Shown one piece after another: positions 1-64,000 of a DNA stretch of 64,000 bases. The position numbers were made by a program, and so were the translations under genes. This DNA is from Apoderus coryli (lineage: Eukaryota; Arthropoda; Insecta; Coleoptera; Attelabidae). The stretch's first letter is position 1. The number at the start of each line of letters is the position of its first letter. Below the pieces are notes generated by a model. That model was not told the DNA's origin. It worked only from the letters and a program-made list of their open reading frames with translations, and did not search any database. The stretch is from NCBI GenBank assembly GCA_911728435.2, contig OU452211.1, positions 13,188,428 to 13,252,427 on the forward strand. The letters are read 5' to 3'.

Positions 1-600
1 ATTTTCTATTAATTTCGTTTTGCACAATGTCACATATGTCCTTGATATTTTGATTCAAGTGGCCCTTTATTAAAAAAAAGAGCGGAAATGCTCCGATATT
101 TCGTGCATTTAGGTTTTAAAAAAAATCCAAAGGCAGAGTGGCAGCTAGTGGCAGACAAATGTCACTTTTCTTGAATAAGTAGACAACAATAATCAATATC
201 CAACAAGATTTGTTGCGGAATTCCGTGGAATTTTTTTTGTATCTCTACCAAAATAAATAATATGTTCTTGAAAGGTTTAACTTTTTTTTGTATTTTGTAC
301 TTAAATTATTAATTAGCAATAAATAATTAATTATTATTACTAGCATATTCGAATACTACGTACCTTTCCCTACTTCAGCCATTTTGTTTTATTAAAAATG
401 AATTAAATCTACACTATTTTAGGTACTCGCAAACTAAAGCCTATTTTTAAGCGCATGCGTGTTTAACGATCCCACTTGTTCGAGAGTCACTTTCGTACTG
501 CGTATCGCGGCAGGTCATTGACCTTGAGACGTATGTTTAACGCTACGTGATACTCTACTATGTTGCCGAACTTATGTAATTGTAAAAATCCGCATTTTTA
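1..600. other. Left flank, no complete gene
   Basis: Apart from the possible 19-bp first exon at 364-382 I see no supported coding sequence. 450-560 is less AT-rich than its surroundings and could be promoter sequence for that exon. Confidence 0.4.
364..382 (-). CDS. Possible first coding exon (MAEVGK) of an unidentified gene
   Basis: On the minus strand an ATG in a good eukaryotic start context (ACAAAATGG) opens six codons (M-A-E-V-G-K) and is followed at once by a strong donor, AAAG|GTACGT. To its 5' side (450-560) the sequence is locally CpG-rich, as at many insect promoters. The rest of the gene would lie beyond the left edge. Minus-strand codons at about 1-60 are also open but do not join in phase. 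Chance is a real alternative for so short an exon. Confidence 0.25.
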
Positions 601-639
601 GAAAAACTTTATTAATGGTTTTGACCAGCTATTTAGACT

Positions 640-903
640 TTTGTACCACTGTGTGGCGCCTCAGAATGGAGACAGATTTTTATAAAACAAAAAAAGATAA
701 TAAGAGCAATGATGAGTGTTGCTCCTTCGACATCGTGCAAAAGTTTCTTTAAAAAATTGAAAATAATGACATTTCCATGTCTTTATATATTTTCACTAAT
801 TATTTATACCATTAACCGAGTGGACTGTCGGCGCAGGTCTGATATTCATCGGTATGACACGCGCTCGGGTGGGGACTTGGACGTTCAATTTTCTAGATTA
901 AAG
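640..903 (+). pseudogene. LINE reverse transcriptase C-terminal region, 5' part
   Basis: The frame ending at 903 encodes a stretch typical of the region after the reverse transcriptase domain of jockey/CR1-like non-LTR retrotransposons: an arginine-rich helix near IRAMM, a TFPCLYIF segment and the HRYDTRSGGDLDV motif, corresponding to the common HNYNTR..ND pattern. The same region of the second LINE at 36000-36300 aligns with it. Upstream of about 640 the frame is broken. Translation runs into an inserted DNA transposon at 904 and resumes at 3673, so this is one half of a split LINE 3' end. No catalytic domain is left. Confidence 0.75.
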
Positions 904-3664
904 CAAAGATTAATCTACACAATAGATAGTCAGCCCAATGCATTAAAATCAGAACATCTCTAGGTATGCCTGCCACTACGTGGCGTAGACTAGCGTGTAA
1001 AGCATAGAGCAGTATTGTCACAGCCAGAAACCGTTTTGTAGTTTATTAATATCAAAAACAAAACGCAACGTATAACAATTATTTAGATCATTTGCAACAG
1101 ATATGCACCGGCAATGCTGTATTGTCAGAGAGAGAAATTGATGAAATTCTGTATTAATCTGGAGGGGATACACAGGGTGATTTATTACAAGTACAGTATT
1201 GAAATAAAAGCCTAATCTCTATGAATTAAATTTAATATAATAATATTTAATCCATGTCATACATGTTTCAAGACTAGACCAGTCCCATGATCAGTGGCGA
1301 ACAATCGTTAAATGAAAAGCTTTTAGATAGAAACATACTTTTGACTAAATATTTCACGTAGACAATGTGGCAAAGATGTAACAAGATTGTTGTAGATCTT
1401 ATAATACCTATAATAAAAAAATTATCAGTGCTACCTATATTATATTAGGTATACCTATTATAATAGTCTGTCTCTTCATCAGGTATAAGTTCCACTTTAT
1501 CGGTTTAGGTACTTAAATTTTACTTCTATTTAATGTTTCTTCGGGTAAATAATAAGTTCGGTAGGAATAGGGCTTTGGGTATGAAACAAAAAATATAGAA
1601 AATAGAAATTTGATATAGGGGTAGTTCTAAGCATTTACAAGTTTGTGACGTGTAGCGATTTTCGATGCCGCCCCCGGAGGTATACATGAGGGCGGCGCAA
1701 TGCCGTTTTAAATATCTCGTTTCGCTTTCTTGGAAAATAAAAAATTATAACTGATAACTGAAACTTAGTACTTAATACGTGGGCGTAAGAGGTAAGCTCA
1801 CTTCACAGGTCTCTATTAATGAAAGAAAGTTAACATTTTGAGCATCTGCGTAAAATTAAATGTATCCGTTTGGTGGGTAGTTTTGATTACAATAAGTCGG
1901 TGCCAAGCCCAAGCCCGAAACAAAATAAATCTATATTTACCTACTACCTATTTGGCTTGGTACCGACTATTATGTGCATTGTTGTCTTTTGAATGATATT
2001 TGTATTTTGTTATTTTTCGTATTTTTTATTAGTTCTTTTGACAGCTCTGGTGTCATCAATACACCTGTATCCCGAATTGCACCAAATTGCGATGCTATTG
2101 AACAAGCATATAATCCTAAATATAATATTCTTTTTGAACTACCTGTATCTCGAAAACCAAGCCGTAGCGGACCCATGTACATATGAAATTTGTATCTTAA
2201 AATTAGTCAAAGAATCACCCTTTAAAGTTTGTACAAGTACTTATGCAACACCCTGTATACATAGATACTTTGATTTGCAAATCTGTCAAACTAGGTAATG
2301 CTGTTTTTTTTTATTTACTTTCAAATAAGTATGGTGTTATGTAATTGTAATCAAATTAAATGTTTGGGGATGATATTTACGAGTTTTTTTTTTTATATAG
2401 AGAAACTGTTATTCAGTTTTTAAGGATCAATCTGAAGCAGACGATTGTACTTGTTAAAACATGAAAAAAGTTATTGTCGTGATACTTTTAACACCCTGTT
2501 GGTGGGTTTTTAAAGCTTTTTACGAAACGTGTTAACAATACAATCTACATAAATCGTTAGTTTTTTAAAGTTTTATGATCATTGCACAAAAACCAATATT
2601 AGGGAGACTGTAAGTTTTTTTTTCAATTCGGCGTTGCAGAATTTGAACCTAATTGTGATAATTGTGTTATTTTACTAGTATAGATATTTTTGAGTAAATT
2701 AATTCGGTTATAATCGATGAGTAGAATCTTTGGAGTAAAATACATTTCACAAAAACCCTGAACCATATTTCTCAATAGATTTAAATTTTCACATCCTGCA
2801 TTTCGAAACCGTATTTTTTTAAATAATTATTGTCATGCTGGAAATTTCAAACCTTATTTACTTCAGCAACTTGTAAAAACAACAGCCTTTTTAATATGAA
2901 CATTTCTTAAAATCGATATTACGCGATAACGATGACTTTCTATCAATATCACAGAAGGATACATTTATTACGTATATAATTTGTTAGATTTTACATCTCC
3001 GAATTGAAACACACGCAAAAAATGTGCATAAAAAAGTTAGTGTAGCATTTCACGCCTGTATGCCCCTTTAATTTACCCGCCTCTGAGATTTATTTTTTCA
3101 TAATGTTAACGACAAGTTGAATCTGCTGTTTGAGTTTGATCCTTAAAACTGAATCAGGCAATAACCGGAAGTCCTATCTATAACGCCAAATTTCGTTAAT
3201 TTAAATATAACTTTTTGATGCATCCTTATATCCGAAATTTAAAATTAAATGACTAAAATAATATTATTTTAGTCATTTAAAATTATTGTCTAAAACATTT
3301 AATAAACCAGCCCTGTATATTTATACTCTTATAGTAATTTCTTTTATTTTCGTCCATACACATTAATCTTTGCTTAGATAGGTATACGTATACCATATAA
3401 TTTTAAACAAAAAACACTGCTGCACAGTAGTACATATATGATACCTATAATATAAAAACAAACTCCCACCTCGTAGGGGAAAGTATACTCGTCCTTGTTT
3501 AACATTGCCCATATGATTATTTTATTTCAACACAATACATATAACGCCATCTACAATTTCCATGGTTGCATGTTTTTCTAATAGATGTAGCTCGTGTCGA
3601 GACAGTTTCAATTTTTGTTTTATTTCCCATATACGCTGACTATCTATTGTGTAGATTAATCTTT
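904..3664. mobile_element. hAT-like non-autonomous DNA transposon, copy 1 (2.76 kb)
   Basis: The ends are inverted repeats of about 30 bp: CAAAGATTAATCTACAC on the left, its complement on the right (about 3635-3664), extending to ATAGATAGTCAGC. GATTAAAG occurs directly before (896-903) and directly after (3665-3672), an 8-bp target duplication as expected for hAT elements; with symmetric CAAAG/CTTTG ends it can also be read as 7 bp. The insertion splits a LINE reading frame, which gives an independent proof of the borders. Open frames inside (for example 1974-2298) resemble nothing I recognise and no transposase is evident. A second copy lies at 29399-32573. Confidence 0.72.
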
Positions 3665-3672
3665 GATTAAAG

Positions 3673-4031
3673 ATAGGGCAGAACAATCCCAAGATCCTCG
3701 GAGCGAAATGTATTAACCAGTTAGTCAAACTCAATCCTGATTTTGACGTAAACATGTCTAGAACTAATTTTAAACAAAAGTTAAAAAAATTTCTGTGTGG
3801 CAGGTGCTATTATTCGCTCGACGAATTCTTTAGTGACAAATAATTCTGATGTGATTTAGTATAATGAGATAATATAGACATGTGATTGATGTAAATGTGT
3901 GTTGTTTGTTGAAGAGAAACTTGTATTTGTTTTTATTGTAGCAATCTGAATTGACGATCCCATAATGTAAAGCATTGTAATTATTGTTTTATGTTCTGTG
4001 GAATTAATAAAGTTATTTATTATTATTATGA
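3673..4031 (+). pseudogene. LINE C-terminus and 3' end, distal half
   Basis: Codons from 3673 to the stop at 3841-3843 continue the frame that is broken at 903. They carry the usual last segment of LINE ORF2 proteins (LGAKCINQL, then an FKQKLKKFL helix and a YYSLDEFF ending). The 3' UTR ends with AATAAAG near 4006 and a short TTAT/TAT repeat tail at about 4013-4031, the microsatellite tail common in insect LINEs. Non-functional fragment. Confidence 0.75.
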
Positions 4032-4236
4032 TTACTAGAATAAAATATAGTTTTTTTGAAAAAAATCTGTTTCCGTTATTTTTGTCCACTTAGCAAAAGA
4101 ACATGCAGTAGTGAAAGTGTTAACATTAGTACAGTACATTACTTCTTGGTTACCGCCCCGTTCTTGGAACATTATACGCCAAAATTTACTTTCATCTCAA
4201 ATAAAACCATAAAAATGTTAATAAAAAAAAAAACAA

Positions 4237-4242
4237 TTTATT
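4237..4242 (-). terminator. Polyadenylation signal of Nup43
   Basis: AATAAA on the minus strand, about 37 nt after the TGA at 4279-4281. This is the first such hexamer downstream of the stop. Confidence 0.6.
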
Positions 4243-4278
4243 TAGTAGTGAGAACAAAACAAACCAGAGTCAATTCGT

Positions 4279-7200
4279 TCATACATTCAATCCATTAACC
4301 AAATACATCGCCTCATTATCACATCCACACAACACTCTGTCCCTATTCAAATCCAACGAATTCACCGCTTTGCTCAAGGCAGGCATTAACGTAAACACCT
4401 CCAGTTTGTTCCTCACATTGTCCGGTGCCAACCAAACGTTTGCATTGCCGATGGTTGTACTTTCGTTGTCCTCATCAGCGATGGACATGTAGTTATTGAG
4501 CAATTGCATACCGCCTGGATTGGTGGGTTGAGTGGACCAGTGCCATAATTCGCCCGCTGAGGAACAGCTGAATAAATGATCAGGTTGGCTAGGGTGGAAT
4601 TTCAGTTCATTGATGGCACCTTCGTGAGCACTGAGCACGTTTGCCGGGTATACATTGTTACGAAGGTCCCAAGTGGTGAGCGAACCTAGAAGAGAATAGA
4701 TTATTTTATTTTTATTTATTCATTTACGGACTTAAGTCCATTATACAAAACACAAATATAAATTTAATTACATCAAGATTACAGAACCATAAAAACAATA
4801 ATTCAATAATAAGCATACAGCTACAAAAATTTAAATATCTTGAAGAGCTGAACATAAAAATGAAATATCAAACAATAGCACATTAATAACAATAAACTGT
4901 TGCTTCCGAGGCACGAATAGCTCTCCATATTTAAGTGTAAAAGTAATAATTTATGACCTTTTTGTCATTTATCTAAATTTGATAAATTTTTGTTTTGTTT
5001 TAGAAATCAGCTATTTTTTTTTAAGTATCGGGTTTTGTGCCTTTTTCTTCTCTTTGGAGGCACTATTTATACGCAGATATTTTATATTTCAGATCTAGGC
5101 CAAGTTCTTGTACGCAAAATAATTGATTTTTTTTTAGTTTTATTATAAAATTTATTTTGCCCCCTTTTCTACTATTTACGAACGCCTATGTAAACAAAAT
5201 TGTTATGCTGCAGGTTGTAGGTTATCCGTTAAGTGGTTTTTGAGTTATCACGGATACAATTTTTTCCTGACCCTTTTATAGAATTTTCACGGACGCCTAT
5301 GGAACATTAATTTTTGTCGTGTATTTTTAACACCAATTCAACTAGTTAAATATAAAATTTTTTACATTTTAATTTTTTTTTCATTTTACCCCTTTTTTTT
5401 ACTATTTACGAACGCCTATGTAAATAAAAATTTTATGCTGCATTTTTTAGGTTATCTTATATGAAAGCTATATACAATTAGCCAATTTTTCTGGTATATT
5501 TGGGAAACATTTTTTTTTTTCGTTTTTGACTCTTTTTTTAACACTATTTTCGAACGCCTGTGTGAACTAATTCTTTTATGTAACATTTTTTAGGTTATAT
5601 TCTATCACAACTATAAAAAATTATTCAATATTTCGGATAAGTTTAAGAACTATGATTTTCTAAATTTTTGAAACCTCTTTTAAACCCGTTGCCTACGCTC
5701 AATGTTAATCACCACCTATAATTATCCTGTAGTATTTTCGTACCAAATGTGGTTAAAATCCGTTAAGTGGTTTTTGAGTTATCACGGATACAAATTTTTT
5801 CTGACCCTTTTATAGAATTTTTACGGACGCCTATGGTACATTAATTTTTGTCGTGTATTTTTAACACCAATTCAACTAGTTAAATATAAAATTTTTTAAT
5901 TTTAATTTTTTTTTCATTTTACCCCTTTTTTTTACTATTTACGAACGCCTATGTAAATAAAAATTTTATGCTGCATTTTTTAGGTTATCTTATATGAAAG
6001 CTATATATAATTAGCCAATTTTTCTGGTATATTTGGGAAACGTTTTTTTTTTTCGTTTTTGACCCTTTTTTTAAACTATTTTCGAACGCCTGTGTGAACC
6101 AATTCTTTTATGGAATATTTTTTAGCTTATATTGTATCACAACTATGAAAAATTATTCCATATTTCGAATAAGTTTAGGAAATATATATTTTTTATGTTT
6201 TGACCCCTTTTCCACTATTTACGAACGCCTATGAAAATAAGTTATTCATGACACATTTTATAGGTTATATTCTATCAAAACTATCAATAACTAGTTAATA
6301 TTTCTGCTATTTTTAAGAAATACGTTTTTTTTTAATCTTTTTTACCCCATTTTACACTATTTTCGAACGCCCATGTGGTCTAATATTTTATGTTCAATAT
6401 TTTAGGTTATATTCAATTAAATGCGTAAAAAATTATCCAGTATTTCGGATAAGTTTAAGAACTATGAATTTTTTAACCCTCTTTTAAACCCTTTGCCTAC
6501 GCTCATTGTTTCCCAAAATCTAATCAGCTCCTTGCCATGTCCAATAGTATTTTTGTACCAAATTTGGTTAAAATCTGTTAAGCAGTTTTTGCGTTTTCGT
6601 GGATACAGACAGACAGACATACAGACAGACAGACATTTTTTTAAAACTACTTATTAGCTCTCCATATCATATATGTAATATATGTATATATGGAGACTAT
6701 TAGTTTCATGAAAAAATTTTTTTTTTATTTCCCCGGAAATACTTCTTTTTGGTCATTTTATACATAAATAAATAGTTTTAAAAAAATGTCTGTCTGTATC
6801 CACGAAAACGCAAAAACCGCTTAACAGATTTTAACCAAATTTGGTACAAAAATACTATTGGACATGGCAAGGAGCTGATTAGATTTTGGGAAACAATGAG
6901 CGTAGGCAAAGGGTTTAAAAGAGGGTTCAAAAATTAAAAAAATTCATAGTTCTTAAACTTATACGAAATACTGCATAATTTTTTACGCATTTAATTGAAT
7001 ATAACCTAAAATATTGAACATAAAATATTAGACCACATTGGCGTTCGAAAATAGTGTAAAATGGGGTAAAAAAGATTTAAAAAAAAACGTATTTCTTAAA
7101 AATAGCAGAAATATTAACTAGTTATTTATACTTTTGATAGAATATAACCTATAAAATGTGTCATGAATAACTTATTTTCATAGGCGTTCCTAAATAGTGG

Positions 7201-10200
7201 AAAAGGGATCAAAACATAAAAAAAAATATATATCCTAAACTTATTCGAAATATGGAATAACTTTTCATAGCTGTGATACAATATAAGCTAAAAAATATTC
7301 CATAAAAGAATTGGTTCACACAGGCGTTCGAAAATAGTTTAAAAAAGGGTCAAAAACGAAAAAAAAAAACGTTTCCCAAATATACCAGAAAATTGGCTAA
7401 TTATATATAGCTTTGATATAAGATAACCTAAAAAATGCAGCATAAAATTTTTATTCACATAGGCGTTCGTAAATAGTAGAAAAAGGGGTAAAATAAAATG
7501 TAAAATTTTTTATATTTAACTAGATGAATGAATACACGACAAAAATTAATGTACCATAGGCGTCCGTGAAAATTTTATAAAAGGGTCAGAAATTGTTTTT
7601 ATCCGTGATAACTCAAAAACCACTTAACGGATTTTAACCACATTTGGTACGAAAATACTACAGGCTATTTATAGGTGGTGATTAACATTGAGCGTAGGCA
7701 AGGGGTTTAAAAGAGGGTTCAAAAATTAAAAAAATCATAGTTCTTAAACTTATCCGAAATATTGAATAATTTTTTATAGTTGTGATAGAATATAACCTAA
7801 AAAATGTTACATAAGAGAATTAGTTCACACGGGCGTTCGAAAATAGTGTTAAAAAAGGGTCAAAAACGAAAAAAAAATGTTTCCCAAATATACCAGGAAA
7901 ATTGGCTAATTATATATAGCTTTGATATAAGATAACATAAAAAATGCAGCATAAAATTTTTATTTACATAGGCGTTCGTAAATAGTAAAAAAAGGGGTAA
8001 AATGAAAAAAAAATTAAAATGTAAAAATTTTTATATTTAACTAGTTGAATTGGTGTTACAAATACACGAGAAAAATTAATGTTCCATAGGCGTCCGTGAA
8101 AATTCTATAAAAGGGTCAGAAAAAATTTGTATCCGTGATAACTCAAAAACCACTTAACGGATAACCTACAACATGCAGCATAACAATTTTGTTTACATAG
8201 GCGTTCGTAAATAGTAGAAAAGGGGGCAAAATAAATTTTATAATAAAACTAGAAAAAATCAATTATTTTGCGTACAAGAACTTGGCCTAGATCTGAAATA
8301 TAAAATATCTGCGTATAAATAATGCCTCCAAAGAGAAGAAAAAGGCACAAAATCCGATACAAAAAAAAAAATAGCTGATGTCTAAAACCAAACAAAAATT
8401 TATTAAATTTAGATAAATGTTAAAAAGGTCATAAAATTATTACTTTTACACTTAAATATGGAGAGCTATTCGTGCCTCGAGGGCAACAGTTTATTTATGT
8501 ATAAAATGACCAAAAACAAGTATTTCCGGTGAAATTAAAAAAAAATTTTTTTTCATGAAACTAATATATATACATATATTACATATATGATATGGAGAGC
8601 TACAAATTAACAAAGGAACCAACCAATTTAAAGAATTGCCTTTGGTGATTTTATAACAACTAGTATTTACCCATTTCATCACCAGCTATCACCAAATGCC
8701 GCTGCGTCGGATGATATGCCAAACAAGTCGGCGTTACAATGTCACCACTCAACATAATTGTACTTTTTGGTTTTGTACCAATTCCAACACCATTCTGATT
8801 CTCATTTGCAGACATACGCAGGTCCCATATTTTCATTTGGCCACGCATATTACTGACCAACACTTCATTGTGTTTCAAAAAAGTGACACAATGCAGGGAA
8901 CAACTGTCCGCATTGTCTACAACAACAATAAAGTATGTATTAGGAATATGAAACATGACGTACCTAATTTTTATGTAATGATGATTCCATCATGATTTTC
9001 TTTGCATTTTGCATTAACCGTAGTAAAACTCAACAAATAGGATATCATAAGAAACATTTCCGACTCGAGTCGACTTTAGGGACAGTGGAATCTTCTGGTT
9101 TCTTCGTATTTATTAGAAAGACAGCATTTGAAATAGTACATTTCAAAAAAAAAATCTGCGGTAAAACCATTATTAAAGCCAAAAATCAAAATTTAAGTCC
9201 CATAAAAATACACTTTTTCACCTTTTACACACATAGTAATTTGTCATTTTTTCTATAAAGATTGAATCAAAATATGTTATTTTAACACTAATTTATCTTC
9301 CATAGGCGTTTATTTACCTAATTAATGCACCAGTGTTTAATAAAACACATAAAACAAATTTGCAATCTAAAAAATAAAATAGTATGTAAAATATAAACAA
9401 ATTGTTAAATTTTAGTAATAGGTTAATTTCTTTTTCCATCGAAGTGAAGTTAGCTGTGTACGAAATATTCGATATTAGTACTGGTCTTTCATACCGCGAC
9501 GTTGCCAGTTATAATTTTAGAACAAAGTAGATAGTTGGATAGTTTTGATTTTATAACTAATATTTTTTAACTTTTGTATTTATAATTTTAGAATAAAGTA
9601 GGTAGGTAGTTGGAGTAGTTGAGTACGAGCACAAGACGGGGAAAGTCGTCGGTAAGGGAAAAGCACTGATCTGAGGCGCTCCATAACGGGCGTTGGTCGA
9701 GGATGTTATGATTCGGAAAGTGCGTATACTGTTAGTCGTATCATTGTGTTTATATAATATAGTGTGTCAGCGCTTGGTTAGTACCATCATATAACAACAG
9801 ACGGCGTTATCAACTTCAGTCGTTCATTAATAAATTTCTGGTATATGATAACGCCATCTGTTGTTAGTTGACAGGTACTATCCAAGCGCTGACACACTAT
9901 ATTATAATTAACACAATGGTCGTATTCAACGTCTGTTTTTTTAAATATATGTAATGGTAACTTATTATTACAATCTGGCAACATTGCAACATTACTAATC
10001 TCCAATATTTTTTACGCACCAAACTTCACTTCCTTGGTCTAATTTAGAATTCTGTTTACATTTTACACACTATTTTATTTTTTTAGATTGTAAATGTGTT
10101 GTATGTGTTTTATTAAACATTGGTGCATTAGTTAGGTAAATAAATGACTATAGAAGATAATCTATTGTTAAAATATCATATTTTTCTTCAATCTTCATGG

Positions 10201-11121
10201 AAAAAGTGACAATATTACCAGGCATGTAATAGGTGAAAAAGTCCAATTTTATGGGAATTAAATTTTGATTTTTGGCTTTAATAATGGTTTTACCGCAGAT
10301 TTTTTTTTTAAATATACTATTTCAAGTGCTGTCTTTCTAATAATAAAAAAAAAATCATAAGATTCCACTGTCCCTAAAGTCGACTCGACCCCATTTCCTT
10401 CTTAAATGATATAGGTAGGTATCACTTGAGCCCATTTTCCAACAGAAATATTAAATGTGTGATTGCCTCCTGATGGGGAATTAAATAATATAGCATGTAC
10501 AATTACAAAATTGTTCGTGTTTGTAAAGAATACATAATTAAGTGACTTACCAATGGTACTAACTACCTTGGAATGTTGAATGTTCAACACATTCAATCGA
10601 CCATCCTCACCGATTGTTACCACATCATTTTCATGCACTGCAAATGCGGTACATGCGCTAGATTCGTTATTCTGGAAATGATGAATGTTACGCCATGTTT
10701 GCACATTTTCTAATGTTAGGTCAGTGTCATTATTGAAATGCGATTTAACGTTAAGGAGTTCCAATGAACCGGACGAGGAACTGCTCAAGAAATAATCTTG
10801 GTTGACAAACTGGAAATAAATCGAACATTCTGTTTCATAATAAGTAGGTATTCGATTTGTTTTGTAGTTTACCTGAATTTCAGTAACATCGCCACAACTG
10901 TCATGGGTAGCCACGTTAAATGGATAAACATCATCATCGTCTGCACTTTCACAAAATGTCCATAATTTAATTGTATTTCGGTAATTGTCGTAGCTACCGG
11001 TCACAAACACATTTGCATAATTAAAGGTATTTGGTCGCCAACGTATTTTCTTTACTTTCTCTGATACAAAAGTCCCTTGAAGACTATGTGCTAATGCTAT
11101 ATTGGATGTAGATTCAGACAT
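4279..11121 (-). CDS. Nup43: Nucleoporin Nup43 (WD40 subunit of the Nup107-160 / Y complex)
   Basis: Four exons: 11121-10873, 10809-10551, 8916-8671 and 4685-4279, with GT-AG introns of 63, 1634 and 3985 bp, giving 386 aa (human NUP43 is 380). The start FVSEKVKKIRWRP with FVTGSYDN, the TIGEDGRLNVL blade, the exon 2/3 joint giving STIDNADSCSLHCVTFL, KIWDLR, LSAHEGAINELKFHPSQPDH and LWHWS follow the vertebrate protein in order, so all seven blades are covered. Known role: a beta-propeller of the nuclear-pore outer-ring scaffold, also at kinetochores in vertebrates. Intron 1 is a multiple of three and lacks stops. Introns 2 and 3 hold large inverted-repeat elements. A polyadenylation signal (AATAAA, plus coordinates 4237-4242) follows the stop. 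The start is the only ATG before the conserved N-terminus. Confidence 0.93.
5171..6420 (+). repeat. Diverged tandem units of about 140 bp inside the foldback arm
   Basis: The motif ACTATTT[A/T]CGAACGCC followed 30-45 bp later by TTAGGTTAT recurs at 5171, 5401, 5543, 5934, 6075, 6214 and 6356, with steps of 139-142 bp between direct neighbours. A variant (ACGGACGCCTATGG) stands about 116 bp before two of them. A longer block starting near 5225 is repeated near 5757 (period about 533 bp). The opposite arm carries the complement. Confidence 0.7.
6601..6636 (+). repeat. CAGA microsatellite near the foldback centre
   Basis: Short run of ACAGACAGAC units. Shortened forms occur at the same place in the related copies (about 30594-30608 and 48550). 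Confidence 0.7.
9065..10388. mobile_element. 1.3-kb MITE-like element with about 330-bp terminal inverted repeats, in Nup43 intron 2
   Basis: The left end begins TCGAGTCGACTTTAGGG and the right end (to 10388) is its complement. Complementarity continues inward with small indels to about 9400 on the left and 10060 on the right. No convincing target duplication is visible. The centre has a second, separate palindrome at about 9752-9905. The short open frame at 9787-10005 (minus) crosses that palindrome and is not a credible gene. Confidence 0.75.
9752..9905. repeat. Nested palindrome
   Basis: Arms of about 57 bp: AATATAGTGTGTCAGCGCTT on the left and its complement at the right end, with two small mismatched patches, around a loop of about 40 bp. 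It may be an independent small MITE inserted in the larger element. Confidence 0.7.
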
Positions 11122-13435
11122 TATTTTTTAATACGTGTTTGCTGTTTACATTAATTTTTTTGCATGTATGAAAATTTATAACCTTTGCCAAACAGTTGTA
11201 AACTTAAAATTAACCCTAACCCTACATAAATACATGATACCAATTACCAATGTTCCCAACCCAACTAGAGATACGAACGATACTTCATAACTAGGACGGT
11301 ATCGATACTTTTTGTTGAAGTGAAGTGAGGTACAGTGAAGTGAAGCTGCAAGAACAAACTACCAATATAATATAAATCTCCTATTAATATGATGATGACA
11401 AATTACAATTAATTTCAAGTTTCAAGAGATCTCTGATATTTATGGAACTACCTACAGACAGTTTAGATTTCAAATAAGTAGTTACCTAAAATCTTTGTCA
11501 GATTAACCTTGATGGGAATATTAAAATAAATGTATCTACCTAATTAAGTATTAGTTAATAATAAATTAGCCAAAGTGTTGTACACGACTAGTTAAGTTAG
11601 TTTTTAAGTTTGTTTTATAAATAAATAAATCCCACTCTTTGAACTACGAAATCTGGTGGGCCGGGAGATGCCCACATGTGCAAGCGCGCATCGACGTGAT
11701 TATGATACCGCAGCCCAGATAAAAGTATCAGATACGACGGCCGGCGGAATTTCTTTGATGTTTGTGTCCTAAATCTCGTGACCTTGACGCCATTATTATA
11801 ATAGTTTTTCCGGGTTTATTCCTTTTGCCTTTTCGTTTGAGTATAAAGTAATGCCAACAATTAGGAATATTCCTTTTAATCTCAAACCTATTTTGTTGAC
11901 GACAAATTAATAATTAAACATAGTGTGTGTATAGTACCATTATCATCAATTGGAACTAGGTACTCAATTGTTTGTTTTATAATGCATTTTGAAATCTAAG
12001 TTAATAATAAAAGTAAAAATAAAGTAAATTTTAGTAAAATTATTTGATTATAAACCAAATTCTCGATGTTCGTCAATATTATTTGTTCAACAATTAAACT
12101 AAAAATTATTTGAATTGTATTTACATTTTAAACATATGGAGTGTATGCATTAAGGGCTAAATAATATTTCCAAAATTGAATTTAATATTTAATCTTTCAT
12201 CCTATTGGCATAAAATTGAAAATAACATAAAATGTATTATAATTTTAAATACTCTACTACTAGTTACTCTTAAATCTGCATGTTTTATTTAAAAAGCGAG
12301 ATCTCAGCATTTTGAACCATCATATTTCATGAAATATGGTTGTGATACCTACCTATATATACCAGGATTATTGCAAAGCTTTTCAAATTCATTGTTTCAT
12401 TTTAAACAATGACTAAAGAGCAGTAAAAATGGCAGAAAGTAGACACTTTCACTTTAATAAAGAGGCCAAATTGTATTTAATTTTTACTGAGTTCATTAAA
12501 CAGTAATTTTTTACGATGTCTAAAAATAGAATCATGATCAGTGAGAACTTGTAGTTCTCACTTGTGTTGCCGCAATTTAGGGATATTTTCTAATAAGTCA
12601 AAAACAACAACAACAAACAAAAATATCTTAATTCTTTAATAATATAAAATAACTGCTGTAATTATTATTATAAACTTAGACTTTCCAATGTATAATTTCA
12701 TATAGGTACGTACTGAGTAGGTACATGTAAACAAACCTTTCAATATCTTTCGGAAATTGGAAAAATGAACAATTCTTTAACACTGTTCTTGAAAAACATC
12801 CAGGTACTAAACAATAAAATCCACCGGTTTTTGATCCCTTGTTTTTTATAATAGCTTAATTATAGGTATAAAGAAGAAATACACAGATCTAGAATATACC
12901 TAACCTATATTACGAACAATATATGATTTAAAGTACAAAATTAATAAACTATTAATAATAAATTCTAATAACAAAATAGCAACGTTAATTTGAATATAAA
13001 AATATTAAATAATCAGATGATCCCTTTAATTTAAGAATATAAACATATTTTTACATAACCCCAAAAATTTTCTAAACAATACCAGCTGTTTCAAATAGTT
13101 AAATGGTCCGGCAGAAGTGTGAAAATTTGGGTTTACTAAAGAAGAAATTATAAAAAAATTACTAAAATATATATTTACTTGCTTTTAACGAATATTGTAA
13201 TTTTCACGAATTTAATACCATTTAGTGTTGTCATAATTACTTGAAACTTTTTTTAATCATTAATAATAAGTAATAATTGTGCAAGCATGTATTCATACGT
13301 TTGGCAAACACTATAAAAACTACTATAATAATGGCCGCCAACTTTTCCCAGTGTCTCATCTGTCCTGTTTATCTGGGGCCCAGTTGTATAAACCCAGTCA
13401 GTCGCAGGCATGTCAACGAAAAAGATGAAGACAAC
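11122..13435. other. Intergenic region upstream of Nup43
   Basis: The 5' UTR and promoter of Nup43 should lie at 11122-11350. No coding region or element I can name is seen from there to 13435. 11650-11800 is less AT-rich than its surroundings but has no open frame of note. Confidence 0.4.
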
Positions 13436-13768
13436 TAATGCCCGTTTGCACCACATACCGTTTAAGTCACGATTTGTTCTAAGAGGCGCTTAGCATCTAT
13501 TTTTTATTGCACCGCGTTAAAACGTCACTTTAAATTTGCCTAAGTGTCACTTAAGTGAAGTGTTGAAGAATATTTTAAGTCACGATTTGTTCTAAGAGTC
13601 GCTTAGCATCTATTTTTTATTGCACCACGTTAAAACGTCACTTTAAATTTGCCTAAGTGTTCCTTAAGTTAAGACTCGAAAATTCTCTTCTTAAATGGAA
13701 TTCTAACCTCAATATTGCTTTTATATTTTTCATTATTGGGTTGTTTACATTGTGTGGCGATTAAAAAT

Positions 13769-13955
13769 ATGGGATTATTGGATGATGATCTTGATGTTTT
13801 CGAATTAATTGAACATGGATTTCCAAGGAGGGTGTATGAAAGGCCGAATTATTTTTAAGATATGGAAAATTTAAGTTTTTTTCAAAGATTTCGACTGACG
13901 AAGCCTACGATTCGGCCTATCCTAGACCAAATTGAGCATTTTTACTAGAATTTGA
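13769..13955 (+). pseudogene. Harbinger transposase N-terminal fragment
   Basis: The region carries LDDDLDVFELIEHG and RRVYERPNYF, then in another frame the conserved FFQRFRLTKPTIRPIL helix. A small indel near 13857 breaks the frame and a stop follows after about 55 codons. The same fragment occurs at 14649-14830. Confidence 0.6.
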
Positions 13956-14303
13956 TGAGATATGACAGCTTTCATTAGAAGATAAAGACCAGAAAGGGTC
14001 TTTGTGCTTAACATACCTATTACTATTATATAGAGGTATAAATTATTGAGCTAGGGTATCAACAACAATAAATTAAAACCATAACAACTATTCGCAACTA
14101 TACTTATAAATTATTATTTTATATGTAGCAATAAAAATTATTGCTGTTATAAACGAGTTTGTTTTTGCTTTTTATCTAGTAACAGATTCAGTTGTTTATA
14201 CTATTCAGAGCAATAGCTTATGGCGCCAAAATATTCAAACAGCAAAAACAAAGCGAAATGCACGCCACCGATCCGCGACGGCCACCCACGGAAACACGAC
14301 CCA

Positions 14304-14345
14304 AGGGCGAACGTTCCCATTGGCTCGGTATAAAAGGAAATTAAC
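14304..14345 (+). promoter_or_regulatory. Promoter-like CCAAT plus TATA sequence in the Harbinger element
   Basis: CCATTGGCTCGGTATAAAAG holds an inverted CCAAT box and a consensus TATA box a few bases apart. A perfect inverted copy of about 34 bp lies at 16210-16243. It may be the promoter of an internal unit. No start codon with a useful frame follows directly. Confidence 0.35.
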
Positions 14346-14540
14346 GTATGCTTACCTACTGCCCGACCAAAAAACTCTTCTTCATTGTCGGCTACCTTAA
14401 ATTTGCTATGTTGACAAATTTACCCGATACTTAACTAAGTGCTATCTACTCATGATTCGGTGCAATCAATTCCGTTCTTAAAATTTAGGTGACCCTTAAC
14501 TATTCTCTACTTAAACTGTATGTGGTGCCAACGGGCATAA

Positions 14541-15883
14541 AGTTGACTCGAGAAATCTCTTCTTAAATGGAATTCTAACCTCAATATTGCTTTTATATTT
14601 TTCATTATTGGGTTGTTTACTGTGTGTGGCGATTAAAAAATTAAAAATATGGAATTATTTGACGAGGATCTTGATGTTTTCGAATTAATTGAACATGGAT
14701 TTCCAAGGAGGGTTTATGAAAGGCCGAATTATTTTTAGATATGGACAATTTAAATTTTTTTCAAAGATTTCGACTGACGAAGACTACGATTCGGTCTATC
14801 CTAGACCAAATTGAGCATTTTTACTAGAATTTGATGAGCTATGACAGCTTTCAATAGAAGATATTTTAGTAGGAAAGACCGAAAAGCGTCTTTGTGCTTA
14901 ACATACCTATTATATATATATATAGAGGTACTGAGGAAATAGTCGATATTAAAAAATAATAATAGAGGTATATACCTATGTATTAAAACCATAACAACTT
15001 CACGTTTACAGTTTATTGAATTATTAATCCACAAAAGAATAAATAAGCTAACAACTCTACTTATGTTCCCAGGTAAATAATAAACTAAAACTATTTTTGA
15101 ATATAAATCATAAAATATGTAAGTAGTAGTAGCACTCATCTAGCTAAATCTTATAATAGAAACAGATCAAATACTATGTATATGTAATAAATACATTTCA
15201 AATATATAACAATAAGAATAGATAAATTTAACAATGGAAAATAATAACAAAAAGTTAATTTTATTAATTTGAATGATGCCACAATAACTATGATCCAACA
15301 CTATCGATAGAACTTCTTTCTCGTTGGAAGTGTAGTTTGGAGGTCTCCTCTTTTTTTATGTATCACTAACTTCCATCGTATTACATGTTATATTAAAAAA
15401 ATGTATTAAATAATAAAATGAAAATAATTTTGTGGCATAGCGGACAAAATGACTGGTTTTTCCTACACAAGGGACTTTTGTGTAATTTAGCAGGGCCTCA
15501 GTCTAAACAAAGTCCCTTGTGTAGGTAAACCCAGTCATTTTGTCCGCTATGCCACAAAATAATTTTGTTTCTATTATATTTACGGACACAATTTAACTCT
15601 AGTATTTAATAATTTTCGTTCACATTCACAACCAAAATTAATGTTTACATTATGAATTATTATGAAAACAAAACTGAAGAGGTTAAAAGTTAAAATATTA
15701 CCTACTGCCCGACCAAAAAACTCCTCTTCATTGTCGGCTACCTTAAATTTGCTATGTTGACAAATTTACCCGATACTTAACTAAGTGCTATCTACTCATG
15801 ATTCGGTGCAATCAATTCCGTTCTTAAAATTTAGATGACCCTTAACTATTCTCTACTTAAAGTGTATGTGGTGCAAACGGGCA
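14541..15883 (+). mobile_element. PIF/Harbinger element, second copy (5'-truncated)
   Basis: It begins within sequence equal to about 13667 of the first copy, lacking the left terminal repeat, and ends with GTATGTGGTGCAAACGGGCA at 15883 followed by TAA at 15884-15886. It contains a second copy of the transposase N-terminal fragment (14649-14830). The outer left end of the first copy and this right end have matching TAA flanks, so 13439-15883 can also be read as one composite of 2445 bp. It hosts a 126-bp MITE at 15431-15556. Confidence 0.7.
15431..15556. mobile_element. 126-bp MITE with 9-bp target duplication
   Basis: Terminal inverted repeats of about 50 bp start TGTGGCATAGCGGACAAAAT and leave a short loop. 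AAATAATTT stands directly before (15422-15430) and directly after (15557-15565). A 9-bp duplication is typical of Mutator-like elements, so this may be a MULE-derived MITE. Confidence 0.75.
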
Positions 15884-15886
15884 TAA

Positions 15887-18800
15887 GCACCAGCATACAT
15901 TAGGGTTATTCTTTCGTAGTGATTGATCTGAACAAGTGAATGTGATTATACTGAACTAAATATTTGGCGAAACCGAAAGATCATCTTTTTTGTGATTGTC
16001 TTTCACTTAACCTCGAAATCTTGTGAAAACAACCAAATCTGCCCTGAAAACTGGAAAATTATTTCTTCCATGATATTATTATCCATGTTTTAAACTTTTG
16101 CAATATATTGGTTTGATTCGAAATCATATTCCAATTATTATCTCTCAATTTTCAATACTTTTGGAGGTTAACTGTTAACTGAACGAACTAACCGGTACCT
16201 TGAGGTTGATAGCATACGTTAATTTCCTTTTATACCGAGCCAATGAGAATCATCGTGCGCGCGTCTGCTTGTCGTAAGCCGGGTTTATACAGCATAATCA
16301 TGAATATATATATAATAATCACAAAAGTTGAATGCATTGTAATCCTAGGCACCGTTACAAGAGTCAGTCATATCGCTAATATACCTAGTTGTAAGTGTAA
16401 ATTAACAAATTATAATGTGCAATATCATATAAAACGCAAATTTTGAATTAAGAAATTCAGATGAATGAAGACTTGCAAATGATATCAATTATTTAGCACA
16501 TAGGCATAAAAACCTTTAGAATTAGTTTCCTTATCGTATGACATGCATAAACTACGTCTCTATTCTCCTGTCCTCTCCAGATTGCCATTTCTTTCGAATT
16601 CCTAAAATTTAATATTGTTTCTTTAATACTTACGCCAAAGATTAATGTACACAAATTAATCTTTGCTTACGCTATGAATATTGTCCAAATGTGTAATTAA
16701 ATTAGCGTGCCGCGAAAAATTTTTCTTGATATGTATAGATGGGACGCATGGTGTGTTTCGTTAGCTCCTTGTCCTGAGCTAATTCACCGTGGAATTTCCT
16801 CAAGTGCTTATTTCTTGTGCCACTTGTAACAAAACTTATTTTACAAATCTGTCAAAGTAATTTATCATTATCCATTCTACAAAACGTTAATACAAAAATT
16901 ATATTACGTTCTTATTCACGAAAATGCTATTAATGCTTAATATACATATACCTACATTTTACTATAAATTATAAATTATTATTTTATATGTAGCAATAAA
17001 AATTGCTGTTATAAACGAGTTTGTTTTTGCTTTTTATCTAGTAACAGATTCAGTTGTTTATATTATTCAGAGCACTAGCTTATGGCGCCAAAATATTCAA
17101 ACAGCAAAAACAAAGCGAAATGCACGCCAACGATCCGCGACGGCCACCCACGGAAACACAGCATACATTAAAATGCCAACGTGCCGAGCCAATCAGAGCA
17201 TTTGGGGCGGGGCTTTCCTTGGCGCGCATTTGAGTTTGAATTTAACCGCTATTCAACTTATTTTATTATACCTAGCTGAAAAACCTTCATTTCGTATATC
17301 GGAAAAACGATACTCAAATATATTTATGTATAATTTGAAGATATCTATCTAATTTTAAAATCATTTTATGCCTTACAGATAGGAAGTCAGGAAATAAAAA
17401 GGCACATTATTCTCAATAGTTTACTTTTAGCTATATATATTAAATTATACACAATGATAATAAATAATAATTACAATGAACATACAAATTAATACAAATA
17501 CACCACTACCATACATACATATACAGGGTGTCCTACGGTGGTAACCCATTAGATTATTTCAGAAACTACTTCGAATTGAATTTTGAAAATTTCAGTGTCT
17601 ATATTGTTAAATATGCTCTACTCAAATAATATAACAGCAACGGCATAGAACTTCCGGTTATACTGGAAGTTGATGCCAACTTTGTTATTTTAAATGAAAC
17701 CCCCTATATATTATTACATTTTTGGATTCTAAATAAGATTTCAGACATACCTATTTCATGTATCATGTCCTATACCTAACGTCAGTCATTTTTGACTTAT
17801 ATCAAGATTTATGTCAAAATTGACAGTTTAGGGCTCCATAAGAATTCCGTTTTTCCTTGTAAATCAGTATTTAATAATTATTTTGCAGGTATTTTCTTAT
17901 CAGGTGGGATCTTCTTTTTCGAATTGACAAGACATTTTCTGATTAGTTTATACAGGGTGGTCAAAAAATTATATTGAAAACGGTTCAAGAAAAACAGTTG
18001 AAAGTCAATTTTTTCAAATGGAATGGGTATATTATTATTCTTTTATCTTCCTTAACATTAAAAAATAATGCAATTTTGTAATAGGTTATCACTTTCTAAA
18101 ATGCATAGTTTTCGAAATATCGTCATTTTAAATTTTTCTGCAGCGCCTACCGTTGTCTCTCTGGAAGCTAGCTAATTAATTTAGTTAGCCATGAAATTAT
18201 GGTCATTTTAACGTCAAAGTAAACGTCAAATTAATAAAAATGAAAAATACTTATTGATATTATAAATTTATTATTAATTAACAATTTTATATTAATTTTT
18301 AATAATTTAATTTTTTTATTATAAGTATTGATTTTACTTATCGTAGTTTGATTTCATCATACACAGCTTAACGAGTGATCTAATCTAATAGTGTTTGGAT
18401 TTCTAACTTGCTTAAGGAGCACGGCATCATTTTTTTAGTTATCTTTATCTTTATTCAGCACAATTATCTTTAATATTACGAGAAAAGTTTTTGTATATTT
18501 TTGTACTCAAAAATATTCTGGCGCCCTTTGCTGATCCCTGATCATTTTGGAATTCCATTCGCTGGAGTCTGTTACGAACTGTGGCGAACCCTATTGACTT
18601 TGTTAGCCTGGTATTGTGATGACGGACTAGCAGATTCTGTTCTCTTCTGATATAAACTTAAACTCATCACGACTGAAACTTTTACCGCTACAATATACTT
18701 ACTTTATTTTGAGTGAAAATAACTTATTCAAATTCAATGTGTATTGTGTATCGAGCCATATTATGCTACTTTTAATCGTTGACCTCCGCATGCGCTTTGC

Positions 18801-19150
18801 ATGTGTATACCACGTTCGCAAGTGTCAGAAATTCCTCACACATTTCTCAGATCAGATTGGCTGATGTGGCATAATCACCTACCATTCGCCCTCACTTGAA
18901 ATTTTTTATAATAGGAAGGTGAAACTGTCAAAATTATTAGCTACGAAATAATTTGAGCTTAATTCCTCACGTAACTATGTTTGTTTTTACATTACATTAA
19001 AAATCGTGGGAGAATAGACGTTAGAAATTGCGCATTGCATACTTTACACATTAGGCACAACAAAGTACACTACACTTATGTTAATAAATACCGATGTTTG
19101 ATCCGATACATTGGCACTATCGTTGGCAAAGCCCAGGGGTATATCGAATG
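15887..19150. other. Intergenic repeats, no gene
   Basis: 16970-17160 repeats about 190 bp of 14095-14300 almost exactly. 17523 and 17951 begin with TACAGGGTG, an end shared by several insect elements (see 43151). A stretch with CCAATCAG and GGGGCGGGG at 17196-17220 looks promoter-like. No open frame in this stretch resembles a known protein. Confidence 0.4.
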
Positions 19151-20900
19151 AAATATATTGATATATTTATTTATTTATTGATTTATTTAAGATACACTGC
19201 CCAGACAGATAAATAATCCAATTAAAGGGCAGGAAAAATTACAATAAATATCTAACACTAAATTTATATTCTAAGAAATATATTTTTTATACAAGACAAA
19301 GTTGAATTAAAAATATCAATTTGCTCGGACACAGAGTTACAAGTATGGCACATAAAATATAAAGGGGAACGCAACAACAAATTAGTACGCGGGGCCGGAA
19401 CGTAAAATACGATTCCGTTATTACGTGTACGTAGATTTGGGACACACAAAGGAATCTGGCTTAAAAACTCTGGACAGTCCATTAATAATCTTAAAGAGCA
19501 ATACTAGAGCGGAATATTCTCTCCGAGTATTTAATGATACTAGATTAAAACGGTTTAACAGAATATCATGAGGAAACCCAATGGATGGATAAACCCCATC
19601 AACCCGAAACCACAGCAACTTGGCAAAACGACGCTGGATGCGTTCAATATTATTCATATGTATGGCATACATAGGATTCCATACTACAGATGCATATTCC
19701 AGTTTAGATCCGACAAATTTGTTGAAAAGAACAATGGAGTTTGAGGTGTCACAAACTCTTTCGAATTGCGCACAATAAAACCCAGAGATCTATAGGATGC
19801 TGAAACTATATTATTGTAATGATTAGTAAAGCTCAGTTTACCATCAAACCAAACACCTAAATCTTTAAACTCATCACAAGTTGTTAATGGACTATTATTT
19901 ATACAGTATGAAAATTTGACAGGGTTTATTTTCCGTGTATAGGAAACACTAAAACATTTATCAACATTCAGATAAAGATTATTACGGACACACCACTCAT
20001 ATACAACATTTAAATAGTCCTGAAGATGAGAACAATCTTCAGTACTATTAATGACAGAATATACTTTGAAGTCGTCAGCATATAATAACGAACTATTTGT
20101 CAAGCCACTAGAAATATCATCTATAAAACACAGGAACAACAATGGTCCAAGGACAGAGCCCTGGGGAACACCAGATGACACTTTAAAATTTGCGGAACGA
20201 AATCCTCGACTTTCCACATACTGAAATCTATCCTTCAGATACGACTTCGAAAGCAGCAGTAAATTATAACATAGTCCATAACGACACAGTTTACGCAGTA
20301 GAACACCATGATCAAGTCTATCAAAGGCTTTAGAAAAATCAGTGTAGACCACATCTACCTGACCCCCGTTATCAAGTCGCTCAGTTAAAAATTGTGTTAA
20401 AACCAATAAGTTAGTTGACGTAGAACGACCGGGAAAAAAGCCATGTTGTACCGATGAAATCTGACGCCTAACATGACTCATAATAATATCATGGAGCACA
20501 AATTCAAAAACTTTAGAAAAACACGACTGTATGGAAATTGGTCTATAATTTGAAATATCCTGTTTATCTGCCTTCTTATGAACCGGCGTCACTCTAGAAG
20601 ATTTCCAATCAGAGGGGAAACTACACGATCGCAAAGAAACATTGAATATTGTACACAATGGTTTAGCAAACACAGTGGCACAATCCCTAATTACAAAAGA
20701 TGGTATACCATCAGGACCCGATGTAAATTTAGCTTTTAACCTTCTCAAAGCTCCATAGACCTCCGTCTCAGTAATCACACGATCCGGTAAATTAGACACA
20801 TTCACAACATTAAACAATCCCTGATCAATATCAAATTCTTGAGATGCAACGTATGATGCTAATGATGCTAATTATTATCGGCAACATACTCTCTAAATTT
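19150..20900 (-). pseudogene. Decayed LINE (jockey/CR1-like) reverse transcriptase, 5'-truncated
   Basis: The minus frame 20817-19684 carries the reverse transcriptase domain with its motifs in order: DGIPSFVIRD, YRPISI, TDFSKAFDRLDH, SSGVPQGSVLGPLLF and the catalytic LLYADDF at codons 245-250. The frame shifts near 19755, continues with RIQRRFAKLLWFR (19672-19480), shifts again near 19480 and continues to about 19264. A further break lies near 20850, upstream of which the frame is open only to about 20900. The 3' UTR ends in an AAATAAAT-type tail at about 19150-19190. There is no endonuclease domain, so it was 5'-truncated at insertion and has since decayed. Confidence 0.85.
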
Positions 20901-21073
20901 TAAGGTAATATTATATCGTTATAATGAAGCGTAAATTGTCGATGTGATATATATCGATATTTTGATAATATCGATATGGCGATGTTACCTTTGTCATTTG
21001 TCATCGCGTTTTTGACGTCGATTAATTGTATTATTTTATTGGTTTGTCAATGTTTGAAAATTGAATTGAATTA

Positions 21074-21540
21074 TTGAAAAACACGGAATTAACAGACATG
21101 GTAATAATATTATATGGCAAATGCAACGAAAGAGCAAATCGGGCGGCAGTGGAATACCGGAAACGTTTGCCAAATAGGAAAGACATGCCTAATCCTCGCA
21201 CATTTGTAAATGTTGTAAGTACAACGTTTGTGAGATACTGGTATATTGCAAGCTCAAACGGGTGGGCAAGGGGGGCAAAATAATTTAGAACATGTAGTGG
21301 CTGTACTAAATTTAATAAAGGCGGAGCCCTCCATAAGTACTACGGAGATTGCAGAAAGATTGGGAATATCTCAGAACAAGGAGAATTCTGAAGGAGAACG
21401 GGCTTCACCCGTATCACATACAAAAGGTACAGGCACAAGAAGAAGTTCAGTCCACCTTGTCGGGATCGTCGGGATCGTCGGGCTGAGTACCTGACATTAA
21501 ACAAACAAGAAGAGTGGACGAGATAAACCAAGCGGTCCCC
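21074..21540 (+). pseudogene. Tc1/mariner-like transposase N-terminal fragment (DUF4817-type helix-turn-helix)
   Basis: The first frame (21074-21283) has LTDMVIILYGKCNERANRAA and a RKRLPNRKDMPNPRTFVNVV helix, the pattern of the N-terminal domain of many insect mariner-like transposases. A second frame from 21246 gives the next helix-turn-helix (STTEIAERLGIS), and after a further shift near 21384 the conserved RILKENGLHPYH. At least two frameshifts and a stop; the DDE region is absent. The C-terminal counterpart of a similar transposase is seen at 48764-48955. Confidence 0.6.
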
Positions 21541-21770
21541 AGGAATTTCAAAAATCATTCTATGGCATGTTAGACATATCCGAAAGGCTAACATAATATT
21601 TAATATTTCGCATGATTGAAGTCACATAAGTAGTCATCTACATTTTCTAAATACATTTTTTACTTTAAATGCTCGGCAAATCGCTACACTTGGCAACATG
21701 GCGCTGAAGGAAACTTTTTGAAAGGCGATTCTGTTAAATCTTATTTTTCTCTACCTCCAGTTAAAATTTT

Positions 21771-24430
21771 CCCAACTAACAATTTAACTTTTTTAATTGC
21801 TATAAGAACATTTATAAAATATATTTTATAAAACACCCATTGTTTTATAAACATTTTCACAACGTTCTTACGCGCCTTATAAACACGAAAAAGGCGCAGA
21901 TTTATAAAACAAATCAACTCTTTAACGGTTCTATAAATGTTGCTTGTTGCTATTATACAATAGTTTTTAGAACGTTTATAAATATTTAATAAAAATCAAA
22001 TAAAACTGTTATAAACATATTTTATAAATCTTTTATAAGAGCCTCAATTTCAACATTTTTGCTCTCAGCGGCAACAGTTAAAGGATAAAAACGTTTTTTT
22101 AAAATACCTTTTTATACAAAATTATTTTATAATTATTATGCATTGTTGTTGGTACACATTAATAAAATCTGAACAATGATGGAGGTAAAAATAATATAAA
22201 ACGCTATAATACCCAATAATGAATAATAAAATAAGTCAGATAAAATTCACCCATGAGCAGATTTGGATGCGAAACAAAATTTACTGTTAAATATATTGTA
22301 TATTATTATTAAAATTTTAATGCGCCTCGCGAATTATGTAAATTAATGAATTTAGATTTTATAAATTATATAAAATATTTTTTTTATTGTCACTTATTGT
22401 TGAAAATAATCTTTTGGGATATCCTTTATTATATAATGACTGATTCTGTATAGCTTATTAGCTAAGAAAATTTTACAAATTAGAAAAAATATTAATTTTA
22501 AAAGTTTGGTCAACATGGCTAACAATTTAAAGAAACCAAAAATGGCTTCTTCCTTATACGATGCTTATAAAACAAAATTATCTCAACCCAGACGAGTATT
22601 CTCTTTAGATAGCTATTATAAAATAACTGCAGAATTGTTTTATACAGGGGTGTATTCGTTAAAAAACATAAATCTCATAATATTTTAAGTGCATATAAAA
22701 TCTAATATAAAATTAATATTACCTGAAACCCCTTTGATAGCATAAGAATGATATGATGATGATATGATTCTTTTATATCTATGATATGGATACTAGCCAA
22801 AATATAAGTAATATATGTTTTATGTAAAATTGAAGACCTTTTTAGAAACCAGTTATGGTGTAAGAGATAAAAATATATATTTCACTAAGCTTGATAATGA
22901 ATAATGAAGTTAATTACAAGTATTTTCCTTGAAGTTTTATGTATTTAGTTATCTTTTGCCTTTATTTAAAATAAATTAATAGTAAAACAAACTAAAACAA
23001 GCTTTTATATAAATGCTCTAAAAAATCAAAATTTAATTTAAAGGTGCTGCAAAAAAATTATAAGATAAAACGTATACAAATTAATCAAGTCTAGTCCTGT
23101 CTACTTGAAGTATTCGTGCTTGATACTTTGATGTTTCTGTGAGTCGCCGCCGTGTGTCGCATCGTCTCAATATTGGAATAATAATAAAATAGTAAACAGA
23201 GTTTTACAAAACAAACTTTAACATATGTTTTATAAAAGCTTTTAATGTGTTCTTATAAAACAAAATGCTTCTATAGCTACTCTATTATTAGCTTTTACGG
23301 GAGTAATTTAAACATAACCTAAATTGAGCCCTTTGGTTATGTTATGTATGTTATAATTGCCGTTATTAAAACGGTTTGTCGAGTATCTTTAAGAGAGTTC
23401 GAGGATCTCGAGATAGAAAATTTGGCATTCATTGAGTATGGCAAAAAGCTTCTTTTAGGAAAAATGCGGAACATTATACCATTGGCCATGATCGCATGTT
23501 TTCTCTTAGTTTTGCATTCTTTTCTAGCTCACTTGTTGTGCTTGAAGCATGATATTGATCACCAGGATAGGTATCCAATTCTCTATTTCGGCTACCCGCT
23601 CACCATCTAGTAATAATTCCTCCTGAGAATTTATCAGTGTCCACAATATTTTGTGGTGTCTTATTAATGTAAATATTGTCATTAGTTTGATTAGATTCCA
23701 TTAGTTTCCTTCGCATTATTATAGTCACTAATGTTTTGCCTTTGATAATTTATAATATTGTAGTAATTAAGTTTTAATTTGCTATTAAATGCACAACTGC
23801 TTTTAGTTTTTTTTCCATTTGGACAACATTTGAAATCAGTGTATAATATAACAATAAATATCAGTTGAAAATAAATAAGAATTTGTTATATATTAGTTCT
23901 AGGTAATGTTTATGACAGCATTTTAATTTCATAAAATATGCATTGGCAACATATTTATTTTTTTATTGTTTTTAATAAAATAACTAAAAAAAAACAATTT
24001 TGTAATTATTAATTTGCGCACAAATTTGCTCCACAAAACAAATCGCTCTTAATAACGACAATAAAAAAACTATTTTATTATTACGAAATGTACTTTAACA
24101 GAATAATTTTATAATTGTTTTTAAAGGAACAAGTTAATCCAGACTAGTACTTTTACAAAATGCTTTTAAAACCAATTATGATTCGGAACAAATACGTCCT
24201 ACAAAACGTATTTTATAAACGTTTATAAAATTGTTACGATATCATATTTTATAACTATTTTATTATTTTGCTGTAAAAACGTTCTTAAAACAATTTTTCT
24301 CACAGAAAAGTTTAACACAGCAGTTTAATCACGAAACGAAACTTTAAAAAACAAAAAAGTTTTAACTAAGCGGCAAAAAAATAATTATAAAATATATTAG
24401 TTCTTTAAGAATGTCGAATTGCTAGTTGGG
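21771..24430 (+). mobile_element. 2.66-kb CCC...GGG-ended non-autonomous DNA element, copy 1
   Basis: The ends are CCCAACTAACAATT and AATTGCTAGTTGGG, an imperfect inverted repeat of about 14 bp. Flanking TT on both sides fits a 2-bp duplication but is weak evidence. The borders are proven by the near-identical second copy at 51289-53952, where the same ends sit in unrelated sequence. Both subterminal regions are dense in the motif TTTATAAA / AACGTTTATAAA, which could be transposase binding sites. A 60-codon frame (22506-22688) is kept in both copies but resembles nothing I know. Superfamily undetermined. Confidence 0.78.
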
Positions 24431-24702
24431 TTTGTACTGAGTGATAGTTCACCCTGTATATGCTTGAAAATCTCAATCCTGCAATTTCATCCTATACATA
24501 GTTCATAATAATATTACTTCTATATCAAAAGAAAGATGAATGATGAGTACAAAAAATATTTGATTGATGATAACCAGAAAGCATACTAACACAAAACAAA
24601 CTGATACATTAATGCATTCACGCTTAATTATTATTATTCAAACATACTGTTACAAATAGATGGTCCTATTCCAGTCATAACCAAAATATAATTTATAAAG
24701 AA
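24431..24702. other. Upstream region of the ionotropic receptor gene
   Basis: AT-rich. The promoter and 5' UTR of the receptor should lie here. The transposon ending at 24430 sits less than 300 bp from the start codon. Confidence 0.4.
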
Positions 24703-27700
24703 ATGTTACTCCTAATAAAAATGATAACGTTTCAAATCATCTTTCAAAACACTCAGGGTGTTTTAAAATTACCGGATATTGGACAAGCATATGAACCATT
24801 CTTCGTCCTATATAACCGAATATATATTGAAAGCAACTTGGAACTCAATCGTATCCAATACATTATGGGTTATACAAACGGCACTTGTGAACTTTCAGCT
24901 ACACAAATTATAAAATACAACCCTCGACCAAGATATCTTCTGACTGGTATCACAAATAATATAAACTACATTGGAACTTCGGATGCAATTAATCAAATAT
25001 TCGTGGAAAGTATCGGTGATTTAGAACGCCAGTTGATAATCTTATTGACGAGTATGGACGTGCGTATTATTGGTTTTTTCAAAATTACCATTTGCGAATG
25101 TTTTAACAACACGAAATTGATGGATTATGCGGTTTCGGTTATAGGACAACATGGTATCACGCATTTCTATTTTAATTATTGCGACAAAAATGGGGTTCAT
25201 ATGATTTTCTATGATTTGCTTTGTGAGAAAACAGTTGACATAAAAGGTAATTATACTTTCTTTATTCGTTTAACCGAGAAATATAATTGTCCAGGGAGTT
25301 TAAATACGAGTATATCTGACTTCGAGAAATAATTATTATGGATTCTTATAAATATCTGTTTAATTACACTGAACCGAAAAGGTACGTGATATTAATAAAA
25401 AAGTGCTTCAAATCAATGAACGTCAACATTAAATTTGAGCCGATGATGGGTGACATTAATACAATGAACGTTCGTACATAAATTCGGTAGCGAATTCTGT
25501 ACGTTGAATTAATAAATAAAGAACATAAATTTATGCTCGCCGGTTATTGATCTTACGAATGATGGACATTAATTTATAACTCCTGTACGTTAAAACGATG
25601 TTACCAGGTTGTTAATGTTACGAACGATGAAGATTAGTTTATGTCTCCAATACGTAAAACCGATGTTAGCTGGTTATTAATGTTACGAACGATAAACATT
25701 AATCTATGACTTTTGTACATTAAACCGATGTCTGAAGGTTATTAATGTTACGAACGAGGAACATGAATCTATGACTTTTGTACGTTAAACCAATGTTAGC
25801 TGATTATTACATTGGGTTATAATAATTGTTTTACGTAATTGTGTTCGCCAGAAATTATTATTACGAAAGATTGAGATTATTGTTCTGTATTCAATCAATA
25901 ATCGCGAGCATATAGGTACATATGTATTATATGTACTGCAAAGTGCAGTATGGTTCAAATATACTAGTACCAATGGTTAGAGAATTTAAAAGCCCAAATA
26001 AGACTCAAAATTATCTTGCTGTACGTCCATTGATTTGATGCACCTGCTTTGTAAATAAATTAAATCATATTTGTACAACACTCGAAATCTAAAGGCTTTA
26101 TTTTTAATTTAGTTCATATTAAATGCTAAACATGTCAGATTCGTCTGTCGTCTGAGGTGAAAAGGGAGAAAAAACTATATTTGGAAACTAAAGTCCGCGG
26201 AAATTCTTCTAAACAAAATTGGAAATTATTACGAGATCTAAACATTTATGCAAGGGAAAATATCACAATACCGTCTTTTATTCATGATTTTTTTTGGCCA
26301 CTTCTACCAACAATCCGGACCCAGGAACGATCAATTTTTACTTAGGTAATAAAATTAGACCTGATATTAACTTTGAATTTACAATGGTGGATCATGGGGA
26401 GATACTTGATGCATTGCTTGGGATTAAGTCAAATGCTGTAGGCAGTGACATGATCAGTATTGATATGCTAGTAGTAGTAGTAGTTGTCCGTTTATAATGC
26501 CCTTTATACAGCATCTATTTAATTACTATATAGAAACGAGGAACTTCCCAACATGTTGGAAAGAAGGTTGTCATTTTGGGAACGGCAGTGTCTGGGCCCA
26601 GGACATTGCGTAGTGCCGCAGGGCATCCAGGAATCATTGCCTTTTTTTATGTATCAGGGTTTTTGTTGTTGTTATTATTATGCAGTTATCTTTAGTATTG
26701 CTAATATGTTAAGCTAGGAGGCTGTGCATCGACTTCGCCTTTTGTGTAACTTTTCTAGGTTCTCAATAAAGTCATTTATTATATTATTATTATTAATCAA
26801 AATAACTGGTTTTTAAGTAAACAGTGTGCGCCTTTAGAATATACTTATAGAACCCATAAGTACGGTTGAATTGCAGATTTTCTTCCTTTAAGGTTTATTA
26901 TATGTTCTTCTATTTCTTGAACTGTTTTAGCACAAAATAAAAAAGATTCTTGAGAGTCTTTTATTGTGTACTTTAAATGGCTTATCTTTCCACTGGCACC
27001 TTTGGAACATAGCTTAGCGGATAGCACTAAATATCCATGAAGAGCCCATAAAATTTCTCCCCTCGTATCGGCGGGTTTTCAACATTACAAAGGAATACCG
27101 CACTGTGTTTTTTTTCGTTTTAAACTGACTTTAGTTTTGTACTTTTCTAAATGGTACTTATATAAAAGGATTACTACTTACCTTATATTTCTACATTTGT
27201 TGTATTATTTGGGAACAAATTTTAAAAATAGATTTAGGAACACACTTCACTTTTCAACTGTATACATTTAACTAAACAAAACAAAAAGGACGCGTAAACA
27301 AAAAGTCTATGAGAATGTCATAATGTCAATGTTTTGAGTATTCAGTCTATGGTCCGGGTGCATTGATTTGCGCGCGTTATTCAGAATTTAATGGTTAGAT
27401 TCGTAAAATTAATGCTTAGCATCCATTGAATCAACGATGATCGTTTATTAGTTTTTATGTTCGCTGTTCATAGGTGTATGATTTACAAATTATTGTGTTA
27501 AAGGCGAAGAGCATAAATTAATAAATTTAAAACATGGAAGCAATAAATAGTGACATTATATTGATGAAAAAAACCATAAATTTTCGATGTCTTGCATTTA
27601 TTGATTAATGTTTCATCGTACATTGTTTCTATGTATGAAATTATTAATTTATGATCAAAATTCAGTGTAACAATGACCAATTCATAATATTAATGTTCAA

Positions 27701-29334
27701 AATATTGATGACAACCATTCATTGGTTTTACTTACAATATTTTTTTCAGTGATAATGAAATTGCTAAATGTTGGTATTTCAAATTATCATTAAGGTCTGT
27801 GTAAAGCTGATGATGGAAAGAAAAACTCCGAAACAAGTTATTTTTTTATTATTTTTGGAAAATAAAGATGGTGGAGAGGATGAATATATGTCCCTTTTGG
27901 AATTTTAATTCCAAATCGTCATTCTGCTGTTTACTGGGTTGGTTGTTAACTTGACCGCAATTAACCTTCACGATCAAGATCCAATCTAAGGGGCGTCGAA
28001 AGAAAATGCTTTCCCAGTGAGATATTTTGTGAGAAATTTGCCGTTCCTATATTTCTACGCTATTTCCAATTCATTTCAAACCAGGACAATCAGCAATAAT
28101 AAAAAACTGGTTTTAATTTTCAGATCTCACCGCAGGGGAAAACTTGTACAATTTACCATACAACTTTGGACTAAAACCAGTACGTGTCGTCGAATTCATA
28201 ACAAACATGAAATCAATCGATAATACTTACGTCATGAAACAAAATTTATTAACTAAAATAATTAAAAAACTTTTAAACAGCACAATTACTTTACAAAAAG
28301 TTCCCAATTATAAAACTGCGAGAGATATGATAAAAACAAATAAAGCAGACATCATACTTCCTGCAGTGTCATGGACAAAGTATTCTAAAGCACTGTATTA
28401 TTCATACCCCCACATGATAAACAATGTAGTAGTTCTAATACCGAATTTTAAACAAAATCACGCACCACGCGCAATGCGTGTGTTTCTAACAAATCCAATA
28501 TACTTTTTGTTGTTTATAATACAAGTAATTCTTATCACCATTATCGAATGGGTGTCATTTAAACTATCAAATTATAAAATAGCATTGTCATTATATAATC
28601 TTTTGTATATTTTTATGAACACACTGCTTGGAGTTCCGTTCAAATATTTTCAAAACCGCAAATCTATATTATCAATGATATGGTTAATGTACATTATAAA
28701 TGTAAATATTTGGTTTCAAAGCCAACTTTTAGAAGAAATATTGAGTTTTGACATCGTTACACCGCTTGAAAATATCTCTGAATTACGCAATTCTACTTTA
28801 AACATTTATTCTTCAACAGAGTTAAAGTCACTTTTGGAAAATTCAAAACTAATTGACGATGAAAAAGTTATTTATCTTGATTTCGTGAATTTGTCAAACC
28901 AGATAATTCTTAATAAAAGCATAAATAACTTGTACATTTTATCTTATTCGTTTATAATGGATATTAAAGAACGCTGTAAACACCATAATATGGTTTTCGA
29001 CTATAAAATACTGCCAGAACCTGTTGTAGCAGCTCTTGGATCATATGCCTTAAAGAAAAGCCTAATATTTGAAAATATTATGAGTTCAAGCATTATCCAA
29101 GCATCTCAGTATGGTTTTAACGTGATGAATAAACACAACCAATATCATGCTAGAATAATTAGATCTGCTAATACAAATGAAAATAATAAGGATACAATAA
29201 TTACTTATGAAAATATTAAAGGCATTCTTTGGGTGATGTTATTTGGTTATCAACTAGCGATCATTGTATTTATTCTTGAAATCGTTCATAAAAAAACTAG
29301 GAACTCCAATAATGTAACAATCAATAGCCCGTAA
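24703..29334 (+). CDS. Divergent ionotropic receptor (IR), chemosensory ligand-gated channel
   Basis: Two exons, 24703-25246 and 28124-29334, join at AAAG|GTAATT and TTTTCAG|AT in phase 1 to give 584 aa. IRs are glutamate-receptor-related cation channels in the dendrites of sensory neurons. Exon 1 encodes the extracellular N-terminus. Exon 2 holds ligand-binding lobe S1 (ADIILPAVSWTKYSKALYYS), membrane segment M1 (about residues 305-326), a pore loop (FMNTLLGVPF, about 345-354), M2 (about 362-384), lobe S2 and M3 (about 548-569). The short N-terminus, low similarity to antennal IRs and large last exon fit divergent, probably gustatory, IRs. The single intron (2877 bp) contains a DNA transposon. 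The hydrophobic start is a weak signal peptide; an upstream exon cannot be excluded. Confidence 0.85.
25480..25810 (+). repeat. About five 65-bp tandem repeats
   Basis: Units of the type GTTATTAATGTTACGAACGA ... TGTACGTTAAACCGATGTTA follow each other with a period of about 65 bp and 75-90% similarity, decaying towards the outer end. The inverted copy is at about 45930-46250. Confidence 0.75.
26130..26800 (+). pseudogene. LINE ORF2 fragment captured in the CACTG element, copy 1
   Basis: Frames contain QNWKLLRDLNIYARENI and VDHGEILDALLGIKSNAVGSD, the linker between endonuclease and reverse transcriptase of LINEs. The 3' end has TTCTCAATAAAGTC and a TTA-type tail at about 26765-26798. The middle (most of the reverse transcriptase) is deleted near 26520-26580, while the second copy at 44558-45600 retains more of it. 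Confidence 0.7.
26845..27066 (-). CDS. Conserved uncharacterised frame in the CACTG element, copy 1
   Basis: About 73 codons on the minus strand, with EILWALHGC, SAKLCSKGASGKISHLKYTI and FCAKTVQEIEEHI, ending in LWVL and a stop. The copy at 44275-44496 keeps the frame with very few changes. The tract looks like the end of a protein (soluble, helical) rather than random AT-rich sequence, but I do not recognise the family. It may be an exon of the element's own protein or a captured host exon. Confidence 0.4.
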   Translation of the reverse strand, partial: TRGEILWALHGYLVLSAKLCSKGASGKISHLKYTIKDSQESFLFCAKTVQEIEEHIINLKGRKSAIQPYLWVL

Positions 29335-29398
29335 TTGTGTGAAAGGATTTAATTGAACACATTTTAGACGGCACTTAATAGTACCTATATTGTGCAAC

Positions 29399-32300
29399 CA
29401 AAGATTAATCTACACAATAGATAGTCAGCCCAATGCATTAAAATCAGAACATCTCTAAGTATGCCAGCCACTACGTGGCGTATACTAGCGTGCACAGCAT
29501 AGAGCAGTATTGTCACAGCCAGAAACCGTTTTGTAGTTTATTAAAATCAGAAACAAAATGCAACGTATAACAATTATTTACATCATTTGCAACAGATATG
29601 CACCGGCAATGCTGTATTGTCAGAGAGAGAAATTGATGAAATTCTGTATTAATCTGGAGGGGATACGCAGGGAGGGTAGAAAAAAAAAACAAGCCAATGT
29701 GGTGTGTGTCGTGCTGTTGCCGATTCGTCGGTAAAAGGAACACACAGGGTGATTTATTACAAGTACAGTATTGAAATAAAAGCCTAATCTCTATGAATTA
29801 AATTTAATATAATAATATTTAATCCATGTCATACATGTTTCAAGACTAGACCAGTCCCATGATCAGTGGCGAACAATCATTAAATGAAAAGCTTTTAGAT
29901 AGAAACATACTTTTGACTCCATTGTAATAATTTGTTGATGTATATAAAAAAATCTAAATATCTAAAAGCTAAAAGCTTTTGATTTAATTATTGCTCGCCA
30001 CTGATTATGGGACTGGTCTAGTCTTGAAACATGTTGTATGGCATGGATTAATGATTATTAGGTATATTAAATTTATATCGTGGGTATTAGACTTTTATAC
30101 CAATACCGAAATCAAGTAGGTATTAATGTACATTATTCTTTGTCAAAATTATAACTCCACTTAAGAATGGACTAGGTACTTTTTCAATTTATTACATATA
30201 TTTTAAATATTTCACGTAGACAATGTGGCAAAGATGTAACAAGATTATAATACCTATAATAAAAAAATTATCAGTGCTACCTATATTATATTAGGTATAC
30301 CTATTATAATAGTCTGTCTCTGTTATTGTGATTTTCATTGTTTTCATAGGTACCTACTGATTTTGTTTTGAAGAGAATTAATATATTAAATTTAATTTAA
30401 TCTTTGATACTACCAAAGATTAATAAGTTAATCTTTGGTTGCGTAGTTATTTTTTTGTGAATATTTTTAGCTCTCCATATCATATATGTATATATGGAGA
30501 CTATTAGTTTCATGAAAAACAATTTTTTTTAATTTCACCGGAAATACTTGTTTTTGGTCATTTTATACATAAATAAGTAGTTTTAAAAAAATGTCTGTCT
30601 GTCTGTATCCACGAAAACGCAAAAACAGCTTAACAGATTTTAACCAAATTTGGTACAAAAATACTATTGGACATGGCAAGGAGCTGATTAGATTTTGGAA
30701 AACATTGAGCGTAGGCAAAGGGTTTAAAAGAGGGTTCAAAAATTAAAAAAAATCATAGTTCTTAAACTTATCCGAAATACTGCATATTTTTTTACGCATT
30801 TAATTGAATATAACCTAAAATATTGAACATAAAATATTAGACCACATTGGCGTTCGAAAATAGTGTAAAATAGGGTAAAAAAGATTTAAAAAAAACGTAT
30901 TTCTTAAAAATAGCAGAAATATTAACTAGTTATTTATAGTTTTGATAGAATATAACCTATAAAATGTGTCATGAATAACTTACTTTCATAGGCGTCCGTA
31001 AATAGTGGAAAAGGGGTCAAAACATAAAAAATATATATTTCCTAATCTTATTCGAAATATAGAATAATTTTTCATAGATGTGATACAATATAAGCTAAAA
31101 AATATTCCATAAAAGAATTGGTTCACATGGGCGTTCGAAAATAGTTTAAAAAAAGGGTCAAAAACGAAAAAAAACTTGTTTCCCAAATATTCCAGAAAAA
31201 TTGGCTAATTATATAAGTATAGCTTTCATATAAGATAACCTAAAAAATGCAGAATAAAATTTTTATTTACATAGGCGTTCGTAAATAGTAAAAAAAGGGG
31301 TAAAATAAAAAAAAAATAAAATGTAAAAAATTTTATATTTAACTAGTTGAATTGGTGTTAAAAATACACGACATAAATTAATGTTCCATAGGCGTCGGTG
31401 AAAATTCTATAAAAGGGTCAGAAAAAATTTGTATCCGTGATAACTCAAAAACCACTTAACGGATCACCTACAACATGCAGCATAACAATGTTGTTTACAT
31501 AGGCGTTCGTAAATAGTAGATAATTGTGTTATTTTATTAGTATAAATATTTTTGAGTAAATTAATTCGGTTATAATCGATGGGTAGAATCTTTGGAGTAA
31601 AATACATTTCACAAAAACCCTGGACCATATTTCTCAATAGATTCAATTTTCATTAAAAACAGATTAAAAATTCTAATTTTTTACATCCTGCATTTCGAAA
31701 CCGTATTTTTTTAAATAATTATTGTCATGCTCGAAATTTCAAACCTTATTTACTTCAGCAACTTGTAAAAAGCACAGCCTTTTTAATATTAATATTTCTT
31801 AAAATCGATATTACGCGATAACGATGACTTTCTATCAATATCACAGAAGGATACATTTATTACGTATATAATTTGTTAGATTTTACATCTCCGAATTGAA
31901 ACACACGCAAAAAATGTGCATAAAAAAGTTAGGGTAGCATTTCACGCCTGTTTGCCCCTTTAATTTACCCGCCTCTGAGATTTATTTTTTCATAATGTTA
32001 ACGACAAGTTGAATCTGCTGTTTGAGTTTGATCCTTAAAACTGAATCAGGTAATAACCGGAAGTCCTATCTATAACGCCAAATTTCGTTAATTTAAATAT
32101 AACTTTTTGATGCATCCTTATATCCGAAATTTAAAATTAAATGATTAAAATAATATTATTTTAGTCATTTAAAATTATTGTCTAAAACATTTAATGAACC
32201 AGCCCTGTATATTTATACTATTATAGTAATTTCTTTTATTTTCGTCCATACACATTAATCTTTGCGTAGATAGGTATACGTATACCATATAATTTTATAA

Positions 32301-32573
32301 TACCCGACAAAAAACACTGCTGCACAGTAGTACATATAGGTATGATACCTATAATAAAAAAACAAACTCCCACCTCGTAGGGGAAAGTATACTCGTCCTT
32401 GTCTAACATTGCCCATATGATTATTTTATTTCAACACAATACATATAACGCCATCTACAATTTCCATGGTTGCATGTTTTTCTAATAGATGTAGCTCGTG
32501 TCGAGACAGTTTCAATTTTTGTTTTATTTCCCATATTTATACGCTGACTATCTATTGTGTAGATTAATCTTTG
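29399..32573. mobile_element. hAT-like non-autonomous DNA transposon, copy 2 (3.2 kb)
   Basis: Same ends as the element at 904-3664. The left 950 bp and the right 1050 bp (31520-32573, like 2657-3664) align closely. In between the two differ: an extra 250 bp at 29925-30180 contains an inverted copy of neighbouring sequence (29960-30050 mirrors 29820-29905), and 30327-31519 replaces 1480-2655, including a partial AGCTCTCC-type foldback. The flanks TGTGCAAC and GACAATGT do not match, so no target duplication is left. It starts 65 bp after the IR stop codon. Confidence 0.7.
30468..31519 (-). mobile_element. Partial AGCTCTCC-type foldback copy
   Basis: It begins TAGCTCTCCATATCATATAT and continues through the CAGA run and the ACGAACGCC-type units in the same order as 6657-8215. 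The right terminal module is missing and the sequence passes directly into the hAT-like element at 31519. Truncated. Confidence 0.7.
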
Positions 32574-33045
32574 ACAATGTACTACATTTTCAAATTATGA
32601 CTGAACATATTATAGTAAAGGCTTGTAAAGACAGTCGTAAAAAAAAAGAAATTGCAGGTTCAAACTCAAATTTATAGGCCACAAGTGTCCTAAAATTACC
32701 ATAATTTTTCACGAATGCGTCGTGTCTATAATTTAACTATTCACAAAATTACATTATTATAACAGCTAATATTTACAGATTAGGTATAGGTATCACTTTT
32801 TGTGTATTATATTAATAAGTGTGCAATTATAGAGGATATAATTATTTATGAGTCGTGTCACTGTGTAATGCTATTATATTTTGAAGTTGTAAGTTACAAA
32901 AAAGTTCATAAATGAGTTGTCATATAATTGGAATATATTATATACAATATTATCATCTTGAATATACGAATTCACTCATACCCCTACTTACATTAGAAAG
33001 AAAAATTGAAAATCAAATTAAACAAATATTTCCGTTAGAAAACTT

Positions 33046-33623
33046 AAAACTTAAAAAAAAAGAGGAATTTTAGACCCTTTAGGTTCAGTAATAAAATGGA
33101 TCACAGGAAACCTGGATCAAAATGATGCTGAACGATATGATAAAGAAATACTAGAACTTCAAGATAATCAAAATAAATTAAAAGAAAATACTCTTTCTCA
33201 AATGACTCTATTACGATAAACAATCAATAAATTTCAAGATATAATTGCAAATATATCTCATAATCAACTATGTTAAAAACAAGAATAGAAAACATTGAAA
33301 AAACTGTTAATGAAGTAGCTCTTATTGAAACCAAAGACTATCAATATTTTCAAACTCACGTTGTGATTAATCAATTGACAATGATACTTCAATTAATATA
33401 TAATATATTTGACGAAATGGAAATCGCTATTTCTTTCGCTAAGTTAAACACGTTACATAACTCTATAATAAACCCTTATGAATTATTAACAGAAATAAAA
33501 AACTTCGAAAAACAACTAAAAAATGATAAATTACGCTTAGAACGGACTATGGAAAATATATTACAATTTGAGAAGATAATATTAAAAGCTATTCGAAAAA
33601 GTTTGTTATCACTTTTATAGAAC
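33046..33623 (+). pseudogene. Errantivirus-like env (F-type fusion protein) remnant, proximal part
   Basis: The translation resembles the fusion subunit of Env proteins of insect errantiviruses (Ty3/Gypsy elements with an env gene), related to baculovirus F proteins. After a basic stretch near 33050 comes a hydrophobic segment with the LDPLGSVIKWITGNLD pattern, then a long coiled-coil-rich region (33270-33620). In-frame stops and frame changes near 33216 and 33270 break it, and a LINE interrupts it at about 33623. No gag, pol or LTR is visible beside it. It is a dead fragment of an old endogenous insect retroelement. Confidence 0.65.
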
Positions 33624-36521
33624 GTTCAGTGTTTAAGAAATAAAATTTTGGATTTTGAAATGGTTCTCAAAGACCAACTATTTGATTGCTTGTGTATAAA
33701 CGAGCACTGGTTGAATGTAAATGAATTTTCTATTACAGGTTGTGGGGATTACAGGGCTGTCGCGGGTTTCTGTAGAACTGCAAAGTATCATGGAGGTGTA
33801 GGAATATACCTAAAAAACAATATTGAGTACCGAGTTCTGAATATCTCCGGAAATTCGGAAGAGGTGAACTGTGAGGCTGCGGGAGTTTTCCTAAAAACCT
33901 TTTCTACCCACATTGTCACTATTTATAGATCGCCAAATGGAGATCTCTGTCGGTTTTTTGAGATTATGGCTAAGATACTGGAGAGTATAAATTTGTCCCA
34001 GAGTCTCATTGTCACGGGAGACTTTAATGTCCATTTTGAAACGGCTGATCCAAGAGCGGCCGACCTGTGTGATTTTTTTCGGGCTTATGGCTTGCATGGC
34101 TCTGTGTCTTTTCCAACTCGAGGTAGTGCGTGTCTGGATAATGTATTCACAAATATAAATGTTAACCCCACAACATTCAAACCTTTTAATTTACATCATC
34201 TGTCCGATCACGATGGCATTTCTTTCACCTTTGAAGGGCGCACTTCCCCGACGGAGCCTGTTGCAAAAATTAGTTACAGACCCATAACTCAATACGGACT
34301 TTTTAACTTGTACAATCGAATCGAGAATATTAATTGGGACTTTATCGATGATAAAAATATAAGCATTGATAGTAGATTTCTAACGTTTACTAATGTCATT
34401 GCAAATACAGCTGAAAGTTGTTTTCCTCTTATCTAAAACAGTCACTGCTGGATCAGCGCTGGGTCGCATAAATTGGTTCAGCGATGATTTGCGCAGGATG
34501 AGAGATCTGCTATGCACCATGCATTTGATTCATAAATCGGATTCTCAGTCTGTATCTAAAGTCGCCTTGAGACACTATAAAAAACAATATCGAGCTGAAC
34601 TTTCTAAGGGCAAAAGAAGGGTTTATGAGGAGTATATTGCATCCGCTATTAATAGGCCTGCTGCTGTGTGGAGACTGGTCAAGGATTGGGAATCAACTCC
34701 AAATCTCGGGACAGCTGAGAACTTGACTGCGCATATTTTAAATGACTACTTTACAACTGCGGCTGATGATATCATAAAACAGCTACCAGCCACATCGGTC
34801 ACTTTTGAGAAATATATGTCTCCCACTAGAGCTGTTGGATTTAGTTTGAGAACGGTAACCTTTAATGAAGTACGTGAAAAACTATCAGGTATGGAAAACA
34901 CAAAAAGCTCGGATTGTTATGAGCTTAATGTTAGGATTATTGGGACTTTAAAGAATCTGCTAGTGGTGCCGCTTACTAAGTTGATAAACCATTGCATTGG
35001 TGACGCTGTATTTCCGGCGGTCTTGAAGGAGGCAAGGGTTATTCCAATCTACAAAAATAAAGGATCGGTTGATGATCCCAGTAACTATCGACCAATATCG
35101 ATCTTGCCAATTTTTTCGAAAATCTTTGAGTCTATTATTAAAAATCAAATAACTGAATATTTTGAAGCAAATAATCTCTTTATGCAAGGTCAATATGGCT
35201 TTCGTAATAAGAGATCTACTATTCTTGCAATTAATAACCTTTTGGAATATGTTTCGGATGGCATTTGAGCGGGGCTGTGACACCTTTGCTTCCTTTTATG
35301 ACCTCACTAAGGCTTTTGACTGTGTCTCACACGAGATACTTCTTCAGAAACTCTCTTACTATAACTTTGATGTTGACAGTGTTGCCTTGGTTGGCTCTTA
35401 TCTCAGCGATCGTTTTCAGCACGTTTTGTATGGGGGACGATACTCGGAGAGACGACGGGTTGGACGGGGGTGCCCCAGGGGTCGGTTTTGGGACCTTTAT
35501 TGTTTTTAATATACGTTAATGATTTATACAAATTTCAAGAAGAATCAAATATAATCGTCTTTGCTGACGACACAACTAGTCTGAATAGATATCGACCAAA
35601 CGACCCTTTAGGGGAGTTCGTTAATGCTGTTGAGACTGACATAGGCAATTGGTTTCTGGCAAATGAACTGAGCTTGAATCAGGCTAAAACTCAGAGCATG
35701 AACTTTACATTGCGTTCTGCGCCTATCGATCTTCAGAGCGATGTTCGCGTGAAGTTCCTTGGGGTTCATCTTGATCCTAAATTAACCTGGGAGAGTCATG
35801 TTCGAGAACTTGGGTGCTCGCTGTCCAGGGTCATATATCTGATCAGAAGGCTTGCGCAGAGTGTTTCAATCGCCAGTCTGTTAACGGTATATCATGGTTA
35901 TTTTGTTTCCCGTATGTCGTATGGTATTTTGAACTGGGGACATAGTTCCCATGCAATGAAAATCTTCAAGCTACAGAGGAGATGTTTACGTACAATGTTG
36001 GGGCTCGGTTGGCGTGACTGCTGTAAAAAGTATTTTGTTGAACATGGCCTACTTACTTTGCCTTCCTTGTACATCTTAAACTGTCTTGGCTACATTCGAA
36101 CAAATGCCTCGCATTTCACTCTACACTCTGATATGCATAATTATGGTACGCGAAATCGCAATGACATATTGCCTGAGTTTCACCGCCTGTTGAGGACTAG
36201 GAAAGGTTCTGACTATTATTGTGTCAAATTTTATAATAAGCTGCCGTCTCACAGAAAGAACCTGGTGAAGTCCAATTTACCAAATGTATTAAATCATTTT
36301 TGATATCTCAAGCTGCTTTTTATACCTTTGAGGACTATTTCAGAAGCGATATTGTAAGATTTTTTTAGATTTTAGTTTGTTTTATGTTGTTGCTATTTTA
36401 ATTTGTTTGTAAGCCTTTCTTTGTTGCTGTAACTTTGATTAATTTTTGTTATTTTTTGACGTACTATACATGTTTTGTAACATAAGATGGTGAATAAATA
36501 TATCTATCTATCTATCTATCT
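33624..36521 (+). mobile_element. LINE (non-LTR retrotransposon), 5'-truncated, inserted in the env remnant
   Basis: An apurinic-type endonuclease domain (33648-34436: CINEHWL, GDFNVH near 34015, SDHDG near 34204) is followed by a reverse transcriptase (34430-36303: NYRPISILP, YDLTKAFDCVSHE, VPQGSVLGPLLF, FADDT near 35552) and the C-terminal HNYGTRNRNDI motif near 36140. Frameshifts near 34430, 35268, 35465 and 36290 disable it. The left end lies just inside the endonuclease domain, so ORF1 and the 5' UTR are missing. The right end is a TATC repeat at about 36494-36521, a short-repeat tail typical of some insect LINEs. Jockey/CR1-like by motif pattern. Confidence 0.85.
36494..36521 (+). repeat. 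TATC microsatellite tail of the LINE
   Basis: About seven TATC units follow AATAAATA and mark the 3' junction with the env remnant. Confidence 0.8.
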
Positions 36522-36880
36522 ATATTAGAAATACCATTAATAGAATTAGAATTGTACCAATATTATCAATTATTTCCTGTACCAATTCCCGATTCCGAAA
36601 AATATTTCCAAATCAACCATGTGAAGTACAATTAATTTCTTATCAAAACAATATTACAAACTGCCAATTACTTCGAATGATATTAAACGACATACACATA
36701 TCCAAAATATCGGAAAATAAGTGGATAATAACAACTCCTTCAGAAGAAATCGCGACAGCTACGTGTAAAAATAAAGTTAACAAAATACCTATTAAAGGAT
36801 CCTATCTATTGTAATCATCTCCTAATTGTGAAGTGAAAATTAACACTATAACATTACAAAGTTATGAAACAAATCAACTA
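36522..36880 (+). pseudogene. Errantivirus-like env remnant, distal part
   Basis: Translation in changing frames continues the env-type protein after the LINE, with a proline-rich LFPVPIPDS stretch and later a cysteine-containing extracellular segment. At least two frameshifts and a stop are visible; the membrane anchor is not recognised. The reading direction matches 33046-33623, which supports one env gene split by the LINE. Confidence 0.6.
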
Positions 36881-36954
36881 AAATACCAAATTGGGCTTGT
36901 TTAACAAAACAAGACTTAAAAAATCCGAGAGTTTGTCTGTCAACCACTATACTT

Positions 36955-36998
36955 TCACCAGACGGCCGTTTCGTCGATCCACGACTCATCAGTGGTGA
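36955..36998 (-). ncRNA. Type I hammerhead ribozyme core
   Basis: Read on the minus strand from 36998: stem I 5' strand TCACCA; CTGATGA (36992-36986); stem II GTCG, loop TGGAT, CGAC; GAAA (36972-36969); a short stem III from A-CGG-CCG-T; C as the nucleotide before cleavage (36961); stem I 3' strand TGGTGA (36960-36955). Stem I pairs 6 of 6 and stem II 4 of 4, and every conserved core position is present. Minimal type I hammerheads with a very short stem III are known from Penelope-like elements and retrozymes, where they often act as dimers. Predicted cleavage lies between 36961 and 36960. Activity is inferred from the motif only. Confidence 0.8.
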
Positions 36999-37137
36999 TC
37001 GGTCAGTAGTTGACAGCCAAATTCTCGTAAATAATGTGGTATACACCCCACACGGTACATAGATGTAAAAGGATGTGTTTGGCGACATCTAGTTTTATCG
37101 TTGGTAGTACGCCGAGTGAACAACAGTTCCTATATCG

Positions 37138-37200
37138 ATTATACTGACCGATGAGTCGTGGATCGACGAAACGGCCGTCTGGTGAAAGCATGGTGGTGTG
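37138..37200 (+). ncRNA. Defective inverted copy of the hammerhead
   Basis: The plus strand repeats the minus-strand hammerhead and its flanks (CTGACCGAT, then GAGTCGTGGATCGACGAAAC and GTCTGGTGAAAG) but lacks about 10 nt that hold the stem I 5' strand and most of the CTGATGA box. It should therefore be inactive. With the copy at 36950-37012 it forms a palindrome with a spacer of about 125 bp. Confidence 0.7.
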
Positions 37201-38655
37201 AAACAAATTTCCAACATAACTTAAAGTCTTGTTGCTTTATGTAACAAGCAATTCTTAAATAAAGCCTCCCTGCTAGGGGATTCGGGCGCATCTAGTGTTG
37301 GCAATAGGATATATTGGAGTTGTTACTTCTTGTCCGGCCATCGTTTGTGAACTGTGTTTCACCCGGCATATTGCCTGTTCACGCTAGGTGTCGCAAAAAC
37401 ATCTCTCTCTCAAAAATAGTAATCCTAATTTAGTGATTAAAATTAATAACAAGGACACTGAAGTGGATAAAAATAGAGTTAAAAAGTATACTTAATGAAT
37501 AAACATTTAAAAAAAATAAATTATTTTCGATAGGAGGTGTACACACTGTATAGTAGATTTAAGTTTAATATTTTTTATTTTATTTTATTTTATTTTAAGT
37601 AAGCAATAATGTTTAGACAGGTAAGCATAATAATTTAAGTAGATTAAGTAAATATTGAGTGCATTGTACATAATTGTAGATATGTTAATTTTAGAATACA
37701 ATAAAAGTTAAGTCGAAACAGAATGGTTATATCAATACCCTAACCACCCCTTATGGATATGGTTAACACACAATATCACTGGTCCTCCTCCTTCAAAACG
37801 CTACGGAAATATGTCATCAGAGTCAACTGCTTTGTTGTTTTTTAGTTGTAAAATATTCCTATTTACGCGGCAAATCCTTTGCAAAGATGGAGTATTATTT
37901 TAAACAGTTACCAATTTAAAATAAATTATGTAAAATCAGAAATCGGGTTGTCTAACATCTAACGAAAAATTAGACTATTCACATTTTTTTTTATTTGGAA
38001 GATAATTTTCCAAATAGATTATCGTAACATTGCATTGCTTATAATACCAAAATAGATCCAATTTTAAAAAAGTATTTTACACGGTTGTTCAGAGAAAGTA
38101 GCTGATCAATAATTTAAGTTATAATTTCATAAACGCGATCAGCTTAATCTTGAAAATGGTTGTATTTTATGGAGTTACCGTGTTGTATTTCCTAATAAGT
38201 TACAAGAAGTTTTGTGAAAAGAAATTCGTTTAAGTCACATGGGCACAAATAAATGTCAAACTATGGCAAGACATATTTTTGGTGGCCAGTGCTAGATCAG
38301 ACACAAATTCATTTCATGAGTTATTTTTTCTATTAAAACTGAAGACAACCAATTAGGTGACCTGTCGTAAATAAACGAAAGTACTTTGGCACTTCTTTAG
38401 ATCTTGAGCCTGACAACAATGACAACAACGTCAAATTAATTTGAATTATATTGGTAGAATTTTAAGGTAAGTTGTCTATCTATCTAGTTAAGTAAATATT
38501 TACGAATATGTAAATACATATAAATATTGCATTGTAAATGTAATATTTAAGGGAGAATAGTGTAGTGTATTTGTATATTATATATTTTTTTTATTATGGC
38601 TTTAACAAACTGTTATTTACCCAGCAGCATTTGTATACATTCTTTTGGTTTACCG
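37201..38655. other. Intergenic, no gene recognised
   Basis: AT-rich with a TTTTA run at about 37575-37597. No env continuation, LTR or host exon could be identified. Confidence 0.4.
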
Positions 38656-39803
38656 CACAGAAAAAAAAAACTTGGTTTATCCAAATATAAAATATTATTT
38701 AGAGGTGAATTTGCTAGTTTTCGCAAAATTTTTGTTAAAGTAGTAAATGTAGTTATCAAGTATGAGTAACTACATTATCTAAAAACGACAATTTTTCCTG
38801 CTAAGCTGATATCTTCTCATCTAAACGAGACTTGTATGTGCATTAGTTAAATAAGATTTCAAATTGTGAACCTATATAAAATTTTATTTGCGCTAAATGA
38901 GTTCGGTATTCTGTTTGAATTAGGTATTGTACACCTACAGATTTCCATACGTACCCACTTAGGTGTAGCTATTATTATTAAGAAAATACTTAATGAGGTA
39001 ATTAGGTAGGTACCTATACGTACCTAACTATTCTCAAAAATCGTTTTATTAAACCCAAAACTAAATTAGTTCTAATAGGAACATATACCTACCTACCTAT
39101 AAATTTTATTTATCTGCTTTAGTATATTAATGGACCTAGGTATGTACATTATAATATTTAAGTGTAAATAAGATTTTAACAACTAAGTAAGTACATAGCT
39201 AAAATAGGCACTGATTTAATTAAATCTGTGTAATAGTTATTTTACCTAATAGTTCTCATTTACAAAATTTCTATCCTCCAAAATACCTATCGAATTATTT
39301 TATCTGGTAGAGATGGGAACCTATAGTTGTCTACATAAGTCGTCATTCTATTCCAGCCAACGGTTATTCCCCGTTCTACCTAATGTGTTTGTCCCCGCTG
39401 CTAGTCCACGTACCTAAAACCCTTTGTAGGAGCAGGTGCCGACAACAACATCTTCTATGTGTACCACGTTGTACCTAGCGCGTCTCATTTGGTGTAGAGG
39501 GAGGGGGTTTCATTTTGGTATTTTTTGATTAGAGTCTTGGCGTCGCTCTAACTAGGATCTAGTTATTTGGTGTTCTAATCTGAAGATATTTTAATTTAAT
39601 ATATTAAATTTTGATTTATTAATAGTAAGTGTATACCTAGATATTGATATCCCAATTTCTACAAGTGGTGAGGACGGACTAGGTATACAGACAGTAACAG
39701 ATATGTATTAGGTATAACAATGTGCATCCAACATAATTAAGTGTACTTAGTGATTAGTTTGGTGTGTTGAGTTTTGTTAAATATTCATATATTATTAATA
39801 ACA

Positions 39804-39867
39804 ATGGAGGAAACAAAAGAAATATTAATTAGCTGGAATTTGGGGGAGCTCGTTGTTACTTTTCTCG
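39804..39867 (+). CDS. Candidate first exon of an element-borne gene, copy A
   Basis: AACAATGGAGG opens 21 codons (MEETKEILISWNL...) ending at TCTCG|GTAAGTA, a strong donor. The same exon with one amino-acid change (G to W) is kept in copy B at 60026-60089. The ISWNL.EL pattern recalls the start of SAM-type domains found in some insect repeat proteins, but it is too short to assign. The downstream exons are not found, so they are lost or unrecognised. Confidence 0.35.
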
Positions 39868-40539
39868 GTAAGTAAATTATAATAATTATTATTTAATTAT
39901 TTATTTTTATAATTTTACGACCAATGCAAACAATCTTATTTCATGGCAATATCAGATATAATCTTTGGCAATAGATACCTATCTAGTTACGTATTATTTA
40001 GTAGGTACTTAATCCTAATTTAAAATACTTTTTCTAATTTAATCAATCTTAATATGGTATTCCTCCATTTACAGCAAGTAAACAATAGTTTAGATGGGTT
40101 CACGATAATATATTTAATTTGCCAGGGACGGATTAATTTTTAGCAAATTAATGCAGTTTTTCAAAAGAAGTTACATAAATATTTTAGCTGGGTATGACTT
40201 TTTTCTTTTTTTGTAAAGGTATGTATTGATTTGTTTACCATTTTACCAATGTCTGTGAATTAGGAGTTGTGGATTGGAATTCTTATCATTCCTCGTACGT
40301 ACCGGTAGAATCTGTTATTTTACTTAGTTTCCTCATAAGGAATCTAAAGTTTCTTTGATAATTTTTTTTTTGTTTCAGCGTCATTGTTTTTCGGAAAAAC
40401 TCGATTTTTTTTTTAAATAGCCAATACTTACATTTTAGGTTTATTTGTCCCCAAATTAGATAACTACCTAGTACCTAGTTAGTAGATCTTGAAATGTATA
40501 ATATTTATAGTAGAAAATGAATTAGGTATAAACTATATT

Positions 40540-41400
40540 TTACAAGGCCGTATTTTTTTAAGAAAATGCATTTTTTTGCGATTTTAGTTTTTATTGCTTT
40601 CTGACATTATTTTTACTGATATAAAAAACTTAAAAACTCTCATTGTTACTTTTTTATGAAAATAATATAGCGTTTACAAATTTTCATTACGACGTTTCGT
40701 TTTTGAAAAACCATCAACTTCGATTTTTTAAATACGGCCCTCGATTTTTATTGTTAAATTTAAAGCCATTTTCAAAACAAAAATAGATGTAACGGAATGG
40801 TTTCAACAAGTTTTCAGTATTTTTAGCTGTTATTTAAACTTCAAGAAAAACCGCCATAGTTTGGCACTTATTTTGCGTAAAAGAAAGAAAGGCGTTTCTT
40901 TAATAATTTCAAAAAGCACAAACATTTTAACTAAATTTAAAAAACTGCGTACAGAATAAAATGTGCTGACAGAAATAACTGGCAAATAATTATAAATAAT
41001 TTTGATTAACGTCGAAAGAATTTTATTGCCAAAATTACTAATTAGGTATATACTCTGCATTCAGTCAGTTAAGTCCCAAACTATGGCGATTTTTCTTGAA
41101 TAAGTTTAAATAACAACTAAAAATACTGAAAAGTTGTTTAAACCACCTATTTTTGAATTGAAAATGGCTTTAAATTTAACAATAGAAAATCAAGGGCCGT
41201 ATTTAAAAAATCGAAGTTGATGGTTTTTCGAAAACGAAACGTCGAGTCTCCTCAAAAAGCAACAATGAGAAAGTGCTTTTCATTTTTTTTATATATCTGT
41301 AAAAATAATGTCTGAAATCAATAAAAACTAATATCGCAAAAGTTGATTTTTAAGAAATTCTCGAAAACTGCTAAATTTACTTTACTTTTGAAAACACCAT
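40540..41400. repeat. Internal inverted repeat of copy A
   Basis: About 340 bp at 40540-40880 is complementary to about 41060-41390, with GATGTAACGG-type sequence in the loop. Frames crossing it (40800-40960) are by-products of the palindrome. The same structure lies at 58560-59330 in copy B. Confidence 0.65.
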
Positions 41401-41689
41401 TTAAAAGGTGTTTAAATTGTACAACTTTTCTCTAAGTTAACCGACATTGTCACTCCGACCGTTTCCAAGATTAACCAACCCTAGTTGTTTAGGTGCTGAG
41501 CAATATTCTCAGGAATTCCGGCAAAGGATTCAGCCGCATTATACCTACCCACTTTAACATGTGTAGATTGAAGTTTGACTATATATACCTAGCTTAGGTA
41601 TATTACTTATACCTAATACAAGATTTTCAGTAGGCTTAAGTTTATTTTAAAAAAATAAATAAATAAGACTACTACACTAAAAACCTGAT

Positions 41690-42250
41690 GGTGGTTCAGA
41701 TAAAAAAACGTAAGCACCACAGGGACCCCCAAATCTTGTCTACCCCTTCTAGAAAAAATTACTAGAAGAGAGACAAACACTATTTGTCATTTAAATAAAA
41801 ATATATTGTATGTTAGCAAAGTTTATTAGTTATTTTAGTAATGTAGAAAAATTTACTGGATAGACATTAAACGAGTATCATCACTAAAATAACTAGTAAA
41901 CTTTGCTAGCATACAATATATTTTTATTTAAATGACAAATAGTGTTTGTCTCTCCCAGACAAGGAGCATATGTAAACTATTCAAGAATATTATCTAAATG
42001 ACATAATGTCTATCCAGTAAATTTTTCTACATTACTAAAATTACTAATAAACTTTGCTGGCATACAATATATTTTTATTTAAATGACAAAAAGTGTTTGT
42101 CTCTTTTAGACAAGAAGCATATGTAAACTATTCAAGAATATTAGGTATCTAAATGACATAATGTCTATCCAGTAAATTTTTCTAGAAGGGGTAGACAAGG
42201 TTTTGGCTGTCCCTGTGGTGCTTACGTTTTTTATCTATCTGAACCAAGTT
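41690..42250. repeat. Foldback with inverted and tandem subrepeats at the right end of copy A
   Basis: GGTTCAGATAAAAAAACGTAAGCACCACAGGGAC opens it at 41694 (shown here only by its type: GGTTCAGATA then CGTAAGCACCACAGGGAC) and the complement closes it at about 42245. Inside, blocks with TTGTCATTTAAATAAAAATATATTGTATG and AATGTCTATCCAGTAAATTTTTC types alternate in both orientations three times. Copy B has the equivalent at 57658-58225. Confidence 0.65.
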
Positions 42251-42265
42251 TTTTTTTTCTGTGCG

Positions 42266-42873
42266 TGTATCTACAGTACGAATGTATTTATCTTTTAATT
42301 TTGACTGTATGTATAGAAATATTATTAAAGTCACTTTAAATTCGGGAATCGAACTGAATGGTTGTTATTATTATATATTTATCTACGCTAATTATATGTA
42401 TAATATATTATAAATTACTATAATAATAATAGCAATACGCAATATGCTAATCTTTACCTATAAAAAATATATCTATCAATAAGAACGGAATACGGACACA
42501 CTGTAGGTACACGAAAATTACACTTAAGTTTTCTGATTATAAAATATGTATAATTTATATAGTTAATATTATTTGTCCATATACACACTCATTTTAAATA
42601 AAACAAAAAATTACTTATTCAGTATTTAGAAATATATAAACAACTTAGCATTTTGTTATAGACTGAAGGTCTCACATCAGATTCAAGTTTATTTCCTGAA
42701 TAATTAACATGAAGCGGACCATTCTTGAATTTCATATTATTTGATGGCAAAATAAAATATCCTTAGTATTAGTTTGATCTTCCAGATACATAAACTACAC
42801 GGAATACCAGTTGTGTTAAAACTAGATAATATTATAAAATTTTATTTTTATAGAATTAATTTAGTTTAAAGAA
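42266..42873. other. Upstream region of the NRF-6-like gene
   Basis: AT-rich, no element recognised. The promoter and 5' UTR of the gene starting at 42874 are expected here. Confidence 0.4.
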
Positions 42874-45800
42874 ATGTGTCCGATTAAAAAGATTAATAAT
42901 AAGCAATGCCTGACATTATTCCTTATTGCTGTAAGCTTATTTTGTTCAGGTGTAACTGAAAATAATAATATTATTGTTAATAGGAATACAAATAATAGTT
43001 TTGTGAATAGTAGTAATTTAAATAATTATTCTGAAAAGGCGATTTATAATACACGTGACTATAGTAACGAACTCACCGATTATAACATCAGTAAAGGTAA
43101 GACCAAATTAATTCTCAAATAAATTATTACTAACGTATTCCAATATAAATACAGGGTGAGTCACGAGGAACTGTACATACTTCTACCATAAGTAGAGGCA
43201 CGTTAGGGGATTATCAAATGACCATTAAAAAATGTCTCCTTGTTTTGGTTATTAATATACAGGGTGAATTGTGGATCTTCACCAAAAGAATGTTTCGTCA
43301 TATCTTTTCAATTTATCTCATTTTTTTATAAAAGTGTGTATTGGTGTCTGGCAACCAACTGACATATTCAGAATTGAAAAAATCCAGGTCCGTCTTCGAG
43401 AAAATTTGTGGGATTGCTTCATATTCAACACTTCACCCTGTATATAATTTTTCAAAAATCTGATATAATTTTTTGCAGAGAGCATAAATAGACAGTTAGA
43501 CCTGGGTATTTGAATTTTTTGTTACACTCACCACACAGTTCCAATTAAAGATTCATTTTAGAACCAAATTGAAAATTGGCAATAACTACACTGAAAAAAA
43601 TATTGTACGTAAAACCAATGAATGGTTGTCATCAATATTTTGAACATTAATATTATGAATTGGTCACTGTTACAATGAATTTTGATCATAAATTAATAAT
43701 TTCATACATAGAAACAATGTACGATGAAACATTAATCAATAAATGCAAGACATCGAAAATTTATGTTTTTTTTTCATCAATATAATGTCACTATTTATTG
43801 CTTCAATGTTTTAAATTTATTAATTTATGCTCTTCGCCTTTAAAACAATAATTTGTAAATCATACACCTATGAACAGCGAACAGAAAAACTAATAAACGA
43901 TCATCGTTGATTCAATGGATGCTAAGCATTAATTTTACGAACCTAACCATTAAATTCTGAATAACGCGCGCAAATCAATGCACCCGGACCATAGACTGAA
44001 TACTCAAAACATTCACATTATGACATTCTCATAGACTTTTTGTTTACGCGTCCTTTTTGTTTTGTTTAGTTAAATGTATACAGTTGAAAAGTGAAGTGTG
44101 TTCCTAAATCTATTTTTAAAATTTGTTCCCAAATAATACAACAAATGTAGAAATATAAGGTAAGTAGTAATCCTTTTATATAAGTACCATTTAGTAAAAT
44201 ACAAAACTAAAGTCAGTTTAAAACGAAAAAAAACACAGTGCGGTATTCCTTTGTAATGTTGAAAACCCGCCGATACGAGGGGAGAAATTTTATGGGCTCT
44301 TCATGGATGTTTAGTGCTATCTGCTAAGCTATGTTCCAAAGGTGCCAGTGGAAAGATAAGCCATTTAAAGTACACAATAAAAGACTCTCAAGAATCTTTT
44401 TTATTTTGTGCTAAAACAGTTCAAGAAATAGAAGAACATATAATACACCTTAAAGGAAGAAAATCTGCAATTCAACCGTACTTATGGGTTCTATAAGTCT
44501 ATTCTAAAGGCGCACACTGTTTACTTAAAAACCTGTTATTTTGATTAATAATAATAATATAATAAATGACTTTATTGAGAACTTAGAAAAGTTTCACAAA
44601 AGGCGAAGTCGATGCACAGCCTCCTAGCTTAACATATTAGCAATACTAAAGATAACTGCATAATAATAACAACAACAAAAACCCTGATACATAAAAAAAG
44701 GCAATGATTCCTGGATGCCCTGCGGCACTACGCAATGTCCTGGGCCCAGACACTGCCGTTCCCAAAATGACAACCTGACTTCTATCATTTACATATGTTC
44801 CGAGTAGAGACACAGCAGACTCCCCAAAGCCCAGGTAACCCACAATAGCCAGCAACAAACCATGATCAATGCGGTCAAATGCCCCTTGCGTAGTCCAACA
44901 GCAGCAATGCCGTCAATCGACCCTGATCTACCGCCCCCAATGCATCATCCAGTATTTTAAGTCATGTCGTGGAGCAACTGTGACCCTGACGGAACCCAGA
45001 CTGGACCTCCGACAACAACCCATGCCCATCAAGATATGTTTTCATTTGATTGCAGATCAATAACCTTGGAGATCGCTGAGAGTATATTAATCGGTCTATA
45101 AGATCCTTAAATGTTGATGGAGTTTTAGTTTTGGGATTGGAATGACATTGGCTTCTTTCCAACATGTTGGGAAGTTCCTCGTTTCTATATAGTAATTAGC
45201 TAGATGCTCTATAAAGGGCATTATAAACGGACAACTACTACTACTAGCATATCAATACTGATCATGTCACTGCCTACAGCATTTGACTTAATCCCAGGCA
45301 ATGCATCAAGTATCTCCCCAAGATCCACCATTGTAAATTCAAAGTTAATATCAGGCCTAATTTTATTACCTAAGTAAAAATTGATCGTTCCTGGGTCCGG
45401 ATTGTTGATAGAAGTGGCCACAAAAAATCATTAATATTATCAACATCATGAATAAAAGATGGTATTGTGATATTTTCCCTTGCATAAATGTTTAGATCTC
45501 GTAATAATTTCCAATTTTGTTTAGAAGAATTTCCGCGTACTTTAGTTTCGAAATATAGTTTTTTCTCCCTTTTCACCTCAGACGACAGACGAATCTGACA
45601 TGTTTAGCATTTAATATTAACTAAATTAAAAATAAAGCCTTTATATTTCGAGTATCGTACAAATATGATTTAATTTATTCACAAAGCAGATGCATCAAAT
45701 CAATGGACGTACAACAAGATAATTTTGAGTCTTATTTGGGCTTTTAAATTCTCTAACCATTGGTACTAGTATATTTGAACCATACTGCACTTTGCAGTAC

Positions 45801-48800
45801 ACATAATTCATATGTACCTATATGCTCGCGATTATTGATTGAATACAGAACAATAATTTCAATCTTTCGTAATAATAATTTCCGGCGAACACAATTACGT
45901 AAAACAATTATTACAACCCAATGTAATAATCAGCTAACATTGGTTTAACGTACAAAAGTCATAGATTCATGTTTCTCGTTCGTAACATTAATAACCTTCA
46001 TACATCGGTTTAATGTACAAAAATCATAGATTAATGTTCATCGTTCGTAACATTAATAACCAGCTAACATCGGTTTTACGTATTGGAGACATAAACTAAT
46101 CTTCATCGTTCGTAACATTAACAACCTGGTAACATCGTTTTAACGTACAGGAGTTATAAATTAATGTCCATCATTCGTAAGATCAAGAACCGGCGAGCAT
46201 AAATTTAAGTTCTTTATTTATTAATTCAACGTACAGAATTCGCTACCGAATTTATGTACGAACGTTCATTGTATTAATGTCACCCCTCATCGGCTCAAAT
46301 TTAATGTTGACGTTCATTAATTTGAAGCACTTTTTTATTAATATCACGTACCTTTTCGGTTCAGTGTATGGTACTGTACAATAATGTTTAGTTATTAAAA
46401 AGAAATCGTAAAAATAGACAGAAACGACACACACTGTGCTCTAGTATGGTAAACGCCATAATTTGAATTGATTTACAGGGCCGGATTTAAAAATCTGGCA
46501 TATCTGGTTCATCCCAATAATTTACCCTGCATGTAACTTTTTCCACCCGTAATAGACAGAAAACAGAAAAAAAATGATTGTAATAATCTAGTTTTCTTAT
46601 TTGTTTGAGGAAAACTCATGTGTCTAATTATTTTAATCGGAATGAAATGAACAAGCCAGGGAAATGTTTATTCATAAATTAAGAAATAAAATAAAAAACA
46701 CTAAAATATTAAAATGGAATAGTGGGGAAAAGTTGTGTGATGTTTAGACACCCATTTTTTCTAAATAACGTTTTCTTATAAATCGTTGTTTTGGGGTGCC
46801 CCAAGCCGTTTGAAAATTCCAAGTTAGCAAAAAATATCACTTTTAAAATATTAAAATGGAATAGTGGGGGAAAGTTGTGTGATGTTAAGACACCCATTTT
46901 TTCTATATGACGTTTTCTTATAAATCGTTGTTTTGGGGTGCCCTAAGCCGTTTGAAAATTCCAGTTTTTCGAAAATTTCGCTTTTTCAATAATATAAAAA
47001 TAAAATTAATATTTTGTGGAAAATGTATCTAATTTTTTTTACACCAGCTCGAAAAAAAATTACAAATGGATAGTCGTTTTTCTTCTGTTGATTTTAGACA
47101 AAAACATTCACGTTTATTAGCTCTCCATATCATATATGGATATATGGAGACTATTAGTTTCATGAAAAAAAATTTTTTTTTAATTTCACCGGAAATACTT
47201 GTTTTTGGTCATTTTATTAGCTCTCCATATCATATATGTATATATGGAGACTATTAGTTTCATGAAAAAAAAAAATTTTTAATTTCACCGGAAATACTTG
47301 TTTTTGGTCATTTTATACATAAATAAGTAGTTTTAAAAAAATGTCTGTCTGTCTTTTATAGAATTTTCACGGACGCCTATGGAACATTAATTTTTGTCGT
47401 GTATTTTTAACACCAATTCAACTAGTTAAATATAAAATTTTTTACATTTTAATTTTTTTTTATTTTACTCCTTTTTTTACTATTTACGAACGCCTATGTA
47501 AATAAAAATTTTATGCTGCATTTTTTAGGTTATCTTATATGAAAGCTATATATAATTAGCCAATTTTTCTGGTATATTTGGGAAACATTTTTTTTTCATT
47601 TTTGACCCTTTTTTAAGACTATTTTCGAACGCCTGTGTGAACTAATTCTTTTATATAACATTTTTTAGGTTATATTCTATCACAACTATAAAAAATTATT
47701 CAATATTTCGGATAAGTTTAAGAACTATGATTTTTTAAATTTTTGAACCCTCTTTTAAACCCCTTGCCTACGCTCAATGTTAATCACCACCTATAAATAT
47801 CCTGTAGTATTTTCGTACCAAATTCATCTAGTTAAATATCAAAATTTTTACATTTTAATTTTTTTTATTTTACCCCTTTTTCTACTATTTACGAACGCCT
47901 ATGTAAATAAAAATTTTATGCTGCATTTTTTAGGTTATCTTATATCAAAGCTATATTTTTCTGGTATATTTGAGAAACATTTTTTTTCTTTTTTGACCCT
48001 TTTTTTAAACTATTTTCGAACGCCTGTGTGAGCCAATTCTTTTATGGAATATTTTTTAGCTTATATTGTATCACAACTATGAAAAATTATTCCATATTTC
48101 GAATAAGTTTAGGAAATATATATTTTTTATGTTTTGACATCTTTCCCACTATTTACGAACGCCTATGAAAGTAAGTTATTCATGACACATTTTATAGGTT
48201 ATATTCTATCAAAACTATAAATAACTTGTTAATATTTCTGCTATTTTTAAGAAATACGTTTTTTTTTTAATCTTTTTTACCCCATTTTACACTATTTTCG
48301 AACGCCAATGTGGTCTAATATTTTATGTTCAATATTTTAGGTTATATTCAATTAAATGCGTAAAAAACTATGCAGTATTTCGGATAAGTTTAAGAACTAT
48401 GAATTTTTTTAATTTTTGACCCTCTTTTAAACCCTTTGCCTACGCTCACTGTTTCCCAAAATCTAATCAGCTCCTTGCCATGTCCCATAGTATTTTTGTA
48501 CCAAATTTGGTTAAAATCTGTTAAGCGGTTTTTGCGTTTTCGTGGATACAGACAGACATTTTTTTAAAACTACTTATTTATGTATAAAATGACCAAAAAC
48601 AAGTATTTCCGGTGAAAAAAAAAAAAATTTTTTTTTCATGAAACTAATAGTCTCCATATATACATATATTACATATATGATATGGAGAGCTAATAATAAC
48701 CAAAAAGTAGAACAGTTTTAACAATGCGGAACAAAGTAAAAAACAATTAAATAAACATTACGATTATAAAAGATGTTCAAAATGAAATCCATCTGCCTTA

Positions 48801-51800
48801 ATACACGTTTCTTGACGAATGTTTAAATGTGTAATGAACTTTCTGATTGTCAGTGCGTCATTTCTGGTAATATCGCAACAGTGAATAATTCTGAATGAGC
48901 TGTTGTATTTTATAATCGTAATGTTTATTAAATTGTTTTTTACTTTGTTCCACATTGTTTAAAACTGTTTTATTTTTTGGTTATTGTTTTTTATTTTATT
49001 TCTTAATTTACGAATAAACATTTCCCAGGCTTGTTCATTTCATTCCGATTAAAATAATCAGACACATGAGTTTTCCTCAAACAAATAAGAAAACTAGGTT
49101 ATTACAAACATTTTTTATCTGTTTTCTGTCTATTACGGGTGAAAAAAGTTACATACAGGGTAAATTATTGGGATGAACCAGATATGCCAGATTTTTAAAT
49201 CCGGCCCTGTAAATCAATTGAAATTATGGTATTTACCATACTAGAGCACGTGTGTGTCGTTTCAGTCTATTTTGATGATTTCTTTTTAATAACTAAACAT
49301 TATTGTACAGTAAGATATTTCATTATTGCCAATTTTCAATTTGGCTCTAAAATGAATCTTTAATTGCAAATGTGAGGTGAGTGTAACAAAAAATTCAAAT
49401 ACCCAGGTCTAACTGTCTATTTATGCCCTCTGAAAAAATTATATCAGATTTTTGAAATCTCATATACAGGGTGAAGTGTTGAATATGAAGCAGTCCCCCA
49501 AATTTTCTCGAAGACGGACCTGGATTTTTTCAATTGTGAATATGTCAGTTAGTTGCCAGACACCAGTACACACTTTTATAAAAAAAAAAATGAGATAAAT
49601 CGACTTAATCATTGAAAAAATATGACGAAACATTGTTTTGGTGAAGATCCATAATTCACCCTGTATATTAATAATCAAAACAGGGAGATATTTTTAATGG
49701 TCATTTGATAATCCCCTAACGTGCCTCTACTTATGGTAGAAGTACGTACAGTTCCTCGTGACTCTACCTGTATATTCATTTGCTCCATTCAAATACCATT
49801 GAGAATTTGATAATCTACATTGAAATAGATATCTACTTGGGGATATACAAATCTAACATTTGCTTGAGTTGAAACTTATCGAATTAAACCAAGCAATTTA
49901 TTTTTTGTGAGAAGAACGCTGAACAAGTCCACAGTAAAGTCTTGTTGACATGATTTTTATTAGTTTTGTTAAAAAGCGTAGTACACAGTGTGTGAATTTT
50001 AAAGTGCGTGTATTTTTTAATTGCGAAACCGAGATACTTAATAGTCCTTTTGGCGATATACATTTGTACAGACCAGTTTCTAAAACTCTAGGATTGTCTG
50101 CTTGGTTTAGTTAAAGTTATCTCGGGAGACGGATCATAATATGTTAAAACCAGTAATAATCTCGACTGACTTACTTGGTTTAAACTGGATTTTGTAAAAT
50201 ATTCTGTACCGTCCATTCTCTTGGGTTTACTTATAAGATAAAGATCCACAAAGCTAAAAAATGTTTAAAGTTGATATAGTATGATTACTAGATATATTTT
50301 GAATTGTTATAATTTTCTGCTATAATATACAACACTATAATTATTTTTTTTTTGTTTCAGCTATTAATTTAAATTTTCCACATGACCTTAAAATAATACG
50401 TGATATATTAACCAAACTAACTAACGAGAACTGCATTCAAGATATTAGTCGAATTTTAACCGGCATCAATAATGAAGAAAAATGGAGCCTTGAACGTAAG
50501 TATCTAGGTGATTTATAATGAGTTTATTTTAAAATATTTATATATTATGTATCTCCTTATTACCTACCGTGGCAAAATTTTTATGTTAATACTGGTCATT
50601 ACAATTATTATTTGACTAACACTATTTTTAGTACCAAACATCAAACAAAAAATTCTAGGTGTAGAAATAATTATCAAATCAATGTCTCAAACCAGTTAAA
50701 GGGACTAATACATAAATTTTTATAATCAAAGTTTCATATATTATTATGATTGATAGTTTTTCAAAAATCTGCTGATTAGCATAGCAATCCGGCGAAACTA
50801 TCGAAAATTTTTTAAAATTTTCTTTATAGCATAACTGATACTCAAATGATTTATAAAAGAAAACGTCATTTCTTACTTTTCATTTTAATATTATGAATGT
50901 ATTTTTAATCGATAGTATTAAACTTAAATAAAAAATTTAATGGTTTTCTTCGCGAAGGGACGCTAATGATTTCTCTCCCTTGTCTCCTTAAAACACGTGA
51001 TATTTATAAACAATGCAATATGTTTTTCGTCAGATCCTTTGACCACTGATGATTGAGGTAGTAGCTCCGGAAGATATTATATAGTATAACTAAGGAGTAT
51101 TATAAGTATAATTATGATATTTCATGGAGGTTGACTTTCATTCTTGAATATTTCATTGATGTATTTAAAATAGTGATACAATTTCTAGGCGCCTCTGATT
51201 GAGTATTATCCTTTTACTTTCCCGCACAGGGAAAGTATTGTGATCGCGCTAAAAAATTTGAGATAAAGACGGATATAACCATTTTGAACCCAACTAACGA
51301 TTTAACTTTTTTAATTGCTGTAAGAACATTTATAAAATATATTTTATAAAACACCCATTGTTTTATAAACATTTTCACAACGTTCTTACGCGCCTTATAA
51401 ACACGAAAAAGGCGCAGATTTATAAAACAAATCGACTCTTTAACAGTTCTATAAATGTTGCTTGTTGCTATTATACAATAGTTTTTAGAACGTTTATAAA
51501 TATTTAATAAAAATCAAATAAAACTGTTATAAACATATTTTATAAATCTTTTATAAGAGGCTCAATTTCAACATTTTTGCTCTCAGCGGCAACAGTTAAA
51601 GGATAAAAACGTTTTTTTAAAATACCTTTTTATACAAAATTATTTTATAATTATTATGCATTGTTGTTGGTACACATTAATAAAATCTGAACAATGATGG
51701 AGGTAAAAATAATATAAAACGCTATAATACCCAATAATTAATAATAAAATAAGTCAGATAAAATTCACCCATGAGCAGATTTGGCTGCGAAACAAAATTT

Positions 51801-54800
51801 ACTGTTAAATATATTGTATATTATTATTAAAATTTTAATGCGCCTCGCGAATTATGTAAATTAATGAATTTAGATTTTATAAATTATATAAAATATTTTT
51901 TTTATTGTCACTTATTGTTGAAAATAATCTTTTGGGATATCCTTTATTATATAATGACTGATTCTGTATAGCTTATTAGCTAAGAAAATTTGACAAATTA
52001 GAAAAAATATTAATTTTAAAAGTTTGGTCAACATGGCTAACAATTTAAAGAAACCAAAAATGGCTTCTTCCTTATACGATGCTTATAAAACAAAATTATC
52101 TCAACCCAGACGAGTATGCTCTTTAGATAGCTATTATAAAATAACTGCAGAATTGTTTTATACAGGGGTGTATTCGTTAAAAAACATAAATCTCATAATA
52201 TTTTAAGTGCATATAAAATCTAATATAAAATTAATATTACCCCTTTGATAGCATAAGAATGATATGATGATGATATGATTCTTTTATATCTATGATATGG
52301 ATACTAGCCAAAATATAAGTAGGTACCTATGTTTTATGTAAACTTGAAGACATTTTAGAAACCAGTTATGGTGTAAGAGATAAAAATATATATTTCACTA
52401 AGCTTGATAATGAATAATGAAGTTAATTACAAGTATTTTCCTTGAAGTTTTATGTATTTAGTTATCTTTTGCCGTTATTTAAAATAAATTAATAGTAAAA
52501 CAAACTAAAACAAGGTTTTATATAAATGCTCTAAAAAATCAAAATTTAATTTAAAGGTGCTGCAAAAAAAATATAAGATAAAATGTATACAAATTAATCA
52601 AGTCTAGTCCTGTCTACTTGAAGTATTCGTGCTTAATACTTTGATGTTTCTGTGAGTCGCCGCCGTGTGTCGCATCGTCTCAATATTGGAATAATAATAA
52701 AATAGTAAACAGAGTTTTACAAAACAAACTTTAACATAATATGTTTTATAAAAGCTTTTAATGTGTTCTTATAAAACAAAATGCTTCTATAGCTACTCTA
52801 TCATTAGCTTTTACGGGAGTAATTTAAACATAACCTAAATTGAGCCCTTTGGTTATGTTATGTATGTTATAATTGCCGTTATTAAAACGGTTTGTCGAGT
52901 ATCTTTAAGAGAGTTCGAGGATCTTGAGGTAGGAAATTTGGCATTCATTGAGTATGGCAAAAAGCTTGTTTTAGGAAAAATGCGGAACATTATTTGATAC
53001 GGCCCATGATCGCATGTTTTCTCTTAGTTTTGCATTTTTTTTTCTACCTCACTTGTTGTGCTTGAAGCATGATATTGATCACCAGGATAGGTATCCAATT
53101 CTCTATTTCGGCTACCCGCTCACCATCTAGTAATAATTCCTCCTGAAAATTTATCAGTGTCCACAATATTTTTTGGTGTCTTATTAATGTAAATATTGTC
53201 ATTAATTTGATTAGATTCCATTACAGTTTCCTTCTCATTATTATAGTCACTAATGTTTTGCCTTTAATAATTTATAATATTGTAGTAATTAAGTTTTAAT
53301 TTGCTATTAAATGCACAACTGCTTTTAGTTTTTTTTTTTCCATTTGGGCAACATTTGAAATCAGTGTATAATATAACAATAAATATCAGTTGAAAATAAA
53401 TAAGACTATGTTATATATTAGTTCTAGGTAATGTTTATGACAGCATTTTAATTTTATAAAATATGCATTGGCAACATATTTATTTTTTTATTGTTTTTAA
53501 TAAAATAACTAAAAAACAATTTTGTAATTATTAATTTGCGCACAAATTTGCTCCACAAAACAAATCGCTCTTAATAACGACAATAAAAAAACTATTTTAT
53601 TATTACGAAATGTACTTTAACAGAATAATTTTATAATTGTTTTTAAAGGAACAAGTTAATCCAGACTAGTACTTTTACAAAATGCTTATAAAACCAATTA
53701 TGATTCGGAACAAATACGTCCTACAAAACGTATTTTATAAACGTTTATAAAATTGTTACGATATCATATTTTATAACTAATTTATTATTTTGCTGTAAAA
53801 ACGTTCTTAAAACAATTTTTCTCACAGAAAAGTTTAGCACAGCAGTTTAATCACGAAACGAAGCTTTAAAAAACAAAAAAGTTTTAACTAAGCGGCAATA
53901 AAATAATTATAAAATATATTAGTTCTTTAAGAATGTCGAATTGCTAGTTGGGAAGTTCCCTGAGACGATTAAGAGGGGAATCCGAAATGGTTACTTACAA
54001 AAATGTCCGATGGTGGCGCTAGTGCATCTCATTGCATTCCAAATTATTCATTTCTTAGTAATATTTTAGAATATTTTAATACATTCTTCTCCTCAATAGG
54101 TGTCGCCAAAAACTAATACATAGTGGCACTAAAATGTCATATTTCTATTTTGCGTAAATTATTTTCACATTCTTTTTTGTGCTAGTATTCGTAAACGTTT
54201 GATGCTTATCTTCGCTTAGACTAGTTATAGTTATATACTAGTATACATAAAAAGCATCAATTTAAAAAAACTGGTTTTATTTGCGATAAATAGTCAAGAT
54301 TTTTAAATATTTTCAACATATTATTTTTTTACCAAGCCTCTACTAAATTTTGACAAATTGATGATTTTTGTTAAAACGAATCCCAGTTATTTTTGAGGGA
54401 CTATTAAATACTCCAATACAGGGTGTTTTATTTAATAAACCAGAACTATGATAATACATGCTTATCTCTTCTTTGGGCCGACCTGTATGCTTGTAGTGTT
54501 TTTCAAAATGTATTACGTTAGCCCTGTTGTTTTAGTTTGTCAGTTTCAAAACCATGAGATGTTTTTTTCATGCATCAAAGAGTGTCTTTCCTAACTATGA
54601 TAATACATACTTATCTATTCTTTGGACCGCCCTGTATGCTTGCAGTGATTTTCAAAATGTATTAGATTAGCCCTGTTGTTTTAGTTTGTCAGTTTCAAAA
54701 CCATGAGACGTTTATTTCATGCATCAAAGAGTATCTTTCCTAATAGTATACAATGTGTCCAGAAACTAATGGACCAAGCGAAAGCCACAAATTGTAGAGC

Positions 54801-56924
54801 AGATTTCAAACTTCTAATGCGAAATTGCTTCCGAAAGGAGTTATAGTTTTTAAAAGATGGCGGCTTAGCATAGGTTTTTTAAAAGTATCGCGAAAGCGCC
54901 TTTCGCCATTGGAGTGAAAGGTGACAAAGATATTTCCCTAAATAGAAGCATGCGTTAGCCATACACTGCTGAATTAAGTAGCGAACATAGGTGTCCAAAC
55001 GGGTATCAGCGGACATTTCTAATAAAAATTTATTTTTCACTAACTTTTAGAGAATTCTGACATCATTCTTAGGAAATATGAGGTATTCTTATCTCAAGAT
55101 GATAGAATGCTGCATTTTCGAGAAAAATTAAGTTTTAATTAAGACAATAATAATAATACTGATTGTTAGCTTTCGTAAACTGACTAATCACTGATGATGG
55201 AGCATGTGCTCCGAAACATGTATGGTAGAGAAATCTATTAAATTTATTTGGTCGAGGTAGACTTTTATTTCCTGAATTACTCACATATATATATAATTGT
55301 TCAATTCGAAAACCATGTTAAATATTAAAGTGTAAAATACTTTTTACTGCTAAAAGCCTGAAATTTGCCCGCAAAATTAGTATTTAGCTGTCAATCAGAG
55401 GAAAATGTGTTGTTTCAGAAGCACAACAAAGCAACTAAAATTTTTTGTTACAATTAAAAATATATTAAATTGGAATTATATTATAGAATATATTTATTCT
55501 TACACTAACGAAGGTATAAACGGTTAGAGATTCACTTACACCAAAGATGAAATCTTTGCTTACACTTTAAAAAATATATTTTAGATATTATACGTCCCTA
55601 ATATAATACTACTCATATAAATATAAGCCTGGTCCATGACATCATAATATGTAAAATGCTGTGACATTTCTAAACTAAATAATATATCCCTATATTTTTT
55701 TCAGTATTTGATTCGTTTTCAAAATTTCCAACTGGAATTTTATATGGAAACCGTTTCCAATTAGGAAACTTTGATGAATGTGTAAATGTTGACTTTGACA
55801 ATATCAAAGGAAAATATTGTTTATCAGATATATATTTCAAACAATCGAAGAAAAGATTTGGTGGAGAACTAAATGAGACTAGAGTTGCTAGGTCAGCATA
55901 TGGAAACAATAATTCTGATAAGGTAAATACTAAACTTAAACGTTATGTCCAATTTGTTTGTTTCTTAATTTTACATTAAATAAAAGTTTGCTTTATTTTT
56001 TGAGCTTTTGCTTGCATCAATAATTAACTTGCGCATCTTTTTTTTTATCAAATTTTCTCATACCCAACGATGACAAACCTTTTTCGCAGATAAATGTTCT
56101 TGTGATATTTTATATATGCTAGTGAAACGAACGCCTAAGTTGTCTCAATCTCAGAGGATGTTACATGACTATCTTGCATGATTAGTTTTTCCACCGCATA
56201 AATGTCTTCAGCGATAAAAACTGATCTTGGATGACCTTCACGAACTTCGTCAGTGAGAGGTCATGGCCATGACATATCTCACTATATCAACGTTTCATAG
56301 TGGAAATAATGGGACTTCATCGCCAAACGTGAAATTTAGTTGATTGATGCCCTTGCGTTGACGCATTTTATTTCATATTAAATAAGTATAAATTAGGAGT
56401 TTTTTTTGTAAATAATGTTTTTATATTTATTATAATATTATTGAGGAAATTCATTAAATTTTTTAAAATGAAGTAGTTATCTAATCATATTTTATGTGTA
56501 AATCTATTATGCAGTGTGTGGGTTTGTTGAGGAATATGTGCTGGTGTGTGCGTATGTGCTTGTGGTGAAATTTTCAAAAAAGTCTGACAGCAGACCCTAT
56601 ATTGGACCATATATTTGACTTAGACACATGGCATATTTTACACTTGTTTTGATTTTCAGAAATTCTACCCTAACTTTTGTCGAAGATTAGAGTGAATATG
56701 TTTATTTATAGTTTTTTTTTCTTCTTTCAGGAGTATGGGATTAGTGATTTACACTGGGGCATCTGTTTACCATCTGCTTGTACATCAAATGATTCTGAAG
56801 TTTTTATTCGCAACATATTCTCGTCATCTGTAAATAATATCGAAATTCAACGAGTTATACTATCTGATGACACATGTTATTTTAATCAAAATCTTCATAT
56901 AACGACTGCTGATATTATTTATGT
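42874..56924 (+). CDS. NRF-6-like (nose resistant to fluoxetine) acyltransferase-family protein, N-terminal exons
   Basis: Exons 42874-43096, 50361-50495, 55705-55922 and 56731-56924 join in consistent phases (1, 1, 0, with phase 2 at the end) by GT-AG introns to about 256 residues. A signal peptide (TLFLIAVSLFCSG) is followed by the extracellular NRF domain: ENCIQDISRIL, KWSLELFDSFSKFPTGILYG, QLGNFDECVNVD, KGKYCLSDI, LHWGICLPSACTSND and a final DDTCYFN before TTADIIYV. These are the conserved Cys blocks of NRF-6 family proteins, linked in nematodes and insects to lipid or drug uptake. The multipass acyltransferase-3 domain expected next is not found in the remaining 7 kb, so exon 5 probably lies beyond the right edge, after an intron holding other elements. 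A dead gene cannot be excluded, but these exons are intact. Confidence 0.85.
44275..44496 (+). CDS. Conserved uncharacterised frame in the CACTG element, copy 2
   Basis: The equivalent of 26845-27066, with EILWALHGC and SAKLCSKGASGKISHLKYTI and one N-to-H type change in the EEHI region. No ATG in a good context opens it, which fits an internal or last exon. Family unknown. Confidence 0.4.
   Translation, partial: TRGEILWALHGCLVLSAKLCSKGASGKISHLKYTIKDSQESFLFCAKTVQEIEEHIIHLKGRKSAIQPYLWVL
44558..45600 (-). pseudogene. LINE ORF2 fragment captured in the CACTG element, copy 2
   Basis: Minus-strand frames from 45576 down give the endonuclease-to-RT linker (QNWKLLRDLNIYAREN, then VDLGEILDALPGIKSN), RT pieces (VQSGFRQGHSCSTT near 44970; GYLGFGESAVSLLGTYVNDR near 44820) and the AATAAAGTCATTTATTAT-type tail near 44558-44580. 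Several frameshifts. It retains the part deleted in copy 1. Confidence 0.75.
46703..46985 (+). repeat. Tandem duplication of 142 bp
   Basis: A unit starting AAAATATTAAAATGGAATAG at 46703 is repeated from 46845 with few changes. Both contain ACACCCATTTTTTCTA and TCGTTGTTTTGGGGTGCCC. Confidence 0.8.
47119..48692 (+). mobile_element. AGCTCTCC-type element, full-length copy (1.57 kb)
   Basis: It starts TAGCTCTCCATATCATATAT and ends with the complement (ATGATATGGAGAGCTA), with terminal repeats of about 110 bp. The left terminal module is duplicated (47119 and 47218). Inside are the ACGAACGCC-type units in the order seen at 5290-6600. Flanks TTA/TAA suggest a short duplication but are not decisive. 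No coding capacity. Confidence 0.75.
48704..48985. repeat. Palindrome around the transposase remnant
   Basis: Arms of about 78 bp (AATAACCAAAAAGTAGAACA on the left, complement at the right end near 48985) enclose the mariner-like C-terminal fragment. Confidence 0.65.
48764..48955 (-). pseudogene. Mariner-like transposase C-terminal remnant
   Basis: The frame ends in CIKADGFHFEHLL and a stop. The final G-H-F-E-H-L-L is the characteristic end of a group of insect mariner-like transposases, and the preceding IRKFITHLNIRQE helix fits. The upstream half of the frame is unrelated palindrome sequence. No catalytic residues remain. Confidence 0.5.
50496..51288. other. NRF-6 intron 2, first part
   Basis: AT-rich. 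A degenerate hammerhead-like string lies at 51046-51075 (see findings). No exon recognised. Confidence 0.4.
51289..53952 (+). mobile_element. 2.66-kb CCC...GGG-ended non-autonomous DNA element, copy 2
   Basis: Nearly identical along its whole length, and in the same orientation, to 21771-24430, with only scattered substitutions and small indels. The ends are CCCAACTAACGATT and AATTGCTAGTTGGG, flanked by AA on both sides. The 60-codon frame at 52024-52206 differs from copy 1 by one residue. It lies within NRF-6 intron 2. Confidence 0.78.
54444..54741 (+). repeat. Tandem duplication of 149 bp
   Basis: A unit starting AACTATGATAATACATGCTT at 54444 recurs at 54593 with about 90% identity. It follows a TACAGGGTG-type end at 54418. 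Confidence 0.8.
55191..55230 (+). ncRNA. Hammerhead-like remnant in NRF-6 intron 2
   Basis: CTGATGA (55191-55197), one extra T, a perfect 5-bp stem GGAGC/GCTCC with loop ATGT, then GAAA (55213-55216). A 2-bp stem III and a GTA cleavage triplet would follow. Stem I pairs only about 4 bp. The extra T between box and stem II and the weak stem I make activity doubtful. The motif and the following GAGGTAGACTTTTATTTCCTG resemble Penelope-like element sequence. Confidence 0.45.
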
Positions 56925-57290
56925 GTAAGAAATATAGCTGTGATAACGTAGTTAGACGTTAGTTGCTGTGTAGTGAAAGAAATAATAATACATCTTTAGC
57001 ACTAAATTAATGGGATGGTCCTCAAAAATTATTCTAAATATTATTTTATTTCTACAAAAATATAACGCTAGACCCCCCTCTTCACCCTGGTTGATTTTTT
57101 TTGCTAGCACAAATAAAGGTCACCCAGCACGATCTAGCACACACAATTTTCGAGTTAGTTTAGAACCAAAATGAGTTTGTTGTCGAAATTACAACATTAC
57201 AAAAGAAAAAGAAAACAAACAAAAACAAGATACATCCAGATGAGGTAAATTAAACAAAAGAGATTAAAATTAAGTTATTATTAATAATAA
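56925..57290. other. Start of NRF-6 intron 4, no further exon seen
   Basis: It begins with the donor GTAAGAA. No exon matching the acyltransferase-3 domain is seen here or further right. Confidence 0.4.
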
Positions 57291-57648
57291 TAATAAATTG
57301 ACTTTATTGTAAAAAATTACAAAAGGCGAAGTTGAGACATATAGTCTCCTTGATACTTATAATACTCAATTATACAATGACACAATATAGTAACTTAATA
57401 CATATCATATTTTCACAATCAATTAAAATAAATCTAGCCCAACATTATCCAATATATAACTGAATACTATTACCACTAACATTAAAGAAATAAACATAAA
57501 ACAAACATAAACCCAAGCAATATAACAATAATAAACAATGTTCTAATACAAAACCCTTAAATTTATCGATTTCAAACAAACTCCAGAAATCTTTCTTTTA
57601 GAAGCTTTCTAAATCTTGGCGGTTGTAACATTTTAAATTCTGATGGTA
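57290..57648 (-). pseudogene. LINE 3' end fragment split by element copy B
   Basis: Read on the minus strand, a C-terminal helix (MLQPPRFRKLLKERFLEFV) ends in a stop near 57580, followed by a 3' UTR with ACAATAAAGTC and a TTA-type tail near 57285-57310, similar to the LINE tail at 44558. The adjoining part of the frame continues at 61236-61260, on the other side of the CACAG element, which dates that insertion after the LINE. Confidence 0.55.
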
Positions 57649-60600
57649 CACAGAAAAAAAAACCTTGGTTCAGATAGATAAAAAACGTAAGCACCACAGG
57701 GACAGCCAAAACCTTGTCTACCCCTTCTAGAAAAATTTACTGGATACACATTATGTCATTTAGATAATATTCTTGAATAGTTTACATATGCTTCTTGTCT
57801 AAAAGAGACAACCACTTTTTGTCATTTAAATAAAAATATATTGTATGCCAGCAAAGTTTATTAGTAATTTTAGTAATGTAGAAAAATTTACTGGATAGAC
57901 ATTATGTCATTTAGATAATATTCTTGAATAGTTTACATATGCTCCTTGTCTGGGAGAGACAAACACTATTTGTCATTTAAATAAAAGTATATTGTATGCC
58001 AGCAAAGTTTACTAGTTATTTTAGTGATGATACTCGTTTAATGTCTATCCAGTAAAATTTTCTACATTACTAAAATAACTAATAAACTTAGCTAACATAC
58101 AATATATTTTTATTTAAATGACAAATAGTGTTTGTCTCTCTTCTAGTAATTTTTTCTAGAAGGGGTAGACAAGATTTGGGGATCCCTGTGGTGCTTACGT
58201 TTTTTTATCTGAACCACCATCAGTTTTTTAGTGCGACTCTTATTTATTTATTTTTTTAAAATAAACTTAAGCCTAATGAAAATCTTGTATTAGGTATAAT
58301 ATAAGCTAGGTATATATAGTCAAACTTCAATCTACACATGTTAAAGGGAGTAGGTATAATGCGGCTGAATCCTTTGCCGGAATTCCTGAGAATATTGCTC
58401 AGCACATAAACAACTAGGGTTGGTTGATCTTAGAAACGGTCGGAGTGACAATGTCGGTTAACTTAGAGAAAAGTTGTACAATTTAAACACCTTTTAAATG
58501 GTGTTTTCAAAAGTAAAGTAAATTTAGCAGTTTTCGAGAATTTCTTAAAAATCAATTTTTTGCGATATTAGTTTTTATTGATTTCAGACATTATTTTTAC
58601 AGATATATAAAAAAAATGAAAAGCACTTTCTCATTGTTGCTTTTTGAGGAGACTCGACGTTTCGTTTTCGAAAAACCATCAACTTCGATTTTTTAAATAC
58701 GGCCCTTGATTTTCTATTGTTAAATTTAAAGCCATTTTCAATTCAAAAATAGGTGGTTTAAACAACTTTTCAGTATTTTTAGTTGTTATTTAAACTTATT
58801 CAAGAAAAATCGCCATAGTTGGGACTTAACTGACTGAATGCAGAGTATATACCTAATTAGTAATTTTGGCAATAAAATTCTTTCGACGTTAATCAAAATT
58901 ATTTATTATTATTTGCCAATTTATTTCTGTCAGCACATTTTATTCTGTACGCAGTTTTTCAAATTTAGTTAAAATTTTTGTGCTTTTTGAAATTATTAAA
59001 GAAACGCCTTTCTTTCTTTTACGCAAAATAAGTGCCAAACTATGGCGGTTTTTCTTGAAGTTTAAATAACAGCTAAAAATACTGAAAACTTGTTGAAACC
59101 ATTCCGTTACATCTATTTTTGTTTTGAAAATGGCTTTAAATTTAACAATAAAAAATCGAGGGCCGTATTTAAAAAATCGAAGTTGATGGTTTTTCAAAAA
59201 CGAAACGTTGTAATGAAAATTTGTAAACGCTATATTATTTTCATAAAAAAGTAACAATGAGAGCTTTTAAGTTTTTTATATCAGTAAAAATAATGTCAGA
59301 AATCAATAAAAACTAAAATCGCAAAAAAATGCATTTTCTTGAAAAAATTCGGCCTTGTAAAATATAGTTTATACCTAATTCATTTTCTACTATAAATATT
59401 ATACATTTCAAGATCTACTAACTAGGTACTAGGTAGTTATCTAATTTGGGGACAAATAAACCTAAAATGTAAGTATTGGCTATTTAAAAAAAAATCGAGT
59501 TTTTCCGAAAAACAATGACGCTGAAACAAAAAAAAATTATCAAAGAAACTTTAGATTCCTTATGAGGAAACTAAGTAAAATAACAGATTCTACCTGTACG
59601 TACGAGGAATGATAAGACAATTCCAATCCACAACTCCTAATTCACAGACATTGGTAAAATGGTAAACAAATCAATACATACCTACCTTTACAAAAGAAAG
59701 AACAAAGTCATACCTAGCTAAAATATTTATGTAACTTCTTTTGAAAAACTGCATTAATTTGCTAAAAATTAATCCGTCCCTGGCAAATTAAATATATTAT
59801 CGTGAACCCATCTAAACTATTGTTTCCTTGCTGTAAATGGAGGAATACCATATTAAGATTGATTAAATTAGAAAAAGTATTTTAAATTAGGATTAAGTAC
59901 CTACTAAATAATACGTAACTATTGCCAAAGATTATATCTGATATTGCCATGAAATAAGATTGTTTGCATTGGTCGTAAAATTATAAAAATAAATAATTAA
60001 ATAATAATTATTATAATTTACTTACCGAGAAAAGTAACAACGAGCTCCCACAGATTCCAGCTAATTAATATTTCTTTTGTTTCCTCCATTGTTATTAATA
60101 ATATATGAATATTTAACAAAACTCAACACACCAAACTAATCACTAAGTACACTTAATTATGTTGGGTGCACATTGGTATAATACATATCTGTTACTGTCT
60201 GTATACCTAGTCCGTCCTCACCACTTGTAGAAATTGGGATATCAATATCTAGGTATACACTTACTATCAATAAATCAAAATTTAATATATTAAATTAAAA
60301 TATCTCAGATTAGAACACCAAATAACTAGATCCTAGTTAGAGCGACGCCAAGACTCTAATCAAAAAATACCAAAATGAAACCCCCTCCCTCTACACCAAG
60401 TGAGACGCGCTAGGTACAACGTGGTACACATAGAACATGTTGTTGTCGGCACCTGCTTCTACAAAGGGTTTTAGGTACGTGAACTAGCAGCGGGGACAAA
60501 CACATTAGGTAGAACGGGGAATAACCGTTGGCTGGAATAGAATGACGACTTATGTAGACAACTATAGGTTCCCATCTCTACCAGATAAAATAATTCGATA

Positions 60601-61233
60601 GGTATTTTGGAGGATAGAAATTTTGTAAATGAGAAGTATTAGGTAAAATAACTATTACACAGATTTAATTAAATCAGTGCCTATTTTAGCTATGTACTTA
60701 CTTAGTTGTTAAAATCTTATTTATACTTAAATATTATAATGCACATACCTAGGTCCATTAATATACTAAAGCAGATAAATAAAATTTATAGGTAGGTAGG
60801 TATATGTTCCTATTAGAACTAATTTAGTTTTGGGTTTCATAAAACGATTTTTGAGAATAGTTAGGTACGTATAGGTACCTACCTAATTACCTCATTAAGT
60901 ATTTTCTTAATAATAATAGCTACACCTAAGTGGGTACGTATGGAAATCTGAAGATGTACAATACCTAATTCAAACAGAATACCGAACTCATTTAGCGCAA
61001 ATAAAATTTTATATAGGTTCACAATTTGAAATCTTATTTAACTAATGCACATACAAGTCTCGTTTAGATGAGAAGATATCAGCTTAGCAGGAAAAATTGT
61101 CGTTTTTAGATAATGTAGTTACTCATACTTGATAACTACATTTACTACTTTAACAAAAATTTTGCGAAAACTAGCAAGTTCACCTCTAAATAATATTTTT
61201 TATTTGGATAAACCAAGTTTTTTTTTTTCTGTG
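57649..61233 (-). mobile_element. CACAG-ended 3.6-kb DNA element, copy B (inverted relative to A)
   Basis: Same ends as copy A, flanked by TA on both sides (57647-57648 and 61234-61235). The 570-bp foldback end (57658-58225), internal inverted repeat and candidate exon (60026-60089, minus) all match copy A closely. The frame at 58940-59257 falls in the inverted repeat and is not supported as a gene. Confidence 0.75.
60026..60089 (-). CDS. Candidate first exon of an element-borne gene, copy B
   Basis: The same 21 codons and donor (TCTCG|GTAAGTA) as 39804-39867, with W in place of G at codon 14. Retention of the frame in both copies is expected from their overall similarity and does not by itself show selection. 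Confidence 0.35.
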
Positions 61234-62880
61234 TATATTGTATTTTATTCTGTAGATACTGTGGCAACCTTTTTATTGTGCCACACTGTATATATGTATT
61301 TTTAAATTTAGTTATTGCTTTGTAAAAATTTAGTATAGTAGTTGTAAATAATATTTTCTAAATTGCACCAAATGTTCAAACATCTGGCACGAATATTTCT
61401 ACTTTCTTTTTAATGTTTTTCATTTTTGGGAACAAAAGAAATGCCTAGTCCGTACCTAGAAAAAGCAGTGTTTATTGTTAAAGCTACGTACCGACCAGAT
61501 GTCGTACTTTCTCAAGAGAAATGTTTTTTCTATAATTTTATAATTTTAGCCCAGTCAGTCTTCAACATCAAAACCGCCAACATCTCTCTCGTGCCAAAAC
61601 TCTCTCTCCAGATTTAACAACCTAACCCTCAAATACACTCTTTTCCGTTTTAATACATATTCAGTTTTGTACATACCGTTAAACAGTGTTTTAATTAGTA
61701 CAACCATACTACCCAAATTACCAAAATACTTTTTCTAGGACTGTTTGAATGCTTTTGAGAAAATTAAACATAATTTTTAGGAAAATATTTGTTTTTCGAA
61801 ACTTACCCCTAAATACGATAAGTTAGTAGTATTAAATTGACTAGATGGTGTTAAACTATATTCACTATCACTGTTTTTGTGTTTTGAAATTAGCGAAAAC
61901 TTAATTATAATTATTATTAAAACAAAACAATTTATTTTTTACAGACCTGAATTTGTTACAAATTATTGTTAAATGCCAATTTTAGAGCTACGACATTAAA
62001 TAGTTAGAACGAAATGATTTTGAAAACTGGAATTCAAACGCATTGTGGTTCTATACTGTTGGTGTGCTAGCTGTAAAATTTTGTGTGCTAAATTATGCTA
62101 TGTAGTTGTTCCTTTGTTGTGCAAGCATTTTGTCAAAAGAAAAAAATCCAAACCTACATAATTAAAAAAACTGACTTGGAATTTTTATACAAATGACATG
62201 GTGTTTTGACCAGCACAAAATGTAGTAGTTTTTACCAAAATGAGTAAATTTTTAAACTGTATTGGCTTCAGTTACACAAGCGTTTAAATATTGCAACGAA
62301 ATTAGGCTCCTTGATTTTTTGGAAACCGAAATTTTTACAAAAATACTTGAAATGAGAGACCAAGAATCCTGGAACTTATTTCTAAAAAAAAAACCTTAAA
62401 AATAGCCTTGGGGTTTTTGTAATATTCTTTTTTTTTTAAATCAAGATTTTTGTAAAAACCACAAAAATAAAATTTACTTACTCAAAAACGTTCAGGAATC
62501 GCACTCTACGTTATATATGTTACAGTCAAAACCCGTTTTTAGGTATAACGCGTTATTACCAGTTAAAACTAGTTTACACTGTATGCTTTTGTTGGAACTA
62601 GAATTAACTGCTGACCGCAATAACTGTCAGTTAAACCCACAGAAATCTTATATTATATATATATATATATATACTCTAGACTGATAATCCCGTAGTACAA
62701 AAATGTAACCAAAAGTGTAGAGCTGTCCATAATGCGCATGATCACCAGTAACTTATTTTTCAACAGGACCGGCTTTGATTAAATGTAATATTACTGTTAT
62801 AGGTATATTTAAAATTAAATTTTACCATTTGGTAATTCAAATAAAAAAATGGAATAAAGGAATTTAAGAAATAAAAAATT
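61234..62880. other. Intergenic or intronic, no gene recognised
   Basis: 61234-61260 belongs to the split LINE. A TA microsatellite lies at about 62651-62673. The 63-codon frame at 61426 has no recognisable similarity and no intron context. Confidence 0.4.
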
Positions 62881-62899
62881 ACATTAAATATATAAATAC

Positions 62900-62905
62900 T
62901 TTATT
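62900..62905 (-). terminator. Polyadenylation signal of the THAP gene
   Basis: AATAAA on the minus strand, about 157 nt after the TAA at 63062-63064. Confidence 0.45.
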
Positions 62906-63061
62906 GTCTAACAGGTACAACCCAATAATAATAAATCTAAGCAGAAACGAGAAATAAGTAAAAATTCTAATATTGGAAAATATCGTAAAGACTTGAGCAT
63001 TCTAATTATTTATTTTATTATTATATAATATTTGTTTGTTTATACAACCACCTTAGGCCTC

Positions 63062-63726
63062 TTACCTCTCTACAGCCTTCAAAGAAGGGGTGCAAGAAAC
63101 AGTGATTTCACGAATATTTTCCGTGTCCATGTAAACCACTTCCATATCATCCGTACTACTCGCAATAGTATTTTGTGACAAAACATGGTTGGTAGAACTT
63201 TTATTCTCAGCAATTTCATGGAGGATTCTATAATTAAGTATATTCCAGTTTAACAACAGAATTCAAACGAACTTTGTATACCTACACAACGTAGGAAATA
63301 TATTCTTGACATACATATCATGCATTTTTGACTGACTGCTTTTAAGTAAACAGTGTCTTGATATCAAACGATTAAGAATTTAACTTCCACTCTCATTTAC
63401 ATAATCTCTTCTTTTCAACAAAAGTTTGGGAACTGCATCGGGTACGAGGGTGATCCTCTTGCCGTCTTCTCTACAAATGATATCTTCTGCAGCGAAATGC
63501 TTACTGCATATGACATTCCCATCACATACATTTTCTGTACTAGGATCCCAATGCCCGCATCCAAACATCATGTCTTTTTTTTGTCAAGCTAAAAATGAGT
63601 ATCATGTCAATGGTATCATATTGACTCAAACTGAGACTGTTAGAAACCCGAAACAATAACTTACTGAAAATATTTAATACCAGGAATGATACCTTCATTT
63701 TTACACCACAACACTATACACCTCAT
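63062..63726 (-). CDS. Small THAP-domain protein (possible pseudogene)
   Basis: Candidate exons are 63726-63665, 63588-63401 and 63227-63062 on the minus strand. The first encodes MRCIVLWCKNEG, the start of a C2CH zinc-binding THAP domain. The second holds the conserved W (GHWDPS), the ICSKHFAAEDI block with the last Cys-His pair, and DAVPKLLL, the family's AVP box. The third is acidic and Ser/Thr-rich and ends at TAA. THAP proteins bind DNA and derive from P-element-type transposases. Exons 1 and 2 do not join in frame: a run of eight A at about 63575-63582 would need to be seven. The phase of exon 3 is also unresolved. So the model is partial, and it may be a decayed gene, an assembly error or wrong splice choices. 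Confidence 0.6.
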
Positions 63727-64000
63727 TGTTTGTTAAATAAACAAACTACCAAACCAAAATAACAAATATTAAAAACAATTTTAATCACAAATAGGTATAT
63801 CTATCAACAATTAAAATATACCACGCATAAACCCATAATTCAATTATAAAACCTATCTGAATTGTTGTGAAGCCGACTCTGACAGATATTCCCACTACGA
63901 GAAATGTCATTTGCGAAAATAGACGCTGTTGCGAAATCTCCTAAATTTAATAAGATTTGGAAAAAAATGTTTCGTTCATATTGCTGAAAACTAAACAGTA
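63727..64000. other. Upstream region of the THAP gene
   Basis: The promoter and 5' UTR are expected here; no other feature is seen. Confidence 0.35.

Follow-up and report, generated by a model that had tools for sequence, protein, structure and literature searches.

The minus strand of the 64,000-nucleotide stretch of beetle DNA analysed here (the window) carries at 36998-36955 a short sequence with the appearance of a type I hammerhead ribozyme, which raises the question of whether the motif is genuine and, if so, what kind of element left it there. The match to RF00163, the Rfam model Hammerhead_1, covers model positions 1-45, i.e., the full length, with no broken pairs, and it scores 33.8 bits, with an E value of 1.1e-6 when 601 bases are searched and of 1.2e-4 for the whole window. 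The gathering score of this model is 34 bits, and since the locus falls 0.2 bits below it, a default Rfam scan is silent here and the scan at the gathering score listed no match; that score is a curation threshold rather than a structural feature, and the alignment contains the core boxes and the three stems of the family, with stem I open. The boxes CTGATGA and GAAA and the C preceding the cut, which is predicted between 36961 and 36960 of the minus strand, are present as the preliminary description claimed, and so are a stem I of 6 bp and a stem II of 4 bp, the latter read from the sequence. What had been called a minimal stem III was found to consist of 2 bp with a 4-nt loop or, between two paired copies, of an 8-nt palindrome. 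The Rfam covariance search that had been proposed as a check, together with the shuffle controls given below, supports the assignment of 36998-36955 as a putative type I hammerhead whose core is complete. Weak Rfam matches on or beside the ribozyme (HIV-1_SD, ST7-AS2_1, sR20, and RAGATH-1) were discarded at E values of at least 3.8.

The motif was also judged against chance. When up to three mismatches were allowed, the core pattern was found at two places in the window, on the minus strand with none and on the plus strand, in a second copy, with one mismatch, and it was not matched at all in 100 shuffles. A looser box pattern occurs at 35 places in public collections (one viral contig and 34 bacterial or archaeal sequences), none of which combines a stem II of at least 3 pairs with a stem I of at least 4 pairs, the first alone being present in three and the second alone in one, whereas the copy in the window has 4 and 6 pairs, respectively. 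Of 20,000 random flank pairs, none yielded both the inner 6-pair stem I and 13 unbroken pairs in an outer helix, the inner one alone being reached by 90 and the outer one alone by 10. The strict ribozyme pattern had no match in viral_contigs; these collections may omit records near the window's own genome. A chance match with no function would fit a score just under the Rfam gathering threshold, but in view of the shuffles, the stems of the box matches and the flank-pair control we rejected this origin as extremely improbable, and the same three controls bear out the original judgement that so many matched constraints are unlikely by chance.

The left hammerhead motif is larger than first described, as its stem I extends past an internal loop. 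Beyond the inner 6-bp stem and a 5x5 internal loop, an outer helix is formed by 37027-37004 with 36949-36926, in which 22 of 24 positions are paired, two of them as G-U, including the 13 unbroken pairs mentioned above, and the extended minus-strand hairpin thus occupies 36926-37027. Within these 102 nt, the best fold predicted is more stable than the hammerhead fold by 9.1 kcal/mol when tertiary contacts are not counted, and this difference counts against the predicted activity of the monomer. On the upstream side of the ribozyme, the second copy shows no homology to the left one, as 1936 of 2000 shuffles score at least as well; the outer helix is therefore without comparative support as a family trait.

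The preliminary description saw no other sign of a ribozyme-bearing element, and this part of it is not supported, while the type I hammerhead with its complete core is. A degraded plus-strand hammerhead at 37142-37185 begins 143 bases beyond the first, forms an inverted repeat with it, and lies inside the same GC-richer, insert-like block. It scores 22.3 bits against RF00163 with an E value of 0.0074 for 601 bases and is absent from the whole-window list at E <= 1, thus its identification rests on homology to the left copy. In the alignment of the arms, 10 nt are missing from its stem I and core region, stem I is a single pair, and the fold is no better than that of shuffled sequences (z 0.47; 137 of 200 fold as well). 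Judged by its sequence, the second hammerhead is almost certainly dead.

Both hammerheads are parts of longer arms, the left one at 36895-37008 on the minus strand, comprising the ribozyme and a downstream part with a 6-bp stem-loop at its end, and the right one at 37142-37249 on the plus strand. According to the alignment, homology between the arms begins with the ribozyme and extends to the terminal stem-loop common to both; the stem-loops (left 36896-36913, right 37228-37248) were recognised by eye, and their 6-bp stems agree while the loops differ. The score of the downstream parts alone was reached by 2 of 2000 shuffles. With gap columns left out, 53 of 55 positions are identical in the ribozyme parts and 35 of 47 in the downstream parts (Fisher p 0.0027, for boundaries chosen after the alignment was seen). 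A ribozyme part better kept than the downstream part is the pattern expected of two family members that diverge while the ribozyme is in use, and we infer that the arms parted in this way, as neutral decay after one inverted duplication would be expected to give even divergence.

The arms lie in a block at 36893-37400 (508 bp, 43.9% G+C) that we take as the whole insert, with uncertain ends. The G+C of the entire window is 30.2%; over 36900-37399, eight of nine 100-base intervals have 0.41-0.50 and the ninth 0.38, compared with 0.26-0.31 in the intervals to the left and 0.16-0.28 at 37400-37749, with a return to 0.37 at 37700-37799. A further inverted pair is made up of a segment upstream of the right arm (37078-37141, plus strand, designated M) and its partner at the right edge of the block (37340-37400, minus strand); its score was reached by 0 of 500 shuffles, yet it is weak by nhmmer (E 0.018). 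Since the M pair interleaves with the arms, the block is not one simple hairpin. The segments 37028-37077 and 37251-37339 match only themselves within the window (nhmmer, E up to 1), and no further copy of the element, direct ones included, was found within the window. A comparison of the block with phages returned no match, in a collection that may omit records near the window's own genome.

Inverted arms of about 110 bp with matching 7-bp tips are what a fold-back or miniature inverted-repeat DNA element would have, its terminal inverted repeats (GCTTGTT...AACAAGC) happening to carry hammerheads. However, the GC-rich block runs 150 bp past the right arm, the terminal stem-loop of each arm also explains the tips, and a clear target-site duplication is missing: among 2000 random window pairs, 1400 and 699, respectively, had shared words as good as the best ones here, of 5 and 6 nt. 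We therefore regard a DNA element as unlikely. A 4-bp AATT duplication noticed by eye was dropped, because the shared words at two candidate right ends are not beyond chance.

We hypothesize, with somewhat better than even confidence, that the locus derives from a short, non-coding hammerhead retroelement similar to the retrozymes, two copies of which lie head to head in an insert that has since decayed; a Penelope-like enzyme may have moved this element. The Rfam match with its controls, the homology of the arms up to their common terminal stem-loop and the better preservation of the ribozyme part all count for this reading. It is further favoured by the long stem I with its internal loop and by the 2-bp stem III capped by a tetraloop, given as the invertebrate form in PMC7229834, and by the G+C of the block (44%), which fits the <45-50% reported there for animal retrozymes. 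As presented there, the metazoan non-LTR retrozymes (Cervera and de la Pena 2020), whose hosts include arthropods, are units of 150-450 bp repeated directly in tandem, each with a hammerhead of the canonical type I with contacts between loop 1 and loop 2. The locus has in common with them a type I hammerhead, a short stem III, a short non-coding unit and low G+C; stem I of the left copy has an internal loop. The difference lies in the layout, since the retrozymes are reported as direct tandem repeats, whereas the locus has two inverted copies, one of them broken, at a single place and with no direct copy in the window; moreover, the 360-bp inverted part is inside the 170-400 nt reported for retrozymes, and the whole 508-bp block is outside this range. 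As the tandem layout was looked for and not found, we use the name retrozyme-like for the locus instead of counting it among the retrozymes. The lack of a direct tandem copy, of a clear target-site duplication and of any other copy in the window speaks against the retrozyme-like reading, and so does the interleaving of the M pair with the arms, which a simple head-to-head insertion does not explain.

A source element of this kind would be transcribed from tandem units into RNA that each of its type I hammerheads would cut. A host ligase would then circularise the monomer, and the circle would be copied into new sites by a reverse transcriptase from another element, with a Penelope-like one as the usual suspect. 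Cutting, circles and reverse transcription are steps that we would ascribe to the retrozyme-like element. The locus itself has an intact ribozyme motif, a broken inverted copy, homologous downstream parts, the same terminal stem-loop in both arms, and an insert-like composition. Its minus transcript could be cut once at most, by the left copy, so that no monomer would be released at the locus, and the ribozyme is here a relic. The ribozyme is of a kind already known; its inverted layout is unusual, and a single locus cannot tell such a layout from decay. In the open-access literature examined, we found no report of hammerheads in the inverted arms of an animal element.

The terminal repeats of Penelope-like elements can be inverted, and the arms could be inverted pseudo-LTR fragments of such an element, the coding part of which was lost. 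According to PMC11167929 and PMC7761336, Penelope-like elements bear type I hammerheads, some of them in pseudo-LTRs, and the weak stem III and the retroelement setting are likenesses to the locus. As reported in PMC7229834 and PMC7761336, animal type I hammerheads occur in short tandem repeats, i.e., retrozymes, and the minimal forms are dispersed or found in Penelope-like elements, the hammerheads of the latter being without helix III or loop contacts (PMC7761336). In contrast, stem I of the left copy is long and interrupted by an internal loop, and a 2-bp helix III can be drawn for this copy. With the stem III of the invertebrate form on one side and minimal hammerheads as the Penelope form on the other, we would liken the left copy, as far as its sequence tells, to a retrozyme hammerhead. 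Furthermore, a scan of 20 ORFs or pieces, in a window that has 80 ORFs of at least 70 aa, revealed neither a Penelope reverse transcriptase nor the GIY-YIG domain that usually goes with it. RVT_1 matches are present in three ORFs, which were assigned to LINEs, two by an adjacent endonuclease and the third by its relatives. A Penelope-like origin of the arms is possible but, in our view, doubtful.

The segment 36893-37252 (360 nt) folds in silico as a rod on both strands, with the hammerhead domains opposed and z-scores of -12.9 and -14.1 against 100 shuffles each, and RNA transcribed across both arms is predicted to form a long rod that hides the ribozyme. These z-scores were dropped as a sign of RNA selection, because any inverted repeat yields such values. 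Facing hammerhead domains in a 360-nt rod would be expected if a viroid-like RNA with hammerheads in both of its polarities had been integrated as DNA, and a plant viroid-like RNA of 357-360 nt, FHVd-LR, shows that layout (PMC7461866), its likenesses to the locus being the size of about 360 nt, the rod fold and the opposed domains. However, FHVd-LR is described as a circular RNA in fig with both ribozymes active, whereas the locus is DNA with one ribozyme broken: the plus-strand copy, without its 10 nt and at 22.3 bits, leaves an intact ribozyme on one strand only, there is no second locus, more GC-rich sequence follows the arms, and the rod is what any inverted repeat gives. Thus, we consider integration of a viroid-like RNA to be very unlikely indeed. 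We also think it very unlikely that the locus is the DNA fossil of a short animal retroelement family with opposed hammerheads on each strand of a rod of about 360 nt, both RNA polarities of which once cut themselves. If other copies had the inverted layout, it would connect the retrozymes of animals with RNA agents that carry ribozymes on both strands; if the layout is simply a product of decay, the locus adds one more relic.

The ribozyme had been placed at the end of an env remnant, which holds in part. An env remnant is present at 33264-33617 as a match to Pfam Baculo_F (E 2.1e-5, 23.7 bits, cut-off 24.1), but the piece beside the ribozyme, 36530-36901, which adjoins its block and has one frame open but for one internal stop, has no env match in Pfam. 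Between these two env-like pieces, at about 33600-36530, lies a LINE, the broken frames of which encode endonuclease and RVT_1 domains, and TATC repeats come after it; the LINE protein has no relative in viral_contigs, which may omit records near the window's own genome. A reverse transcriptase of 377 aa at 19684-20817 has relatives in Photinus, Tribolium, Plutella, and Araneus, i.e., in beetles, a moth and a spider, according to six rows with an organism name among the best 120 of 6131 matches.

The window contains other repeats. Long inverted copies of one repeat element lie at 38661-42143 and 57765-61227, 95-100% complementary among the longest 25 of 138 pairs, and another long inverted pair at 25365-27751 and 43589-46368 consists of pieces that are mostly 97-98% complementary among the matches listed. 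At 15439-15548, Rfam mir-3938 matches both strands with 51.9 and 50.2 against a gathering score of 94, perhaps as a small inverted-repeat element. Repeat families of about 140 bp form arrays in both orientations at 5128-8435, 30452-31566, and 47102-48634, and the copies of one of these families have a TACTATTTACGAACGCC-like motif in common.
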